Shown here in pieces: positions 1 through 64,000 of a stretch of 64,000 nt of DNA; positions within the stretch are counted from its first letter, which is position 1, and the number at the start of each line of letters is the position of its first letter. The position numbers and the translations under genes are program-made. This DNA comes from Nitrosophilus labii. Its GTDB lineage: Bacteria; Campylobacterota; Campylobacteria; Campylobacterales; Nitratiruptoraceae. The DNA is taken from contig NZ_AP022827.1 of assembly GCF_014466985.1 (NCBI RefSeq), positions 1 through 64,000 of the forward strand. The letters are read 5' to 3'. The notes under the pieces were generated by a model that did not search any database, was not told the origin of the DNA, and saw nothing but the letters and a program-made list of their open reading frames with translations.

Positions 1-90
1 ATGGTGGTAAATGGATGGGTTGCGCTTACAACACAGGATGTAGCAAAGTATGCGGAAACAATTATTAATCTAAATGGAGGTAATGAAGAT

Positions 91-1053
91 ATGAAGAAAA
101 CAAGACTTGAGTTGTTCATAGAGAAAAACTTACCGAAGGTACTTAAAGATGAGAGTCTTAAAACACTTGGTGATCGCAAGAAGTATGTGGGTAGTAGCGA
201 TATTGGCAGTTGTCTGAGAGCTACTTATCTTAACAAGATAAACCCAGATATAAAGCATGATATGGCTACGCTGATCCGCTTTGAAAGAGGACATATCGCC
301 GAAGGCATTACCCGCAAAATGCTTCACGGTTTGCCAATACAAGAGCAAGTAGAGGTTACAGCTGCTATTAACGGGTTCAAGATTAAAAGTCATATTGACT
401 TTTTGCTTGAAAACAATGGCGAAGCTGTAATTATTGAGGCAAAAAGTGTAGGATCGCCAATTACAGAGGCTTATAACAGTTGGATATTGCAAGTGCAGTA
501 TCAGTTGCATCTTCTAAAGATCAATCGTGATGAATCTAAGTCCATACGGGCATATATAGTTGCGATTGACCTTAACAGCGGATGGTTCAAAACTTTTGAG
601 ATTGCATACAACGAGAAGCTTGCAAAGTTGGCAATTCAGCGTGCAAGTGTTTTGGTGAAAGCGATAAAAGAAGGGAAAGAACCGGAAGCTGAAGAGCAAC
701 TGTATTGCTCAATGTGTCCACATAAAATGAGTTGTCCTCTTATGGAGAGTGGTGTCGTAGAGGTGCAAGCTGATCTGCTTCAATTGGCCAAAGAGGTGGC
801 TCGTCTTGAAAAAGAGAAAAAAGAGACTGAGAAGGTCCTAAAGGCCAAAAAAGCGGAGCTTGAAGAATTTATGAGAACCGCAAAAGTTCGTAAAATAAAA
901 GCAGATGAAGCATTTATATCGCTAACCAGCGATACTTCATATACTTCTATTGACACTAAAGCTCTCAAAAAAGAGCGTCCTGCTCTTTATGAGATGCTAA
1001 TTAACAAGTTTGGTAAAGAAGTTACCCGCAAGGGTTATATTCAAGTTAAATAA
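91..1053 (+). CDS. Cas4/RecB-type PD-(D/E)XK exonuclease, recombination partner of Bet
   Basis: Predicted DNA exonuclease of about 320 residues. The nuclease core shows GSSDIGSCLR near the N terminus, a central HIDF followed by IIEAKS (the D...ExK signature), a QVQYQL helix, and a C-terminal cysteine group CSMCPHKMSC. Together with the upstream Cys this resembles the Fe-S ring of Cas4/AddB-like nucleases. A coiled coil follows. The gene two positions downstream encodes a Bet/RecT annealase, the classic exo-bet pairing for homologous recombination. The start at 91 is chosen because GGAGGTAATGAAGAT precedes it; the frame stays open to base 1, so a longer form is possible. The family is recognised from motifs only. 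Confidence 0.75.
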   Translation: MKKTRLELFIEKNLPKVLKDESLKTLGDRKKYVGSSDIGSCLRATYLNKINPDIKHDMATLIRFERGHIAEGITRKMLHGLPIQEQVEVTAAINGFKIKSHIDFLLENNGEAVIIEAKSVGSPITEAYNSWILQVQYQLHLLKINRDESKSIRAYIVAIDLNSGWFKTFEIAYNEKLAKLAIQRASVLVKAIKEGKEPEAEEQLYCSMCPHKMSCPLMESGVVEVQADLLQLAKEVARLEKEKKETEKVLKAKKAELEEFMRTAKVRKIKADEAFISLTSDTSYTSIDTKALKKERPALYEMLINKFGKEVTRKGYIQVK

Positions 1054-1066
1054 TGAAGGAATGGAG

Positions 1067-1318
1067 ATGCAACTATACGCAATAATGGATAATAAAGGCA
1101 TTATTTACACCGATACATCATACGATGATATCGAGTTGCAGTTCAGAATAATGCTAAATGGAGGTCAGAGTTTTGTTTGCAATGATTGTGGTTATGTGGA
1201 TACCGAAGATTTTGAGGTATGCCCGGCTTGTGAATCGGAAGATTGGCAAGGTAATCATGATGACATAAATTGGGAAGGTGACTTGAAACTTATTCAAATC
1301 TTGAAAGTTGCAAAATAA
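1067..1318 (+). CDS. small zinc-ribbon protein
   Basis: An 83-residue acidic protein with two CxxC pairs (CNDCGYVDTEDFEVCPACE, about residues 39-57), a rubredoxin-like zinc ribbon. It sits between the nuclease and Bet genes and could be an accessory of that recombination pair, but no function is recognised. The start at 1067 follows the local GAAGGAATGGAG ribosome-binding motif; an in-frame ATG at 1061 is the alternative. Confidence 0.6.
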   Translation: MQLYAIMDNKGIIYTDTSYDDIELQFRIMLNGGQSFVCNDCGYVDTEDFEVCPACESEDWQGNHDDINWEGDLKLIQILKVAK

Positions 1319-1336
1319 TTAATGGAGGAAATGGAG

Positions 1337-2176
1337 ATGAATAAAACAATGAATACAGGAAATGGAGTGGTAACAGCTGGCAGTAAAAAAGGTTGGTTAA
1401 CACAAGAGGAAATCGAGGTTGTCAAAAAGCAGTTTTTCCCGCCGAACGCAAAACCGGAGGAAATGAATTACTGCTTTGAGGTTGCAAAACAATTCAATCT
1501 CAATCCTATCACCAAACAGATCTATTTCGTGCCAAGAAAATCCCAGGACGACAACGGGATGTGGCATGAGAAGATAGAACCTTTAGTGGGCAGAGATGGG
1601 TTTCTTGCCATTGCCCACCGTAGTGGAAAGTTTGGTGGTATTGAATCAACCTCTACCTTAAAAGAAGTTCCAAAATTGATCGATGGTGAGTGGAAAATGA
1701 CAACGGATTTGGTGGCTATTGCAAAAGTATGGCGTACAGATAGTCAAATGCCGTTTGTCGTAGAGGTTTTTTATTCTGAATATGTTCAAAGAAAAAAAAG
1801 TGGAGAACCAACACGATTTTGGGCAGAAAAGCCTCATACAATGTTAAAGAAAGTTGCGGAGAGTCAGGCTCTCCGTAAGGCTTTTAATATTAGTGGGCTT
1901 TACTCTCCAGAAGAAGTTGGTGTTGGTATAAGTGATACTGGCGATGTAATAATAGATACAGAAACCGTTGAGGCCCAAGTTGATGTTGAGGCGGAAAATC
2001 AAAAGCTTATACAGCAAGAAATTGATGCTTTGGCTCAACTTGGGTTGAATTGCGAATATAAAGACGGTTTTGTAAAAGTCGTTGGTAGCACTTATGGAAA
2101 AACTAACCAATTAAGGTCTCTTGGGTATTCATATCATACAAACAAGAAGATATGGATCAAAAAGCTGTCAGCCTAA
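1337..2176 (+). CDS. bet: Bet/RecT-family single-strand annealing protein
   Basis: Recombinase of the phage Bet family, which anneals complementary single strands made by a partner exonuclease. Visible family features are the N-terminal LTQEEIEVVKKQFFP segment, NPITKQIYFVPRK, EPLVGRDGFLAIAHRSG and the AESQALRKAFNISGLYSPEE block. About 80 residues after the core form a separate C-terminal domain rich in aromatic and lysine residues (YKDGFVKVVG ... NKKIWIKKLSA). The core length is normal. The start could also be at 1322 or 1331, because the ATGGAGGAAATGGAGATG leader is itself in frame. A terminator follows directly, so Bet closes a transcription unit with the nuclease. Confidence 0.85.
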   Translation: MNKTMNTGNGVVTAGSKKGWLTQEEIEVVKKQFFPPNAKPEEMNYCFEVAKQFNLNPITKQIYFVPRKSQDDNGMWHEKIEPLVGRDGFLAIAHRSGKFGGIESTSTLKEVPKLIDGEWKMTTDLVAIAKVWRTDSQMPFVVEVFYSEYVQRKKSGEPTRFWAEKPHTMLKKVAESQALRKAFNISGLYSPEEVGVGISDTGDVIIDTETVEAQVDVEAENQKLIQQEIDALAQLGLNCEYKDGFVKVVGSTYGKTNQLRSLGYSYHTNKKIWIKKLSA

Positions 2177-2177
2177 T

Positions 2178-2205
2178 AGCCAACCTTTGAGGTTGGCTTT
2201 TTTTG
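2178..2205 (+). terminator. rho-independent terminator after bet
   Basis: A perfect 8-bp stem AGCCAACC/GGTTGGCT with a 5-base loop is followed by a run of T. It begins two bases after the bet stop codon. Confidence 0.9.
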
Positions 2206-2244
2206 TTTAATAACCACAAAATGCAGATAATGGAGGAAATGAAG

Positions 2245-3120
2245 ATGAAACTTCAAGAAGGCTTGAAAGCAATTGTCGAGAGAATGATTGAGGTAATGGA
2301 AAATGATGGAAGCAAGTGGGTTAAAAGTTGGGTAAGTCACTCTCTTACTCCTCAAAACTTTGTAACAAAACGACCGTATAGAGGTTTTAATACCTTATAT
2401 TTGTCGTTTGTAATGCAGGAACGAGGTTATAAGACTCCTTATTTTCTTACTCTCAAGCAAGCCAATGAGCTTGGAGGGAAGATCAAAAAGGGAGCAAAAA
2501 GCATCGAGATCTACTTTTATAAGATGATCGAGATTGAGAGTGATGAGCTTGATGAGAATAACAACCCAATTAAAAGGCGAGTTCCAATGCTCAGAATGTA
2601 CCGGGTATTTAATATTGAGGATACGGAGGGAATTGATTATTCCTTGCCGGAGCCAGTTGGTACCGATGAGCGGAATGAGCAAATCGAAACTTTCATTGAT
2701 AATGTGAGTCCGGTTATATCTCATGGTGAGCCGGCCTACACTCCAGCTTTAGACTTAATTACAATGCCAAACATTGTTGATTTCAAAAACCCCGATGCTT
2801 ACTACTCAACACTCTTTCACGAGCTTACGCACTGGAGCGGAGCGTCTCACCGACTGAATCGGGAGATTAAAAATCGTTTCGGAACGAAGGACTATGCCTT
2901 TGAGGAGCTTGTGGCAGAGCTTGGCAGTGTGTTTCTAAGCAGCCATTTTGGAGTTGAGATTGAAGAAGCAAGACACGGGGCATATTTGAAGTCTTGGCTA
3001 AAAGCCATCAAGGACGACTATCGTTATTTGTGGCGAGCAGCAAGCAAAGCACAAGAGGCTTTTGATTATCTCTTAAAACTTGGAAATCAAGCCGAGGAGG
3101 ATGAAGAAAATGCAGCATAA
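2245..3120 (+). CDS. ardC: ArdC-like antirestriction protein (ssDNA-binding domain plus zincin)
   Basis: About 291 residues in the ArdC arrangement. The N-terminal ssDNA-binding domain (PYRGFNTLYL, YFLTLKQANELGGKIKKG) is followed by a metallopeptidase-like domain with the zinc motif HELTHWSG and a downstream FEELVAELGS helix supplying the third ligand. ArdC-type proteins protect incoming single-stranded plasmid DNA from host restriction during conjugation, which fits the tra genes in this window. The start at 2245 follows GGAGGAAATGAAG; upstream in-frame ATGs at 2230 and 2239 are part of that leader. It is the first gene after the bet terminator. Confidence 0.88.
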   Translation: MKLQEGLKAIVERMIEVMENDGSKWVKSWVSHSLTPQNFVTKRPYRGFNTLYLSFVMQERGYKTPYFLTLKQANELGGKIKKGAKSIEIYFYKMIEIESDELDENNNPIKRRVPMLRMYRVFNIEDTEGIDYSLPEPVGTDERNEQIETFIDNVSPVISHGEPAYTPALDLITMPNIVDFKNPDAYYSTLFHELTHWSGASHRLNREIKNRFGTKDYAFEELVAELGSVFLSSHFGVEIEEARHGAYLKSWLKAIKDDYRYLWRAASKAQEAFDYLLKLGNQAEEDEENAA

Positions 3121-3131
3121 TGGAGGCGAAT

Positions 3132-3371
3132 ATGTTAAGGATTATACCCACTAAACACTTTATTGAGAGACTGGGGGAAAGATACTTTGATTTGAGTGCT
3201 ATCGCAAAGCTTCATATGGAGATAGCAAAAAATCCAAAAGCTCGCATTTTTGAGGTTACTACCGGAAACGCAACAATTGTTGCGGTTAGAGAAAAACCCG
3301 ATCTCATTAAACTCATAACTGGATGGGTAGGTAATAGAAAAAAACAGAAAATGGAGGAAATGCAGCAATGA
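3132..3371 (+). CDS. small protein of unknown function
   Basis: A 79-residue protein beginning MLRIIPTKHFIERLGERYFD, with a basic C terminus. The HFIERxxER segment resembles short plasmid and phage proteins of the DUF4258 kind, but this is only an impression. Start 3132 is preceded by GGAGGCGAAT. The stop overlaps the next start by four bases, so the two are translationally coupled. Confidence 0.55.
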   Translation: MLRIIPTKHFIERLGERYFDLSAIAKLHMEIAKNPKARIFEVTTGNATIVAVREKPDLIKLITGWVGNRKKQKMEEMQQ

Positions 3372-3637
3372 ACGCTTTAAGCAAAGCAAATCAGATAAAA
3401 AAACTTGCAATAAACGCAGCAAATGATTGTATAAACAACTATAAATACTTTGGCCGTCAATTTGACAATTTGCTTGAAGAAGGCGATGGAGATCAGGTTG
3501 TTATAGAGTTTATCAAAATCTACAACATTGATCCGGAACTGCAAAAAGCAGTTGGCAAGTTGACACACTGGATACCAATTGAAGCGTGGTTAAAGTTTTA
3601 TAAAGAGTGGGAACGAAAAACTCCTACTTTATTTTGA
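3368..3637 (+). CDS. small protein of unknown function
   Basis: An 89-residue, mostly helical protein (IKKLAINAANDCINNYKYFG...). No family is recognised. It overlaps the previous gene by 4 bp and has GGAGGAAATGCAGCA before the start, so it belongs to the same polycistronic message. Confidence 0.55.
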   Translation: MNALSKANQIKKLAINAANDCINNYKYFGRQFDNLLEEGDGDQVVIEFIKIYNIDPELQKAVGKLTHWIPIEAWLKFYKEWERKTPTLF

Positions 3638-3651
3638 GATGGAGGTGAATG

Positions 3652-4092
3652 ATGGGAAATGGAGGCAATAGATGCTGCATTTGCGGCAAACCGCTTACAA
3701 AAATAGCAAGCATAGAAAGGGGCATGGGTGATGTTTGTGCAGCGAGGTATGCACTTTTTAATCCAAAGCCTAAAAACAAAAATGAGGGGTTTGCCCCTCA
3801 AAGCGATTATGTTTATTACATAATCGAAATTAAGGGTGAAAAAGTCGGAGTTGTTATCGACAAGGATATATCAGGTTTCATGTCGGTTACAAACAATATT
3901 GATAATGTTTGTAGCGAGATAGGTGTCAAATCTGTCATATACCGTGATAGTGAAGGTGTATGGGATTTTTGGAGTGAGCAAATGGGTTTCAAAAGCCTTG
4001 CTTTACACGGTACTCCGACAACAAACCTCGATACTGCAATAGAAGTTGCAAAAGCAAGATATTTTAGTGAGGTAGGCGGTTTGTTTAGTTAA
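3652..4092 (+). CDS. zinc-binding plasmid protein (DUF6011-like)
   Basis: About 146 residues. The N terminus carries CCICGKPL and, after a gap, RGMGDVCAARY. This CxxC...GxGxxC pattern is typical of small phage and plasmid proteins annotated as DUF6011, probably a zinc knuckle. The remainder has no recognised domain. The start is taken at the second ATG of ATGATG after GGAGGTGA; the first at 3649 is equally possible. Confidence 0.6.
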   Translation: MGNGGNRCCICGKPLTKIASIERGMGDVCAARYALFNPKPKNKNEGFAPQSDYVYYIIEIKGEKVGVVIDKDISGFMSVTNNIDNVCSEIGVKSVIYRDSEGVWDFWSEQMGFKSLALHGTPTTNLDTAIEVAKARYFSEVGGLFS

Positions 4093-4120
4093 AAAATTTT
4101 AGATAATGGAGGAAATGGAG

Positions 4121-4672
4121 ATGTTGGAAAATATAGAAATAGAAGAGGATGGTCTGCTTGTTCCTAAAGAGCAAGAGAAAATTAATTTTTGCCATTTTTG
4201 GAAAAACGATCAGCTGTTTTTTGAAGATTTAACAGATGTCCAGTTGCTTCATTTGATTGGGCTACTGGAATTTGATGTTTACTTTGAGAATGGAGAATTT
4301 AGAGTTGTTGATTTGCAAGGTGTAAACCTTGGGAATATTGAGTCTGAACGGTTCGGTACTATTATTGATATATGTGTAAGACTTGAACACTATTTTGAGG
4401 ATTATTACCAGCTTGCTTGTGATGATGATAACGAGCAAGAACAGTGCGATGTTTTGTATGGCTCTTTCTATATTCGTAGCGGTGTAGTTGAGAGAGTAGT
4501 TGCTTTTAAAAAAAGAGAACAAGCCGAAGCTGAGGCCTTGAGAATTGCCAATGAGGTTGCTTCTATCGGCTCTTTCTCAACTTACGATGAGTTGGAAGAG
4601 TTCATGGAAGATAATTGCACCGAAGAGGATGTTTTTGTGATGGAGATAAATGTAGAAAATGGAGGTGAATGA
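4121..4672 (+). CDS. acidic protein of unknown function
   Basis: About 183 residues with a very high Glu/Asp content and few basic residues. Acidic plasmid proteins can be DNA mimics such as antirestriction proteins, but no family match is visible, so this is speculation. Start 4121 follows GGAGGAAATGGAG. The stop overlaps the next start (ATGATG), indicating coupling. Confidence 0.6.
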   Translation: MLENIEIEEDGLLVPKEQEKINFCHFWKNDQLFFEDLTDVQLLHLIGLLEFDVYFENGEFRVVDLQGVNLGNIESERFGTIIDICVRLEHYFEDYYQLACDDDNEQEQCDVLYGSFYIRSGVVERVVAFKKREQAEAEALRIANEVASIGSFSTYDELEEFMEDNCTEEDVFVMEINVENGGE

Positions 4673-5109
4673 TGTATTTGCTATTTGTTTCTTATAGTCA
4701 TGGAGAACATCTGAATACTGTATATGGCAATCTTGATAGTTTAAATCAAGCAATAGGTGATCTTATAGCCGAACTTGGAGTGAATGATAAGTTTGAGCCT
4801 GTAAAGGAAGAACATCTGAAATCGGGCGAAAACATATTTACTCAATTTGAGGATGGTACCTGGATTACGATTACAAGAGTTGGCTATGAGAGTAGAACGA
4901 TTTATTCTATTGTTAAATCGTGTTTTGATGAGGCGAATGTAGTTGCATCTTTCGAGGATATAGAAGATGCAAGGAAATACATCAAAGAACTTGCAGACAA
5001 GTACAATGTATTTATTCTAAGCGATGATGTAGATTCAGTCATCTTCAAGGATGATACTTTATATAAAATAGAAAGCAACATACTGTCTGCTTGCAAGGAG
5101 GCAGTATGA
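4672..5109 (+). CDS. protein of unknown function
   Basis: About 145 residues starting MYLLFVSYSHGEHLNTVYGN, with mixed alpha/beta character and no recognised family. The ATG at 4669 is an alternative start. The stop overlaps the methyltransferase start by four bases (ATGA), so the two are co-translated. Confidence 0.6.
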   Translation: MYLLFVSYSHGEHLNTVYGNLDSLNQAIGDLIAELGVNDKFEPVKEEHLKSGENIFTQFEDGTWITITRVGYESRTIYSIVKSCFDEANVVASFEDIEDARKYIKELADKYNVFILSDDVDSVIFKDDTLYKIESNILSACKEAV

Positions 5110-5981
5110 AAAGCGTAGTATCATACCCAGATCGTGGAAAATGGGGGAAGAATAGCTGGAGAGGGAATACAAGCGGTTATATCATTAAGGATCTGATAGA
5201 ACACTTTAAACCATCTCTTTTTGTAGATGTGTGTGAAGGTTCTGGCACATCCGGTGATGTATGTCGTGAAATGGGAGTAGAATATATTGGTCTTGATTTG
5301 TATAAAGGTCAGGACTTTACAAAAGACTATATACTCTCATTTTTACCTCGTCCAGCTGATATATGTTTTTCTCATCCCCCATATCATTCCATGATTCGTT
5401 ATTCTGGCTCAGTCTGGGGTAAATGTCCTGTTGAAGGTGACACCTCTCATTGCAAAAGTGTAGATGAATTTCTTGAGAAATCTCAGGTTATGCTTCTTAA
5501 TCAACGAGAAGCAACCAAAGATGGAGGAATTTATACTACGCTAATAGGTGACATGAGGAAAAATGGCAGCTATCGGTCATTTCAGGCCGATTTTATCGGC
5601 ATGATGCCTAAAAACGAGCTGCTGAATGTAGTTATCAAGGTACAGCATAATATGATGAGTAACAAAACTCATTATAGCGGTAAATTTATACCAATTGTGC
5701 ATGAGTATCTTTTGATATGGCGCAAAAGCGCAAAAAGTCTTTTTGCAATAGCCTGGGATACCGCCAAAGAGATCAAGCGTCAGGTGGCGTCCACTTGGAG
5801 ATCCGCTATCAGAATTGCTTTGATGAAGCTTGGAGGTCAGGCATCCTTACAGGAGATCTACCGTGAGGTAGAAAATATTGCTCAACACCTCATTTCAAAA
5901 AATAGAAACTGGAGAGCAAAGATACGGCAGCAATTGCAGTATCACTTCAGAAATGTTCAAAGGGGGGTGTGGGCAATGTAA
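5106..5981 (+). CDS. orphan DNA methyltransferase with C-terminal helical DNA-binding region
   Basis: About 291 residues. The SAM-binding motif I appears as VDVCEGSGTSGDV and the catalytic motif IV as FSHPPYHSM, a variant of the N4/N6 amino-methyltransferase (S/N/D)PPY motif. The last ~80 residues (ASLQEIYREVENIAQHLI...) look like a helix-turn-helix of the HARE/ASXL kind. No restriction enzyme is adjacent, so it is probably a solitary methylase that shields the plasmid or regulates it. Start 5106 is supported by AAGGAGGCAGT. Confidence 0.72.
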   Translation: MKSVVSYPDRGKWGKNSWRGNTSGYIIKDLIEHFKPSLFVDVCEGSGTSGDVCREMGVEYIGLDLYKGQDFTKDYILSFLPRPADICFSHPPYHSMIRYSGSVWGKCPVEGDTSHCKSVDEFLEKSQVMLLNQREATKDGGIYTTLIGDMRKNGSYRSFQADFIGMMPKNELLNVVIKVQHNMMSNKTHYSGKFIPIVHEYLLIWRKSAKSLFAIAWDTAKEIKRQVASTWRSAIRIALMKLGGQASLQEIYREVENIAQHLISKNRNWRAKIRQQLQYHFRNVQRGVWAM

Positions 5982-6006
5982 AAATGCAGGAATGGAGGTA
6001 ATGGAG

Positions 6007-7146
6007 ATGAAGTATGATTTAGAAAGGTTAAATCAAATTGATATAGTTGAAGTTTTGGAAGCATTGGGGGCAAAGCCCTCGATGTCAAGAAAAACTATGC
6101 ACTGCTGTAATACATCAGCCCACAAAAATGGAGATAAGCATCCTTCATTGAGTATCGTCAAAAGCAAGAATATCTGCAAATGCTTTGTTTGTGACATTTC
6201 CGGAAACCCGGTAACTGTTGCAACGAAGTATTTTGGCGATTTCAAAAAAGGTTGCGAGTGGCTTCATGCTACTTTCAATATCCCATTTTTGACGGGCGAA
6301 GAAGTAGTTCATAGTCACCAACCGATCAGAAAAAACGAGATCCGATATCGTGAATTTGATAGTTCACGCAAGTATCGGAAAATTCTTTCTCTAAAACCTT
6401 TTTTCCCTCAATACCACAGAATGAGCGATAGGCAAAAACTTAAACTTGCTTACACTTATGTGTATCGCTTTAGCCTCAATACAGATCAAACAGGCAAGGT
6501 GGCTTATTATAAAACAAGAGCCTTGGGGGGAAGCAAGTATATTGGTTTGATCGGGTATTTAATGGAAGCAGATATATTGGTACTTACTGAAAAGCTCAAA
6601 AAGCTTTTTCCGGTTAAGGACCTAATTCGCTTCAAACTGCTCAATGATAATGGCCAATGGCGATATAATGCAAAAGTACCGGTTACGGTTATTCCTAATT
6701 TTGATATTTATAGCGATATGGTAGAGGGGATGATGTTGCGCTATACGGACAATCGTTCATATGGCAAAGAGGTGAACATCTCCTGTACAGATATTGTCTT
6801 TCCTGTTCCATTTGGTTTGGGGATCAAAACTTTAAGTTCGCCAAATCCAATATGGATTACGGAAGGGCATATAGATGGACTATCAATCGCTATGGCAGGT
6901 AAGCATTTTGCATCGTTTGGGGGTGTTCATGCCTACAACGATGAGCTGCTTGGACTGTTTAGGGGAAAAACCGTAGTGATAGCTTTTGATCAAGATAAAC
7001 CAGGGCAAGAAGGCCGGGGGATACTTGTTAAAAAGCTAAGGAAAGCCGGTGTTGATTGCCACTTGGCCAATTGGAGAGCGGAACTTGGAAAAGATCTAAA
7101 TGATCTTTTAAAAAATAGTGCCATGAAGAAAATCGAGGTTATCTAA
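6007..7146 (+). CDS. plasmid DNA primase (CHC2 zinc finger plus Toprim)
   Basis: About 379 residues. The N-terminal CHC2-type zinc finger reads MHCCNTSAHKNGDKHPSLSI ... CKCFVC. A Toprim domain near residues 280-350 shows ITEGHIDGLSIAMAG, a glycine-rich FGGVH, and VVIAFDQDKPGQEG with the acidic metal-binding pair. This is a DnaG-type primase without the helicase-binding tail, as on conjugative plasmids where it primes the transferred strand. Start 6007 follows GGAGGTAATGGAG; the frame opens earlier but only through the end of the upstream gene. Confidence 0.85.
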   Translation: MKYDLERLNQIDIVEVLEALGAKPSMSRKTMHCCNTSAHKNGDKHPSLSIVKSKNICKCFVCDISGNPVTVATKYFGDFKKGCEWLHATFNIPFLTGEEVVHSHQPIRKNEIRYREFDSSRKYRKILSLKPFFPQYHRMSDRQKLKLAYTYVYRFSLNTDQTGKVAYYKTRALGGSKYIGLIGYLMEADILVLTEKLKKLFPVKDLIRFKLLNDNGQWRYNAKVPVTVIPNFDIYSDMVEGMMLRYTDNRSYGKEVNISCTDIVFPVPFGLGIKTLSSPNPIWITEGHIDGLSIAMAGKHFASFGGVHAYNDELLGLFRGKTVVIAFDQDKPGQEGRGILVKKLRKAGVDCHLANWRAELGKDLNDLLKNSAMKKIEVI

Positions 7147-7180
7147 TAGATGGCTCTAATGAAGCAAATGGAGGAATAAA

Positions 7181-7375
7181 ATGGCAAATGTATTTGTTCA
7201 CTACAATGGATTTGGTTTCTATGTTGACGAGAAGCTTGTTGAGGAATATGGAATTGATGTGGTATTGGTATCAGAGGATAGTTACGGCTATACCTATTTT
7301 GTGTCCGTAGGTGGACAAGGCGCATATATCAATACCGATCACGAGATCACCGAAGATGACATCTCGGTAAGTTAG
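7181..7375 (+). CDS. small protein of unknown function
   Basis: A 64-residue acidic protein (MANVFVHYNGFGFYVDEKLV...). No family is recognised. Start preceded by GGAGGAATAAA. Confidence 0.5.
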   Translation: MANVFVHYNGFGFYVDEKLVEEYGIDVVLVSEDSYGYTYFVSVGGQGAYINTDHEITEDDISVS

Positions 7376-7426
7376 TGAAATAAATGTGAAGCAAGATGTA
7401 TGTAATGTTGAATAATGGAGGGAATG

Positions 7427-7660
7427 ATGAAAATTACGGGAAAGCAGTTTACATTGCTTCAGGATTTTATGTTTCATTGCTGGAATGTATATCATAACAA
7501 GACAAAATCCGCTTTTGATTTCTGGGCGGAACGTCTTGATGAAGCAAAAATTCCCTGGAGTATCCAAAATTTGGCTGCATCATTAATGGAGGATAGAGAG
7601 AATGGCTTCCGATATTTTCGTGAGCTTCTCTCTTTAAAAGGTATAGAGATAATGGAGTAA
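7427..7660 (+). CDS. small protein of unknown function
   Basis: About 77 residues, helical (MKITGKQFTLLQDFMFHCWNV...). The ATGATG pair at 7424/7427 leaves one residue of doubt about the start; GGAGGGA lies just upstream. Unknown function, same transcription unit. Confidence 0.5.
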   Translation: MKITGKQFTLLQDFMFHCWNVYHNKTKSAFDFWAERLDEAKIPWSIQNLAASLMEDRENGFRYFRELLSLKGIEIME

Positions 7661-7672
7661 TGGAGGTGAAAT

Positions 7673-9394
7673 ATGAGCAAATTGGAGTTATTGAAGGAAA
7701 TTAAGGGAGCTAATCAGGACTATGAGTGGTACCCTACTATGAGGGAAATTATAGAGGCAATGTATTGGGATGTAGTTAATTCTGAGCCTTATAGCTATAT
7801 TAACAAGTCTTTTCTTGATATCGGTGCCGGAAATGGCAAGGTTTTTAAGGTTATTGAAGAGATTGCCGAGAAACAGAAGGAAGATAAGAACAAATTTTTC
7901 TTTGCTTCCAAATATGCCATAGAAAAATCTCAAGTGCTTTTGAATGCACTTGATGAAGATATCTATATTATCGGTACCGATTTTTGGCAGCAAACATTGA
8001 TTGATAAAAAGGTGGATATTATATTTTCTAATCCGCCTTATAGTCAATATGCAGCGTGGGTAGAGAAGATCATCAAAGAGGCGAATTGCGAACACATCTA
8101 TCTGGTCATACCTAAAAGATGGGGTGGCAATCGAGGAATTGCCAATGCTTTAAAACTTCGCCGGGCAAAGGTGAAAATTATCAAGGATTTTACCTTTGAA
8201 AACAGCGAGGATCGAAAAGCAAGAGCGAAAGTCTCTTTGATAAGAATTGATTTATCTAAAAAAGGAGAATGGAAGTATAGAAAGTCTCCTGATATAGACC
8301 CTTTCGAGGCATGGTTTGATGAAGTGTTTCAATTTGAAATTAAGGATAATGAAGAAGATAAAACAGAGTGGGAAATTAAAAGAGAAAAGAGACAGAAAAT
8401 AAAGGAGCTGGTAAAAGGTGGCAATCTTGTGGAACGGCTTGAAGAGCTTTACAATAATGCGTTTAGACATTTGATCGATAACTATAAAGCCGTTTCAAAG
8501 CTGGATGCCGATTTACTTGAAGAACTTGGTGTTTCAGTTAAGGGTTTAAGAGAGAGTCTGAAAAAGAAAATAGAAGGCTTAAAACACCTTTACTGGCAGG
8601 AACTCTTTGATAATATGGACACCATAACCGACCGCTTAACCTCTAAAAGCAGAAAAGCTATGCTTGAAAAATTAACAAGACACACAAGCGTAGACTTCAA
8701 CTCTCAAAATGCTTATGCAGTAGTAATTTGGGCAATAAAAAATGCCAATAAGTATTTTGATGAGCAGCTTTTAGAGGTATATTATCAGCTTTCAGATCGG
8801 GATAATGTGCGACTTTATAGGTCCAATAAAAGAATAATTGAGGATGGATGGAGATATGAAAAGCGTAATATGTCTCATTACTCACTGGATTATCGTATAG
8901 TTCACCATTTTTACCAGGCTTTTTCCCCTTATGACTGGGATACGGTTAATAAGTTATACAGAGATGCTGCTGTATTTATAAATGATGTAATTACAATAGC
9001 GAAAAATCTCGGTTTTCAGGTAACTGATAGGGCCGAATCCTTTTATTGGGAACCTGGTAAGAAAAATGAGTTTATGATGGCAAACGGTGAGGTTTTTGCT
9101 GAAATTAAAGCCTTTAAAAACGGTAATATCCATTTCAAGTTCAACAAGAAATTTATGAAAGCTTTCAACTTGGAAGCTGCAAGGTTGAACAAATGGATAA
9201 AGTCTCCAAAAGAGGCAAGTGAAGAATTTGACATTTCGCTTGAAGAAGCAACGGAAATGTTTGGCAAAAACTTCACTCTGCTACCATCTACTATGAAAAA
9301 CCTTCTTCCATCTGATATCGAGGTGGAAGAAAAATCCAATGAGTTAACAGAAGAAGAACGCCCTGCTTGTTTTGCAGAAGGCAGATTATTTTAA
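7673..9394 (+). CDS. methyltransferase fused to DUF4942
   Basis: 573 residues. The N-terminal Rossmann methyltransferase has motif I FLDIGAGNGKVFKVIEE (about residues 44-60) and motif IV IIFSNPPYSQYAAW (about 122-135), as in N6-adenine methylases. The C-terminal half (MLEKLTRHTSVDFNSQNAYA ... HYSLDYRIVHHFYQAF) looks like the DUF4942 domain that accompanies such methylases on plasmids and phages. It is the second solitary methylase in this gene train. Its target is unknown. Start preceded by GGAGGTGAAAT. Confidence 0.75.
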   Translation: MSKLELLKEIKGANQDYEWYPTMREIIEAMYWDVVNSEPYSYINKSFLDIGAGNGKVFKVIEEIAEKQKEDKNKFFFASKYAIEKSQVLLNALDEDIYIIGTDFWQQTLIDKKVDIIFSNPPYSQYAAWVEKIIKEANCEHIYLVIPKRWGGNRGIANALKLRRAKVKIIKDFTFENSEDRKARAKVSLIRIDLSKKGEWKYRKSPDIDPFEAWFDEVFQFEIKDNEEDKTEWEIKREKRQKIKELVKGGNLVERLEELYNNAFRHLIDNYKAVSKLDADLLEELGVSVKGLRESLKKKIEGLKHLYWQELFDNMDTITDRLTSKSRKAMLEKLTRHTSVDFNSQNAYAVVIWAIKNANKYFDEQLLEVYYQLSDRDNVRLYRSNKRIIEDGWRYEKRNMSHYSLDYRIVHHFYQAFSPYDWDTVNKLYRDAAVFINDVITIAKNLGFQVTDRAESFYWEPGKKNEFMMANGEVFAEIKAFKNGNIHFKFNKKFMKAFNLEAARLNKWIKSPKEASEEFDISLEEATEMFGKNFTLLPSTMKNLLPSDIEVEEKSNELTEEERPACFAEGRLF

Positions 9395-9418
9395 AAATGC
9401 AGATAATGGAGGTAAATG

Positions 9419-9829
9419 ATGGGATTTTTCAGTTGGAGATGTGCAAAAAGCGGTAAAAGCATATCAAATGCTTACAGCACAAGAGGTGCTGAACCTTGTG
9501 CTCTTGTAACTCCAGAAGGGGTTATTGAAGAGCATAATTATGATGGATATGGCGAATTTGGTGGTATAGACGCTTATGCATGGCTTGCGTATGCCAATGG
9601 GCTTGTTCCGGAGATCAAATCGTTGGAAGAACTGAAAAACTCAGATCAGGACGCAATAAGGGGTAAAGGAATAGATCTGTTTTTCTCAGATGAAAAACCG
9701 GAAGATTATAAGCCTATAAAAATTGTTGCTTTATCTGAGTATGACGGTGAGCCATACTGGGCACTTGCTGCTTCTGAAGATTGCCCATGGCAAGGTTACT
9801 TTTATGATGAAGAAGATGAAGAAAATTAA
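9419..9829 (+). CDS. conserved plasmid-type protein of unknown function
   Basis: About 136 residues starting MGFFSWRCAKSGKSISNAYS, with a DGYGEFGGIDAYAWLA segment. It looks like a conserved small protein of plasmids and phages, but I cannot name a function. The ATGATG start (9416/9419) follows GGAGGTAA. Confidence 0.55.
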   Translation: MGFFSWRCAKSGKSISNAYSTRGAEPCALVTPEGVIEEHNYDGYGEFGGIDAYAWLAYANGLVPEIKSLEELKNSDQDAIRGKGIDLFFSDEKPEDYKPIKIVALSEYDGEPYWALAASEDCPWQGYFYDEEDEEN

Positions 9830-9843
9830 CAATGGAGGTAAAA

Positions 9844-10092
9844 ATGGAGATAATAGAATATACTTTGCCTGCAAATTGGGCAAGTGCATTAATCAATGAT
9901 GATTATACCGGACTTGAGGATGAAGAAGAAAAGCAGCTGCTTGATTTCCTTGAAAAAACTGTTGAAGAGCGTGGTTATGGACATTGGAGCTTGAACGATA
10001 ATGAACCATTGTTTTATAAGTTTCATGATGCGAGACCTTATGGTGTTTTAGCAGCGGATTGTCTCAAGTTCGAATGGGTAAAAATGAAGTGA
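9844..10092 (+). CDS. small acidic protein of unknown function
   Basis: About 82 residues (MEIIEYTLPANWASALINDD...). No recognised domain. Start 9844 has GGAGGTAAAA upstream; 9832 lies inside that motif. Confidence 0.5.
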   Translation: MEIIEYTLPANWASALINDDYTGLEDEEEKQLLDFLEKTVEERGYGHWSLNDNEPLFYKFHDARPYGVLAADCLKFEWVKMK

Positions 10093-10104
10093 ATGGAGGA
10101 TAAA

Positions 10105-10635
10105 ATGAAGGTAATGAATGCAAGTGGCAGATTGATCGATCCATTTAATCTTCAGCCGGAAGATTTTGATCCGAGAATTATTGCCCAGACTCTTAGCCGG
10201 GTTTGCCGGTTCTGGAGTCAGACAAGTGAGTTTTATTCCGTAGCACAGCATTGTTTGGTTATGGAATCTCTTTTTGATGATATAGAACTTAAAAAATGGG
10301 CACTTGGGCACGAAATCTTTGAAGGTTTGACGGGGATGGATATACCTTCCCCTATAAAACATTCACCGGCAATGGAATCGTATCGTAGAGCTGAAGAAAG
10401 GGCATTGGAGCAATTGGCAGATATCTATGGATTGCCAAAGCCAATGCCAAAGGCTATTAAACTCTACGATAAAAGATTAATGGTTACTGAAGCTTTACGC
10501 TTTATGAATACCGTTAACTTTGATTGGACTCAAATTGCTGATCCTTTACCCTTAAAGGTAATAGGAAAGCCTTTGTCGATGGCAGAAGCGCAGCAGCAAT
10601 TTTTAGTCAGATGGTATGAGTTATTTGAAATGTAG
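10105..10635 (+). CDS. HD-domain phosphohydrolase (YfbR-like), HE variant
   Basis: About 176 residues. The family pattern is clear: VAQHCLVM carries the first metal histidine, GHEIFEGLTGMDIPSPIK is the usual HDAxEAxxxDxPxPxK block, and a C-terminal helix follows. Relatives are 5'-deoxynucleotidases and phage HD proteins. The motif reads HE rather than HD, so the metal-binding aspartate is conservatively replaced and activity may be altered. Possibly nucleotide-pool control during plasmid replication. A terminator follows. Confidence 0.75.
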   Translation: MKVMNASGRLIDPFNLQPEDFDPRIIAQTLSRVCRFWSQTSEFYSVAQHCLVMESLFDDIELKKWALGHEIFEGLTGMDIPSPIKHSPAMESYRRAEERALEQLADIYGLPKPMPKAIKLYDKRLMVTEALRFMNTVNFDWTQIADPLPLKVIGKPLSMAEAQQQFLVRWYELFEM

Positions 10636-10645
10636 TTAATATTAT

Positions 10646-10671
10646 TGCCCCTCTTGGACGGGGGCAGCTTT
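10646..10671 (+). terminator. terminator-like hairpin after the HD gene
   Basis: A TGCCCC/GGGGCA stem with a 9-base loop, then GCTTTATTTG. The T-run is imperfect, so it may be a weak terminator. It begins ten bases after the HD stop codon. Confidence 0.6.
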
Positions 10672-10675
10672 ATTT

Positions 10676-10808
10676 GTTACCGGCGAATACGCCAAGGCCA
10701 AAAGGCTTTAGGTCGGTAACAGCCTTCTATGCTCCTTCTGATGTGTGGTTGTCTGAGTATTCTACGGAATATTGAGATCACCACACATCAAATTAAAGGA
10801 GGAGCATA
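10676..10808 (+). promoter_or_regulatory. structured RNA leader upstream of the 49-aa gene
   Basis: Three nested or successive stems can be drawn. GTTACCG (10676-10682) pairs CGGTAAC (10714-10720) enclosing two small hairpins (GCG-aata-CGC and AGGCC-aaa-GGCTT), giving a three-way junction. TGATGTGTGGT (10739-10749) pairs ACCACACATCA (10780-10790). TATGCTCC (10728-10735) pairs GGAGCATA (10801-10808), which would bury the ribosome-binding site of the next gene. This looks like a translational control element or a small structured RNA; no known riboswitch class is recognised. Confidence 0.55.
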
Positions 10809-10957
10809 TGAAGGCATATAATGTGGTGGTAGAAGTTGCAAGAGGTATTATAATTGATGTTGTCTACGCAAGAAGTAGACAAGAGGCATTCAAGAGGTTT
10901 GTTGAAGAACATTCAATTTGGGATGTTTATTCTTGTGTAATAGATGAAATGAAGTAA
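10808..10957 (+). CDS. 49-residue protein controlled by the structured leader
   Basis: Encodes MKAYNVVVEVARGIIIDVVY..., a small alpha/beta protein with no recognised family. Start 10808 has the strong site AAAGGAGGAGCAT, and that site lies in the 3' arm of the upstream hairpin. The upstream in-frame ATG at 10772 lies inside the stem-loop and is unlikely to be used. Confidence 0.55.
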   Translation: MKAYNVVVEVARGIIIDVVYARSRQEAFKRFVEEHSIWDVYSCVIDEMK

Positions 10958-10972
10958 ATGGAGGTAATGGAG

Positions 10973-11239
10973 ATGTTGGTACATACTAAGAAAAATCAAG
11001 ATAAAACTATAATGATTGGTAATAGTGTTGTAGTCGGGCTTAACAAAAAGCCTTCAAAAGTTTTTTGCCTCTTTTTGACTGATATATACGAGTCAAAAGA
11101 TGGGGCATTATTGTATGGTATCTTCACAGATAAGGCTACGGCTGAGAGAGCAGCCAGGGATAATAATCTTTATATGAAATATGACAAGGTTATTATCAAA
11201 GAGGTTGTTTTAGATAAATTTGTAGAAGATGCCATATAG
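10973..11239 (+). CDS. small protein of unknown function
   Basis: About 88 residues (MLVHTKKNQDKTIMIGNSVV...). No recognised domain. Start 10973 follows GGAGGTAATGGAG. Confidence 0.5.
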   Translation: MLVHTKKNQDKTIMIGNSVVVGLNKKPSKVFCLFLTDIYESKDGALLYGIFTDKATAERAARDNNLYMKYDKVIIKEVVLDKFVEDAI

Positions 11240-11248
11240 GAGTTTAGT

Positions 11249-11398
11249 ATGTGGGTTAAACAATTAAGACTTTTAAACAATCCAATATGGATATGGATTG
11301 GATCTTCAAAATCAGAGTATAAAGATGTGAGGGTTGAGGAACATCCGAATCAACTTCACATCGATTTTAATTATATGCAAATGCAGTTCGTTTTGTAA
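11249..11398 (+). CDS. 49-residue protein of unknown function
   Basis: A short frame beginning MWVKQLRLLNNPIWIWIG and ending MQFVL. It is preceded by AGGAGTTTAGT that overlaps the end of the previous gene. Translation is plausible because of the site and the tight spacing. It is the last gene of the rightward train. Confidence 0.45.
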   Translation: MWVKQLRLLNNPIWIWIGSSKSEYKDVRVEEHPNQLHIDFNYMQMQFVL

Positions 11399-11412
11399 TG
11401 GAGGTAAAGGTT

Positions 11413-11441
11413 AAGAGGGGATGCCCCTCCTTGGCCTTTTT
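11413..11441 (+). terminator. terminator of the rightward gene train
   Basis: GAGGGG/CCCCTC stem with a 3-base loop followed by CTTGGCCTTTTT. It lies between the rightward train and the convergent leftward genes. Confidence 0.7.
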
Positions 11442-11474
11442 AAAGCTCTTTACGGAGAGTTTTAGAAAGGCATT

Positions 11475-11720
11475 TTAACTTTTTGGGATCTTAAACCCCA
11501 TTTCTTTGGCCAGTTTTTCCCGGAACTCTTTAAATCCTTCTTCTATCTTTCCTAATGCTTCTAAATTGCTTACCTCTACCAGCTGCACAATGCCATTTAC
11601 AAAATTTGATTTGTATACAATTTTTGTTTTTTTATTAACAACATAATCGTCATAGCCATCTAAAAATTCATATTCTTTGGAAAACCTTTCACTATCTACA
11701 TTAAAAACCTTATTTTCCAT
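11475..11720 (-). CDS. small protein of unknown function
   Basis: 81 residues, charged (MENKVFNVDSERFSKEYEFL...), no recognised family. It is the last gene of a leftward group of six small genes, 12 bp after its neighbour. Confidence 0.5.
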   Translation of the reverse strand: MENKVFNVDSERFSKEYEFLDGYDDYVVNKKTKIVYKSNFVNGIVQLVEVSNLEALGKIEEGFKEFREKLAKEMGFKIPKS

Positions 11721-11732
11721 CTTTTTCCTTCA

Positions 11733-11972
11733 TTAAGCATATTGATATTTATAGCCTTTTCTAATTTTTTGTTTGATTATTTTGTCATATTGAGCTATTG
11801 CTTCATCAAATCGAGCAAAATAGTTTTTTCTGATCCCAGTTGGTCCTTTATAGCGAATATTTCCGTATTCCCTTTCAAGTATATAATCCCCAAATAAGGT
11901 CAAAAAGAGTTCTATCCTGTAATAACGGATATTTCCCTTTTTAGTTTGCCTTATTAGGGATACCCTTTTCAT
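11733..11972 (-). CDS. stand-alone WGR-domain protein
   Basis: 79 residues that are essentially one WGR domain. YYRIELFLTLFGDYILEREY corresponds to the family's YxxxLxxxxxGxwxLxRxWG, and the C terminus FDEAIAQYDKIIKQKIRKGY matches the closing FxxxxxAxxxFxxxxxxKxxKGY. WGR domains bind DNA ends or nucleic acid in PARPs and bacterial regulators. Here the second aromatic is Tyr-Gly rather than Trp-Gly. Function unknown; it lies in a small leftward operon. Confidence 0.65.
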   Translation of the reverse strand: MKRVSLIRQTKKGNIRYYRIELFLTLFGDYILEREYGNIRYKGPTGIRKNYFARFDEAIAQYDKIIKQKIRKGYKYQYA

Positions 11973-11983
11973 TTGCTCTCTTT

Positions 11984-12262
11984 TTAAAGATCCTCAAGGA
12001 TTTTTTTCTTGAAATCTTCTTCAAATAATTTGTCAATAGCCTTTTTTATGACATGGCTCATAACCTCACCCAGGGATACATTTTCCCCTATTTCATCTTT
12101 ATATATCGGTATCATTGTTTCAAGGCGTTTATATGTTCTTTTATCAAAATCTATTCTTTTATTGATAAGATCTGCTTTTTTTCCGTTGTTGTCTGCAAGC
12201 TCACTTACTATTTCGCTTATTTGTTGTTCTCGTGAAGTGTCTTGTTTTTTAATTTCATCCAT
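11984..12262 (-). CDS. small helical protein, possible DNA-binding accessory
   Basis: 92 residues, highly charged (ELADNNGKKADLINKRIDFD ... YKRLETMIPIYKDEIGENVS). The FDKRTYKRLETMIP...VSLGEVMSHVIKKAI layout, a strand followed by two helices, recalls ribbon-helix-helix proteins. Not certain. The start overlaps the end of the upstream gene by 8 bp. Confidence 0.5.
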   Translation of the reverse strand: MDEIKKQDTSREQQISEIVSELADNNGKKADLINKRIDFDKRTYKRLETMIPIYKDEIGENVSLGEVMSHVIKKAIDKLFEEDFKKKILEDL

Positions 12263-12599
12263 TTTTATCCCCTTTGTTTTTTGATACTAAATGTATCGAA
12301 AAACTTTTACCAAAACCGGAAGTTGCCTGAATAATGTTATTTTCCTTATTATAAGGAGAATATTCAACTTTTTTGAAATGTTCAGAATAACATTCAATTA
12401 CTAAAGCATCGTCCGGTAAATGTTTAATTTTTTTATAGGTTTTATCATGCAAAATTGCATATTCAACAGCTTCTTTGTCTGTTGCAAAAGGACCTTTGCT
12501 AAACCAATACGGCATATTGTCAGCTCCGTATTCAACGAGGTTTTCAAGTTCCTTTTTTACCTCACCGACTGTTTTGATTGCAGTAAGTATGTTATCCAT
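12255..12599 (-). CDS. protein of unknown function
   Basis: 114 residues (MDNILTAIKTVGEVKKELEN...), no recognised domain. It sits in the leftward small-gene operon. Confidence 0.5.
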   Translation of the reverse strand: MDNILTAIKTVGEVKKELENLVEYGADNMPYWFSKGPFATDKEAVEYAILHDKTYKKIKHLPDDALVIECYSEHFKKVEYSPYNKENNIIQATSGFGKSFSIHLVSKNKGDKNG

Positions 12600-12600
12600 A

Positions 12601-12810
12601 TTAATCCTTTTTATTCTTTATTTTTATCTTTGCATCTTCAAAATATTTAAGCAAACCATAGCAATTGTCTTGAGATAAATTCCAAGCAAGTTCTTCAAAT
12701 CTTCTTGCATCGAACTCTAAAATGACTTTTTTATTATCTATATCTTTATTATCATATAAATATTTCCAAATTCCACTAATTCTTTTTTTCCCAATTTCAA
12801 ATGACAACAC
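12601..12810 (-). CDS. protein of unknown function
   Basis: 69 residues (MLSFEIGKKRISGIWKYLYD...), no recognised domain. Its stop adjoins the start of the next leftward gene. Confidence 0.45.
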   Translation of the reverse strand: MLSFEIGKKRISGIWKYLYDNKDIDNKKVILEFDARRFEELAWNLSQDNCYGLLKYFEDAKIKIKNKKD

Positions 12811-12825
12811 CTTGACTCTCCTATC

Positions 12826-13164
12826 TTATTTTTCATAATTTTTTGGAAAACATATTGCTTTAAGTTTATTGTCTTTAGGTAATGTTATAAAAGGTATAGC
12901 ATAGTTTCTACCGTAAGCTCCTCTCTCTTCACCCCAATCTGCTATATAATCAATCCAGTATCGTCCACTATCAAATACTACCAGCTCTTTATCGTTTAAA
13001 CCCTTTATTATATCTTTACTTGGCAATATCATGCCTTTATTGGCACAAAAGCGCTTAGCCTCATTCCATGTCATTTTATCGTTTGCTTCTATTGTTATAT
13101 CATATATATCAGCATATAGAGTTGTTGAAAGCATTGTTATATATAAAGCAATTTGTTTTTTCAT
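12826..13164 (-). CDS. secreted lectin-like small protein
   Basis: 112 residues with an N-terminal signal peptide (MKKQIALYITMLSTTLYA). The mature part has MTWNEAKRFCANKGMILPS, YWIDYIADWG and a terminal CF. This is the order of landmarks of a C-type-lectin or sulfatase-modifying fold, much reduced in size. It is the first gene of the leftward group. The TraN-like adhesin in this window also carries a lectin domain with the same xxAKxFAxxxGGxL pattern, so a surface or mating role is possible but unproven. Confidence 0.5.
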   Translation of the reverse strand: MKKQIALYITMLSTTLYADIYDITIEANDKMTWNEAKRFCANKGMILPSKDIIKGLNDKELVVFDSGRYWIDYIADWGEERGAYGRNYAIPFITLPKDNKLKAICFPKNYEK

Positions 13165-13390
13165 TATAGCTCCTTATATGTTTATATCATTATTATATTA
13201 AATTAAAAGCAATAAATCAAGACAAATATTGATTTACTTCACTAAAGATAGTATAATTATTAAAAGTATTACATAACTTATTGCAAAATAGAAGAGCTTT
13301 TTAAATGAATTTAACGATTTATATCCATATTTTTATATTACATACCATACGGTATGAAGTATAAATTAGCAAATTTGAAAGGATTTTGGT
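13165..13390. promoter_or_regulatory. divergent promoter region before the recombinase
   Basis: AT-rich spacer between divergent genes. It contains AATCAA/TTGATT in inverted orientation (about 13217-13236) and ATACC-ATAC-GGTAT (about 13335-13350), both suitable as operators or recombinase sites. GAAAGGATTTTGGT precedes the recombinase start. No confident promoter or dif site is called. Confidence 0.3.
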
Positions 13391-14359
13391 ATGAAACTTG
13401 ATTCTGGTGACTTTATCAGGGATTTAGAAAGATGGTTTAAGGCATATATGGCTCACATTAAGGGGCTATCATATTCTAATAATACAATACAGTTATATAA
13501 TAGGGCAATAGAACAATTTATAGAGTATAGCAGGGGCTTTCAAGATGAAATGACGATTAAGGATGTAAAAGGTGCTTATATAACAGGTTATCTTGCATAT
13601 ATTGATGATATAGCAAAAATAAGCGGTAAAAAGTCATTAAGTGGCAAAGGACTATCTAAATCAACAAAACAAACTTATTTAAAGGCAATTAGAGGTTTCT
13701 TTATCTTTATAAGCGATAACAATGATGATCTTTATACATTTGAAAGATATTTAAAAAATATTCGTATTGCAGACAGCTCCAAAAAAGAAGAGAAAATGGA
13801 ATACCTCACCGAAGAAGAGGTTGGACGGTTGCTGAGTACATTGGAGAGAGAAAAGGCCAAAAAGGATAATTATAATATATATAGGAATGCGTTACTTATA
13901 AAATTGATGCTTTATGCCGGTTTGAGGATCAGTGAGGCTTTGAAAATGAAAATAGGAGATTTTGAAGATATTGATGATAAAACCTATCGGATTAGGCTTG
14001 AAGCAAAAGGGGGTAAAGAGCAGTTTGCATATATTGGGAAAAACCTTATTGAAGATGAGCTTGAATATTTTAAAAAAATTGCTGAACTTAAAAAAAACGA
14101 ACCAATAATGATAACCAGGAGAGGGAAACTGCTTAATAGGCAGAATGCTTTTAAAATTGTAAATAGGATCTATCGGCAAGCCAATATATTTAAGCAAGGA
14201 TTGCATCTTTTGCGTCATACATTGGCCATGCGTTTAACAAAGAGAGGAGTTGATCCTATCAGGATTCAAAAAATTCTAAGGCACTCCAATATTAATACAA
14301 CACTGATCTATGCAAGAGCAGAAGAGAGGGATATTATTGAATCATTGGAGAATTTTTGA
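13391..14359 (+). CDS. tyrosine recombinase, XerH-like
   Basis: 322 residues. An N-terminal core-binding SAM-like domain is followed by the catalytic domain with all expected residues: Arg in AGLRISEAL, Lys in the EAKGGKEQ beta-hairpin, HLLRHTLA, and LRHSNINTTLIYARA with the His and the nucleophilic Tyr. The single-recombinase style and HSNINTT...Y signature resemble XerH of Campylobacterota. It could resolve plasmid dimers or integrate the element. No attachment site can be assigned from this sequence alone. Confidence 0.85.
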   Translation: MKLDSGDFIRDLERWFKAYMAHIKGLSYSNNTIQLYNRAIEQFIEYSRGFQDEMTIKDVKGAYITGYLAYIDDIAKISGKKSLSGKGLSKSTKQTYLKAIRGFFIFISDNNDDLYTFERYLKNIRIADSSKKEEKMEYLTEEEVGRLLSTLEREKAKKDNYNIYRNALLIKLMLYAGLRISEALKMKIGDFEDIDDKTYRIRLEAKGGKEQFAYIGKNLIEDELEYFKKIAELKKNEPIMITRRGKLLNRQNAFKIVNRIYRQANIFKQGLHLLRHTLAMRLTKRGVDPIRIQKILRHSNINTTLIYARAEERDIIESLENF

Positions 14360-14405
14360 AAGTTATGAGTAGAATATATAAATATAATTCAAGAAGGAGA
14401 ATACT

Positions 14406-14570
14406 TTGCGATTAAGTATCAACGTTGGAAGCAAAATAAGAGAGTTAAGAAAAAGTCTTAAAATTTCTCAGGCTGAGCTTGGGGAGAGGATTGGTGTTAA
14501 GCAACGTACAATAAGCGCTTGGGAATCAAACCAAAATGAACCGCCACTTGATGCATTACTACAAATGTAA
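14406..14570 (+). pseudogene. XRE-family regulator truncated by transposon insertion
   Basis: A helix-turn-helix Cro/C1-type N terminus (VGSKIRELRKSLKISQAELG ... RTISAWESNQNEPPLDALL) starting with TTG after AAGAAGGAGAATAC. After 54 codons the frame runs into the Tn7-like left end, whose first bases TGTAA finish the last ATG and supply the TAA stop. The helix-turn-helix survives; anything C-terminal is lost. Confidence 0.75.
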
Positions 14571-14713
14571 TTATTCAAATATAATTTCACCAAATTTTTC
14601 CTTGAAATCGCTTAATTTGGAAATTTTACCATAAATAAAAAAAGAAATTATTCAAATATATTTGCACTGTTATTCTAAATTAGATATACTAAATTATATT
14701 TATTCTAATTTAT
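14566..14713 (+). repeat. transposon left end A with four TnsB-type boxes
   Basis: Terminal TGTAA followed by TTATTCAAAT at 14571, TTATTCAAAT at 14648, TTATTCTAAA at 14670 and TTATTCTAAT at 14700. The 22- and 30-bp spacing of the inner three recurs in left end B. Such arrays are the binding sites of TnsB transposase and here also span the tnsA1 promoter, so TnsB binding probably represses tnsA1. Confidence 0.8.
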
Positions 14714-14740
14714 CTATAATTTCTTATGTAAGGTTAGTTA

Positions 14741-15337
14741 ATGAGAATTAGAGAGATACCTATTCAAACTAGATCAGTTGCAGGTAATTTTTTCAGCTAC
14801 AAAAACAAAAGAGTTGTAAAATTTGAATCTCAATTAGAGAAAAAATGTTTTTTATTTTTAGAGTTTGATAAAAGTATTCAATCATATATAGAACAGCCTT
14901 TAAATATTGGAAGATATGTTCCCGATGTATTAGCCAAAAGAAATAACAACAAAAATTTGCTTATAGAAGTTAAATATTACGATGAAGTAGAAAAAATGGA
15001 CGAAAGACTTGAAAGAAAAATCAATACTCTTCAAGAATATTGCGATAAAAACAATTTAGAATTTAAATTTTTTACTGAGAAAGATATTGAAGAACCTTAT
15101 TTTTCCAATATATCTTTTATCTATAATTATGCGGGTATAACATTATCTGAAGATGAAAAGAAAAAAATAATTAGTTATATTCAAAAATATAATGGAGTAT
15201 CTTTAAACAAATTGGCAAAGGAAGGTTTCAATATGGCTTTCATCTACAAGATGATATTTGACGAAATCTTAGATATCAATCTCTTTAAAAAACTCTCAAC
15301 TGATTCGATAGTAAGGATTAACTATGATAGAACTTAA
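14741..15337 (+). CDS. tnsA: TnsA1, PD-(D/E)XK transposon-end endonuclease
   Basis: 198 residues. The TnsA core is visible: FESQLEKKCFLFLE with the catalytic Glu, YVPDVLAK with the Asp, and LLIEVKYY with the ExK pair. The C-terminal helical domain (SLNKLAKEGFNMAFIYKMIF) is also present. TnsA cuts the 5' ends of the transposon, giving cut-and-paste movement together with TnsB. Base composition is AT-rich, unlike the second pair. The stop overlaps the tnsB1 start by 14 bp, implying coupled translation. Confidence 0.88.
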   Translation: MRIREIPIQTRSVAGNFFSYKNKRVVKFESQLEKKCFLFLEFDKSIQSYIEQPLNIGRYVPDVLAKRNNNKNLLIEVKYYDEVEKMDERLERKINTLQEYCDKNNLEFKFFTEKDIEEPYFSNISFIYNYAGITLSEDEKKKIISYIQKYNGVSLNKLAKEGFNMAFIYKMIFDEILDINLFKKLSTDSIVRINYDRT

Positions 15338-16913
15338 AATAGGTAAAACTATATCTTATAAAGATAAAAAGTATGTTATTCATCAGATCCTTGATATTGA
15401 CACTATTGTGATAAAAGAAATTAAAACAAATTTATTCAAAACCATTAAAATAAGCGAATTAAATGACAATCCAAAATCTTTGTCATTAAAACCTATAGAA
15501 AGTATTGAAGAAAAATATCTCAAAATTGCTAAAGAGAGACTTGAAATCATAAAACCTTTATTGGAATCAAGAACTAAAAAGGATGTTGAGGAAATAGCAA
15601 AAAAATCAGGCAAAAGCATAAAAACTATTTACGATTGGATAAAACTTTATAAAAACAGTGGAAACAATCTATTAGCTCTGGTTCCGAATTATTCCCAAAG
15701 AGGAGGAAGAGGAAAGTTTAGAATTAGTAAAGAACAAGAACGGATAGCTTGGGAAATTATAGATAGCAACTATCTAAGTGTTCAAAAACCATCCATAGCT
15801 CACGTTCATGAACTTATTAACGCAAAACTGTATGAACAAGGATTGAAAAAAATCAGTTATGCAACCGTATGGAGAATGGTGTCTCAAATCGACGAAAGAT
15901 ACGCATTCAAAAAGAGAGAAGGCAACAAAAAATTTGCAAATTTAATTGAAGAATCACCTAATACCTTTGAAGCAAAATATCCTCTAGAGATTGTCCAAAC
16001 AGACCACACACCTTTAGATATTCAAATAGTAGATGAAACCTATAGAAAACCGATAGGACGTCCAACTCTTACACTAGCAATAGATGTTTATAGCAGAATG
16101 ATTTACGGTTTTTGCCTTACACTTGAAGCTCCAGGGTTGTATTCGGTTGGAAAAACCATTTATATGGGACTAATTTCAAAAGAAAACTATTTAAAAGAGT
16201 TGGGAATCGAAGGAGAATGGAAAATTTATGGAATTCCAAATACTATTCATGTAGATAACGCTAAAGAGTTTAGAAGCAAAGGATTGGAAACTTTTTGTTC
16301 AGTTATGGGCATAAATCTTGAATTCAGACCAAAAGGACGTCCTAAAAGCGGAGGACATATAGAAAGAGCTATTAAAACTTTTAATATACAAATTCATAAA
16401 TTGAAAGGTACCACTTTTTCAAATCCTCAAGAAAGAGGAGATTATGATTCTGAAAAAAATGCAATATTTACTCTAAAAGAGCTTGAAAAGTATCTCACCG
16501 AATGGATAGTAAATTATTATCATAAAAAACCGCATAAAGGACTTAATGGTTTAACGCCAGAAGAAAAGTTTCAAGAAGGTCTTTATGGTGATTCAGAAAA
16601 TCCACCAGTTGCTTTAAGAATGCTTCAAAGCGAAGAGGAAAAAAGATTTGCAAAAATATCTCTTTTACCGTTTGAAGAAAGAACCATTCAAAAAGCGGGA
16701 GTTGAACTTTTTGGAGTTAAATATTACGATGAGTCTCTTATCCCTTTTATAACTCCACCAAAGAGTAAAGAGAAATATATATTTCGATACGATCCTTATG
16801 ATTTAAGAAAAATTTATTTCTTCCATCCAGATTTAAAGGAATATATTGAAATCCCAGCAAAAAAGAGATTTTTACCAGCTATCTCAAAATGGGATGTAAG
16901 TTTCCAAATATAA
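15324..16913 (+). CDS. tnsB: TnsB1, DDE transposase truncated at its C terminus by a second transposon end
   Basis: 529 residues. Helix-turn-helix regions (SGKSIKTIYDWIKLYKNSG) precede an rve catalytic core with about D227 (QTDHTPLD), D311 (IHVDNAKEF) and E347 (GGHIERAI), a DD(35)E spacing, and a beta-barrel domain. It ends at ...KWDVSFQI. The last six residues are encoded by the terminal bases of left end B (TGTAAGTTTCCAAATATAA), and the ~80-residue basic tail seen in TnsB2 is absent. In Tn7 the TnsB C terminus contacts TnsC, so TnsB1 may bind ends and hold catalytic residues yet fail to engage TnsC. Confidence 0.85.
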   Translation: MIELKIGKTISYKDKKYVIHQILDIDTIVIKEIKTNLFKTIKISELNDNPKSLSLKPIESIEEKYLKIAKERLEIIKPLLESRTKKDVEEIAKKSGKSIKTIYDWIKLYKNSGNNLLALVPNYSQRGGRGKFRISKEQERIAWEIIDSNYLSVQKPSIAHVHELINAKLYEQGLKKISYATVWRMVSQIDERYAFKKREGNKKFANLIEESPNTFEAKYPLEIVQTDHTPLDIQIVDETYRKPIGRPTLTLAIDVYSRMIYGFCLTLEAPGLYSVGKTIYMGLISKENYLKELGIEGEWKIYGIPNTIHVDNAKEFRSKGLETFCSVMGINLEFRPKGRPKSGGHIERAIKTFNIQIHKLKGTTFSNPQERGDYDSEKNAIFTLKELEKYLTEWIVNYYHKKPHKGLNGLTPEEKFQEGLYGDSENPPVALRMLQSEEEKRFAKISLLPFEERTIQKAGVELFGVKYYDESLIPFITPPKSKEKYIFRYDPYDLRKIYFFHPDLKEYIEIPAKKRFLPAISKWDVSFQI

Positions 16914-17039
16914 TTTGACCATTGAAATCCTATAAATAAGTAATTACGGTATTTTATCAAAATAAATTTTCCAAAATTATTTGGACTTTTTTACTAAATT
17001 AATTGGACTAAATATAAAATTGCTATAATTAGTTGGACT
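16895..17039 (+). repeat. second transposon left end (B), nested at the 3' end of tnsB1
   Basis: TGTAAGTTTCCAAATATAAT at 16895 matches left end A at 22 of its first 26 positions. Inner boxes share the core TTGGACT at 16981, 17003 and 17033. Their 22- and 30-bp spacing is identical to left end A, where the core is TTATTC. This is a homologous end from a related transposon with changed TnsB recognition. It also serves as the leader of tnsA2. Confidence 0.78.
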
Positions 17040-17060
17040 AACATAATTAAGGGAACATGA

Positions 17061-17639
17061 ATGCCGGTTAGAAAAATTCCTATACAAACCCGTTCAAAAT
17101 CAGGATATTTCTACAGTTATAAAAACGGACGATCAATAGCTTATGAATCTCTTTTGGAGAAAAAATGCTTTCTGATGCTTGAATTTGAGGAAGAGATAGC
17201 CTCCTATGAGGAACAACCGTTAAAAATCAAAAACTATATACCCGATGTCCTTGCCAAAACGAAAGACGGTAAATACATTTTGATTGAGGTTAAATACTCT
17301 CAAGAAACCGAAAATCCGGATAAAAAGCTCTCAAAAAAATTTGATGTTCTTGAAAAATATTGTAATAACATCGGGTGGAAGTTTAGACTATTTACGGAAA
17401 AAGACGTTAAAGAACCCTATTTTTCAAACCTCTCTTTTATATATCGCTATATAACACTGAAACCCGATGAAAAAATTTTGTCATACGTAGACAGGATCGG
17501 AGAAACCAATATAGCGAAACTGTTGGAATACGGTTTTGACGCCTCGGATATTTACGCCCTCATAGCTCAAGGCAGGATGCAAACAAATCTGTATAAAAAA
17601 CTCTCTCCCGAATCCAGAATAAGGATAGGCAATGCGTAA
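17061..17639 (+). CDS. tnsA: TnsA2, second transposon-end endonuclease
   Basis: 192 residues, clearly homologous to TnsA1 throughout. The catalytic set is YESLLEKKCF, YIPDVLAK and ILIEVKYS. Codon use is richer in G and C than tnsA1 and the later cargo, suggesting a different source. It overlaps tnsB2 by 8 bp. It lies directly downstream of left end B, the normal position of tnsA in a Tn7-like element. Confidence 0.88.
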   Translation: MPVRKIPIQTRSKSGYFYSYKNGRSIAYESLLEKKCFLMLEFEEEIASYEEQPLKIKNYIPDVLAKTKDGKYILIEVKYSQETENPDKKLSKKFDVLEKYCNNIGWKFRLFTEKDVKEPYFSNLSFIYRYITLKPDEKILSYVDRIGETNIAKLLEYGFDASDIYALIAQGRMQTNLYKKLSPESRIRIGNA

Positions 17640-19458
17640 ACTGACGGCCGGCGAAACGGTGTTCTATCAAGGAAAACCGTATATTATCGAAGGTTTCGAG
17701 AATCTGGACAAAATTGTATGCAAAGATACGAAAGGAAACTTCAAAATATTAAATATCACGGAACTTGACGAAGAACACCAAGGAAAAGAACAAAGTTATC
17801 CGCCTCCCGTAGAAAGTTTGAATGACAAGTTTTATCAAACGGCTTTAAAAAGACTTGAAATCATAAAACCTCTGCTACAAGCCAGAAGCAAAAAGGCGGT
17901 CAGAGAAAGAGCAAAAGAATACGGATATTGCGCACAGACACTCTATAACTGGATCAACGCCTATATCGAAAGCGGAAACAGCATTCTCGCTCTTATGCCA
18001 AAATACGAAAAAAGAGGCGGAAAAGGAAAAACGAGAATCGGAAAAGAACAGAAAAAAATAATCGACGAGATAATTCTAAACAGATATCTTTCCCGGCAAA
18101 AAATAACCGTTGCTCAAATCGTAAGAGAAATCAACGCCATCTTTTACAAAAAAGGACTGGAACCCGTTTCTTATAATACCGTCAACCGAATCATAAAACA
18201 GATAGACGAAAGAACAGCATACAAGAGTAGAGAGGGTAGAAACAGGTATCTCAACAATCTAAAACCCTCAGCCAACTCTTTCGAGGTATCCCGTCCCCTC
18301 GAAGTCATACAGATAGACCACACCCCTCTGGATTTGCAGATAGTAGACGAAACATACAGAAAACCTATCGGGAGGCCGTATTTGACTCTGGCTCTGGACG
18401 TTTACAGCAGAATGATCTACGGCTTTCATCTTACGTTAGACGCACCAAGCCTCTATTCAGTAGGACAGACTCTTTATATGGGTCTTCTTCCGAAAGAAGA
18501 GTATCTGCAAAAAACAGGTATAAAAGGAAAATGGAATATATTCGGGATTCCCGATACCATTCACGTTGACAACGCAAAAGAGTTTAGAAGTAGAGGACTG
18601 AAAACTTTTTGTGAAATATTCGGTATCAATCTTGAATTTCGTCCGAAAGGCATGCCTTTTTTCGGGGGACATGTGGAAAGAGTCATCAAAACCGTAAATA
18701 TGCATGTCCATTCGCTAAGCGGAACCACGTTTTCCAATCCTCACGAAAGGGGAGACTATAAATCGGAGAAAAAAGCGGTCTTCACTCTGAAAGAGCTCGA
18801 AAGTTACATCGCTGAATGGATAGTAAATATATATCACAAAACTCCCCACAACGGATTAGACGGCATGACTCCCGAAGATAAGTTCTCCGAAGGATTAAGA
18901 GGAGAAAACGGCCTTCCCGTACCGATAAGAATTCTCGACAGCGCCGAAGAGAAAAAATTCGCAAGAATTTCTCTTCTTCCTTTCGAGGAAAGAAAAATAA
19001 CGAAACAGGGAGTTTCCCTTTTCAAACTTAGATATTATGATGAAGCTCTGTCGGTGTTTATTAGACCGAAAAGCAACGACAAATATATATTCCGATACGA
19101 TCCGAAAGATTTAAATCAAATTTATTTCTATCATCCCGATTTACGGGAGTATATAGAAATACCCGGCGTTAAAAAGCTCTATCCCCCTCCTACGAAATGG
19201 GAACTGGATACCGTTGCGAAAGAAACCAAGAGATACAGACAAAGAGAGATACATAACGAAATGGTATACGATGCCATACTAAGATTACGAAAAAGAGAAG
19301 AGGAAGCCTCGAAAAAAACAAAGCAGGCCAGAAGAAAAAAAGAGAACAGAAAGATACGGTCTCCTTTGTCAAATAAGGAGCAACAAAATACGAGAAAACC
19401 GGTTTCGGGCACAGCCAAACCGAAAATAAAAAAATTCGATATAGATTTCGAAGACTAA
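17632..19458 (+). CDS. tnsB: TnsB2, full-length DDE transposase
   Basis: 608 residues. The catalytic core has about D229 (QIDHTPLD), D313 (IHVDNAKEF) and E349 (GGHVERVI), again DD(35)E. Beyond the point where TnsB1 stops there is a basic, helical tail of about 80 residues (KETKRYRQREIHNE ... KKFDIDFED). In Tn7 the corresponding region recruits TnsC. The gene is GC-richer than tnsB1. It is probably the active transposase with TnsA2 and TnsC, although its preferred boxes (TTGGACT) differ from those at the outer ends. Confidence 0.88.
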   Translation: MRKLTAGETVFYQGKPYIIEGFENLDKIVCKDTKGNFKILNITELDEEHQGKEQSYPPPVESLNDKFYQTALKRLEIIKPLLQARSKKAVRERAKEYGYCAQTLYNWINAYIESGNSILALMPKYEKRGGKGKTRIGKEQKKIIDEIILNRYLSRQKITVAQIVREINAIFYKKGLEPVSYNTVNRIIKQIDERTAYKSREGRNRYLNNLKPSANSFEVSRPLEVIQIDHTPLDLQIVDETYRKPIGRPYLTLALDVYSRMIYGFHLTLDAPSLYSVGQTLYMGLLPKEEYLQKTGIKGKWNIFGIPDTIHVDNAKEFRSRGLKTFCEIFGINLEFRPKGMPFFGGHVERVIKTVNMHVHSLSGTTFSNPHERGDYKSEKKAVFTLKELESYIAEWIVNIYHKTPHNGLDGMTPEDKFSEGLRGENGLPVPIRILDSAEEKKFARISLLPFEERKITKQGVSLFKLRYYDEALSVFIRPKSNDKYIFRYDPKDLNQIYFYHPDLREYIEIPGVKKLYPPPTKWELDTVAKETKRYRQREIHNEMVYDAILRLRKREEEASKKTKQARRKKENRKIRSPLSNKEQQNTRKPVSGTAKPKIKKFDIDFED

Positions 19459-19468
19459 AGGATATAGC

Positions 19469-20377
19469 ATGACTCAAAAAGAATATCTCGGCGAGCTTCC
19501 GGAAAAGACGAGAAAGGTATTGAAATGCGGTAAAAAAGAGAGGATCGAATTTATCAAAAAACCAAAATTCATCAGACACCCCAAAGCGCTCAAACTGTTT
19601 AAAAAACTTACAGATCTGATGAACGAACCGAAAAAAGACAGGATAAGATCCATTCTCCTCGTTGGAGATTCAAACAACGGAAAAACGGCAATGGTAAAGA
19701 AATTTTACGAGATGAACGTATATAAAAACGACGACGAAATGCTCTTTTTCGAACACGTGATGCTGATTCAGGCACCAAACAGAGCCGATCTGCACGATCT
19801 TTACAATAAAATGTTCCAGTTTTTCGTGGTTCCTTACCGAAAAGACGAACCGATAAGCGAAAGAGAGAACAAAATAAAGCATTACTGCGAAGTCAATCAG
19901 GTTCGAATGATCATTATAGACGAAATTCAGGGTGCACTAATCGGAAGCATAACCAAACAGATGGAATTTATGAACGGAATAAAAAACCTCTCCAATATTC
20001 TGAAAATCCCTATAGTTTTAGTAGGAACTCCCAAAGGGGTAAGCCTCGTAAGCTCCGATCATCAGCTAAAAAGCAGATTCGTTCCGACGAAAATCAAAAA
20101 GTGGGAATACGATGAAGACTATCTGTCTCTGCTTTATGCAATCGAGATGACACTTCCTTTAAAAAAACCTTCTCTCATTTACGAAAACGAGAGACTCGCC
20201 AAAGAGATCCTGGAACTCAGCGACGGACTAATCGGAGATATTGTCACTATATGCGAACTTTTGGCTATTGAAGCAATTGAGAGCGGAAAAGAAAAGATAG
20301 ACAAAAAAATGCTCAAAGAAATAGAGTATGTCCCCGCATATGACAGAGAAGGCGTTATCTATGCCGACGAAATCTAA
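19469..20377 (+). CDS. tnsC: TnsC, AAA+ transposition regulator
   Basis: 302 residues. Walker A is LLVGDSNNGKT (about 63-73) and Walker B MIIIDEIQG (about 147-154), with a sensor region GTPKGVSLV and an arginine-containing KSRFVPTK. TnsC/TniB ATPases form filaments on target DNA and link the target selector (TniQ or TnsE) to TnsAB, also imposing target immunity. Only one tnsC is present for two tnsAB pairs. It overlaps tniQ by 17 bp. Confidence 0.87.
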   Translation: MTQKEYLGELPEKTRKVLKCGKKERIEFIKKPKFIRHPKALKLFKKLTDLMNEPKKDRIRSILLVGDSNNGKTAMVKKFYEMNVYKNDDEMLFFEHVMLIQAPNRADLHDLYNKMFQFFVVPYRKDEPISERENKIKHYCEVNQVRMIIIDEIQGALIGSITKQMEFMNGIKNLSNILKIPIVLVGTPKGVSLVSSDHQLKSRFVPTKIKKWEYDEDYLSLLYAIEMTLPLKKPSLIYENERLAKEILELSDGLIGDIVTICELLAIEAIESGKEKIDKKMLKEIEYVPAYDREGVIYADEI

Positions 20378-21569
20378 GTTTCATCCCGAAAAAGGATATC
20401 TTTTTAAAATAGTCTACAGGGATAAAAAATTTAAAGAAAAATTGGCAAAAACCGTAATCAAAAACAGAGTCAAACCATATCCCGATGAACTATTTACCTC
20501 CTGGATAGCAAGAAACGCTACAATGAATTTCTTACAAACACCAACTTTTATCAATTACTATTTCCCTGAATATAAAAATAAATTCCTAAATAGAGATACG
20601 GATATTTTTGTCAATCAAGAGATAGCCAACAATTTTGCAAAGCGAATGTTACTGGATGAAAAAGATGTTTTTAATACCTCATTGCAAAGCTACAGCGGTT
20701 TTCTAAACGAAATAATAGATTCTAAAACCAGAAACCACCTTATAACACCGGTAAAAGTAAGAGGAAGCTATCCACGTATAAAAGGACTAAGATATTGTCC
20801 GCAATGTCTGCAAGAACAGGAATATTTCAGAAAAGAGTGGAGATTAAGCTTCTATATGGTTTGTCTAAAACATAAAAACTTTCTCATAAACGAATGTCCT
20901 CAATGCGGGGAACCGATATTTTTGGTAAAAAGAAAATTGGATACAAAATCATTTAATTGCTGGAATTGCGGATTTATCTATAAAGAAGCCGAAACGGAAA
21001 AAATCCATCACAATTCAAAAGGCATATATTATCTTTCAAAAGCGACCGAAATACTGTATAGGGGATATTTTGTATATAACAGCAAATGGTATTATTCGCC
21101 TTTCTATTTCCGTATTCTAAAACATATGGCAAAACTCATATATCTTTCAGGCTATAGAAATTTGGATATTTTGGAAAAAGAGATTAAGCTACACAATGTT
21201 AAACTCAAGAATACAAGGGAACTCGGAGGAAAGTTTTTAGAAGAAATCATTTCTCTCAAAGAAGCATTTGCAGTCTTTACAGCTTCTATTTCAATTCTCT
21301 CTTCTCCTATAAATTTACAACGATTTATCAATTCAAATAAAATCTCATATGCTATTCTCAAACGAGATTTAAATTATATACCTTTTTGGTATGAGAAAAC
21401 GATTTGGCAATATAAAAAACAAGCCCATTTCGTAACTATTGAAGAAGTTAAAAATGCTTGTTCTTGGATGAAAAAAAATGGAATAGAGCTTTCTTATTCA
21501 AGTTTATCAAGAGTGTTAGGAATCAAGATAGAAAGAAGAAAAAGACCAGAACTCGCTACTCTAATGTAA
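20361..21569 (+). CDS. tniQ: TniQ/TnsD-family target selector
   Basis: About 402 residues. It begins with the TniQ signature (PYPDELFTSWIARNATMN) and a zinc-binding region RYCPQCLQEQEYFRKEWRL ... CLKHKNFLINECPQCGE, then a second pair CWNCGF. The C-terminal region is helical and basic. TniQ proteins bind the attachment site and recruit TnsC. The start at 20361 overlaps tnsC; ATG 20328 is less likely. Composition changes from GC-richer to AT-rich within about the first 150 bases, a possible recombination joint. Confidence 0.83.
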   Translation: MPTKSKFHPEKGYLFKIVYRDKKFKEKLAKTVIKNRVKPYPDELFTSWIARNATMNFLQTPTFINYYFPEYKNKFLNRDTDIFVNQEIANNFAKRMLLDEKDVFNTSLQSYSGFLNEIIDSKTRNHLITPVKVRGSYPRIKGLRYCPQCLQEQEYFRKEWRLSFYMVCLKHKNFLINECPQCGEPIFLVKRKLDTKSFNCWNCGFIYKEAETEKIHHNSKGIYYLSKATEILYRGYFVYNSKWYYSPFYFRILKHMAKLIYLSGYRNLDILEKEIKLHNVKLKNTRELGGKFLEEIISLKEAFAVFTASISILSSPINLQRFINSNKISYAILKRDLNYIPFWYEKTIWQYKKQAHFVTIEEVKNACSWMKKNGIELSYSSLSRVLGIKIERRKRPELATLM

Positions 21570-21586
21570 ATTAAATCAAAATATTT

Positions 21587-21850
21587 TTAATTCTTTTGAA
21601 TATTAGAAAGTATATTTTTTATTCGATCTTCTAGCAATTCATCTATACAAGAATGTTCCTTCCTAAATTTATCTAGTTCCATCTTTTGTTTTATAATTAT
21701 TTCCGCATAATATGGTATCTCTTGATCTTTAACCCATTTTTTCAATGTTTGCTCAGATAATCCTAAAAAATTTGCGAACTGTTTTTGAGTAAATCCCAAT
21801 TCTTTCAAAAATCTTTTAAATTCTTTTATAGATAGACAAGACTTTTTCAT
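21587..21850 (-). CDS. small helix-turn-helix regulator of the cargo
   Basis: 87 residues with an XRE-type helix-turn-helix (LGFTQKQFANFLGLSEQTLKKW, given here split: LGFTQKQFANFLG then LSEQTLKKW). It is divergent from the ASCH gene, and the spacer contains a 14-bp direct repeat, so it likely represses both genes. It lies just after tniQ in convergent orientation. Confidence 0.65.
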   Translation of the reverse strand: MKKSCLSIKEFKRFLKELGFTQKQFANFLGLSEQTLKKWVKDQEIPYYAEIIIKQKMELDKFRKEHSCIDELLEDRIKNILSNIQKN

Positions 21851-21862
21851 TTTATACCTTAA

Positions 21863-21907
21863 TAGTATATTTTTTATACTTTAAGATAAATATTAGTATA
21901 TTTTTTG
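21863..21907. promoter_or_regulatory. paired operator in the divergent spacer
   Basis: TAGTATATTTTTTA at 21863-21876 and TAGTATATTTTTTG at 21894-21907 are direct repeats 31 bp apart, about three helical turns. They lie between the helix-turn-helix gene and the ASCH gene and are the natural binding sites for that regulator. Confidence 0.55.
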
Positions 21908-21942
21908 TAAAATTTATATTAAATGCTAAGGAGTATGATAAG

Positions 21943-22431
21943 ATGGTAAAGAAATGTTTACCTAGTATGTCATTAACTAATGATTATCTAGTTTGTAAAA
22001 ATCAAAATGCAGTGGATATAATCATCTCTATCAAACCAAAATATGTTGAAAAAATCTTAAACAAAGAAAAACTATATGAATTTAGGAAAGTAATTTTCAA
22101 AGAAAAAAATATTAGAAATATATTTATTTATGCATCATCGCCTATTAAAAAAATTGTAGCTATTTGTGAATTTGAAAGAGTAATTGAAGGAACCCCTCAA
22201 AAAATATGGGAAATATGTCGGGAATATGCAGGAATAACTGAGGAAGAATTCTTTTCTTATTTTAGCAACAGAGAAAAAGCATATTCAATTAAATTAAAAA
22301 ACATCAAGAAGTTACATAATTATTTTGATCCGTATCAATACTTGGAAAATTTCAGACCTCCTCAATCATTTATGTATGCGGATATAAAATTTATACTCTC
22401 TTTTAAACAATCTTCATATGTATTACACTGA
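21943..22431 (+). CDS. ASCH/PUA-like domain protein
   Basis: 162 residues. The first half has the ASCH pattern: ISIKPKYVEKILNKEKLYEFRK, given in part as ISIKPKYVEKILN followed by YEFRK, then IFIYASSP and IVAICEFERV. ASCH domains bind RNA or modified nucleotides. The gene is convergent with the kinase-like gene and overlaps its 3' end by 70 bp, so mutual antisense effects are possible. It belongs to a group of ASCH, kinase and GNAT genes. Start preceded by AAGGAGTATGATAAG. Confidence 0.65.
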   Translation: MVKKCLPSMSLTNDYLVCKNQNAVDIIISIKPKYVEKILNKEKLYEFRKVIFKEKNIRNIFIYASSPIKKIVAICEFERVIEGTPQKIWEICREYAGITEEEFFSYFSNREKAYSIKLKNIKKLHNYFDPYQYLENFRPPQSFMYADIKFILSFKQSSYVLH

Positions 22432-22925
22432 TTGAAATTAATTTCTTTAAAGGGCAACTTTAAAATCTTGGCTACTTCTTTCGCCCAACTTAATTCCTCA
22501 TCTTGCATGGTTTCTAATAAATTAATAGTAAAAGAATGATTAGGTGCCCGAATATTAAGTCGTTTTATTATTTCTTTTGGCTTATCTAGTAATAGTATTA
22601 TACCATTCACTTGCAATGCCATATATGTTTCTATACCTATTCGTTTGATATTTCCTTTTTCATCTAATAATACAAAATGACCATCAAGTAATATATTGTC
22701 TTTTTCTCTCTCTTTTTTTAACCCTTCAATTAGCAATTTTTGATTTATATCTATATCTTTAACTTTTTTATGCTCAAATTCTTTAAAAGCATAATTTTTG
22801 TATTTTTTTATAATTTCACTTGCACTCAAATGTTTCAAACTTCCATTATATATTTCGGTCAATTTATTACAAAAAGTTGTTTTTCCTACCCCATGTATAC
22901 CGCCAACAAAGACTACTTTGCCCAT
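22362..22925 (-). CDS. P-loop kinase-like protein
   Basis: 187 residues with a P-loop VFVGGIHGVGKTTFCNKL at the N terminus and a Walker-B-like ILLDGHFVLLD, followed by IILLDKPKEIIKRLNIR (a lid-type basic segment). This is the adenylate/nucleotide kinase-like P-loop type also seen in tRNA- or nucleoside-modifying clusters. It lies directly downstream of the GNAT-ASCH fusion (the genes abut), so it is cotranscribed. Substrate unknown. Confidence 0.65.
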   Translation of the reverse strand: MGKVVFVGGIHGVGKTTFCNKLTEIYNGSLKHLSASEIIKKYKNYAFKEFEHKKVKDIDINQKLLIEGLKKEREKDNILLDGHFVLLDEKGNIKRIGIETYMALQVNGIILLLDKPKEIIKRLNIRAPNHSFTINLLETMQDEELSWAKEVAKILKLPFKEINFNQCNTYEDCLKESINFISAYIND

Positions 22926-23975
22926 TTAGAGCCCTATGATTAACCTCTCGTCAACATTAGCATCTATTATTATCTGTTTCAAAAATTCTTTTGGTATTTC
23001 AAAAAATCCCCAATAATTAGGAATACCAAAATTCTTTTCTATATATTCTTTAATTAAACGTTTTTTGAATGCCACATTATACGTCATTCTGACTACTTTT
23101 TTATCACCAGTTTTGTATTGATACATTAATTCATTTCTAGTAAAAACAGAATATGGTTTGCAGTATATGTAAAAATCTGAAAAATCTCGAAACTCATCTT
23201 GATGTTTTTTCTCTAAGACTACACATAAAGAAGTCAGGACGGAACTATATCGTGCACTTTGTCTTCCTTTATCTTTTGTCCTATAAATAACTAATACATC
23301 TCCTGGCTTTAACTTCTGTAATCCGTGAATTTTCGCTATATAATTTTTAAAAATACCATTCGTATGGGAAATATCTCGAATAATTTCATCAGAATTTTCC
23401 GTTTTTAATTTTGAATCAGGAAATAACCTTGTATGATATTCTGGATAAATGCCTAATACATATATTTTCGTTTCATCTTTTATTTCAACTAACGGATAAC
23501 GTTCTGTTAAATTACCTTCGAGTTTAAACATCTCTTTTACAAATACACTTTCTTGTCCTTTAGAGCCATAATATTTTAAACCAAATTCTTCAAAAAGTTT
23601 AACAAGTTGTGGATGTTTCTCCTTGTATGTTGTAACATACAAACATCTTGCATTATTCTCATAAGCATAGTCAATTGCTATTTTAAGGAACCTCTCACCT
23701 AGTCTTGTACCATGTGGATCTACTTTAAAAGTCCCTATTTTTATCTTTTTACCATTAGGAAGTGGTGGGTAAACATCATTAACGGTATCTTCTTCTTTTA
23801 GGTACAAAAATGCCTGGAGACTCCCATCATCTCGATTTAAAATAAAAGCTTTTGCACCTTCCTTTCCTTTTCGTTTAAACCATTTGGGGAAATCTGAATA
23901 ATCCCTCTTTAAGCTATCAAAAAATGGATCATTTAAATTTATTTCTGCAAATTTTTTAATTTCAATATATTTCAT
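22926..23975 (-). CDS. GNAT acetyltransferase fused to an ASCH/EVE-like domain
   Basis: 349 residues. The N-terminal ~150 are GNAT-like: KIGTFKVDPHGTRLGERFLK, given in part as FKVDPHGTRLGERFLK, carries the R/QxxGxG/A acetyl-CoA loop. The C-terminal half (GDVLVIYRTKD, SSVLTSLCVVLEKK, YWGFFEIP) has the beta-barrel layout of ASCH/PUA-like domains. The fusion suggests acetylation of a nucleic-acid target recognised by the ASCH half. It is flanked by a kinase-like gene and a second GNAT gene. Confidence 0.65.
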   Translation of the reverse strand: MKYIEIKKFAEINLNDPFFDSLKRDYSDFPKWFKRKGKEGAKAFILNRDDGSLQAFLYLKEEDTVNDVYPPLPNGKKIKIGTFKVDPHGTRLGERFLKIAIDYAYENNARCLYVTTYKEKHPQLVKLFEEFGLKYYGSKGQESVFVKEMFKLEGNLTERYPLVEIKDETKIYVLGIYPEYHTRLFPDSKLKTENSDEIIRDISHTNGIFKNYIAKIHGLQKLKPGDVLVIYRTKDKGRQSARYSSVLTSLCVVLEKKHQDEFRDFSDFYIYCKPYSVFTRNELMYQYKTGDKKVVRMTYNVAFKKRLIKEYIEKNFGIPNYWGFFEIPKEFLKQIIIDANVDERLIIGL

Positions 23976-23983
23976 AATAAATC

Positions 23984-24499
23984 CTATTTTGAAAACTCAT
24001 TGAAAAAATATTCATATTTATCTTTACGATATAGCCCCTTTTTCTTAGATGTCATTTTAAATCCATAATAATCAAAGATTCTTTTAAACTGTTCATATTT
24101 TTCTTCTGATACAGTTAAAAAAGGTTTATCAGTTTCTAACTCTTCAAAAGCTCTTTCAAAAAGTTTTATTCCAATACCTCTATTTTGATAATTATCAATT
24201 ACGCGGAGAGTACATAATTTTTTCTCATTTAAGGAATGTTTAATAATAGCAATTCCAGCAATATCTGTATCTCTCTTTTCTATTAAAAATTTCCTATTCT
24301 GAAAAGATAAACCTGGAAGCACTTTTCCAAAATACCATAAATCAAATTTAGGATAGTACAGTTTAGCTTCTTTAATTAAATTATATATTTCAATACCTTT
24401 TATATAGTAACAATTTCCCGAAAACTGTCTATATGAATAATCTGTTAATAAATTATATTTTGGTTTTACCCCTTGTCTCTTTATTAATACAGATTCCAT
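23984..24499 (-). CDS. GNAT-family N-acetyltransferase
   Basis: 171 residues. The acetyl-CoA site is LRVIDNYQNRGIGIKLFERA, with the expected RGxG loop, and the end has FDYYGFKMTSKKKGLYRKD. It is separated by 8 bp from the GNAT-ASCH gene and 1 bp from the membrane-protein gene, so it lies in an operon. Target unknown. Confidence 0.7.
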   Translation of the reverse strand: MESVLIKRQGVKPKYNLLTDYSYRQFSGNCYYIKGIEIYNLIKEAKLYYPKFDLWYFGKVLPGLSFQNRKFLIEKRDTDIAGIAIIKHSLNEKKLCTLRVIDNYQNRGIGIKLFERAFEELETDKPFLTVSEEKYEQFKRIFDYYGFKMTSKKKGLYRKDKYEYFFNEFSK

Positions 24500-24500
24500 A

Positions 24501-25496
24501 TCATATCCTTTGATTTATTTTATCTAACCATATCGTTATGCCAATAATCACACCAATAATAAACCTCTCTAAATTTATCCAATCAGCCAAAATGCTTCCT
24601 AGAGCACCTAATAATATTATAACTATACAAGTTATGATTAGAGCTCTTAAATTAAAATTTATATATTTTATTTTTACAAAAAGATTAAAATCACTAATAT
24701 TCTTCTCAACCTTCCCAACCTTATTTCCTTTGAACCAATGATATGCGATAACTTTTTCTATATCTGTTTTTTTATCCAACGCATAATAATTATTCACATT
24801 ATCAAACTTAATATAATCGTCCCAAATATGATTTTCAAGAATCCTAGCGTCTTTTAAACCAAAATTTTCAAAATATATATCTACAGAATTATTAAACATT
24901 AAAAATACATGAATTCGTTTAAATGAGTGGGAGTGTTCCCCCATTTCCAAAGCAATTTGTTCTGGCATTTTCCTTATATTATTAATATTGAGCTCAAAAA
25001 TACCACTCTTTCTAAATATCCCTTCAAAATAACTAAGATTTTCATCTATAAGCTTTACTAATTTGTCAATTCTATATATTCTAAATCGTATATAACTCTT
25101 TGAGTGTCCCTCTATATCTTCAGGGAAAAGATCTATCAAACTTCCACCATTTTCAACATCATCAATTGAAAATTGGACACCCGACAAATAAAATTCTGGA
25201 TGTAAATAATGGTTCATTTTAACTAAATTATTATTTAAAGACTCAATAGTCGTATTAAATAATGCTCCAAGAAGTTTTTCATCATTTCTAAGTCTAGTTT
25301 CAACAATATCTTCAACCATACTCTGTTCAACTCTAAAAGGTACATATAATTTAATATTGTTTATCAATGTGGCATCATACTTAAAACCAAATTCTATATA
25401 GTTTTTATATTTATTTTCTTTGTCGTACCAAATATTTAAATGACATTCGTCTATAGACGTGTCTTGATTTTCCAACCAAATAGCAAACGAGTTCAT
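24501..25496 (-). CDS. C-terminally anchored membrane protein of unknown function
   Basis: 331 residues. A soluble N-terminal ~270 residues of no recognised family is followed by two hydrophobic segments near the C terminus (ALIITCIVIILLGALGSILA and FIIGVIIGITIW). Tail-anchored membrane proteins next to a nucleotide-hydrolase gene often act as effectors in defence operons. That idea comes from context only. Confidence 0.55.
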   Translation of the reverse strand: MNSFAIWLENQDTSIDECHLNIWYDKENKYKNYIEFGFKYDATLINNIKLYVPFRVEQSMVEDIVETRLRNDEKLLGALFNTTIESLNNNLVKMNHYLHPEFYLSGVQFSIDDVENGGSLIDLFPEDIEGHSKSYIRFRIYRIDKLVKLIDENLSYFEGIFRKSGIFELNINNIRKMPEQIALEMGEHSHSFKRIHVFLMFNNSVDIYFENFGLKDARILENHIWDDYIKFDNVNNYYALDKKTDIEKVIAYHWFKGNKVGKVEKNISDFNLFVKIKYINFNLRALIITCIVIILLGALGSILADWINLERFIIGVIIGITIWLDKINQRI

Positions 25497-25523
25497 TCTT
25501 GTCTTCTTAATTTAAAATTGACT

Positions 25524-25739
25524 CTAAATACGAATATATTTTCTTTCTCTAGGTATATAACGAAGGAAGTTATTACTTTCTAAGAAATCCAAATAATCCC
25601 TTATTGTTACACCCGGTGCTATTCTCATCACACCATTTTCTTTACGGATTTCTTCAATGACACTATCATAAGTAAATTCATTTTTTTCTAAAATAAGTCT
25701 ATTAACTATTTGTTCGGATCTTCTATATTTTTTACACAT
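25524..25739 (-). CDS. small winged-helix-like protein
   Basis: 71 residues (FTYDSVIEEIRKENG ... IRDYLDFLESNNFLRYIPRE), a compact winged-helix pattern. It lies between the membrane-protein gene and the HD gene in the same leftward operon and may regulate it or be a subunit. No family named. Confidence 0.5.
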   Translation of the reverse strand: MCKKYRRSEQIVNRLILEKNEFTYDSVIEEIRKENGVMRIAPGVTIRDYLDFLESNNFLRYIPRERKYIRI

Positions 25740-25752
25740 GTAAACCTCCCTT

Positions 25753-27660
25753 TTATAATTCTATTGAAATTTGTTCGATGAAAAAATCTTTGAGCATTTT
25801 TTCTATCTCCTTAGGTGAAACAGAAACATCTATTGAATAAAAAACATAAAATGGAATAAATTCATATTTCTCACGTATTAATATCCTTGCTTTCAAGGAG
25901 AGCTCATAATAATTGATCTTTTCTCTCTTATTTCTAAGATTTATCAAAGAAAAGTAATTTTTAGTCGGAGGAGATGCTAATTTAGTTTGTGCAAGATATA
26001 TAAATAAATGGTTCTCTCTAAACTTTTCTTCTATTTTGTATAATATTTGAGGTTTTATTTCTAAAGATTGACGGATAAATTTTATTACACCATAATTTGG
26101 ATTTTTTTTGTAATCTTCTTTTAATTCTATAAAAGATTTACTAATTGTTGTATCACTAAATAGCCCTGCATCTAATTTTACTAGTTCTGCACCCAGTTCT
26201 TTTAAAAAATTTTGTGCATCATACTCTTTTTTCCATAAAGATTTTATTTTCTTTGATCCAGTAAATATTTCATTTAATAACAAAAACAATTCTTCGGGCA
26301 TCTCTGTCTCTGATATATAAGAATTAATTAATTTCTCTTTGATATAAGATAATAACCAATAGTCAGTCATCTGACTAGTTTTAAAAAAGATTCTCTCGAT
26401 TTTTTTTAATGAATTTATATCATTATTAATATCAAATACTAATATTTCATTAATTGTTGAAATCATATCCGTTAATGTTTTAATTTCAAGCGTATCAGAT
26501 TTATTATAATCTTTTAATTCTTCTTCTAATAAAATCCGTATTGTATTCAATAAAAGATGATCATATCTTCTGACTTTATGATGATTTATAACTACTTTAT
26601 AAATATGGGTTCTATCAAGGAAGAAATCATCTATATCATAAAGAGCTTGGATAGAAGGAAAAAATTTAAAATTATCAGAAAAATCTGTTGATTCCCTTTT
26701 ATCTAAACAAAATGTTTTAATTATTCTATCAACATCAGCTCCATCTTTAATAAGAGATGTTGCATATCCGTCTCTCAACGTATAATCAACTCTATCTGCA
26801 TCACAATCACCTGATATTATTTCGACGAGAGAATATAGAGAGCTATCTTTGTGTTTATAAAATTCTAGTAATATCTTTCTTAGCAAAAAAAATATTAATG
26901 CATATCCCGCTTTCTCTTCTTTGGTCATTGCATATTTTTCAGCAAATTGTTGTTCAATATACTTCATTAACATTAAACTTAATTTTTTTCCAATCGTCTC
27001 GTGTAACTTATCTTCAGTTTCAGATAATCGGTAAAAAAAATCAAAAAAAGATTCATCTTTAATTTCAATACGTTTATCTGAAATTTTATCTGCCAAACTT
27101 TCTAAAGAAAATTCAGTTAGATGGCTAAATGGCATATGCCCAAAATCATGTAATAACCCATAAAGTCGTAATGATATTAAAAGTAAAAAATATGAAACAT
27201 AGTATGCATCATCTTTAAAAATATCAGAATAAAACATAAAATTTTTTACAAAAGAATTACTTAATAAGTGTACTATTAAAGGACGTAATTTATCATATTG
27301 TAATTTTTCATTATCAAAAAGATACTGAATACATCTATCCCCATCAATGGAAAGCTCAAGTCTAATATATTCTTTGATCTCTTTAATATTACTTTCAATA
27401 AAATTTATTTTATTTTGAATATACTCTGCAAAAACTTTCTCATCACTATTTTTAATTCCATAATAAAAAATTTGAGAAGCAATATGCATTACACCAATAC
27501 TATGCGCAAAACGAGAAGTTTTATTTGTAGGATAGACCATATAAGCCATTGAATTTTGAAGAATATGATGTAGCCTATTAAATAATAGATTAGAAAATAT
27601 CTCTGATTCAAGATTAGAATAAATTATATTATTATGAATTTGATCTTTAATTAATTTCAT
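25753..27660 (-). CDS. HD-domain phosphohydrolase, SAMHD1/COG1078-like
   Basis: 635 residues. The HD motifs are in order: RFAHSIGVMHIA (first His), LLHDFGHMPFSHL (the HD pair and following His), HETIGKKL, and SGDCDADRVDYTLRDG (the last Asp, typical of COG1078/SAMHD1 relatives). Members hydrolyse dNTPs or related nucleotides; some block phage by depleting dNTPs. The C-terminal ~300 residues are unassigned. It heads a three-gene leftward operon with a winged-helix and a membrane protein. Confidence 0.75.
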   Translation of the reverse strand: MKLIKDQIHNNIIYSNLESEIFSNLLFNRLHHILQNSMAYMVYPTNKTSRFAHSIGVMHIASQIFYYGIKNSDEKVFAEYIQNKINFIESNIKEIKEYIRLELSIDGDRCIQYLFDNEKLQYDKLRPLIVHLLSNSFVKNFMFYSDIFKDDAYYVSYFLLLISLRLYGLLHDFGHMPFSHLTEFSLESLADKISDKRIEIKDESFFDFFYRLSETEDKLHETIGKKLSLMLMKYIEQQFAEKYAMTKEEKAGYALIFFLLRKILLEFYKHKDSSLYSLVEIISGDCDADRVDYTLRDGYATSLIKDGADVDRIIKTFCLDKRESTDFSDNFKFFPSIQALYDIDDFFLDRTHIYKVVINHHKVRRYDHLLLNTIRILLEEELKDYNKSDTLEIKTLTDMISTINEILVFDINNDINSLKKIERIFFKTSQMTDYWLLSYIKEKLINSYISETEMPEELFLLLNEIFTGSKKIKSLWKKEYDAQNFLKELGAELVKLDAGLFSDTTISKSFIELKEDYKKNPNYGVIKFIRQSLEIKPQILYKIEEKFRENHLFIYLAQTKLASPPTKNYFSLINLRNKREKINYYELSLKARILIREKYEFIPFYVFYSIDVSVSPKEIEKMLKDFFIEQISIEL

Positions 27661-27903
27661 AATATAAATGCCCCTTTCTTTTCATATTTTAATTTAATTT
27701 ATTTAAATTTTTCTTTATTTCTATCTTTTATAGATACAAATTTTTTCAATAAAACTCCCAACCTATCTTTTTCAAATCCCCCTTTAATATACTTCTATGG
27801 AATATGAAAAGAGGCCTACTTCTTATAATTTATTTCTATGATTTTTAAGAGATTTATTGCTATTTTCTTAATAGATACTTTTTCACATTAACACTATTCC
27901 AGT

Positions 27904-28599
27904 TTAATCACAACCATTAAATTCTTTGATAGTCGATATTATTTCTTTATAATCTATTTTACTATCTAGTTTATCCCTTAAAAACAGCATTTTAAAGACT
28001 TGTAATAAATAAAAAACACCGTAGATCGTTATTATAGAATTTGCAATAAGAAAAAATAAACTCATAGAAATTATAATCCCTATTTGAATTAGATTTAATT
28101 TTACTATAAACGGTATAATCATTAATAATAAGCTCACATTTCTATAAAATATCCTCATTCCAACTATATCTTGATAATATCCAATTTTTTGCGGACAATG
28201 CACAGAGAGAAAATGTTCTATTAATTTAACAATTTTGTAAAAATTTTCTTCATTAAGTTTATAAAATTCTATAGTATCTTTGATTTGAAAATGTTCATCC
28301 GTACCAAGTAATAAGTATTTTTCTATTGACCATAACTTGCCATTTTTAATAGATAACACAACATCTTTTGTAACGCGTGTTTGAAAAAAACCTAACAGTA
28401 TCCAACTACTGATATTTACCAATATTCCAACTGGAGTAGATGCCAATATGAAAAACATTATCATAAAATTATGTTCCATATAGTTTGGATATTGAGATAA
28501 AAAAAGTAATATTATTGCAAAGCCAATACTTGTATCTGCTAAAAATCTTCTATAACTAAACTTTATTCCAGAAGTGGATAATTCTATGTTATTTTTCAT
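27904..28599 (-). CDS. multi-pass membrane protein of unknown function
   Basis: 231 residues with about four transmembrane segments in two pairs (GFAIILLFLSQY, MIMFFILASTPVGILVNISS; LLLMIIPFIVKL, IGIIISMSLFFLIANSIITI) separated by a soluble loop of ~80 residues. No family recognised. It lies downstream of the large methyltransferase but after a hairpin, so it may be transcribed separately. Confidence 0.55.
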   Translation of the reverse strand: MKNNIELSTSGIKFSYRRFLADTSIGFAIILLFLSQYPNYMEHNFMIMFFILASTPVGILVNISSWILLGFFQTRVTKDVVLSIKNGKLWSIEKYLLLGTDEHFQIKDTIEFYKLNEENFYKIVKLIEHFLSVHCPQKIGYYQDIVGMRIFYRNVSLLLMIIPFIVKLNLIQIGIIISMSLFFLIANSIITIYGVFYLLQVFKMLFLRDKLDSKIDYKEIISTIKEFNGCD

Positions 28600-28608
28600 T
28601 AGACCTTT

Positions 28609-28644
28609 TACGCTCGAAAAGTTATCGTTTGCACGATAAGCGTA
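28609..28644 (-). terminator. hairpin downstream of the restriction-methyltransferase
   Basis: Nested stems TACGCT/AGCGTA and TTATCG/CGATAA between two leftward genes. No strong T-run is seen on the transcribed side, so it is a possible pause or processing site rather than a firm terminator. Confidence 0.4.
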
Positions 28645-28658
28645 TATCTTCCTTCCTT

Positions 28659-31600
28659 TTACTTGTATCTATCCGAAGATGCCAAACTTGCAAACAGCCC
28701 CCTCTTTTTCTTTCCGGAAAATGGGAGTTTTGGTTTTATATGTTTTAAGTATGGATCATGCTTCATCTCTTTTTGAATATATCTAATTTCATCTTCGCTC
28801 AACCCAAAACACTTGCCAACAATCTCATCTATTTGATAGATGATGTTTTCTACAATGCTAGCATATTCCCCTTGATCATATTTTTTAATTTCTTCTACAA
28901 ATTCATTCAAGGCATCATCGTTTTCTGGCACCTTAATTCTCAGTAAATCAGACTTTTTCATTACTTTGCCGTGATATATCGTCAAAGTTGCACCAAAAGC
29001 TTTAGCGGCAAACTCGTTTCCTATCTCTATAAAGGTAAATACATCATCGGTTAAATATATCCTATAGGCATCTCCATGTTTACTTGGGTTTTTAATTTCT
29101 GGAGCATTGATCTGAATTTTTCTGTCATCGTCTATTTCGCTCCATTTGACTCCCCATGTGTTATTGGATGCCCCTAAGTCTCTGCATAGTTGTGTAAAAG
29201 GTTTTGCTCCAATTTTTTCTAAAATATCCATCAATGCTTCTTCTCGATTGTGCAAGGCTTTGCAAGCTTCGTAATATTCTTTCCTTTTGGCTTCAATGTC
29301 ATCCGAATAAACTGAAAGCTTATCGCTCCATGGCAGCCATTTTAGATTTAATGGATAGACATGACTATAATACTGCTCTACCACTCCCATTCTTGCATAT
29401 ATTCCATAAAAGAATTGATAAACACTAGATAAAATTAAAAGATCAAAAGGAAAATCTCGTAGCTCTTTTGATGGAAAAAATAGAGTTGCGGTGTCAAGGA
29501 AAGCTTCTTTTTTTGGTTTAAAACGTGCAGCTGTTAGTCCTAATGAAATTTGTAAAAATGCAAAACCATAATTTGGCAGGATATCTAAATATCTCCATAA
29601 AGAAGGATCGTCTACATTTAAAATATCAATATTGTTTTCAGCGGGCTCCCCCTCTATAAGTCCAGCTGCTATATTTTCACCCTTGTATATATTAAAACCG
29701 TTATCTTTTTTTGGTTTTTTACCTCTAAATACTGCTCCTCTAGCAATGCCTGTTCTTTCTTCTATCTTGTCATTCTCTTCCATCCCTTGAAATTCAGGAA
29801 GAAGTCCATATTGAATAATTCTATTTTTTCTAGTAAGCACCCAATATCTAAAAGCAATATCCTCAAATGTTTTGTATTGCAACAGTTTGTCTATAATTTT
29901 TTTTCTTTCGCTGTTTATTTTTGTAAGGATCCTACCATCTTTGCTCCATACATCCATATATTTAAAATCTGCATACGGCGCTTTGTTTAAGTCTATATCT
30001 CCAGATTCTAGAAGTGATTCCGTTCCGGCTATTTTTATTCTAATTACATCATCTTCGGATGCGGGTTCGTTTTTGGCTATAAAGATAATTGGCTGCACGG
30101 AAGCATCGAACACATATTCCGATATCGCTTCCATATCCACAATCTCAACAATTTTCCATCTTTGCTTAAAAGGCAAAAAGAGCTTTCTTAGATTGCTATT
30201 TGATTTATTGTCGCAAAATGAAAGAGGTATGACATATCCAAGATACGCCCCATCTTTACACCAAGATTTCAAAGCTCTGTATATGAAAAGAGTAAAAAGA
30301 TTTTTATCGATCTTTATATCTTTTGAATAGAATTTGGCCACATCTTTTGAAAAATCTTCATCTTTTCTTTCCGGACGGACAAAGGGAGGATTTCCGATAA
30401 CCGCGTCATACTCTTTTTTATCGATTTTTACATAAGTGGAGTATTCTGAGCTCAATATATCGGCAGGTATCAAGGAGTTATGTTTTTCAGCGATATAGAG
30501 TCTTGGAAATCCATGATTCAATATATCTTTTTTAAAAGCTAATAGATGCCACAGAATCTGTATTTGCGCTATCATCGAGGAGAAAGGATTTATATCGTTT
30601 CCCCTGATATGAGAGAGCTCTTCTACCGCTTCTTCATACGTAACTACTCCCGCATCTATATGTTCGCCGATAGTTTTATTGAATACCTCCAGTAAAAAGG
30701 TGCCCGATCCGCATGCGGGATCCAATACGACATCATCTCTATCTATCTCTATTCTGTCGATTATATATCTTGCAACGCTTGGTTTGGTGTAATATTCTCC
30801 TAGTTTTTTTCGTTGGGAGCCTTCCAAAAATCTATCGTAAATACCCGTTAGAATATCGCCTCTTATCGTTGTAAAATCAAATTTTGAGAAGTGCATAAGA
30901 GAGAGCTCTATTGCTTGAGAAAGTCGTTCGTTTTCGCTTCCAAGAACCCAGTCAAGCTCCATTTCTTCAAATACCGAATAGTAGATCGTTTTTGCTTTTT
31001 CGTAAACATCCTTGAGCAGTTTCATGTAAGTCAGCTCAAAATACTCTCTCATCATCTGGAAAGCTTTGATACCGCCATTACACAAATATCTTTTCTCTCC
31101 AAAAAATCCGTGATCCTCGAAGAAACGAAGCAAAAGAATTCTTGCTAATATCATATTTGCCGTCTCGATGGCAAAAAGTTCTTGTATAACCTCCTCTTTT
31201 TTCTTTCCAATTCTTGATCTAAACTCAGGAAGCCATACAAGTGCCAGTTTGGCGATGGAGATATTTGACATCACCTTTTCTTTGATACGCTCTACATCTT
31301 CATCATGCTCAAGTGCTCTTTCATAACCTATTACCTGTCCTTGCAGCTCAAAGGGCTCCAAAGAGAGCTTTTTGACTCCATCATATTTTTCTTCAAAATC
31401 ATCGATAGCTTTTAAAATCTCTTCAATTTTTGGCTGCACATCCTCTAGAGCCTCCTTTGTGGCGCTTTGAAGAAGAATGGTTGCTCTTTTGATGGCATGA
31501 AAAAATTCTTGTTTGGCTTTCTCCGCCCTTTTTTGTTCTGCTTTAGTAGTATCCTGCGGTTTAAGGGAAATAACAGCTATAGAAGAGGTATCTCCGGTTC

Positions 31601-32120
31601 TAAACTTATCCAAAGCTACTTTTATTGAGGATTTATCGGCGGCTATACTAGCGGTTTGCTCTTTGAACCATTGATCATTGTGTTTTAGCGCCTCTTCCCA
31701 CTCTATAACTATATCTTTACTGCTGTCGTAATTCAAGGAGCTTCCTACCGTAACAGGACGGATGACCATCCTTTCCGGATCGATCATAATGAAATAGTTG
31801 GTATCGAGGGTGATATATTTTTCTTTGTCTTTTAATATCTTGTTTCTGCTTCCAGGGGTTTTGAATGCGGTTCGTTCATCTTTTACTTCGCAAACTACCC
31901 AATCACCAAGAATAGGTTTTCCTTTTTCTTTGGTACCTACTTCTGTCTTGATAACTAAATCGGGTATCCCCTGTCCCAGTTCACTTCCAGAATCTACGAT
32001 AATATTTTTTGATTTGTGTCCCAAGGATTCAAAAATACTTTTGATACTGGGATACATATTTCTTTCATAACCGGATTTTGTTTCTTTGATTTCTTTAATA
32101 TGTTCCTGCAACTTGCTCAT
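28659..32120 (-). CDS. type IIG-like restriction-modification protein (nuclease plus N6-adenine methylase)
   Basis: 1153 residues. The N terminus has a PD-(D/E)XK nuclease: GIPDLVIK then DWVVCEVKDERTAF. A helical linker follows, then the methylase core with motif I VVLDPACGSGTFLLEVFN (about residue 470) and motif IV VIGNPPFVRPERKD (about 560), and a target-recognition region. One polypeptide with both activities is the type IIG layout. It would protect a host carrying the transposon from phage, a common cargo role in Tn7-like elements. The first 499 codons are duplicated at 45.8-47.3 kb. Confidence 0.8.
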   Translation of the reverse strand: MSKLQEHIKEIKETKSGYERNMYPSIKSIFESLGHKSKNIIVDSGSELGQGIPDLVIKTEVGTKEKGKPILGDWVVCEVKDERTAFKTPGSRNKILKDKEKYITLDTNYFIMIDPERMVIRPVTVGSSLNYDSSKDIVIEWEEALKHNDQWFKEQTASIAADKSSIKVALDKFRTGDTSSIAVISLKPQDTTKAEQKRAEKAKQEFFHAIKRATILLQSATKEALEDVQPKIEEILKAIDDFEEKYDGVKKLSLEPFELQGQVIGYERALEHDEDVERIKEKVMSNISIAKLALVWLPEFRSRIGKKKEEVIQELFAIETANMILARILLLRFFEDHGFFGEKRYLCNGGIKAFQMMREYFELTYMKLLKDVYEKAKTIYYSVFEEMELDWVLGSENERLSQAIELSLMHFSKFDFTTIRGDILTGIYDRFLEGSQRKKLGEYYTKPSVARYIIDRIEIDRDDVVLDPACGSGTFLLEVFNKTIGEHIDAGVVTYEEAVEELSHIRGNDINPFSSMIAQIQILWHLLAFKKDILNHGFPRLYIAEKHNSLIPADILSSEYSTYVKIDKKEYDAVIGNPPFVRPERKDEDFSKDVAKFYSKDIKIDKNLFTLFIYRALKSWCKDGAYLGYVIPLSFCDNKSNSNLRKLFLPFKQRWKIVEIVDMEAISEYVFDASVQPIIFIAKNEPASEDDVIRIKIAGTESLLESGDIDLNKAPYADFKYMDVWSKDGRILTKINSERKKIIDKLLQYKTFEDIAFRYWVLTRKNRIIQYGLLPEFQGMEENDKIEERTGIARGAVFRGKKPKKDNGFNIYKGENIAAGLIEGEPAENNIDILNVDDPSLWRYLDILPNYGFAFLQISLGLTAARFKPKKEAFLDTATLFFPSKELRDFPFDLLILSSVYQFFYGIYARMGVVEQYYSHVYPLNLKWLPWSDKLSVYSDDIEAKRKEYYEACKALHNREEALMDILEKIGAKPFTQLCRDLGASNNTWGVKWSEIDDDRKIQINAPEIKNPSKHGDAYRIYLTDDVFTFIEIGNEFAAKAFGATLTIYHGKVMKKSDLLRIKVPENDDALNEFVEEIKKYDQGEYASIVENIIYQIDEIVGKCFGLSEDEIRYIQKEMKHDPYLKHIKPKLPFSGKKKRGLFASLASSDRYK

Positions 32121-32225
32121 ATTTTTCCCCTAATTTAACAGAATTACAGCCCAATGTTAAATTAAATTATCTTATTTTCTTCCTTAAAGTAGAATCGATT
32201 AATTGTCTATTCTTAATTTCAACTT

Positions 32226-33785
32226 TTATAAACTATATTCATCTAATTTATTTATTAATCTATCAACCCAATCTTCAATTCCTTTGCCAGTATGCTTTTG
32301 CTTAGTATGGAAGAAAATTCTTATTTCTTCTAATTCTTTTTTTAATTTATTAAAAGATTGTATAGAACCCTCTTTAACAGAATATACTTTCGCCACAAGA
32401 AAATTTCCATTAAGCCTATTATTTGAACTAAATAGAAGCGTTGAAGAGTTAGATTCTTTTAATTCGAGTAAAAAATAATTCCTGTTTCTAAATCTAAAAT
32501 GAAAAGCATAATATCTATTTGTTTGATAAAAATTGCTTTCTTCCTCGTTTAAATTTAGTTTCCTTTTTAACAATTCAATAGCTTTTTGAAAATCAAAATT
32601 TTCTATATTTAAAGTCCCTTTGCCATATGGAGAATTTTTATCTTCCATATCGCTCAAACTTATTCCTTCTGATTCTTTAAAAATTTTATGAATAGGCTTT
32701 GAGTAAATACTTTCTCCCTTTCTAATAGCTTTGCCTTTGAAAACAGCCAAAGGATTAACTGAAGAAAACTGTTTTTTACCAATAGATATGATGGTATCAG
32801 TACTTTTTGGATTTGTAGGGCTATTATGTGAAATAGTGGCTGCTTTGCCTGCTAATTTTTTAAAGAATTTGGTTTGAAGCGTATAATTTCGATCTCTACT
32901 TTCAAAATGATATGTAATAACTTTTTTTCCAAATAAGCTTTCAAAATCAATATCTATTATTTGATAAACTAACAAGTTTTTATCATCAAGATATTCACCT
33001 CTAAGCTCAGCTTTAAAATCTTTAAAAATTGGAAACTTAAAATTAGCAAATGATAGAATATATCTTTTATTCTCATATTTGGGTTCTTTTATAACATCCT
33101 TTATAAAAAAAGAATATGCATTGTAAAAAAACTTTCTGCTTTTTTCATAACAAAAATACAAATATGCAAGCTCCACCGTTTCTTTGGTAACTTTTTTGTT
33201 AAAGTTTCTAAAATACAACTCACCTTCTTTACAACTACTTAATTGAACTTTATTTTCTTTGTTCTCTTGAAGTAAAATATTTATATCTTGGGCTAAGAAG
33301 GCTCTTCTTATATGAGAAGTTGGAAAATAGAAAAAACTTCCTATTACTAAATAAGGAAATATTAAAACTTTATCATTTGTTTTTAGGGTTAGAAAACTTT
33401 TAACGGCTCTTTCTTCATCCGAAATTATTCTTTGAGATATTTTTTCTTTTAAATCATCAGAAAGTTTTTCATATGGCTTTATTTCGATATTAGAAGGTTT
33501 TATATTAAATATCTCGCTTTCTGCAATAAAATTTATGTTTTCTTTGTATAAAATACTTCCATATGAAAAAATTGATGTAGTTTCAAGCTGCAAATCATAA
33601 GCAACAAATTTTTTACCACTTTCATCTTTAAACCAAATATCAATTAAAACATCTTCTCTTCCATTGTTCTTCGGATAAATTTTTAAAGGAGAGTAACCAC
33701 ATACAATCAACGGTTTTTCTCTCTGCAATTTAATAATTAAAGAATTTTTACCAGAATTGTCTATTAATTTTGAAAGATTATTCAT
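32226..33785 (-). CDS. TnsE-like target selector at the transposon right end
   Basis: 519 residues, close to the 538 of Tn7 TnsE. Points of resemblance, from memory of TnsE: an N-terminal DVLIDIWFKDESGKKF (TnsE has EWRIFVWFNP...KW); FPYLVIGSFFYFPTSHIRR (IPQLELARSLFLINSYFCR); AATISHNSPTNPKSTD...SSVN near mid-protein (TTAISHASF...); a C-terminal FLLELKESNSSTLLFS (FVLLEVDASDGVKMLS); and KGIEDWVDRLINKL at the very end (EGWAERVVREQF). TnsE binds the sliding clamp and steers Tn7 into conjugating plasmids. The gene is 125 bp inside the right end and is read inward, not after tniQ as in Tn7. Confidence 0.65.
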   Translation of the reverse strand: MNNLSKLIDNSGKNSLIIKLQREKPLIVCGYSPLKIYPKNNGREDVLIDIWFKDESGKKFVAYDLQLETTSIFSYGSILYKENINFIAESEIFNIKPSNIEIKPYEKLSDDLKEKISQRIISDEERAVKSFLTLKTNDKVLIFPYLVIGSFFYFPTSHIRRAFLAQDINILLQENKENKVQLSSCKEGELYFRNFNKKVTKETVELAYLYFCYEKSRKFFYNAYSFFIKDVIKEPKYENKRYILSFANFKFPIFKDFKAELRGEYLDDKNLLVYQIIDIDFESLFGKKVITYHFESRDRNYTLQTKFFKKLAGKAATISHNSPTNPKSTDTIISIGKKQFSSVNPLAVFKGKAIRKGESIYSKPIHKIFKESEGISLSDMEDKNSPYGKGTLNIENFDFQKAIELLKRKLNLNEEESNFYQTNRYYAFHFRFRNRNYFLLELKESNSSTLLFSSNNRLNGNFLVAKVYSVKEGSIQSFNKLKKELEEIRIFFHTKQKHTGKGIEDWVDRLINKLDEYSL

Positions 33786-33840
33786 TGTAAGTTCCTTTTA
33801 AAATAGCAGAAATACAAGAAATAATTAATTTGAAGATTTA

Positions 33841-33910
33841 AGTAGTGTAAATATATTTGAATAATTGTAGATAATTGTGAATAAAATGTAATTATATTAG
33901 AATACTTACA
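33841..33910. repeat. transposon right end with three TnsB-type boxes
   Basis: Reading inward from 33910 on the minus strand the sequence begins TGTAAGTATTCTAATATAAT. TATTC cores appear on the plus strand as GAATA at 33900, 33879 and 33859, spaced 21 and 20 bp. The innermost box AATTATTCAAATATATTT matches the box at 14645 of left end A, so this end is A-type. Confidence 0.8.
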
Positions 33911-34074
33911 CAGAGCTTTTAAATAGACAAACAGAAGCTATTAAAAAACACTACGCAATGCAGAACGAAGAGATCGAAAGACTACGCAAAGAGCTGCATA
34001 AAACGCAAAATATGCTATCAAGATGTAAAAAGAGACTGCAAAGGATAAAAGATGAAAATGAAGCTACACGATAA
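33911..34074 (+). pseudogene. C-terminal coiled-coil fragment cut by the transposon end
   Basis: An open frame without a start, beginning at the transposon terminus and encoding ELLNRQTEAIKKHYAMQNEE then heptad-like IERLRKELHKTQNML. It overlaps the start of the next gene. The missing N terminus would lie across the transposon, but the left flank (an XRE gene) cannot be joined to it with a 5-bp duplication. Origin unresolved. Confidence 0.45.
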
Positions 34075-34471
34075 TTTTTTTCTAAATCTTGGCATACATA
34101 CCGAAACAAGATATAGAACCGTAAAAAATCGTAACAACAGAGAATTAGAGAGTTATGAAGAATATAAATACTATCCAGAAGAGATTATCGATAAGGATGA
34201 AGAAATAGTTTGCTATGCAGGCGAAATAAACGAGTTTTTAGAATTGCTTGGAGCTTTTGTAGCCAATCAACTCAATTCCGATAAAACTTATGGTTTTAGC
34301 TATAAAAATGGAGGAGGTTTTTACGGAAAAGTCGTAAGAAAAGACAAGATCCACTATCTTGCAATAACAATTACAGACAAAACTTACTATCTGGAGAAGT
34401 ATGACTGTAGAGTAATCATCGCCAACGCAAAACAGATTCTCTCAAAGTGTACCTTGAGGGAATTTCTATAG
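34052..34471 (+). CDS. protein of unknown function
   Basis: 139 residues (MKMKLHDNFFLNLGIHTETR...), mixed alpha/beta, no recognised family. It starts inside the end of the truncated coiled-coil frame; ATG 34058 is an alternative. Convergent with, and overlapping by 6 bp, the ribbon-helix-helix gene. Confidence 0.5.
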   Translation: MKMKLHDNFFLNLGIHTETRYRTVKNRNNRELESYEEYKYYPEEIIDKDEEIVCYAGEINEFLELLGAFVANQLNSDKTYGFSYKNGGGFYGKVVRKDKIHYLAITITDKTYYLEKYDCRVIIANAKQILSKCTLREFL

Positions 34472-34858
34472 TTGATACATTGTAACATTATTTTGGTTTT
34501 CAACCTTATCCAAAAGCATATCAATAGCCTCGCTTAATGTTACATTGTTACGCTTTGCGTAATTTGCAAGCCTTGCTCTTGTATCTCCCTTTAAAGTTAT
34601 TGTTTGCAAATCTTTGCCACTTCTACTTTTTTCAACTCTTAAAAAAGTTCGTAGCTTTTGTATCTGTTCTTTTTCTAAATACTTTTCGATCCATTCCTGT
34701 AACATTGTAGCATTATCTATATTTTGGAGCTCTTTTTCAGCTTTATATTTCACTTTGTATTCTAAGTGCATTAAAAATGTTAATTCTTCTTGCACTTTTC
34801 TTTTTAGATACTTTTTTGCTTTTCCAAAATCTTCCTCTTTTAGTTTCCATTTTCTCAT
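34466..34858 (-). CDS. ribbon-helix-helix DNA-binding protein
   Basis: 130 residues. The C terminus is a ribbon-helix-helix domain: LQTITLKGDTRARLANYAKR, then NNVTLSEAIDMLLDKV. The N-terminal 80 residues are a charged helical extension. Both the promoter region and the gene itself contain copies of a 13-bp palindrome, GNTACATTGTANC, so autoregulation or a partition/relaxosome complex is likely. Confidence 0.65.
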   Translation of the reverse strand: MRKWKLKEEDFGKAKKYLKRKVQEELTFLMHLEYKVKYKAEKELQNIDNATMLQEWIEKYLEKEQIQKLRTFLRVEKSRSGKDLQTITLKGDTRARLANYAKRNNVTLSEAIDMLLDKVENQNNVTMYQL

Positions 34859-34940
34859 ATCAGTTCCTTGTTACATTGTATCTTTTTTATTAGTTACAAT
34901 GTAACATATATTAGCTTAAAGATAATTGATACATTGTAAC
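34474..34940. repeat. six 13-bp palindromic boxes in and upstream of the RHH gene
   Basis: GATACATTGTAAC (34474), GTTACATTGTTAC (34539), GTAACATTGTAGC (34699), GTTACATTGTATC (34870), GTTACAATGTAAC (34893), GATACATTGTAAC (34928). Three lie in the gene and encode its Asn-(Val/Ala)-Thr triplets; three lie in the promoter. Such a set is far above chance and is probably an operator or centromere-like array for the ribbon-helix-helix protein. Confidence 0.7.
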
Positions 34941-35038
34941 AGGTTAAAAAGTAGTATTTTTAAGGATTATTTAAGTCGTAGCTTCGATTTTAAGAGGTTT
35001 TTTGTGTTGCAGTAATGTTAAAGGTTAGCCTGTTTTGT

Positions 35039-35044
35039 TATAAT
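35039..35044 (+). promoter_or_regulatory. -10 box of the probable type I toxin mRNA
   Basis: A perfect TATAAT. TTAAAG at 35018 is a possible -35 with a short 15-bp spacer. The transcript would start near 35051, about 75 bases before the toxin start. Confidence 0.45.
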
Positions 35045-35050
35045 TTGGTG

Positions 35051-35230
35051 CGGTAGATGCCACATTGTGAAACTTCATTTAGGTCTTGTGGGTTGTGGGG
35101 TGGGTATCAAAAATGAAGGAGTAATGATGTGGCGGTTGGTGCTTATCCTGTTACTGGTGGCAATTATTGTCACCTATGCGTATTGAGGAGGTGGCTCTCC
35201 TCATACGCCACAGGATAAGCCCTCTACCGC
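35051..35230 (+). ncRNA. highly folded mRNA of a probable type I toxin
   Basis: The 5' leader contains CTTCATTT (35073-35080), complementary to AAATGAAG (35111-35118) that overlaps the ribosome-binding site, so translation would be masked in the full-length RNA. The coding and 3' parts form a long interrupted hairpin: GCGGT 35132/ACCGC 35226, GCTTATCCTG 35141/CAGGATAAGC 35211, GGTG 35156/CACC 35171, GCGTA 35178/TACGC 35204 and TGAGGAG 35184/CTCCTCA 35197. Such end-to-end folding with a sequestered start site is typical of type I toxin mRNAs such as AapA of Helicobacter. Confidence 0.6.
35127..35186 (+). CDS. 19-residue hydrophobic peptide, probable type I toxin
   Basis: Encodes MWRLVLILLLVAIIVTYAY, a single short transmembrane helix of the size range of type I toxins. 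A strong site GAAGGAGTA precedes the ATGATG start (35124 would add one Met). The peptide would insert into the inner membrane. No homologue is named; the call rests on size, hydrophobicity and RNA structure. The antisense antitoxin RNA has not been located. Confidence 0.6.
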   Translation: MWRLVLILLLVAIIVTYAY

Positions 35231-35277
35231 TATTATAGCATAACTACAAAGACAATTTAAAAACCTTGTCCTTTTTT

Positions 35278-35340
35278 ACCACAAATCTGTCTGCATAGAC
35301 CACAAATTTGTCTGCATAGACCACAAATCTGTCTGCATAG
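35278..35340. repeat. three tandem 21-bp repeats
   Basis: Unit ACCACAAATCTGTCTGCATAG, described as ACCACAAAT(C/T)TG then TCTGCATAG, repeated exactly three times with one C/T change, followed by AC. Each unit junction makes GTCT-GCAT-AGAC, a small palindrome. The 21-bp period equals that of the rep iterons, but the sequence differs. It could be a second iteron or partition site; no gene covers it. Confidence 0.7.
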
Positions 35341-35441
35341 ACATTCCAAAACGCCCGTATTTTCATCACTTTGGGATTTCCTAAAAGAATAAAAGAAGAA
35401 AAGAAGAAAAAGAAAGAAAAGCTCTATGAGAAAGAGGATGA

Positions 35442-35570
35442 AATCAAAGAGTACTGCATAATATTGATGTAGGTGGTGAAGCTTATTACAGTACAGTATC
35501 AAGCAATATGAGCCACAAAGGAAGACAGATTGCGGCAGGAGTAGCGACGGGAGGGAAAAATGCACCTTAA
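35442..35570 (+). pseudogene. decayed gene remnant
   Basis: An open frame without a start ends in VGGEAYYSTVSSNMSHKGRQ then IAAGVATGGKNAP. A lysine-rich frame just upstream (KKKEKLYEKEDEIKEYC) would join it through one frameshift near 35460. It looks like the 3' end of a lost gene; family unknown. The tail abuts the convergent gene at 35567. Confidence 0.35.
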
Positions 35571-35959
35571 TTGATCGTTATAAATCCGTACTTTTTTTTA
35601 TCGCCAAACTTGCCATCTAATTCAGCAAGAATAAGATGCGCTTCTCTATTAAATTTTTTATGATCTATATCTTCTGGAATATTTTTGAATTTTTCCAATA
35701 CCGGTCGCCACTCTTCCTCTTTTTCCGGCATATCCTCTTTGAGCCATTTCTCTCTGGTTTTATAGTAGTATTCTTTCATTGAAGAATGTAATTCTTTCCA
35801 GTTGGAAGCTTTTGCCATTTTATCTGCGATATCAAAAAATCCAAACATAAGACTATATTTCTGCATTTCATACTTAGACTCTTCAAACCACTCTTTTTCG
35901 GCTTTTTTCTCCGCTTCGCTGAATCCCCACAGAGCACCTAATAGTTCGAATAATCCCAT
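35567..35959 (-). CDS. protein of unknown function
   Basis: 130 residues, helical and charged (MGLFELLGALWGFSEAEKKAEK...), no recognised family. GGAGGGAACC precedes the start. The TnpB element begins just beyond its promoter. Confidence 0.5.
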   Translation of the reverse strand: MGLFELLGALWGFSEAEKKAEKEWFEESKYEMQKYSLMFGFFDIADKMAKASNWKELHSSMKEYYYKTREKWLKEDMPEKEEEWRPVLEKFKNIPEDIDHKKFNREAHLILAELDGKFGDKKKYGFITIN

Positions 35960-36103
35960 GGTTCCCTCCTTTTTTCACCGAATTTCACGACTCGGAAGCC
36001 CTTGGCTTTAGCCATAGGGAGGAAGAGTCGTCGCAAGGCTTTTGCCTTGCGTAATTTTGTGATATAATACTTTGTGATAAATTATAGCACAAAGGTTATA
36101 TAG

Positions 36104-37228
36104 TTGAAATTAGCCGTTAAGATTAAACTCAATCCTACAAAAGAGCAATATCAAACTCTTCTTGATACGATGGAGGAGTTCAACAACGCCTGCAACTATA
36201 TATCCGAGTATGCTTTTGCCAATCAAATCTATTCAAAATTCAAAATACAAGACGCTATCTACTATGACATTAAAGAGCGGTTCAAACTCTCCTCTCAAAT
36301 GATAATCAGAGCTATTGCAAAAGTAGCCTCTCAATACAAAAGAGATAAATCCTTTTGCCATCAATTCAGAAAAGATGGAGCTATCCAATACGACAAAAGA
36401 GTGATGTCTTTTAAAGGGCTTGAAAAAGTCAATCTATGGACAATAGATGGCAGACAAAATATTGAGATGGTGATAACAGGCTACCAAAAGCGTCAGCTCT
36501 CAAGAGGAACGGGACAAGCCGATTTGGTGCTTGTAGATGGAGTTTTCTATCTTTTGCCGATAGTCGATATAGAAGAGCCTCCACAAATCGATACCAAAGA
36601 CTTTATCGGCATAGATTTAGGTATAGTTAAAACCGCCGTAACAAGCTTTGGAGATATATTTGATGGAGAGCTTATCGAAAAGGTGCGTCAAAAGTATTTC
36701 AAGGTTAGACGCTCGCTGCAAAAGAAAAAGACCAAATCGGCTAAAAGACGGCTCAAAAAAATTGGACAAAAAGAAGCAAGATTTAGGCGAAATTTAAACC
36801 ACAAAATCAGTAAAGAGATTGTCGAGGTTGCCAAAGGCACTTCCAAGGGCATTGCGGTAGAAAAACTGCAAGGCATAAGGAAGCAAACGGTTAGGAAACG
36901 ACAAAGAGCAAGGCATCATTCTTGGGGATTTCATCAACTGCAACAATTTTTGGAATATAAGTGCAAACTAAACGGTATTCCGTTTGTAAAAGTTGCCCCT
37001 AAAGATACCAGCAGAGCTTGCTCAAGATGCGGATACGTTTCTGCGAGCAACCGACAATCTCAAAGCGATTTTCGATGCAAAGCGTGCGGGTTCGCTATCA
37101 ATGCGGACTTGAACGCAGCCATCAATATCGCACAGCGGGCTGCGAGGAGTATCTCCTCTTATGTCAGCCAGCCCTATGCGGTAGAGTTATCTACTGCAAG
37201 CCCCCGCCTTCAGGCGTGGGGTAGCTGA
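36104..37228 (+). CDS. tnpB: TnpB RNA-guided endonuclease
   Basis: 374 residues starting with TTG. The RuvC nuclease residues are intact: Asp in FIGIDLGIVKTA, Glu in GIAVEKLQGI and Asp in INADLNAAINIA. The zinc finger CSRCGYVSASNRQSQSDFRC is followed by KACGF. TnpB uses an RNA made from the element's 3' end to cut DNA at the donor site and so keeps the element in place. The length is at the normal minimum for the family, so it is likely functional. Confidence 0.88.
   Translation: MKLAVKIKLNPTKEQYQTLLDTMEEFNNACNYISEYAFANQIYSKFKIQDAIYYDIKERFKLSSQMIIRAIAKVASQYKRDKSFCHQFRKDGAIQYDKRVMSFKGLEKVNLWTIDGRQNIEMVITGYQKRQLSRGTGQADLVLVDGVFYLLPIVDIEEPPQIDTKDFIGIDLGIVKTAVTSFGDIFDGELIEKVRQKYFKVRRSLQKKKTKSAKRRLKKIGQKEARFRRNLNHKISKEIVEVAKGTSKGIAVEKLQGIRKQTVRKRQRARHHSWGFHQLQQFLEYKCKLNGIPFVKVAPKDTSRACSRCGYVSASNRQSQSDFRCKACGFAINADLNAAINIAQRAARSISSYVSQPYAVELSTASPRLQAWGS
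37201..37221 (+). ncRNA. terminal hairpin of the element / 3' part of the putative omega RNA
   Basis: CCCCCGCC-TTCA-GGCGTGGGG within the last codons of tnpB. In this family the guide RNA scaffold is transcribed from the 3' end of tnpB, and the guide follows the element boundary just downstream. The exact end is not determined here. Confidence 0.45.
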
Positions 37229-37428
37229 CCCACCTTGTATAAGTCCATAACATATGGAACTCTTTGTGATTTTCAATTAAGTATTGAACCGGAGATTTAA
37301 AATGAATTGAATGACTAAAATCCCTCATCATTCAATTCATTTTGTCAAATTGAAAGAAAGTTTTTTAAAAAATCTCTCTAAAGAGTGCTTTATAAAATAA
37401 AGTGGAAAGTGGAAAGTGGTGATTTGTG

Positions 37429-37451
37429 AAACTCCCATTTCATGGGAGTTT
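37429..37451. terminator. bidirectional terminator-like hairpin
   Basis: AAACTCCCAT/ATGGGAGTTT, a perfect 10-bp stem with a 3-base loop just before the iterons. It may isolate the origin from incoming transcription. Confidence 0.55.
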
Positions 37452-37459
37452 CTAAGTCG

Positions 37460-37545
37460 GAACTAATACAAAAACAGGGTGAACTAATACAAAAACAGGG
37501 TGAACTAATACAAAAACAGGGTGAAAAAAAATACAAAAACAGGGT
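37460..37545. repeat. origin iterons for the Rep protein
   Basis: Three identical 21-bp units (GAACTAATACAAAAACAGGG plus T) at 37460, 37481 and 37502, then a degenerate 23-bp unit keeping ATACAAAAACAGGGT, then a partial GAGCTAATAC. Direct repeats immediately upstream of a Rep_3 gene next to AT-rich DNA are the standard iteron origin layout. Confidence 0.88.
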
Positions 37546-37564
37546 GAGCTAATACTATTGACAA

Positions 37565-37594
37565 TATAATGTATTAAATATATAATACATTATA
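37565..37594. promoter_or_regulatory. inverted repeat at the rep promoter
   Basis: TATAATGTATTA and TAATACATTATA form a perfect 12-bp inverted repeat with a 6-base spacer between the iterons and rep. It is AT-only DNA that could be the melting region, the promoter and a Rep-dimer operator at once. Confidence 0.6.
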
Positions 37595-37624
37595 TTATTA
37601 ATGTACTTTTAAAAAGGATTTGAG

Positions 37625-38647
37625 ATGAGTGACGTAATGACTCCAAAAAATGACGACATAGTAAGAAAATCGGAGGCAATTACAAAGGCAAGGTATAGGC
37701 TCAACCCTCTTGCGCTTAAATTTATAACAACGATAATTGCAAATTTAAAGCGTAGCGACGAGGCTGATAAAGAGTATATTTTTAAAGTTAAAGATTTTGC
37801 TGAACTTTTGGGAGTTACTTATCATAATATTTACGCTGAAATGGAAGAAGCAGTTGAAGAACTGTTAAAAAAGCCTTTGCACATAAAAACAGATGATGGC
37901 TGGCTAAAATCCAACTGGATCAGCGGTGCTGAATACCACGAGGGCGAAGGAACTATTACTTTTTATATTTTTCCAAAATTACGCCCATATCTTTTAGCTT
38001 TGCAGGAAAAATTTTTACAATACAGGCTTGAAAATATCCTAAAGCTCAAAAGCGGATATGTGATAAGACTCTATGAAATCTTAAAAGATTGGTATAACAC
38101 ACTATCAAAAAAATCTAAAGCAAAAAAAGTTGAAAAAATTGTGGAAGTTAAATGGCTAAGGGAAACGCTTGAAATTCCAAGAAGTTATCAGTATTCAAGC
38201 GGTATAAAATTACGCATATTAAAAAAAGCACAAAAAGATTTGGAGCAACATACAGATATAACATTTACATTTGAGGAGATAAAAACCGGTCGTAAAATAA
38301 CACATATTAAATTTACAATAGAACCAAATCCAAAAAACACAAAAGATAAAGAAGAAACTTCAGAAGATTACCATTTTCTAAAATCAAAACAACGCTTTAT
38401 TGCATACCTTCGCAAATACTACAAAAATAGAGTTTTTTTAATCAGAGAAGGCGATGGATTTGAGTTTAAATTTTTCATCGGTGATGATGAGTTGGTTTAT
38501 ATAAACGATGGATACAATGTCGAAAAATTGAAGTTTGAAGATGTGGATAGCTTTTTTGAAAATGTTTACAAAGAAGCAAAAGAAGATAGAGAGTATGCAA
38601 GGCTTTTAGCGAATAAAAAAGAGCATGATAAATGGCAAAGTTTTTAA
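37625..38647 (+). CDS. Rep_3-family plasmid replication initiator
   Basis: 340 residues. The Rep_3 pattern is clear: RYRLNPLALKFITTIIANL, then FKVKDFAELLGV, KKPLHIK, FPKLRPYLLALQEKFLQYRL, SGYVIRLYEILKDW and a second winged-helix region. It binds the iterons just upstream and opens the origin. The C-terminal ~110 residues are charged and less conserved. AAAAGGATTTGAG precedes the start. Confidence 0.88.
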   Translation: MSDVMTPKNDDIVRKSEAITKARYRLNPLALKFITTIIANLKRSDEADKEYIFKVKDFAELLGVTYHNIYAEMEEAVEELLKKPLHIKTDDGWLKSNWISGAEYHEGEGTITFYIFPKLRPYLLALQEKFLQYRLENILKLKSGYVIRLYEILKDWYNTLSKKSKAKKVEKIVEVKWLRETLEIPRSYQYSSGIKLRILKKAQKDLEQHTDITFTFEEIKTGRKITHIKFTIEPNPKNTKDKEETSEDYHFLKSKQRFIAYLRKYYKNRVFLIREGDGFEFKFFIGDDELVYINDGYNVEKLKFEDVDSFFENVYKEAKEDREYARLLANKKEHDKWQSF

Positions 38648-38744
38648 TCCCCTTGAAATAGAAGGAACAATAATAGAAACAACAAAACAAACTTATGATA
38701 AATGGAAAAAAATATCTTTGGAACAAAATTTGAATACTTTTTAA
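38625..38744 (+). CDS. 39-residue protein overlapping the end of rep
   Basis: A +1-frame reading encodes MINGKVFNPLEIEGTIIETT then KQTYDKWKKISLEQNLNTF. It overlaps rep by 23 bp. The amino-acid mix looks coding, but the ribosome site (AAAAGAGC) is weak. It could also be the relic of a longer rep reading frame. Confidence 0.35.
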   Translation: MINGKVFNPLEIEGTIIETTKQTYDKWKKISLEQNLNTF

Positions 38745-38773
38745 TCTAAAATATTAATATTTTATAAATATTT

Positions 38774-38809
38774 AAACAATATCGTATTAATATTTAAACG
38801 ATATTGTTT
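38774..38809. promoter_or_regulatory. inverted repeat upstream of parA
   Basis: AAACAATATCG and CGATATTGTTT, a perfect 11-bp inverted repeat with a 14-base spacer, 25 bp before parA. Probable operator or partition site for the ParA/partner system. Confidence 0.55.
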
Positions 38810-38833
38810 AGTTAAAACAAACAAGGCTTTATT

Positions 38834-39481
38834 ATGCAAAAAGTAATCACTATCGCACACCAAAAAGGTGGTGTCGGAAAATCTACGATAGCCTTAAATC
38901 TTGCAGTAGAGCTTGGCAAGAAATATCCGTTAAGCGTAATAGATTTAGACTATCAAAAAAGCATTAGTATATTTAACGAGAACAGAAAAGAAGTTGGGTT
39001 GAATCCTTTGAATATTATTTCAGTAGAAAGCCAAAAAGAGCTTATGAATATTATAGATAATGCAGATGGGATTATACTAATAGATAGTGGTGGATTTGAT
39101 AGTGATCTAAATAGAATTGCTATTTTGGGAGCTGATATTATTATTACTCCTCTCTCTAACAATCTGATAGAAATCTACGGATTAGAAGCTTTTAAAAAGA
39201 TATTAATAGATTTAAAACGAATAAGGTCGGATATAAAATCAAATATTCTTTTAAATAATGTCAATCCTCAAATTACAAAATCTATTGAAGAGTTAAAAGA
39301 ATATATAAAATCAAATAGCCAATTTTTTAACATATTTGAAACTATATTAAGAAGAAGAGTTGATTTTGCAAAGAGTTTTGAAACAGGAAAAAGCGTAGTG
39401 GAAATTGATAGATCCAGTAAGGCTTCTAAAGAGATAGATAGCTTGATAAGTGAAATCGAGTTAATATTGCAGAAATATTGA
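38834..39481 (+). CDS. parA: ParA partition ATPase
   Basis: 215 residues. The deviant Walker A is HQKGGVGKSTIALNLA, Walker A' VIDLDYQKS and Walker B IILIDSGG. It is a short ParA without the N-terminal DNA-binding domain (type Ib), in which the small partner gene usually binds the operator. It segregates plasmid copies. The next gene is the likely partner, 43 bp downstream. Confidence 0.87.
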   Translation: MQKVITIAHQKGGVGKSTIALNLAVELGKKYPLSVIDLDYQKSISIFNENRKEVGLNPLNIISVESQKELMNIIDNADGIILIDSGGFDSDLNRIAILGADIIITPLSNNLIEIYGLEAFKKILIDLKRIRSDIKSNILLNNVNPQITKSIEELKEYIKSNSQFFNIFETILRRRVDFAKSFETGKSVVEIDRSSKASKEIDSLISEIELILQKY

Positions 39482-39524
39482 TACAATATTATAATAATAT
39501 TACAATAATATCAAAAGGATATTT

Positions 39525-39734
39525 ATGGGAAAATTTGACAATTTGGAAAACAAGCTTGACAAAGTAGTAAATAAAGCCTCTTTGAAAAGCAAAAACGATA
39601 AAAATACAAAGAATATTCTAATTTATAATGTTCCTGTAGAATGGACGGAGATTTTAAAAGAAAATGGTATCTCTTTTTCCTCTTATGCGAAGATGGCTAT
39701 ACTTGAAAAAATGAAAAAAGACGGATTGGTTTGA
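39525..39734 (+). CDS. small ribbon-helix-helix-like partner of ParA
   Basis: 69 residues: a charged N-terminal tail, then NILIYNVPVEWTEILKENGI and SFSSYAKMAILEKMKK, a strand-helix-helix like ParG-type proteins. ParG tails stimulate ParA ATPase and bind the centromere. The spacer upstream contains AATATT-rich repeats (39482-39520) that may be the binding site. Confidence 0.65.
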   Translation: MGKFDNLENKLDKVVNKASLKSKNDKNTKNILIYNVPVEWTEILKENGISFSSYAKMAILEKMKKDGLV

Positions 39735-39762
39735 AAATATCTCTATATAAAATATAAGGAAT

Positions 39763-40455
39763 ATGGTGACTAAAAAAATATTTTTGATATCAATATTGTT
39801 ATTATCTTTATTTGCATTTGAATCAAAATATCTCCCAAACTATAACATAGATATTAAATGCGATAAAATCTTGCATAAAAAAGCATTTGATATCTGTTAC
39901 TCCTGTAAATGGAAAACGCCTAAAATGGTTGTCTATCAAGTCGATGGCAATTTGATAGATAGTAAAAATTTATCAAGAAAACATTTGCGTTTTAAACCAG
40001 ACTATCAGTTACCTACAAAGTGCAGAAGTTATTCAAAAGACTACTCAAAAACAGGATTTGATAGAGGACATTTAGCTCCTAATGCTGTATTTGATTATGA
40101 TAGAAAAGTGCAAAAAGAGACTTTTTTAATGAGCAATATCGCTCCACAAAAACCAAAACTCAATCGTAGATTGTGGACAAAGATAGAGCGATTTGTAAGA
40201 CTTCAAGCAAGAAAATATAGAAAAATAAGCGTAATAACAGGCGTTTGTGGGAGCAATGGCACATTGGGCAAAAAGAGGCATAATGTAAATATTCCAAAAT
40301 GGTGGTATAAAATAATATTTTTGCCAAATGGAAAAACTATCTGCTTTTTAGTTCCTAATATAAATACGGAAATGAGTAGGGCAAAGGCAAAAGAGTTTTT
40401 GGTTCAGATAGAAAATATAGAAAGAATTTGTAATATTTCTATAAGGAAAGAATAA
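39763..40455 (+). CDS. secreted DNA/RNA non-specific endonuclease (NUC1 family)
   Basis: 230 residues with a signal peptide (KKIFLISILLLSLFAFE) and the catalytic signature FDRGHLAPNAVFDYD, followed by MSNIAPQKPKLNRRLW with the metal-binding Asn. Like Serratia or EndoA-type enzymes it would act in the periplasm or outside, degrading nucleic acid. A plasmid-borne periplasmic nuclease could exclude other incoming DNA; Campylobacter carries phage-borne relatives that block natural transformation. Adjacent to the next gene (overlap 1 bp). Confidence 0.83.
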   Translation: MVTKKIFLISILLLSLFAFESKYLPNYNIDIKCDKILHKKAFDICYSCKWKTPKMVVYQVDGNLIDSKNLSRKHLRFKPDYQLPTKCRSYSKDYSKTGFDRGHLAPNAVFDYDRKVQKETFLMSNIAPQKPKLNRRLWTKIERFVRLQARKYRKISVITGVCGSNGTLGKKRHNVNIPKWWYKIIFLPNGKTICFLVPNINTEMSRAKAKEFLVQIENIERICNISIRKE

Positions 40456-40763
40456 TGAAATATGCAATTATCATATCTCCTAATAACAGAGAGATAAATT
40501 TAAAAAAGATTGAACCCTTAACTTCAGATAACAATGAAAATTTCTTTTCTTTCACTTCATCTATAGCCTTTGTAGATGATTTTCCTATCTTTAATTTTCC
40601 TATGTTAAATGAACAAGGAAAACAAAGCAATAAAAAGTTTTTTCTGTGCACTGATAGTGATATAGTTGAAGTTGAAGGCATTGCTATTATTCCTATTCCT
40701 AATAAAACAATCGCTCCTACTTTGATCGATAAATTGAAAGATATGATAGAGTGGCAAAACTAA
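40455..40763 (+). CDS. protein of unknown function
   Basis: 102 residues (MKYAIIISPNNREINLKKIE...), probably a beta-rich cytoplasmic protein; no family recognised. It overlaps the nuclease gene by one base and ends 9 bp before mod, so it could be cotranscribed with either. Confidence 0.5.
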   Translation: MKYAIIISPNNREINLKKIEPLTSDNNENFFSFTSSIAFVDDFPIFNFPMLNEQGKQSNKKFFLCTDSDIVEVEGIAIIPIPNKTIAPTLIDKLKDMIEWQN

Positions 40764-40772
40764 GGAGATTAT

Positions 40773-42782
40773 ATGCGAATTGAAAAAATAGAACAAACAG
40801 AAGCAGTTCTAAATGAAATAGAAACACTTAAAAAATATTTTCCTCAATATTTCGATAAAAATGGAAAATTTCTCATAGAAAAGTTCAAAGCATCTATTGA
40901 AAAATCCACAGACATATCTAAAGAAAGCTTCTCTCTTGAATGGCTTGGAAAAACATATTCAAGGGTTTTAACTCACGAACCTGCAAGAACATTTATAAAA
41001 GAAAACATGGAATGGAATGTAAAAGAAGAAAATAAAAATAGTCAAAATTTACTTATCAAAGGAGATAATTTAGAGGTATTAAAACATATGGTTAATGCTT
41101 ATGAGGGTGAGATCAAAATGGTATACATTGATCCTCCATATAATACTGGAGATGACGGTTTTGTATATCATGATAATAGACAATTTAGACCTGATGAATT
41201 AGCAAAACTTGCTGGTATTGATATCGAAAAAGCAAAAAGAATTTTAGATTTTATAAATAGTAAAAGTAATTCTCATTCTGCATGGCTTACATTTATGTAT
41301 CCTAGACTTTATATCGCAAAAAATTTATTAGCAAACGAAGGTTCCATATTTATCAGTATAGATGACAATGAATATGCACAGTTAAAGTTATTAACTGATG
41401 AAATTTTTGGTGAAGAAAACTTCATCTGTACTTTTGTTTGGCAAAAAAACTTTGCACCGAAAAATGACAATAAGTATATCTCTATAAGCCATGAATATAT
41501 TTTATGCTATGCAAAAAACAAAGAAAAATTTGAACGAAATTTACTTCCTAGAGAAGACAAGCACAACAAAGATTACAAAAATCCTGACAATGATCCAAGA
41601 GGACCTTGGACAAGTGGATCAATGTTGGCTACTACTTTTTCTGAAAAAGGAGTTTTTCCTATAGTTTCTCCAAATGGCAAAGAACATTGGCCACCTAAAG
41701 GAAGATGTTGGCGATATTCTCAAAACAAGATAGAAGAGCTGATAAAAGATAATCGTATATGGTTTGGAAAAGATGGTAATGGAGTTCCAAGAGTGAAAAG
41801 ATTTTTATTTGAAATGCCTAGCGGAATAGTACCTCAAAGTTGGCTACCTTATACTTTAGCTGGAAGTGGACAAGATGGTTCTCAAGAAGTTAAATCTATT
41901 TTCGATAATAAAGTCGTTTTTCCATTTCCAAAACCAACAAAGTTAATAAAATACTTTATACAAATTGCAACGAATTCATCGGATATAATTCTTGACTTCT
42001 TCGCTGGTAGCGGAACCACAGGCGATGCAGTAATGCAACTCAACGCTGAAGATGGAGGAGATAGAAAATATATTCTTGTCCAACTTCCAGAACCGATCGA
42101 TCCTAAGAAAAACAAAACAGCATATGAATTCGTCAAAAATGAACTAGGCCTTGATAATCCAACAATATTTGATATAACCAAAGAGAGACTTGTAAGATCT
42201 TCTAAAAAAGTAGTAAGCGATAAAGAAAAAGAGATTCAAGAAATTCAAGAAAAGATATCGAAAGTAAAAAGCAAAGAGAAAAGAACAACAAAAGATGAAA
42301 GCAAATTAATTGAACTGAAAGAGATTTTGGACAAAAAAAAGCAAGAACTTGATCAGATAAAGTCTATGGATTTAGGATTTAAAATTTTTGAAACAATAAA
42401 TATTCCAAAAGAACTTTTAGAAGACATCGAAGAACTCAGGGATAATCTTTTGTTACCAAAAGATATTGATACCGATACTCTTCTTACCACTTGGAAGCTT
42501 TATGACGGTTCAAAACTAACGCAAAAACCAATAAAAATTGATTTAGAAGGCTATACCGCCTATCTTGTCGATAGCCGTCTCTATCTTCTAAATTCTAGAT
42601 TTACCACCGATAATCTTGCGGTAATGCTAAAAAAGATAGACGAGGATAACTCCTTTGCTCCATCCAAGATTGTCGCTAACGGATACGCTTTAAGCTCTAA
42701 AGCGCAAAGAGAGCTGTACGAGGGTATTCTCAACTTTGTCAACAAAAAACATATTGAATTAGAATTTATCGTAAGGTACTAA
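40773..42782 (+). CDS. type III restriction-modification methyltransferase (Mod)
   Basis: 669 residues. The beta-class order is seen: DPPY motif MVYIDPPYNTGDDGFVYHDN first, then the SAM motif ILDFFAGSGTTGDAVMQ. A long helical coupling region (EKEIQEIQEKISKVKSK...) and a C-terminal domain typical of Mod follow. It methylates adenine. The restriction subunit downstream is reduced to 74 codons, so this is now an orphan methylase that may protect the plasmid from a cognate host system. Confidence 0.82.
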   Translation: MRIEKIEQTEAVLNEIETLKKYFPQYFDKNGKFLIEKFKASIEKSTDISKESFSLEWLGKTYSRVLTHEPARTFIKENMEWNVKEENKNSQNLLIKGDNLEVLKHMVNAYEGEIKMVYIDPPYNTGDDGFVYHDNRQFRPDELAKLAGIDIEKAKRILDFINSKSNSHSAWLTFMYPRLYIAKNLLANEGSIFISIDDNEYAQLKLLTDEIFGEENFICTFVWQKNFAPKNDNKYISISHEYILCYAKNKEKFERNLLPREDKHNKDYKNPDNDPRGPWTSGSMLATTFSEKGVFPIVSPNGKEHWPPKGRCWRYSQNKIEELIKDNRIWFGKDGNGVPRVKRFLFEMPSGIVPQSWLPYTLAGSGQDGSQEVKSIFDNKVVFPFPKPTKLIKYFIQIATNSSDIILDFFAGSGTTGDAVMQLNAEDGGDRKYILVQLPEPIDPKKNKTAYEFVKNELGLDNPTIFDITKERLVRSSKKVVSDKEKEIQEIQEKISKVKSKEKRTTKDESKLIELKEILDKKKQELDQIKSMDLGFKIFETINIPKELLEDIEELRDNLLLPKDIDTDTLLTTWKLYDGSKLTQKPIKIDLEGYTAYLVDSRLYLLNSRFTTDNLAVMLKKIDEDNSFAPSKIVANGYALSSKAQRELYEGILNFVNKKHIELEFIVRY

Positions 42783-42783
42783 A

Positions 42784-43008
42784 ATGGGATTTCGATTTGA
42801 AAGAAATTTGCCTCATCAAACGAGAGCAATAGAGTCAATTATTGAGATATATAAAAACTTGCCTATTGAACAAAGAGATGACTACCTAAAAAATTATGCT
42901 AACCCTATTATAGCTCATACAAATTCTTTACGCTATAGCGATAATATTCTTCGCATAATGCAACTTAATGGTATCCCAGGGGGAGTAAAGCTTTATTTTA
43001 AAATGTAG
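42784..43008 (+). pseudogene. truncated type III restriction subunit (Res)
   Basis: Encodes MGFRFERNLPHQTRAIESII, the usual Res N terminus just before the helicase domain, then stops after 74 codons without Walker A. The rest of the ~900-residue helicase-nuclease is missing. It starts one base after the mod stop, as in an intact mod-res operon. Confidence 0.72.
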
Positions 43009-43129
43009 GAAAATAAGGAGTTTTGATAATCATTAAATTAGTTTTTTACCGCAAAAACTACTTTTTGATATAATTAATCAAAGTAATGCTTCATATGTAA
43101 CTAATCGTATCATGTTTTAAGGAAAAATT

Positions 43130-43432
43130 ATGTTAAGAGCTTTAAAATCTTATTTATTGAAAGTAATCCTTATGTATTTAATGCTTGCTGTGTTTGGTGC
43201 AATTGCTTTTGTCGCATTAATTTTCGTTGACGATTATAAAACAGCGGTTGAGTGGATTACAGGTATTACAACAAATGGTTTGGGAAAAGTTGTATTGTCT
43301 ATGCCTATTTGGTTTCCATTGCTATCTTCTTTTAAAAGAGATGGTTTTAAGAAAAGTCCAGCAGAAAGAGAAGTAGAAAAATACAACACAGCAGAAGCAT
43401 TTAATGATTATTCTTTTTTTGGCGGAAAATAG
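43130..43432 (+). CDS. small membrane protein of unknown function
   Basis: 100 residues with two hydrophobic segments (VILMYLMLAVFGAIAFVALI and LGKVVLSMPIWFPLL) and a polar tail. No family recognised. A hairpin AGTTTTT/AAAAACT lies upstream at about 43040-43059. Confidence 0.5.
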   Translation: MLRALKSYLLKVILMYLMLAVFGAIAFVALIFVDDYKTAVEWITGITTNGLGKVVLSMPIWFPLLSSFKRDGFKKSPAEREVEKYNTAEAFNDYSFFGGK

Positions 43433-43441
43433 GAGAATAAT

Positions 43442-43573
43442 GTGAAAAAAATTATTTTTCTATCTGTAATATTTACAAGTATAACTTATGCAGCGGGATA
43501 TAATGGCGTGATATATACTTGGGGTTACGCAGATGTTATAAAAAATACTAAATTTAACATTTTTGTCGATTAG
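43442..43573 (+). CDS. 43-residue secreted peptide or truncated gene
   Basis: GTG start after AGGAGAATAAT. Encodes a signal peptide (KKIIFLSVIFTSITYA) and a short mature part AGYNGVIYTWGYADVIKN. The YTWGYADVI stretch faintly recalls the N terminus of TraG-type mating proteins, so it may be a cut-off traG; this is weak. Confidence 0.35.
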   Translation: MKKIIFLSVIFTSITYAAGYNGVIYTWGYADVIKNTKFNIFVD

Positions 43574-43663
43574 AATTACTATTTTTTTGAATTTTTTATT
43601 TCTTTTCCTCTTCTATTTAGCTTATATATTAATTTTGTTTGTTTTAAGGGAGAAGATTCCCCC

Positions 43664-44947
43664 TCAAATACTGTCTAATTCGTCTAAAAACTTTGGAATT
43701 TCATCAGTAGTTATATTATCCGATAATTCGGTATATTTCTTTTGGATTTTTTCAATATTTGAAATAAACTTTGGCTCTTTTGGCTCTCTGTGGATATATT
43801 TTAGTTTGGCTTTCGTTATATCCGGTGCGATGCTTTTGATATAAAATTCAAGGTTGGCCAAGCGTTGTATTTCTGATGCAAGCACGAGAGGTTTTGTTTT
43901 TTTCTGTTTGCTTGCGGTAATTCTATCTGCCATATCCGCACTTCCCATTGATCTGCTTTCGCTATATTCAAGAACTTCCTGTTGTCCAAGCATTTTTTCA
44001 AGAAATTCCGCATTTGTAGTTCTGTAAACAAGTATTGTGTTTGTATTGCCAAGAATAGTTCTTGCAATCTCTTTCCCATAAATATCTTCAAGATGTTGAA
44101 ATTCCTGTACACTGTAAATGATTCTCCCACCTTTAGATCTGGCTAGTGTAATCAGGTCAATCACTTTTTCAAGTTTTTGAAGCTTTGGAAACTCATCTAG
44201 CCAAAAATATACTTCTCTTAAATTATCATCTTCCATCGAAAGAAGTTCTGAAGCGACAATTTCGATGCCTATTCGATAAAGAGGCAAAACCGCATTGATG
44301 ATTTTCGGATCAGCGAGTAAAAAGAGGTTGTTTTTGAGGGAGAAGTCTTTTAGCCATTTTTTAAAGCTAAAATCTCCGTCTATTGTACTAAGATACTGAA
44401 GAGATCTAACAGTTGTTTTTGCTATTATGGTTTCAAGGATTTCTCGTGTATGTTTCTGGTCCTCTTCGTTTATATAAAAATCAAGAAGCGCCGCGCACTC
44501 TTTATCTTCTTTTTTTATTCTTGCAATTTTTTCAAAATTTGTAATTGTATTCCATAAATCTTTGTTTTTAGGTTCTTTTTTCGTTTTGAAAAGATATAAT
44601 AAAACTGCCTCGACAATATTACGAGCCGCATTATCCCAGTAAGGATCTTTTGCTTTTGGATTTTCGGGAACAAGTGCGCAAGCAATGGCCGTAATATCGT
44701 GATAGGTTTCAATATCGTTAAAAATATTCCATCCGATGCTACGTTTGTCAAATGGACAGAAAATATAATCTTTATCCCTATTAAAATATACGGAGGTATA
44801 GTCTCCTTTGATATCTACGATCAGCTTTTTTGATTCGATAACGTTGTCAAACAGTTGCATCATCCCTTGAGTTTTACCTGTACCTGTGCCGCCGAGAAAT
44901 AAAATATGCTGTTTTAGCGCTTTTTTTGGAAATAAAAGTTTTGCCAT
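43664..44947 (-). CDS. traD: TraD/VirD4-type coupling protein, ATPase part
   Basis: 427 residues. Walker A is ILFLGGTGTGKTQGM near residue 18-27 and Walker B VYFWLDEFPKLQ, with VDIKGDYTSVYF, NPKAKDPYWDNAA and ARSKGGRIIYSVQEFQ as in T4SS coupling proteins. It pumps the relaxase-bound strand into the channel. Unlike F TraD the membrane anchor is not in the same polypeptide; it is the gene just upstream. The ribosome site AAGGAGCAAACT lies between them, so the split is real. Confidence 0.85.
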   Translation of the reverse strand: MAKLLFPKKALKQHILFLGGTGTGKTQGMMQLFDNVIESKKLIVDIKGDYTSVYFNRDKDYIFCPFDKRSIGWNIFNDIETYHDITAIACALVPENPKAKDPYWDNAARNIVEAVLLYLFKTKKEPKNKDLWNTITNFEKIARIKKEDKECAALLDFYINEEDQKHTREILETIIAKTTVRSLQYLSTIDGDFSFKKWLKDFSLKNNLFLLADPKIINAVLPLYRIGIEIVASELLSMEDDNLREVYFWLDEFPKLQKLEKVIDLITLARSKGGRIIYSVQEFQHLEDIYGKEIARTILGNTNTILVYRTTNAEFLEKMLGQQEVLEYSESRSMGSADMADRITASKQKKTKPLVLASEIQRLANLEFYIKSIAPDITKAKLKYIHREPKEPKFISNIEKIQKKYTELSDNITTDEIPKFLDELDSI

Positions 44948-44959
44948 AGTTTGCTCCTT

Positions 44960-45409
44960 TTAAAATTTTCTATCGCAATATTCATCTTCAATCTCAAAAA
45001 CAATCACTTTATCCTCGTTTTCATATTGTTTGTTAAACTCATCTACGCAAACAAGTTTAGCTCCCCGGATATATTCATCGATGATTAATTGCTCATTTGC
45101 TTCTATGACCTTTTTTTGCCAAAGATCCGCAAATCTTTTGCCTATAAATCTTACGCCCAAAAAACCTATCAAGAGTATTACAATAAAACTATCGTCAAGC
45201 CATACAAAATGCTCTATACTTTCATTGCGTGCCATCATTCCAAAAAGCGTTATCTGCTTATATGCAAAATAGCCAAGAATAAGAAGTATTGAGGGAGAGA
45301 GAAGTATAATTTTGTGAATAAACCAGTTTTTTACTCCCATGGATATGTCAAGCTGTAATACCTCACTACCTCTAAACGGACTTTTTCCATGGATGATGTT
45401 TTGTCCCAT
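44960..45409 (-). CDS. membrane-anchor part of a split TraD
   Basis: 149 residues with two transmembrane helices (IHKIILLSPSILLILGYFAY and SFIVILLIGFLGVRFIG) and a short cytoplasmic tail, matching the N-terminal membrane domain of TraD. It lies 12 bp upstream of the ATPase gene. It begins with GSEVLQLDISMG, a cytosolic lead-in as in TraD N termini. Confidence 0.65.
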   Translation of the reverse strand: MGQNIIHGKSPFRGSEVLQLDISMGVKNWFIHKIILLSPSILLILGYFAYKQITLFGMMARNESIEHFVWLDDSFIVILLIGFLGVRFIGKRFADLWQKKVIEANEQLIIDEYIRGAKLVCVDEFNKQYENEDKVIVFEIEDEYCDRKF

Positions 45410-45418
45410 ATCAGCTCC

Positions 45419-45661
45419 TTATATCGTGTTTGTTTCCTGTTTGGATTTTGACTGTTGCGCAACTCTCAACTCAGCCGCTTTTTTTGATAGTCCAGAACTA
45501 TCCAAAAGCTCTTCAATTAGCTGGCTTTTCGTAATGCCAAACGTATTGCAAACGTATTGCAGATCGTCATTGAGTTTGGATGATATTTTGATAGTCAGTG
45601 AGACTTTTTTCGTGTTCTCGTTTGCGCACAGTTTTTTAAGCACATTATCGATTGCCGCCAT
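45419..45661 (-). CDS. small DNA-binding accessory protein, possible relaxosome component
   Basis: About 80 residues: KKVSLTIKISSKLNDDLQYV, then FGITKSQLIEELLDSSGL, a ribbon-helix-helix pattern. Start at 45661 follows CAAAGGAGGTTAC; the frame opens 21 codons earlier. It heads the operon with the TraD halves, so it may bind the transfer origin or regulate them. Confidence 0.6.
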   Translation of the reverse strand: MAAIDNVLKKLCANENTKKVSLTIKISSKLNDDLQYVCNTFGITKSQLIEELLDSSGLSKKAAELRVAQQSKSKQETNTI

Positions 45662-45819
45662 GTAACCTCCTTTGTTTTTTACTGCCTCATATATATACAT
45701 AATTCGAAGTTTTTCTCCCCTCAAAACCTCTTTTAAACCGGCCGGATTTTTTCAAAAAGAATTTGCAGAAACAAGCAGAGCTAAGGAAGCCGAACGACAG
45801 TGAGGAGTCCTAAAAAGCT
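45662..45819. other. leader of the traD operon and junction with the repeat
   Basis: Non-coding sequence up to the edge of the 3,287-bp repeat. It includes AACCGGCCGGATTTTTTC (a GC-rich palindrome with T-run) and AAGCCGAACGACAGTGAGGA. It could hold the traD promoter or part of an oriT; nothing decisive is seen. Confidence 0.25.
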
Positions 45820-47316
45820 TACCGCTTCTTCATACGTAACTACTCCCGCATCTATATGTTCGCCGATAGTTTTATTGAATACCTCCAGTAAAAAGGTGCC
45901 CGATCCGCATGCGGGATCCAATACGACATCATCTCTATCTATCTCTATTCTGTCGATTATATATCTTGCAACGCTTGGTTTGGTGTAATATTCTCCTAGT
46001 TTTTTTCGTTGGGAGCCTTCCAAAAATCTATCGTAAATACCCGTTAGAATATCGCCTCTTATCGTTGTAAAATCAAATTTTGAGAAGTGCATAAGAGAGA
46101 GCTCTATTGCTTGAGAAAGTCGTTCGTTTTCGCTTCCAAGAACCCAGTCAAGCTCCATTTCTTCAAATACCGAATAGTAGATCGTTTTTGCTTTTTCGTA
46201 AACATCCTTGAGCAGTTTCATGTAAGTCAGCTCAAAATACTCTCTCATCATCTGGAAAGCTTTGATACCGCCATTACACAAATATCTTTTCTCTCCAAAA
46301 AATCCGTGATCCTCGAAGAAACGAAGCAAAAGAATTCTTGCTAATATCATATTTGCCGTCTCGATGGCAAAAAGTTCTTGTATAACCTCCTCTTTTTTCT
46401 TTCCAATTCTTGATCTAAACTCAGGAAGCCATACAAGTGCCAGTTTGGCGATGGAGATATTTGACATCACCTTTTCTTTGATACGCTCTACATCTTCATC
46501 ATGCTCAAGTGCTCTTTCATAACCTATTACCTGTCCTTGCAGCTCAAAGGGCTCCAAAGAGAGCTTTTTGACTCCATCATATTTTTCTTCAAAATCATCG
46601 ATAGCTTTTAAAATCTCTTCAATTTTTGGCTGCACATCCTCTAGAGCCTCCTTTGTGGCGCTTTGAAGAAGAATGGTTGCTCTTTTGATGGCATGAAAAA
46701 ATTCTTGTTTGGCTTTCTCCGCCCTTTTTTGTTCTGCTTTAGTAGTATCCTGCGGTTTAAGGGAAATAACAGCTATAGAAGAGGTATCTCCGGTTCTAAA
46801 CTTATCCAAAGCTACTTTTATTGAGGATTTATCGGCGGCTATACTAGCGGTTTGCTCTTTGAACCATTGATCATTGTGTTTTAGCGCCTCTTCCCACTCT
46901 ATAACTATATCTTTACTGCTGTCGTAATTCAAGGAGCTTCCTACCGTAACAGGACGGATGACCATCCTTTCCGGATCGATCATAATGAAATAGTTGGTAT
47001 CGAGGGTGATATATTTTTCTTTGTCTTTTAATATCTTGTTTCTGCTTCCAGGGGTTTTGAATGCGGTTCGTTCATCTTTTACTTCGCAAACTACCCAATC
47101 ACCAAGAATAGGTTTTCCTTTTTCTTTGGTACCTACTTCTGTCTTGATAACTAAATCGGGTATCCCCTGTCCCAGTTCACTTCCAGAATCTACGATAATA
47201 TTTTTTGATTTGTGTCCCAAGGATTCAAAAATACTTTTGATACTGGGATACATATTTCTTTCATAACCGGATTTTGTTTCTTTGATTTCTTTAATATGTT
47301 CCTGCAACTTGCTCAT
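45781..47316 (-). pseudogene. truncated copy of the type IIG restriction-methyltransferase
   Basis: Codons 1-499 are identical to the gene at 28.7-32.1 kb, then 12 foreign codons (SFLGLLTVVRLP) and a stop. It keeps the N-terminal nuclease and SAM motif I but lacks motif IV (NPPF) and the target-recognition region, so it cannot methylate. A nuclease without its methylase partner could be harmful, or inert without target recognition. Confidence 0.88.
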
Positions 47317-47421
47317 ATTTTTCCCCTAATTTAACAGAATTACAGCCCAATGTTAAATTAAATTATCTTATTTTCTTCCTTAAAGTAGAATCGATTAATT
47401 GTCTATTCTTAATTTCAACTT

Positions 47422-48981
47422 TTATAAACTATATTCATCTAATTTATTTATTAATCTATCAACCCAATCTTCAATTCCTTTGCCAGTATGCTTTTGCTTA
47501 GTATGGAAGAAAATTCTTATTTCTTCTAATTCTTTTTTTAATTTATTAAAAGATTGTATAGAACCCTCTTTAACAGAATATACTTTCGCCACAAGAAAAT
47601 TTCCATTAAGCCTATTATTTGAACTAAATAGAAGCGTTGAAGAGTTAGATTCTTTTAATTCGAGTAAAAAATAATTCCTGTTTCTAAATCTAAAATGAAA
47701 AGCATAATATCTATTTGTTTGATAAAAATTGCTTTCTTCCTCGTTTAAATTTAGTTTCCTTTTTAACAATTCAATAGCTTTTTGAAAATCAAAATTTTCT
47801 ATATTTAAAGTCCCTTTGCCATATGGAGAATTTTTATCTTCCATATCGCTCAAACTTATTCCTTCTGATTCTTTAAAAATTTTATGAATAGGCTTTGAGT
47901 AAATACTTTCTCCCTTTCTAATAGCTTTGCCTTTGAAAACAGCCAAAGGATTAACTGAAGAAAACTGTTTTTTACCAATAGATATGATGGTATCAGTACT
48001 TTTTGGATTTGTAGGGCTATTATGTGAAATAGTGGCTGCTTTGCCTGCTAATTTTTTAAAGAATTTGGTTTGAAGCGTATAATTTCGATCTCTACTTTCA
48101 AAATGATATGTAATAACTTTTTTTCCAAATAAGCTTTCAAAATCAATATCTATTATTTGATAAACTAACAAGTTTTTATCATCAAGATATTCACCTCTAA
48201 GCTCAGCTTTAAAATCTTTAAAAATTGGAAACTTAAAATTAGCAAATGATAGAATATATCTTTTATTCTCATATTTGGGTTCTTTTATAACATCCTTTAT
48301 AAAAAAAGAATATGCATTGTAAAAAAACTTTCTGCTTTTTTCATAACAAAAATACAAATATGCAAGCTCCACCGTTTCTTTGGTAACTTTTTTGTTAAAG
48401 TTTCTAAAATACAACTCACCTTCTTTACAACTACTTAATTGAACTTTATTTTCTTTGTTCTCTTGAAGTAAAATATTTATATCTTGGGCTAAGAAGGCTC
48501 TTCTTATATGAGAAGTTGGAAAATAGAAAAAACTTCCTATTACTAAATAAGGAAATATTAAAACTTTATCATTTGTTTTTAGGGTTAGAAAACTTTTAAC
48601 GGCTCTTTCTTCATCCGAAATTATTCTTTGAGATATTTTTTCTTTTAAATCATCAGAAAGTTTTTCATATGGCTTTATTTCGATATTAGAAGGTTTTATA
48701 TTAAATATCTCGCTTTCTGCAATAAAATTTATGTTTTCTTTGTATAAAATACTTCCATATGAAAAAATTGATGTAGTTTCAAGCTGCAAATCATAAGCAA
48801 CAAATTTTTTACCACTTTCATCTTTAAACCAAATATCAATTAAAACATCTTCTCTTCCATTGTTCTTCGGATAAATTTTTAAAGGAGAGTAACCACATAC
48901 AATCAACGGTTTTTCTCTCTGCAATTTAATAATTAAAGAATTTTTACCAGAATTGTCTATTAATTTTGAAAGATTATTCAT
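47422..48981 (-). CDS. TnsE-like target selector, second copy
   Basis: 519 residues, identical to the gene at 32226-33785 with the same upstream and downstream sequence. Intact and presumably expressed. See the first copy for the basis of the TnsE assignment. Two doses of a TnsE-like protein could alter transposition targeting. Confidence 0.65.
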   Translation of the reverse strand: MNNLSKLIDNSGKNSLIIKLQREKPLIVCGYSPLKIYPKNNGREDVLIDIWFKDESGKKFVAYDLQLETTSIFSYGSILYKENINFIAESEIFNIKPSNIEIKPYEKLSDDLKEKISQRIISDEERAVKSFLTLKTNDKVLIFPYLVIGSFFYFPTSHIRRAFLAQDINILLQENKENKVQLSSCKEGELYFRNFNKKVTKETVELAYLYFCYEKSRKFFYNAYSFFIKDVIKEPKYENKRYILSFANFKFPIFKDFKAELRGEYLDDKNLLVYQIIDIDFESLFGKKVITYHFESRDRNYTLQTKFFKKLAGKAATISHNSPTNPKSTDTIISIGKKQFSSVNPLAVFKGKAIRKGESIYSKPIHKIFKESEGISLSDMEDKNSPYGKGTLNIENFDFQKAIELLKRKLNLNEEESNFYQTNRYYAFHFRFRNRNYFLLELKESNSSTLLFSSNNRLNGNFLVAKVYSVKEGSIQSFNKLKKELEEIRIFFHTKQKHTGKGIEDWVDRLINKLDEYSL

Positions 48982-49036
48982 TGTAAGTTCCTTTTAAAAT
49001 AGCAGAAATACAAGAAATAATTAATTTGAAGATTTA

Positions 49037-49106
49037 AGTAGTGTAAATATATTTGAATAATTGTAGATAATTGTGAATAAAATGTAATTATATTAGAATA
49101 CTTACA
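49037..49106. repeat. second transposon right end
   Basis: Same terminal bases and box array as 33841-33910. The outside flank is ACCTG, which matches neither left-end flank. Confidence 0.8.
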
Positions 49107-49426
49107 ACCTGGGCATCTGAAGGGTTTTTAATGCTTGTGAATCCTACATCTTTAAAGTATTGATCTGTTCCCATAGTGCAATTCCCTCCAAATTTACAAA
49201 TCGTATCATAATCAATAACAAGATCGGGTTTTAGTTTGTATATTTCTTTTGCAATCTTCATAATTTTTTGTATTTCTCTTTTGTTATCTATATGATTTAT
49301 AGTAATATTTTCTGATCTTTTTTGCATGGAAACAGTGATGTTGCTATCTTTTATATTTGAGGCATTTGCATTGGATGCTGCCAAACCAAGTGCTAAAAGA
49401 GTGTATATCATTGCTTTTTTATCCAT
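49107..49426 (-). pseudogene. periplasmic tra-cluster protein cut by the transposon end
   Basis: About 106 native codons: a signal peptide (KKAMIYTLLALGLAASNANA) and a mature part with DTICKFGGNCTMGTDQYF. The frame then enters the transposon terminus, which adds VSILI and a stop. It follows traN in the operon, where F has trbC/traU/traW nearby, but no family is certain. Downstream tra genes must have been displaced or lost. Confidence 0.6.
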
Positions 49427-49440
49427 TCATATTCCCCTTT

Positions 49441-51576
49441 TTAATTTTGTATATTTGACAAATTTGTATTAATTCTATCTTGAATAAAATTTGCCTGATT
49501 TTGAATAAAACTTGAATTGAATGTTTTTGTAACATCATTGAAAAACTCGCTCATGTCTATTTTGCTAAAATCGAGCTTCTGAAACTCTTCTGGTGTAAAT
49601 CCTTTGCAATTTGGATTCTTAGGTTCACCCCAGTTTTTATTTATTTGTGTCCTACCTTGTTCATTGATGATCCTTGCTAATTTACTATTAAAGCAACAAT
49701 ATGTTTGTTTATGTTGAACGCATATTTCAGTAAAACCCAGTTCTACTTCTTTTGAGCAATATTCCCCTATATAGTGACATCTATCTTCATTTCTTAGTTT
49801 TGCAAGTTTCATTTCCTCATCTTTGCATTGAATTAGTCCAAAAAACACCTTATCTTTATCGCAACATCCGCCTCCTGCAAGACCAAAGAAAATGTCTTCA
49901 CTTCTACATCTATTGTCATATCCATTAAATATGTAGATTTGCCCCATGCAATTACCACTATCATCCCAGCCATTATTATCTGCATCATTTATACCAACAG
50001 GAGTATCCGTTGTAACTATATCGTTTCCACTAATACATGGATAAGGAGAACATTGCCATTTGTTATCTACCCAAGCACATTTGCGATCTGGTGCAGGTAC
50101 ACAAGTGAATGTCTCTCTACGACAGTTATCTGGTGGTGGAGTTGGATCCGTTGCATCAGGACCACCTGGATCTATTGGTTCCCAGTTTTCGCCATATTCA
50201 TTAGGATCATTTTGACACAAATATTCATAATAAGTGTAATTTGTTGTAATTTCAGTTGTTCCTATATCATCGACACTACAATATCCGCCCGTGCAGTTAA
50301 ACACTCCTTGTCCAACTATTCCTTCAAAGTACGCATACCCTTCACCACCACCTGCAACGATTACATCTATCCTTACTACATTTGTTCCTTCTATCAAATA
50401 TTGTTTGGCATCGATGTTGTGATATTGGTTCCAACTTGTGGATAATTCACAGGCTCCAGTGCTTCCTGATGTAGTGTATTGCACTTTTTGTCCACAATAG
50501 CCATAACCATAATTAGCATCATTACATTCGGCATAAGAAGAATAAGTATTTGTACCATCCGAGTAAACCACTTCAAGCATATCTCCACCATAAGGTCCTA
50601 CCCGTACAATATGCCCATTTACTGTAACCTTGATCCAGTCATCGAATTTTGTTCTTTTGAGTTTAAATTCTATTACTTTATCCAGATCCGTTATGTTAAA
50701 ATATGCAGAGGTGCTATAATGTGCGCATGAACCACTCCAGTAATTATCCCCTATTCTACCTGTCCATACTCTAATTTTCTGATATGTTTCGGTTGTTGTA
50801 CCTATGTGCGGCTCGCTATATCCATCCATATATTCCCATTCACTTCCACACTCGGCAAGTCCTGATGGACAAAAATCAGTGCCGTATTGATCTGTTTGGC
50901 AATCAAAGGTTTGGCCGTCAGTTACAAGATCAAGTCCGCTATCATAAATTTTAGTATTGCATACTTTCCCTTCAATTGAGTCTGTAATGTTAGTTTCCCC
51001 TTGGTAACACTCAGGCATTGTATCAAACTCAAATATTCCGTAATAGCGTGCTGGATTATTGTATTCGTCAAAATGATTTCCCATATCAGCCCACTGTCCA
51101 CCAGGTGATGCTATTGCTACCCAATGTTCTCCGAGAGGGGAGATTTTCTCTACTCCATCTATGATGTCGTTTGATTTAACAAGATTATCTGGTTGATATG
51201 GTGCCCAGTTTGTATAAACAGGAGTAGTGCCTTTTACAGTTATGAAACGGCTATCATCATAAGCACAATTGCTGTCATAACAATAATTAGATGTCAATTG
51301 TGGATCCCAAATTCCTATCCAGCCATAAGTTGCATTAGGAAGTAAGCTTTTGATAAAGTCATTTTCAGCTTGATTATCTGGGATCGCAAGATAGCCACCG
51401 CTATTTTCAGCAAATGTTTTTGCATCATTAAATGTCATTTTGTTTTTTGTAATTGTATAATAGTGTCCATTATATAGTTTAAAGTCACCATAATCACTAC
51501 ATATAATTGCATTTACATTACTTACCGCAATGAAGGGGAGGAGTCCTATATATAGTTTTAATTTGTTGAAGAACAT
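49441..51576 (-). CDS. traN: TraN-like mating-pair adhesin with N-terminal C-type lectin domain
   Basis: 711 residues with a signal peptide. Residues about 25-190 form a C-type lectin-like domain: FNDAKTFAENSGGYLAIPDN, GWIGIWDP, YTNWAPYQPDN, EHWVAI and GQWADMG. A Cys-rich C-terminal part (CMGQIYIFNGYDNRC, GGCCDKDKVFFGLIQC, YCSKEVELG, CVQHKQTYCCFNSKLARIIN, EQGRTQI) has the TraN signature. TraN sits in the outer membrane and stabilises mating pairs by binding recipient surface molecules; the lectin domain would give glycan recognition. It overlaps the upstream gene by 19 bp. Confidence 0.75.
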   Translation of the reverse strand: MFFNKLKLYIGLLPFIAVSNVNAIICSDYGDFKLYNGHYYTITKNKMTFNDAKTFAENSGGYLAIPDNQAENDFIKSLLPNATYGWIGIWDPQLTSNYCYDSNCAYDDSRFITVKGTTPVYTNWAPYQPDNLVKSNDIIDGVEKISPLGEHWVAIASPGGQWADMGNHFDEYNNPARYYGIFEFDTMPECYQGETNITDSIEGKVCNTKIYDSGLDLVTDGQTFDCQTDQYGTDFCPSGLAECGSEWEYMDGYSEPHIGTTTETYQKIRVWTGRIGDNYWSGSCAHYSTSAYFNITDLDKVIEFKLKRTKFDDWIKVTVNGHIVRVGPYGGDMLEVVYSDGTNTYSSYAECNDANYGYGYCGQKVQYTTSGSTGACELSTSWNQYHNIDAKQYLIEGTNVVRIDVIVAGGGEGYAYFEGIVGQGVFNCTGGYCSVDDIGTTEITTNYTYYEYLCQNDPNEYGENWEPIDPGGPDATDPTPPPDNCRRETFTCVPAPDRKCAWVDNKWQCSPYPCISGNDIVTTDTPVGINDADNNGWDDSGNCMGQIYIFNGYDNRCRSEDIFFGLAGGGCCDKDKVFFGLIQCKDEEMKLAKLRNEDRCHYIGEYCSKEVELGFTEICVQHKQTYCCFNSKLARIINEQGRTQINKNWGEPKNPNCKGFTPEEFQKLDFSKIDMSEFFNDVTKTFNSSFIQNQANFIQDRINTNLSNIQN

Positions 51577-52778
51577 ACCATATCCTTCGTTGCTTCATTC
51601 ACTGCCGATAATGCACTTGTAACTTCTGCAAAATCATCGATTGCACCGCAATCATGTTTTATTGTTTCACCAGGATTTAAAGGGCATCTTGTCCAATTGT
51701 CCACACATTCTCTTATTTCAACTTTTCGTGTCGAAGAATCGGTTGTAGCGGTTTCTCTATTAGTTCCATCAGCAAAAGCGTCTGGACTGTTTTCTATGTA
51801 TTCAACTTCACAATACTTTGCATTCTCAGAAGTTCCTATTTGTATACTCCCATCAATATTATATGTCTGGCCATTTATCTGGTCGGTATAGGAGTAGTCA
51901 TTTGTTCCATCCGTATGGGTTGTGCTATTTCTCACATTATCAACACGATTTTCCAAGTTATTTTGATAATCTGTTTCAAGATGATGATTATTTTGTGTAG
52001 AACTATTTAAAACATAGTAAGCACTGTTTTCATCATTCATTTGAGATACAATTGCACTGTCTGTTAACGATTGTATATTTGAACCATCGCTTGATGCTGT
52101 TGTCATAGATCCGGCATTTTGACAATTTGAGTAGTCTTGCCCCCAATAGTATACTGCATCTCCGGTATTTTGGGTTCTTGTTATAACATAATCGGATGTA
52201 TTTGATACCATGGGGGCAACTGCACCGGCAATATCATTTAAAATTGTTTGTTTTTGTGTAAGAGCAGGTGAACCGCAGCTGCTATTTATACAATAACAAC
52301 CACCAAGAGCTGGAGCTACTGTTTCGATCAGAGAAAGAGTTATTCCGTCATAATTCCACTTATAATATTTACAGTTATTCCATGTACCTGAATCACATTT
52401 AATAGCCCCGTTTGAGCAAATACCGCTTATTCCAGAGAAACTCCAGTATGTTTCTTTCGTTCCATCAAGATTTTTATCCATTTGTATCTGTATTGTTATA
52501 TCACTTGTTCCATTATATGTTATTGAAATATATTCCCTGCTATCACCCTCAGAACATATCAATCTTGCATCACCGTTTTTATTTCCATCAACTGTATAAA
52601 GGTCCGTGTCAGTTGTTATGGGATTATTAATTGTTCCAGACATATTTTCTTTAAAATGATTGAGGGTGTAATTTCCAAAAGAAATACCCTCATTCCATGT
52701 GTCGGTAGCAATTGCCGGCAAATATAAAAAGACAATGACCGGAAAAAGTTTTAGCTTCCAAAGCCTGTCATTGCCCAT
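51558..52778 (-). CDS. secreted Cys-containing protein, TraN-associated
   Basis: 406 residues with an N-terminal signal/hydrophobic segment (LKLFPVIVFLYLPAIA). Contains GGCYCINSSCGSP, similar to a motif of large TraN proteins, and Cys-rich C-terminal bits (CEVEY, CVDNWTRCPLNPGE). It overlaps traH upstream and traN downstream, so it probably works with TraN; the two together may correspond to one larger TraN elsewhere. Confidence 0.55.
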   Translation of the reverse strand: MGNDRLWKLKLFPVIVFLYLPAIATDTWNEGISFGNYTLNHFKENMSGTINNPITTDTDLYTVDGNKNGDARLICSEGDSREYISITYNGTSDITIQIQMDKNLDGTKETYWSFSGISGICSNGAIKCDSGTWNNCKYYKWNYDGITLSLIETVAPALGGCYCINSSCGSPALTQKQTILNDIAGAVAPMVSNTSDYVITRTQNTGDAVYYWGQDYSNCQNAGSMTTASSDGSNIQSLTDSAIVSQMNDENSAYYVLNSSTQNNHHLETDYQNNLENRVDNVRNSTTHTDGTNDYSYTDQINGQTYNIDGSIQIGTSENAKYCEVEYIENSPDAFADGTNRETATTDSSTRKVEIRECVDNWTRCPLNPGETIKHDCGAIDDFAEVTSALSAVNEATKDMVCSSTN

Positions 52779-54190
52779 ACCGGAGACCTTTCTCTTATTT
52801 GTTTTTCAAGTTGTTGATAATAATCCACAAGATAATTTTGTTTTTTGAAATCTGATGCGATTCCTATCATAATAGTATGTATATTCTTTCTATTTTGACG
52901 AGCTACTTTTAATAGTTCGTCAACTTTTTCCATATCCTCATCCGATAATGCTTTAGCTCCTTTTTCTCTTTTGTATGCAGCTAAATATCTCATCATTTCC
53001 TCTATGAGTTTTCTTATAAGGGCATCTATTTCTTTTAGCGCAATATATTCAGATGTTAACTCAACACCTGTGTCACCAAGCACAGTAATAACATTTATAA
53101 TTCTGTAAATAGGTACTGGCATAGAGTTTATAAAATTAATATCATCTGTTGTTAGAGTTTCATGATTCTGAATTTTGTTTACAATACTGATTATTTTATC
53201 TTGTATCATTTTTTTCATACCACCTTGTGGTATTGTAATGTTTGATATTGGAAATTCTGGGGGTAGCATTAAATCACCATTTGGATGTTCTTGCAATCCT
53301 TTTACTTCAATATCGCCACCATTTAATAAAATATCAACAAATTTAGCATAATCAATAGTTGGTTGAATTATTTGGACCTTGAGTTGCGGATCTTGTGTTC
53401 CGTCAGCAAGAGAATTTGGATCTATGTATCCATATATATCCCCAATCATCGATCTTACCAATGCTTCCCATTCAGAACCATTGCCAAATATAGTGCCATA
53501 TGTTTCGGATGCTCTTTTTACAAGAGATCCTTGCAACAAACGCTCTTTTGCTCCTTCTTTTCCACCGCCATTCATCCAACTTTCAGCAGTGTTTATCCAA
53601 TTCTGTATAGTGCCCGAGGCATTTGTTGTAGCACTTGCAAGGGATGAAATCCAGCTTTCTTCACTACCCATTTTAATAAGATCACTTGCAGCATTTCCAA
53701 TTTTTCTACCAGCCCAACCACCAATTTGTTGTGACATTTTACAAGTATCAAAGTTCATACTATTTATTGCATTTGCTATTTTTTCAAGTTCAGTCATGAT
53801 GGTGTCACAATCTTTACAGAGGGTAGAAATCGCCATTTTGAAAGCAAATGCCGGTGCCGCAGCGGAGATTTTCTTTAATTTGTCTACAAGATATTGAAAA
53901 TTTAAGTAGCTAAAACCACCAAATACCATATCAATACCGGAGCATCCGACATTTATAGACGGAGCTTGCAAATTAAAAGGATGAACTGTACCCAATCCAC
54001 CCCATCTTACTCTCATACTTCCAAGAGTATAATAGCCTCTTGTTTGTGTAACAAAATAACCTGAATTTTCAGATGTAACCGAAGCATCGAGGTTATCTTG
54101 TATAAAAGATGCCAGATCAGCACTTGCTGGGGTGGATAAAGATATTATTGCAGCCATAGAAAGGGCTGTTATTTTCTTTAGATTGACCAT
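52751..54190 (-). CDS. traH: TraH, F-type mating-pair/pilus assembly protein
   Basis: 479 residues. After the signal peptide the family hallmarks appear: GYYTLGSMRVRWGGLGTVHP, QAPSINVGCSGIDMVFGGFS, FAFKMAISTLCKDCDTIMTE and CKMSQQIGG. TraH is a periplasmic protein with coiled coil required for F-pilus extension. It overlaps the traF-type peptidase gene by 13 bp. Confidence 0.87.
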   Translation of the reverse strand: MVNLKKITALSMAAIISLSTPASADLASFIQDNLDASVTSENSGYFVTQTRGYYTLGSMRVRWGGLGTVHPFNLQAPSINVGCSGIDMVFGGFSYLNFQYLVDKLKKISAAAPAFAFKMAISTLCKDCDTIMTELEKIANAINSMNFDTCKMSQQIGGWAGRKIGNAASDLIKMGSEESWISSLASATTNASGTIQNWINTAESWMNGGGKEGAKERLLQGSLVKRASETYGTIFGNGSEWEALVRSMIGDIYGYIDPNSLADGTQDPQLKVQIIQPTIDYAKFVDILLNGGDIEVKGLQEHPNGDLMLPPEFPISNITIPQGGMKKMIQDKIISIVNKIQNHETLTTDDINFINSMPVPIYRIINVITVLGDTGVELTSEYIALKEIDALIRKLIEEMMRYLAAYKREKGAKALSDEDMEKVDELLKVARQNRKNIHTIMIGIASDFKKQNYLVDYYQQLEKQIRERSPVWAMTGFGS

Positions 54191-54678
54191 ATTGCAACAC
54201 CTTTAATTTTTTCTTCTGGAACAAATCCCCAATATCTGCTATCGTAGCTTCTTTGATGTGTTCCCATTACAAAATAGTTTCCATCCGGTATTTTTCCATT
54301 GAATATAAAATTTTTTACCGGCTTGCCCTCTTTATCGTGTGTAAGAGCTTTGCCTATGTATTTTCCATCACAATAGTATTCAAGTCCTTTTACTTCAAGT
54401 GTTTCACCTTCTTTACACATCACCATTTTTCCAAAATTCATATCTTTCTTATAATATGGTGTATCATGAGGAAATTTGAAATATATTATAGAACCGTCAG
54501 ATACTTTATCTTTCCAATTTTTTGTATAAACTATAAAATCTTTATTTAAAGAAGGGGAAATTATAAAACCAATACCATAATGTTTGCCGATAACATATGC
54601 GGCAAGATTGCCTATTGCGTATATAAAAGAGCCTATAAGCAAATATTTAGCTATTTTTTTAATTTTTGCTTTATCCAT
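54178..54678 (-). CDS. traF: S26-family signal peptidase of the transfer system (TraF-type)
   Basis: About 166 residues: an N-terminal membrane anchor (YLLIGSFIYAIGNLAAYVIG), then a peptidase domain with ISPSLNKDF (likely catalytic Ser), a Lys-containing MNFGKMVMCKEG, and the conserved GTHQRSYDSRYWGFVP box. It resembles RP4 TraF, which matures the pilin, not F TraF. Start 54678 fits the site GGAGCTTAAA. Confidence 0.78.
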   Translation of the reverse strand: MDKAKIKKIAKYLLIGSFIYAIGNLAAYVIGKHYGIGFIISPSLNKDFIVYTKNWKDKVSDGSIIYFKFPHDTPYYKKDMNFGKMVMCKEGETLEVKGLEYYCDGKYIGKALTHDKEGKPVKNFIFNGKIPDGNYFVMGTHQRSYDSRYWGFVPEEKIKGVAIWSI

Positions 54679-54747
54679 TTTAAGCTCCATACTTTTGAAT
54701 ATTAGTTTTATTTTACTATATTTTGATTTATTTTAGAAGAAAATCGA

Positions 54748-55107
54748 CTAAGGAAGAGAGCCGATTTTACTTCTATAAATTGTTAATACCTCATTTGTAA
54801 TATCTTTTACATTTTTTGAAGCTATGCTTTGTTTTACAACAACTATTGCATTATCTCTTTCCGCAATATAGTTGATAATCTTATCGATGTTGTTTAAATA
54901 TTTAATAATTGCTTCTTCATTTACTTTCTGTCCTTTGTTAAATATAAGCTCTTTCATTCTTTTTTTTTGTAATTCAATTATTTTTGTAGAATCAATTGAA
55001 TAGATCTTTTTAACTTTTTTAGGCACTATATATTTGTCATAGGCAAAAAGAACCGCAATATTTACCAAAAGCGTATATATGATTAAAATAAATAGTTTTT
55101 GAATCAT
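54748..55107 (-). CDS. trbI: TrbI, F-type inner-membrane protein
   Basis: 119 residues with one N-terminal transmembrane helix (LFILIIYTLLVNIAVLFAYD) and a periplasmic domain ending in AIVVVKQSIASKNVKDITNE, corresponding to the LVSPAVV...DIT motif of F TrbI. Lies directly after traC as in F, overlapping it by 4 bp. Confidence 0.75.
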   Translation of the reverse strand: MIQKLFILIIYTLLVNIAVLFAYDKYIVPKKVKKIYSIDSTKIIELQKKRMKELIFNKGQKVNEEAIIKYLNNIDKIINYIAERDNAIVVVKQSIASKNVKDITNEVLTIYRSKIGSLP

Positions 55108-57659
55108 GCTGCTTTCTCCTCTTCATTTACAAGATATTCTATTGCTTCTCCAAGAGTTAGACCATTGTTAATAAGATCATTTATCCTTCTCTTATCTTCA
55201 GGATCAGTAGTTGTTAGATAATAGAAGATCTTATCCATTATTAATCTGTAAGGCAACTTATACTCTTCAGGAGTTATCATAAAAAGTTCCGAATACTCAC
55301 CTTTAATTGTAGTGATAGAGCGAAGTATCGCTTTATCAAGTTCGTTAAAGTTAAACACTTCAGAATTTATCAACATATTTATAGATGTTTCGGTTTGTTT
55401 CATAAACCATTTCCAAGAGGAGTTATTTACGATTACCGTTCCAGCCTTACTTAGACCGCCTGTTTTCGGATTATAGATGTCGTCAAATCCTTGTGTCGCA
55501 AGAATGATTGAGCCATCATATTTACGAGCACGGCGATATGCTTGCTCAATGAAATCATCCATTCTCGGATTTTTACCAAGGAAACGGTGTGCTTCATCAA
55601 GTATTATTTGTATTCTATTTTGCCTTCCTGTATTAAGATACATCATTTGATTTATATGATATATCAAAAGCATAATTATTGGGTCTCGAATATCAGGGTG
55701 ATTTTCAATTCCTTTAAATTCAACAACAATAAACTCTTTTTTTATGTTAAATTGGTTTTTGCCTTCAAGAAATTTTGAATATATACCACCACGGCAATAC
55801 TGGCCAAGCTGGTCTCCAAAGTCTTGAAACCTTTGATCTTCAATCTGTTTGATTCTATCTCTTATATGTGTTACTTCCATTCTATTGCCAATTTCACTAT
55901 AAAGAGTTTTGATAATATCCTGCAATTTGGTTTTTATGAGTTTCTCATCTTCCAATGCCCGCTGTTCACTTTTAGAACTACCAAGCATATATACAAAGTC
56001 AGAAAGGTAAGCAAGATCTTCCATTAACTCTTCAAAAGAGTTGATTTCGCTAAAAGGGTTGAAGCTGATTGGTTTTTGCGGATCAAGGAAAATATACTGG
56101 CCATCTATGGTTTCGCATAATTTTAAAAATGAATTATCATAATCGAGGACAAAGACCCGGTCTCCTCTCGCATAAGAGTTAAATCCAAGCATGTTAAGCA
56201 ATACAGATTTACCGGCACCAGAGGTTGCAACAAGATAAGCGTTAAAGTTGATATTTGATTTAAAAAGGTCAAAGCCAGCAATTTGTGCTCTTCTTGATAT
56301 CAACATTAGATTCGGGGTATTCCCTTTATAATCAGCCTCAAGGGGAATAAACTGTGCAACTTGATCCGGAAACATAGTTCTATATTTTCCAGTTGTTTTA
56401 AAAAGATACTCTTTATTGATACCCATTGGCAGAGCTGCTATAAAATTCAGATGATGTATACCAAGAGCTTCATCCAAAGACAAAGCTTTTGTTTCTCCCC
56501 CTTTATTCCAATAGCTCATTATAACTTGTGCATTTTCGCTCGCCTCGTTATAATTTTCACCGCTAACAAGTACATTTAAGTCCATTGCGAAAAGACTTTC
56601 TTTTCTGTTATCGATTCTATCAAGGATCCCAACGCTTTCTTCTTTGGCTGCTGCAAAATTTCTAAATATTGCTTCAGACCATTTTTGTCCAAGGATCCAG
56701 GAATGATTTCTATGCACTGTTGCAGTTTTGGATTTAGGCATTTTAATAACTGATGTAGTTATGAAAAAAGTATCCTTGAACTGATTGGTGTCGAGGGCTT
56801 TTGATACATAATCCCCTATTTTTTCACCAAAATCTCCTATAAAAGCATATTTTGGAAATGATTGCGGAGCAAGACTTATCCATGCCCGGCCATCATTTTC
56901 CATATGTGTGTCTTTTACAACAATTTTTGTATTTGAACTTATTAGCTGGCGGTTAATATACATTGTGTCATCATAAAATGGTATATTTCTTAGATCGTGA
57001 TTGCCATTAAATAATTCATAAAGGATGGGTTTTAAGTTCTCCGGTTTCTCAAATTCAGGAGCAAAATGGTTAGCTTTTAGAATATTTTTTAATACATCTT
57101 TATAGGCAAGAATATTCTCTTTTTTATTTGATTTTATTGAGACATATAAAACGAAGTTTTTAATTCTTGATGTCATAGAGAAAGATGGAGGCTCTTTTGT
57201 TTTTTTATAAAAAAACTCAGCCATATTATCGATTGCTTTTTCCATAAGTTCGGAATTGTTGTTGTCTATTTTTGCACGAAACTTATGCTCATTTCTCCAT
57301 CTTTCAACCATACCTTTTATGTTCTTGCTTCCTATTAATGTAAACTGTATAAAGGTATCATCTGGCAATTTGTTCAGCATCTCTTCTACCGCTTTAGCAG
57401 TAGACTCTCCCATTCTGATTCTTGGTATGCATCTTAATACTACACCATAACTTCCATCATTATTGATGTATATATTTTCTTTGTCATCAAAGATACGATA
57501 AGGCAAAAAGTCGGTTATTTTATAGCGTTTAAATAGCAAATTCCAATTTTTTACAAGCAAAGAGGCAATATCTTCTTTTGCGGAACTCCTCGTATAAATA
57601 TAGTAGAGGGAAAATGTTATAAATGTTGCAGCTACAACAAAAAATACCATAGAATCCAT
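55104..57659 (-). CDS. traC: TraC, VirB4-type transfer ATPase
   Basis: 851 residues. A short N-terminal hydrophobic segment is followed by the TraC N-domain (IYINNDGSYGVVLRCIPRI), Walker A YLVATSGAGKSVLLNML and Walker B IQIILDEAHRFLGKNP, then RRARKYDGSIILATQGFDD. It powers pilus assembly at the inner membrane. The length matches F TraC (875). It adjoins traV without gap. Confidence 0.9.
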   Translation of the reverse strand: MDSMVFFVVAATFITFSLYYIYTRSSAKEDIASLLVKNWNLLFKRYKITDFLPYRIFDDKENIYINNDGSYGVVLRCIPRIRMGESTAKAVEEMLNKLPDDTFIQFTLIGSKNIKGMVERWRNEHKFRAKIDNNNSELMEKAIDNMAEFFYKKTKEPPSFSMTSRIKNFVLYVSIKSNKKENILAYKDVLKNILKANHFAPEFEKPENLKPILYELFNGNHDLRNIPFYDDTMYINRQLISSNTKIVVKDTHMENDGRAWISLAPQSFPKYAFIGDFGEKIGDYVSKALDTNQFKDTFFITTSVIKMPKSKTATVHRNHSWILGQKWSEAIFRNFAAAKEESVGILDRIDNRKESLFAMDLNVLVSGENYNEASENAQVIMSYWNKGGETKALSLDEALGIHHLNFIAALPMGINKEYLFKTTGKYRTMFPDQVAQFIPLEADYKGNTPNLMLISRRAQIAGFDLFKSNINFNAYLVATSGAGKSVLLNMLGFNSYARGDRVFVLDYDNSFLKLCETIDGQYIFLDPQKPISFNPFSEINSFEELMEDLAYLSDFVYMLGSSKSEQRALEDEKLIKTKLQDIIKTLYSEIGNRMEVTHIRDRIKQIEDQRFQDFGDQLGQYCRGGIYSKFLEGKNQFNIKKEFIVVEFKGIENHPDIRDPIIMLLIYHINQMMYLNTGRQNRIQIILDEAHRFLGKNPRMDDFIEQAYRRARKYDGSIILATQGFDDIYNPKTGGLSKAGTVIVNNSSWKWFMKQTETSINMLINSEVFNFNELDKAILRSITTIKGEYSELFMITPEEYKLPYRLIMDKIFYYLTTTDPEDKRRINDLINNGLTLGEAIEYLVNEEEKAA

Positions 57660-58111
57660 TATTTCACCTCATTGAAATCAAAGATTTTTTCATCTTTTTT
57701 GTCGCTTCCCTGATCCGCAAGCACCCATTCGCCTTCTTTGATTTTTATATAACTTGTCTGGTACCCATGATAGATTCCGCTTTTTGAGACATACGGATAA
57801 ATTATCATCTTTGCAAAAAGTGGTTGTCGATAAAGAGGCATATTCTCTTTGACTTTCATATTTTCTATTACAGCATCTTTTTTATGCTTTTGCGCATATA
57901 CCGGTGAAGTTTTTAAGAGTTTTTTCTCAACGCTTTCGGGGGTACTTTGTCCTGCAAACTCTCTTATCACAGCCATTTTTTCATTATTGGACAACTTGTT
58001 TTTTTGCTCTTTTTTAGGAGCTGGAATAGTTATGTTGTTGCTTGTACTGGCGCATCCTGTTAATAGCATGGTTGCTATTAACATACTCATCATTACTGCA
58101 TTTTTCTTCAT
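57659..58111 (-). CDS. traV: TraV, outer-membrane core lipoprotein
   Basis: 150 residues with a lipobox (LLTGC) after the signal peptide. The C terminus has MPLYRQPLFAKMIIYPYVSK and GYQTSYIKIKEGEW, matching the PxRxPxxVxRIWIAPxxD...W end of F TraV. With TraK and TraB it forms the outer-membrane pore. Confidence 0.72.
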   Translation of the reverse strand: MKKNAVMMSMLIATMLLTGCASTSNNITIPAPKKEQKNKLSNNEKMAVIREFAGQSTPESVEKKLLKTSPVYAQKHKKDAVIENMKVKENMPLYRQPLFAKMIIYPYVSKSGIYHGYQTSYIKIKEGEWVLADQGSDKKDEKIFDFNEVK

Positions 58112-58113
58112 TT

Positions 58114-58632
58114 CTAATCCTTTTTAAAAGTTATTTTTGGTGTGATTATTACGGTTTTTGCACTTACATATCCTGGCCTATCGGCAAGTTTTATCCAGCT
58201 ATAACCTTTTTTGTTTACGACTATTTTTTCAAAATAGAATTTTTCTCCTCTTTTAAGCCATCCAAGTTTCTTTGATCTGGCGGTAGGCTTTTCTCTTACA
58301 TTTACAGCAGATACACTTACAATGGCTTCTTGTTTTATGAGAGGTTCATAATATTTTACATTTACAGCATCAATCTTTTTTCTGTTCTCCAAAGCGATAT
58401 TTTTTACAGTCTCAATATTTTTAGTATGTTCTAATATTTTTTGCTCCAACATTCTTATTTTCTTATTATGTTCTTTATGATAATTAATAAGTTTTACAAG
58501 TGCTGTTTGCATGGCTTCAAGATCTTTTTTTGGTATAGATACATATTCTGCATTATTGCCGGCTATCAATGTAACAGATAATATGCAGACGGATAAAAAT
58601 TTACTTAACGATACTTTTATGAATGTATCCAT
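58114..58632 (-). CDS. periplasmic SH3-domain protein
   Basis: 172 residues: signal peptide, a helical coiled-coil region and a C-terminal bacterial SH3 domain (SVSAVNVREKPTARSKKLGW ... GYSWIKLADRPGYV). Such domains bind peptidoglycan. It lies between traV and another SH3 lipoprotein; neither has a counterpart in F, so they may be lineage-specific parts of the envelope channel. Confidence 0.65.
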   Translation of the reverse strand: MDTFIKVSLSKFLSVCILSVTLIAGNNAEYVSIPKKDLEAMQTALVKLINYHKEHNKKIRMLEQKILEHTKNIETVKNIALENRKKIDAVNVKYYEPLIKQEAIVSVSAVNVREKPTARSKKLGWLKRGEKFYFEKIVVNKKGYSWIKLADRPGYVSAKTVIITPKITFKKD

Positions 58633-59209
58633 CTTCTATCCTTATCCAGCCATTTTTTTCATATTTTGCATAAAGCTCTTCACCTCTTTTTGCAACTCTC
58701 AGTATTTTTGCTTCGCAAGATGGAGCTTGTCTGATATTTGCATTGGCAACACATACTTTTACAATCTTGTTTAGCTGTATAACTGTATCAGTACCATTTG
58801 TTTTGCTGCACTCATTAAGCTTTGTTTTCTCATATACAGCGGATTTATATTGGTTTTTGTCAATTTCTATGATAATAGATTTCTCACGAGTAATTTTTTG
58901 CAGTTCAACTGCTTCTATAATATCCTTTAGCTTTTGGTTCTCTTTTGTTATCTCAGTTTCATATTGCAGTTTGTCCATCTCTTTTTGATCTTTATCTTTG
59001 CATTTATTACAATCATTTTCACCAATGCGTTTTTTCTGCAAAGCGTCCAGATCATCGTTGCTCATTTCATACACTTCGCTAACACTTGCACATACTCCAT
59101 TATTCTTTCCCTTTAGACAACTAAAATCATCCTTGTACGGCATCATGGCGCATCCTGAATACAATATTGCCATTGCCGCAGAGGAGAGTATAAGATTTAT
59201 TTTTATCAT
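58601..59209 (-). CDS. SH3-domain lipoprotein with coiled coil
   Basis: 202 residues: lipobox ILYSGC, then Cys-containing segments, a coiled coil (KDQKEMDKLQYETEITKENQ) and a C-terminal SH3 domain (VANANIRQAPSCEAKILRVA, then RGEELYAKYEKNGWIRIEDG). It overlaps the neighbouring SH3 gene by 32 bp. Probably an outer-membrane-anchored, peptidoglycan-binding accessory of the transfer channel. Confidence 0.65.
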   Translation of the reverse strand: MIKINLILSSAAMAILYSGCAMMPYKDDFSCLKGKNNGVCASVSEVYEMSNDDLDALQKKRIGENDCNKCKDKDQKEMDKLQYETEITKENQKLKDIIEAVELQKITREKSIIIEIDKNQYKSAVYEKTKLNECSKTNGTDTVIQLNKIVKVCVANANIRQAPSCEAKILRVAKRGEELYAKYEKNGWIRIEDGYIHKSIVK

Positions 59210-59979
59210 TTGTTATCCTTTGGCTTTAGATACTTACTTATTTTTGGAATATCTCTTCCCTGGATAATATCTACGACTTTGGTTCCGTTTTTCTCAACCA
59301 CATAAATTTTAGGAGTTCCTGTCACACCAAGTTTTGCAGCAAGTTTTTTCATTTTTGCAAGTTTTTCTTTGGCTTCATTTGTAATTGTTATATTTGCATC
59401 TTTATTGGTTTTTCTGATTTTTGAAAAAGCTTTTTTCGGATCGTCTGATGAAAGTATTTCCAAGCTCCATTTTTTTGCATGTTTATGAAAAGCAAGGGGG
59501 AAAAAATTTAGATAAATCGTTGAGTCATTTTCTTCCAAGAAAGATTCAACATCCCTACAATATGGACATTCCGGATCTGTAAAAATAACAAACTCATATT
59601 TGTTGCCACCCTTTCCGTTTACGATTTTTACGGCGTTCTTTATTAATTCCTGTTTTTTTAAGGTTTTAATTTTTTTGTCGGTTAGCTCTTGTTGCCACTT
59701 TATCCTATCATTTGCGGTTATATTCGTACCTCTTGCTGTATATATTTCACCCACAAATATCAGTCTTTTAAATGGATTTATATAAAGTATTTGGCCGTTA
59801 TCAAGATAGGCTTTATAAAACCCATCAATCTCGCCTCTTGCTACTTTTTCAACTTTTGTTCCAGGTATAATACTTTTTACAAGGGCCTCTTCCTGCTCTT
59901 CCGTTAAAGTTTTTGCATTTAAAATGGAACCGGATAGAAACGCTATTACCGTTATACCGCTTAAAATTTTTATTCTCAT
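59206..59979 (-). CDS. DsbC-like periplasmic thiol-disulfide isomerase
   Basis: 257 residues with signal peptide, a DsbC-type dimerisation domain (PGTKVEKVARGEIDGFYKAY) and a thioredoxin domain with FTDPECPYCRDVESF, the CPYC active site, plus a cis-Pro GTPKIYVV. It folds the Cys-rich TraN, TraH and related proteins encoded downstream, the role of TrbB/DsbC in F-type systems. Overlaps both neighbours by 4 bp. Confidence 0.82.
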   Translation of the reverse strand: MRIKILSGITVIAFLSGSILNAKTLTEEQEEALVKSIIPGTKVEKVARGEIDGFYKAYLDNGQILYINPFKRLIFVGEIYTARGTNITANDRIKWQQELTDKKIKTLKKQELIKNAVKIVNGKGGNKYEFVIFTDPECPYCRDVESFLEENDSTIYLNFFPLAFHKHAKKWSLEILSSDDPKKAFSKIRKTNKDANITITNEAKEKLAKMKKLAAKLGVTGTPKIYVVEKNGTKVVDIIQGRDIPKISKYLKPKDNK

Positions 59980-61265
59980 TTTTGTGCCCCTTGTCCATTA
60001 TTCATTTCATCTTCCACCGTTTTAAGTATTACTTTTTCAGTGTTTATAATATCTATCACCCTTCCAGCTGATATTTCGATGACAGGTGCAACCTGATCGG
60101 CCATTTTGAGGTAAAAATCTGCAAGTTTTTCAGCCGCTTTGCTCATACCGCTAAATGCTCCCATTTTAAGAGCGTCAGTAGTTGTCAAATCGTTATATGT
60201 AGTAGTTGTTCCAGTTGTTCCAGTCAAAACGATTTGATTTTGTTTTTGAAAAGCTTCCCCTACCCCCTGTAAAAAACCGGCTATCAATGATCTTGCAAGC
60301 AATGCACCTTGTTTTGTAACCACTTCACCTCTTAAACCAAGCTTTCCATCCTCACCTGTTGCAGCACCTTTAAACGGCATATCTATATGTTTACCCTCTT
60401 TTGTTACACACGACAAGGTGTTTGTCCTGATATACGCTCTTTCACTTGTCAAATCTCCATATCCTTCGCCAGTTATAAAACATTCGTCAATATCAAATCT
60501 CCATCTGTTGGGCAAAATTGACATATCCACAACTTTCATTAGAACAGGCAAAGGAGAAGTTTTTGCAGCAGTCATCGTTGGTGCATCCATACCTGATAGA
60601 AGAACCACCTTTGTAATTGACCCTGTTGAGATTATATTTTCCGGCCCAATATCTTTTTTCTCCTCTTTTTTGTCCGGTTCTTGTACTTTTTTATATTCAA
60701 GGGCACCTTCTACTTTTGATACTTTTATAATCTCTTTTTTTTGAATTTTAGGTACTGTGCCGAGTCTTGTTAATCCATATGTATTTTCGGTGCCATTCCA
60801 ATCGTCAGGTTTTGGATATGAAGAATAAAGGTTGTCTCCTTTTTTCCCGAAAGGTATTATATTGCTGCTTTGAGGACGCATGTTTTGTGGTATATTACCT
60901 TTCATGAATTTTTGCTGCTCTTGTTTCATTTTCAGCATAAATTTTTTCATTTCCTTTAGCTCTTGCTTTAATTTTTCATTTTCACGGATTAAACTATCAA
61001 CATTTTTTTTAGCGATTTTTAGATCGACAGCTGCTTCTCCAACCCATCTTGTTTTTGCAGTATTATCTTCATTTACTATCTCAAATTTACCTATATCTTT
61101 TTTAGGTTTGCTCTCTTCATCACCCACCATCATTAACAGCATTAGCAAAATTGCAAAAAGCCCTATAAATATAAGAATTTTATTCGTGGCTTGATGCTTT
61201 TCAGCGTTTGCAGGATCTTTGTCGTTGCTAAATAGTTTTAGAAAAAAATTTTCTTTCCCGCTCAT
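59976..61265 (-). CDS. traB: TraB, VirB10-like channel protein
   Basis: 429 residues: one transmembrane helix (ILIFIGLFAILLMLLMMVGD), a coiled coil (NVDSLIRENEKLKQELKEMK), a Pro-containing linker, and the C-terminal TraB domain with VVLLSGMDAPTMTAAKTSPL and AYIRTNTLSCVTKEG. It links inner and outer membranes in the transfer channel. Overlaps traK by 4 bp. Confidence 0.86.
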   Translation of the reverse strand: MSGKENFFLKLFSNDKDPANAEKHQATNKILIFIGLFAILLMLLMMVGDEESKPKKDIGKFEIVNEDNTAKTRWVGEAAVDLKIAKKNVDSLIRENEKLKQELKEMKKFMLKMKQEQQKFMKGNIPQNMRPQSSNIIPFGKKGDNLYSSYPKPDDWNGTENTYGLTRLGTVPKIQKKEIIKVSKVEGALEYKKVQEPDKKEEKKDIGPENIISTGSITKVVLLSGMDAPTMTAAKTSPLPVLMKVVDMSILPNRWRFDIDECFITGEGYGDLTSERAYIRTNTLSCVTKEGKHIDMPFKGAATGEDGKLGLRGEVVTKQGALLARSLIAGFLQGVGEAFQKQNQIVLTGTTGTTTTYNDLTTTDALKMGAFSGMSKAAEKLADFYLKMADQVAPVIEISAGRVIDIINTEKVILKTVEDEMNNGQGAQK

Positions 61266-62035
61266 TTTTCAGCCTTTACTATAATTACAACTTGAGCTTT
61301 TTGAAACGGAAGCAACAAATTTGCTTCATTGCCATAGTAAACCGTAACAGCTTTAGGTTTACCGGGAGAGAATTTTGCAATTTTTTTTGCATCTATTGTC
61401 ATTGGTTTTTTTGTTGTATTGATTACATCAATCAGATAAGCGTTGTATAAAACACCTTTATAAACAGCCTTTACAATATATCTTTTTCCCTCCTCTTTAC
61501 CTATTTGTTCATTTAATGGTTTCAACTGGTAGCCAAGAGGGGTATTGCCTTTTAATATTTGGGTTGTTATTTTGGCCAACACTGTAACATAGTCATCTTC
61601 CGTTTCATACTTTAAGATCTCTTTTGCCTTTTTGGTAAAATCGTTAACTATTATTGTTTGGGCTTTTATATTTTTAGGTATAAGAGCAAAAGTGTATGTT
61701 TTGTTTTCCGTTACAAAAAAAACTTCAGCAGGCTTTGCTTTGGTATAGATTATTTCAGGTTCTCCGACAGGTTTCATTTTGTTTTTGCCAATTTGTTCAA
61801 GCTTCTCTTTTTTAATTGGGATATATTTTATAAAAGCCTGATTACCGTTTATTTTTATATCTACACCCTTTTCCTTTGAATATGCAACATCAAGTATTTT
61901 AGAAGGGAGTACTATTCTATTTACAGATCTGTTTGAAACCTTGACGGTTACGGTTTCAGAGGTAGGATTATCGATAATTGTAACAGCAAGCATTTGTGTT
62001 ATCGCAAATACCACCATTAACATCATTTTCTTCAT
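61262..62035 (-). CDS. traK: TraK, secretin-like outer-membrane core protein
   Basis: 257 residues with a signal peptide (MMLMVVFAITQMLA), then TVKVSNRSVNRIVLPSKILD, the usual TraK start, and a beta-rich C-terminal half (LIDVINTTKKPMTIDAKKIA). It forms the VirB9-like ring with TraV and TraB. Confidence 0.82.
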   Translation of the reverse strand: MKKMMLMVVFAITQMLAVTIIDNPTSETVTVKVSNRSVNRIVLPSKILDVAYSKEKGVDIKINGNQAFIKYIPIKKEKLEQIGKNKMKPVGEPEIIYTKAKPAEVFFVTENKTYTFALIPKNIKAQTIIVNDFTKKAKEILKYETEDDYVTVLAKITTQILKGNTPLGYQLKPLNEQIGKEEGKRYIVKAVYKGVLYNAYLIDVINTTKKPMTIDAKKIAKFSPGKPKAVTVYYGNEANLLLPFQKAQVVIIVKAEK

Positions 62036-62595
62036 TTTTTATCCTTTACAACTTTAATATCTATTATCCAAAAGCGTCCTTCTTTAATCTTATAATTTAT
62101 ATGAACTATTGCAGGAGTATTATTTACTACTTTATCTGAGATAATATCCTTTATAATCCCAGAAACCTTTATAACGCCCTTCTCCTTTACATCTACCATT
62201 GAAGGGAAAAAGACCCGGCTTATACCATTGTCAGTAATATAGTTCATTTGTTCTATTAATTTTGCTTTTACTTCATAGTAAGCATTTGGAGAAACAAGAA
62301 GCAAAATATTTTCCACATTAGATTTTGCACTCTCTTTTGTAACATTTAAAAGGTTATATACTATAAAAAGACCAACTTCCTCAAGATAGGATTTAGATAC
62401 CTGATTACCGGTTACCCAAAATTCCTTAGTAACCATTTTAGGGGGCATGAAGATTACTTTTTGATTGTTTATTCTTGTGCTTATCAGGTACGTTTGATAT
62501 GCAATTATGCCTACCAAACCAATAGTTACCATTCTGAATGTCCAGTTTTCGAATATGTATTTATCCATTTTGAATTTAAACTTTTCGTATTTCAT
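62032..62595 (-). CDS. traE: TraE, VirB5/8-like pilus assembly protein
   Basis: 187 residues with one N-terminal transmembrane helix (FRMVTIGLVGIIAYQTYLIS), VIFMPPKMVTKEFWVTGNQV, SKSYLEEVGLFIVYNLLNVT and a beta-strand C terminus, as in F TraE. Inner membrane, periplasmic domain. Abuts traL. Confidence 0.83.
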   Translation of the reverse strand: MKYEKFKFKMDKYIFENWTFRMVTIGLVGIIAYQTYLISTRINNQKVIFMPPKMVTKEFWVTGNQVSKSYLEEVGLFIVYNLLNVTKESAKSNVENILLLVSPNAYYEVKAKLIEQMNYITDNGISRVFFPSMVDVKEKGVIKVSGIIKDIISDKVVNNTPAIVHINYKIKEGRFWIIDIKVVKDKK

Positions 62596-62895
62596 TTACG
62601 CTCCTGTAAAAATTCTCATGTATGAAGGCGGTAAAGTTTTTGGCTGGCGTATACCAAGCATATAAAGTATGTGAAGAAAAAAACCCTTAATCTTTGATTT
62701 TTTTATTTTCTCATATAGAGTTGCAGTCAGAACCCCAAGTCCAAAAAAAGTCGAAAAGGGGATAAAACCTTTTGTAAACATAATTGCTATACCTATAAAA
62801 ATTGAAAATACTACAAGAGTATCTATTTCCCAGTTGCCAAACATCGGTTTAGTATCTATATATTTATTTATATGTATATACCCTTCTGGGGCCAT
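62596..62895 (-). CDS. traL: TraL, inner-membrane pilus protein
   Basis: 99 residues: INKYIDTKPMFGNWEIDTLV, then two hydrophobic segments (VVFSIFIGIAIMFTKGFIPF, FFGLGVLTATLYEKI) and a C-terminal FFLHILYMLGIRQPKTLPPS. This matches TraL (VirB3-like). Start preceded by AAAGGAGAAAAC. Confidence 0.83.
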   Translation of the reverse strand: MAPEGYIHINKYIDTKPMFGNWEIDTLVVFSIFIGIAIMFTKGFIPFSTFFGLGVLTATLYEKIKKSKIKGFFLHILYMLGIRQPKTLPPSYMRIFTGA

Positions 62896-62953
62896 GTTTT
62901 CTCCTTTTAATGTATTTGACCAATTCTTTCATTGAAAGAATCGATAAAATACA

Positions 62954-62984
62954 TTTTTTGCAAAGGGAAAACCCCTTTGCAAAA
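62954..62984 (-). terminator. attenuating hairpin between traA and traL
   Basis: TTTTTGCAAAGGG pairs CCCCTTTGCAAAAA, a 13-bp stem with a short loop and flanking A/T runs, directly behind the pilin gene. A second inverted repeat ATTCTTTCA/TGAAAGAAT lies at about 62924-62942. Such partial terminators let pilin be made in excess of downstream channel parts. Confidence 0.7.
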
Positions 62985-62985
62985 A

Positions 62986-63270
62986 TTAGAATGTAGCACT
63001 GTTGATTGCACTTATAATGTTGTTGCCCTGAGTAATCAAGACTGCAAATCCAAGCATTAGGAAAAATTGCAGGATTGAACCAGCAAATGCTCGCCACACA
63101 CCTACTGCAAAAAACATCAGGGCTATGATTCTTGCAACATATGTGTCGTCAAGCCAACCAGATAATGTATTCCACAATGTCTGGGCACCTAAATTATCCG
63201 TATTGCCAGCAAACGCCGAAACCGAGAAAAATGCAAACATGACAAAAATGATTGCAAGTTTTTTCTTCAA
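62986..63270 (-). CDS. traA: TraA-like conjugative pilin
   Basis: 94 residues: signal peptide (KKLAIIFVMFAFFSVSAFAG), then a mature ~74-residue part with two hydrophobic helices (VARIIALMFFAVGVWRAFAG and ILQFFLMLGFAVLITQG) and a short C-terminal tail, the architecture of F-type pilin propeptides. It is the first gene of the leftward tra operon and the TraF-type peptidase downstream could mature it. GGAGTGACACTTG precedes the start. Confidence 0.75.
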   Translation of the reverse strand: MKKKLAIIFVMFAFFSVSAFAGNTDNLGAQTLWNTLSGWLDDTYVARIIALMFFAVGVWRAFAGSILQFFLMLGFAVLITQGNNIISAINSATF

Positions 63271-63479
63271 GTGTCACTCCTTTTTGTGATATTTTATGAG
63301 CAAATTAAAGTTTTTCTCTTCCTTTGCACCTCCTTTAAGCTGATTTTAGATGTTTTTCATCTAAAATTATATATCAACTTTATTAAAGTTTTATTAAATT
63401 CTTTTGTAGTAAAATGCAAACAATTGATATTTTTCTATATATTTTTAATATTTAACATATAAATTCCTAAAGGAATTAC
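63271..63479. promoter_or_regulatory. divergent control region of the tra operon
   Basis: AT-rich spacer with a perfect inverted repeat ATTTTAGATG/CATCTAAAAT (63343-63367) and AATTCC-TAAA-GGAATT just before the rightward gene. It should hold the traA promoter and operators for the small rightward protein. Confidence 0.5.
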
Positions 63480-63728
63480 ATGGAAAAAGATGAGGCTTTA
63501 TTATCTTCTTCTATCAACAAAGTCAAAGCATATACAAGTATAAATTTAAAAAAGAATGCAACTTTTAAAGATCTTGGTGATATTGCAAATTACAATGGCA
63601 TGAATTTTTATAATTGGGCACAAGGGAAATATTCTCCTAAATCTGTTATAAGTACCTTCAAAATTCTTGCTTCTTTGACAGATGAGCAAATCATTGACAT
63701 TATTAATGACTGGAGAAGCAGGGCGTAA
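63480..63728 (+). CDS. small putative regulator divergent from the tra operon
   Basis: 82 residues (TFKDLGDIANYNGMNFYNWA, then QGKYSPKSVISTFKILASLT), with a helix-turn-helix feel though no exact family. Position opposite traA makes a tra regulator likely. The site AAAGGAATTAC precedes the start. Confidence 0.5.
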   Translation: MEKDEALLSSSINKVKAYTSINLKKNATFKDLGDIANYNGMNFYNWAQGKYSPKSVISTFKILASLTDEQIIDIINDWRSRA

Positions 63729-63729
63729 A

Positions 63730-63999
63730 TTAATACGCCATCTGCTTTATGAGTTTACCGCTTTTTAATATCACTATTTTATAGCTTTCAGAATAAGGAT
63801 TTTTAAAACATTTCATAACAAATTCATTAAGCTGCATCCTCGCTTTATTTTGTAATTTGCAGGTATTCTCAAACTGTTTAGCGCTTTGCTTAAACTGCTC
63901 TTTTGCCTCATCTGTCAGCTCTTCTACGCCTGTTTCTCCGAGATATTCAAAAGCCTGGCCGCATTGTCTGTAATTGTATATATACTTTCGCTGAAGCGA
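63730..63999 (-). CDS. C-terminal part of a gene running off the window
   Basis: 89 residues of an open frame without a start inside the window (...YIYNYRQCGQAFEYLGETGV, then EELTDEAKEQFKQSAKQFEN, ending LKSGKLIKQMAY). Helical and charged. It is convergent with the small putative regulator, with one base between the stops. Family not recognised. Confidence 0.45.
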   Translation of the reverse strand, partial: SLQRKYIYNYRQCGQAFEYLGETGVEELTDEAKEQFKQSAKQFENTCKLQNKARMQLNEFVMKCFKNPYSESYKIVILKSGKLIKQMAY

Positions 64000-64000
64000 C

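Follow-up and report, generated by a model that had tools for sequence, protein, structure and literature searches.

A Tn7-like mosaic with two tnsA-tnsB pairs and a chimeric tniQ in Nitrosophilus labii

Gene content and setting of the locus

We analysed a window of 64,000 nucleotides, positions 1-64000 of the 102,672-bp contig C2 of Nitrosophilus labii, whose genome is assembled in two contigs, the other of which (C1) is the 1.99-Mb chromosome. Pfam searches identified F-type transfer genes and a Rep3 replication gene on C2, which we therefore take to be a conjugative plasmid. Tandem 21-bp repeats, probable plasmid iterons, were found directly 5' of the Rep3 gene (37460-37560). A search for relatives of the backbone among plasmids returned a sole match of 207 bp, to two Nitratiruptor plasmids.

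Parts of two Tn7-like elements, A and B, lie between 14566 and 33910, and together contain two tnsA-tnsB pairs, one tnsC and one chimeric tniQ. The left end of A (L_A, 14566-14740, with boxes at +6, +83, +105 and +135) precedes tnsA1 (14741-15337; 198 aa; Pfam Tn7_TnsA-like_N) and a truncated tnsB1 (15324-16913), within which a second Tn7-like left end, that of B, starts at 16895 (L_B, 16895-17060, with boxes at +6, +73, +95 and +125). These are followed by tnsA2 (17061-17639; 192 aa), a full-length tnsB2 (17632-19458; 608 aa), tnsC2 of the TniB family and of B type (19469-20377; 302 aa; Pfam TniB), and a tniQ that changes from B to A sequence (20328-21569; 413 aa; Pfam TniQ), all on the forward strand. 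The cargo of A (21943-32120) comprises AAA kinase-like, GNAT and Eco57I-type restriction-modification genes and a weak HD-domain match (Pfam). A tnsE-like gene encoding 519 aa (32226-33785, reverse strand) lies directly inside the right end of A (R_A, 33786-33910, reverse strand, with boxes 6, 27 and 47 from the tip), opposite in strand to the core genes, and is common to A, B and an element in a further genome, G016. Tn7-like traits are present in the arrangement of tnsA, tnsB, tnsC and tniQ in one operon, with Pfam matches for all four, and in TGT-tipped ends that bear several TnsB-type boxes and are asymmetric between left and right. Target-site duplications (TSDs) of 5 bp were identified around a chromosomal copy of A (ACCGC) and around solo B and the G016 element (CCCTC in both), and none around the plasmid copy.

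The plasmid contains a second, partial copy of A, consisting of its last 3,287 bp (tnsE and R_A) at 45820-49106, 100% identical to 30624-33910. This copy lies near traN, is exact at the R_A end, is broken on its other side inside a restriction-modification gene, and has the look of an insertion that was either one-ended or truncated. The plasmid sequences bordering L_A (14566), R1 (33911) and R2 (49107) read ACAAA, CAGAG and ACCTG, with no TSD among them. The left flank and the R1 flank fuse in frame into a single 107-aa helix-turn-helix ORF, and we found no relative closely spanning both of its halves.

Two related elements and their junction within tnsB1

The original prediction proposed a search for solo versions of both elements, and this search recovered TSD-flanked solo elements of both types. 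We directly observed an intact element A on the chromosome of the same genome (G000, C1:112372-129399; 17,028 bp; tips TGTAA and TTACA), with ACCGC on either side and a tnsB of 605 codons. Positions 14566-16894 of the window are the first 2,329 bp of this element at 100% identity, L_A and R_A are identical to its TSD-flanked ends, and tnsA1 is 100% identical to its chromosomal copy. A solo B element is present in G007, a genome from the same family and another genus (11,714 bp; TSD CCCTC; TTGGACT boxes at both ends). L_B differs from the left end of this element by one mismatch in 170 bases, while TnsA2, TnsB2 and TnsC2 share 98%, 96% and 98% of their residues with it, and the corresponding genes 95-98% of their DNA. 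TnsB2 is 57% identical to TnsB1, and TnsC2 is 87% identical to its counterpart in A. The G007 element is closely related to the donor but is not itself the donor; no further copy of TnsB2 was found in the N. labii genome.

The ends of A and B are related in sequence. Over their first 26 bases, the ends starting at 14566 and 16895 are identical at 22 positions and differ at positions 6, 8, 10 and 23. First-order Markov sequence of 5 x 102 kb, searched on both strands, contained no site within 5 mismatches, so that this match, as originally noted, is unlikely to have arisen by chance. The spacing of 22 and 30 bp between boxes is likewise real and common to L_A and L_B. The two ends had been assigned different box cores, TTATTC and TTGGACT; the ends do differ, but each string belongs to the opposite half of a single 21-bp box (TTATTCAAATATAwTTxCACT in A, TTTTCCAAATATAwTTGGACT in B), and the boxes, as variants of one box, are thus more alike than was claimed. 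A third form of the box, ending TTGATACT, was identified in the G016 element. Homology between promoters, considered as a source of the similarity between the ends, is excluded, since L_B is a real transposon end, as in the TSD-flanked solo B.

The prediction that the tnsB of a resident transposon contains the left part of a related one is borne out by an exact junction at 16894/16895. The identity to A ends at 16894 and L_B starts with the very next base of the plasmid, indicating that the stop codon of tnsB1 was created by insertion. The truncated gene encodes 523 native residues followed by one hybrid codon, for Asp, in which GA derives from A and the third base from B; the five codons after it and the stop also derive from B, giving the C-terminus W-D-V-S-F-Q-I-stop. 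The tail and stop of tnsB1 were thus correctly attributed to end B, but the stop is not the natural one of a gene that is 605 codons long when intact. Nor do relatives of TnsB1 end at the same residue, since full-length relatives extend some 76-83 residues beyond the truncated ORF. The sequence TGGGA (16890-16894), directly outside the tip of L_B, is the presumed 5-bp target site of B in tnsB1; its second copy is lost, and the right end of B (R_B) is likewise gone.

The possibility that the mosaic is an assembly chimera, made of chromosomal A and another element, was considered, as A sequence is identical over long stretches on the chromosome and the plasmid (2.3 and about 10 kb) that an assembler could cross. 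We regard this as highly improbable: the genome has no second copy of the B segment on which an assembler could have drawn, the junction coincides with the first base of a transposon end, comM flanks and TSD match up around chromosomal A, and the assembly consists of two contigs and is 100% complete.

The truncation removed 81 C-terminal residues of TnsB1, including a tail that an alignment shows to be common to full-length relatives, and the lost segment was not found elsewhere on the plasmid. In ShCAST, a C-terminal hook of TnsB contacts TnsC, and deletion of this hook abolishes transposition (PMC9371665); by analogy, TnsB1 is probably now inactive. TnsB2 is intact, yet L_B would be the sole cognate end left to it, as no B right end with TTGGACT boxes was found within the 64-kb window. 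Chromosomal A could mobilise the mosaic in trans, since L_A and R_A are unchanged, and the mosaic would be mobile only with the proteins of that copy.

These features also bear on whether the locus might be a selected, functional transposon with two transposases, TnsB1 and TnsB2, serving different ends. Every ORF is open, and an Acinetobacter plasmid record similarly holds two tnsA-tnsB pairs. There is nonetheless very little chance that this is the correct reading, given that TnsB1 has no C-terminal region or conserved tail, that the window has no B-type right end to partner L_B for TnsB2, and that the arrangement, its A parts being identical to the chromosomal copy, is too recent to reveal selection. 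The original term "two-transposase mosaic" holds for the two tnsA-tnsB pairs, but not beyond them, as the C-terminal region of TnsB1 is missing and the mosaic has a single tnsC and a single, chimeric, tniQ.

The switch within tniQ and the origin of the mosaic

On the far side of the B segment, identity to A climbs steeply past 20304, and the segment extends to about 20.65 kb. The switch from B to A is read directly within tniQ, where a scan of informative sites placed the last B-type site at 20636 and A-type sites from 20663, giving an inferred crossover interval of 20637-20662. This crossover, like the intact chromosomal A, the TnsE-like gene and the comM target, did not feature in the original prediction. 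From 20663 to the tip of R_A at 33910 the sequence is that of A, and differs from the chromosomal copy only at site 20857 and in a 117-bp patch at 23866-23982, the latter being the only difference within the cargo. This patch contains about 10 sites unlike chromosomal A within otherwise identical sequence, and resembles a gene-conversion-like tract; a search for its source within the same genome matched only the two copies of A. The start of tniQ (20387-20636) is a mixture of A-like, B-like and private sites. Together, the mixed tniQ start and the patch suggest that recombination may have happened more than once.

The mosaic very likely arose by insertion of B into tnsB1 within a copy of A on the plasmid, followed by recombination between the two tniQ genes, which deleted most of B and part of A. 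B would first have inserted whole, in the same orientation as A, so that the two tniQ genes became direct repeats. Recombination between these repeats, with a crossover at about 20637-20662, would have removed the cargo and right end of B and, from A, the distal part of tnsB1, tnsC1 and the beginning of tniQ1, leaving L_B and the B core spliced within tniQ to the cargo of A and R_A.

A one-ended event, in which L_B alone was joined to tnsB1 while the tniQ of B invaded that of A and so resolved the opposite side in a single step, B never being whole within A, is unlikely. The absence of R_B would fit such an event, and the plasmid has another insertion that is exact at one end only (45820-49106). 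The latter could equally be a truncated ordinary insertion, however, and an ordinary insertion with a later deletion between direct repeats would yield an identical product without unusual chemistry, although with R_B and the second TGGGA both absent the two routes are indistinguishable in their product.

Comparison of the solo elements indicates that their modules have different histories. Between solo A and solo B, the tnsA, tnsB and tnsE products are 38-57% identical, with silent sites near saturation (0.55-0.73), and TnsC is 87% identical, with a silent-site difference of 0.55. TniQ, in contrast, is 88% identical, with an unsaturated silent-site difference of 0.25, which suggests that elements of the A and B types had exchanged tniQ earlier than the event seen here; the mosaic would then be a further round of that process. 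In every gene, the G016 element lies at about the same distance from A as from B. The mosaic was originally described as a direct capture of diverging end recognition; this does not hold, as A and B had already diverged before they met, with TnsB 57% identical and silent sites saturated. More tentatively, insertion of one element into another and tniQ recombination may form a recurrent route of core-module exchange among comM elements, of which the mosaic would be an intermediate. The modules so swapped might, with the same reserve, be those for end recognition (tnsA, tnsB and the left end) and for targeting (tniQ and, in part, tnsC). If such exchange does recur, L_B and R_A could make a hybrid with the cargo of A and the transposase of B.

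The comM target and comparison with known Tn7-like systems

Chromosomal A and solo B break comM at the identical nucleotide, and excision of either element with one TSD restores comM ORFs of 503 (A) and 501 (solo B) codons, comM having been assigned by sequence and known motifs rather than by profile search. Three Tn7-like elements of three types (L030, L031 and G000 C1:112372-129399) occupy one comM nucleotide. A TniQ and a TnsE-like gene are present in each of these three elements, and TnsF was not detected in them. The plasmid mosaic itself is located outside comM.

The TnsE-like assignment is based on structure and distant homology. Distant homologues of the 519-aa protein, recovered by profile from other elements of the order, matched Pfam TnsE_C with a best value of 4.7e-5, below the curated cut-off. 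A structural model built from 3 sequences had a pLDDT of 47, too low for use, and one from 11 sequences reached pLDDT 64.5; Foldseek alone found nothing significant for the latter, while a second aligner gave TnsE structures (5d17, 9d5l and 5d16; Z 7.8-8.5) as the three best matches to its C-terminal part. Its N-terminal part matches OB-fold proteins, in agreement with a report of SSB-like domains in TnsE (PMC10293859). The only genes common to A and B are tnsABC, tniQ and tnsE. TnsE steers Tn7 into conjugative plasmids, and the TnsE-like protein of A and B would account for the plasmid as a target, having sent the insertion events there. A single orientation is common to A, B and the additional copy of the right end, as TnsE insertion predicts, although three cases prove little.

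The closest parallels are with Tn6022 and the AbaR islands of Acinetobacter, which share TnsA, TnsB, a TniB-type TnsC, TniQ, insertion into comM, a 5-bp TSD, and a tnsE encoded on the other strand, near the far end and distant from the core. AbaR25 carries the same ACCGC duplication as chromosomal A (PMC3691203), and plasmid and chromosomal copies, nested islands and hybrid backbones have been described for AbaR (PMC7253598), alongside the Acinetobacter plasmid record with two tnsA-tnsB pairs together. The elements here differ in that their TnsB is only about 36% identical, and in that the insertion is into tnsB itself, with two unlike types of end. They differ also in TnsF, a target selector required in AjTn6022 (PMC10293859): no match at E below 0.06 was found by tblastn in the A, B or G016 elements for the Acinetobacter gene 3' of tniQ, which was assumed to be TnsF and of which a very diverged form could escape. 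The elements are therefore not placed as full members of the Tn6022 group, and TniQ may recognise comM without TnsF. The mosaic adds a new case, resolved unusually well, to a known kind of event, in a distant comM group without detectable TnsF. Steps of core exchange in modular Tn7-like elements are seldom seen, and here one parent shares a cell with the recombinant and a related genome contains the other parent type, which makes the junctions readable to the base.

Tn7 of Escherichia coli, as described in part from general knowledge, is similar in its TGT tips, in boxes that are spaced on the left and packed on the right, in its 5-bp TSD, and in its heteromeric TnsA-TnsB, TnsC and TnsE. It differs in its use of TnsD at attTn7, in place of comM and a 413-aa TniQ, and the tnsE of the elements here lies outside the core operon. 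Finally, solo B and the G016 element share the five core genes with the mosaic, are flanked by TSDs at the same comM nucleotide, and differ from it in having single cores.
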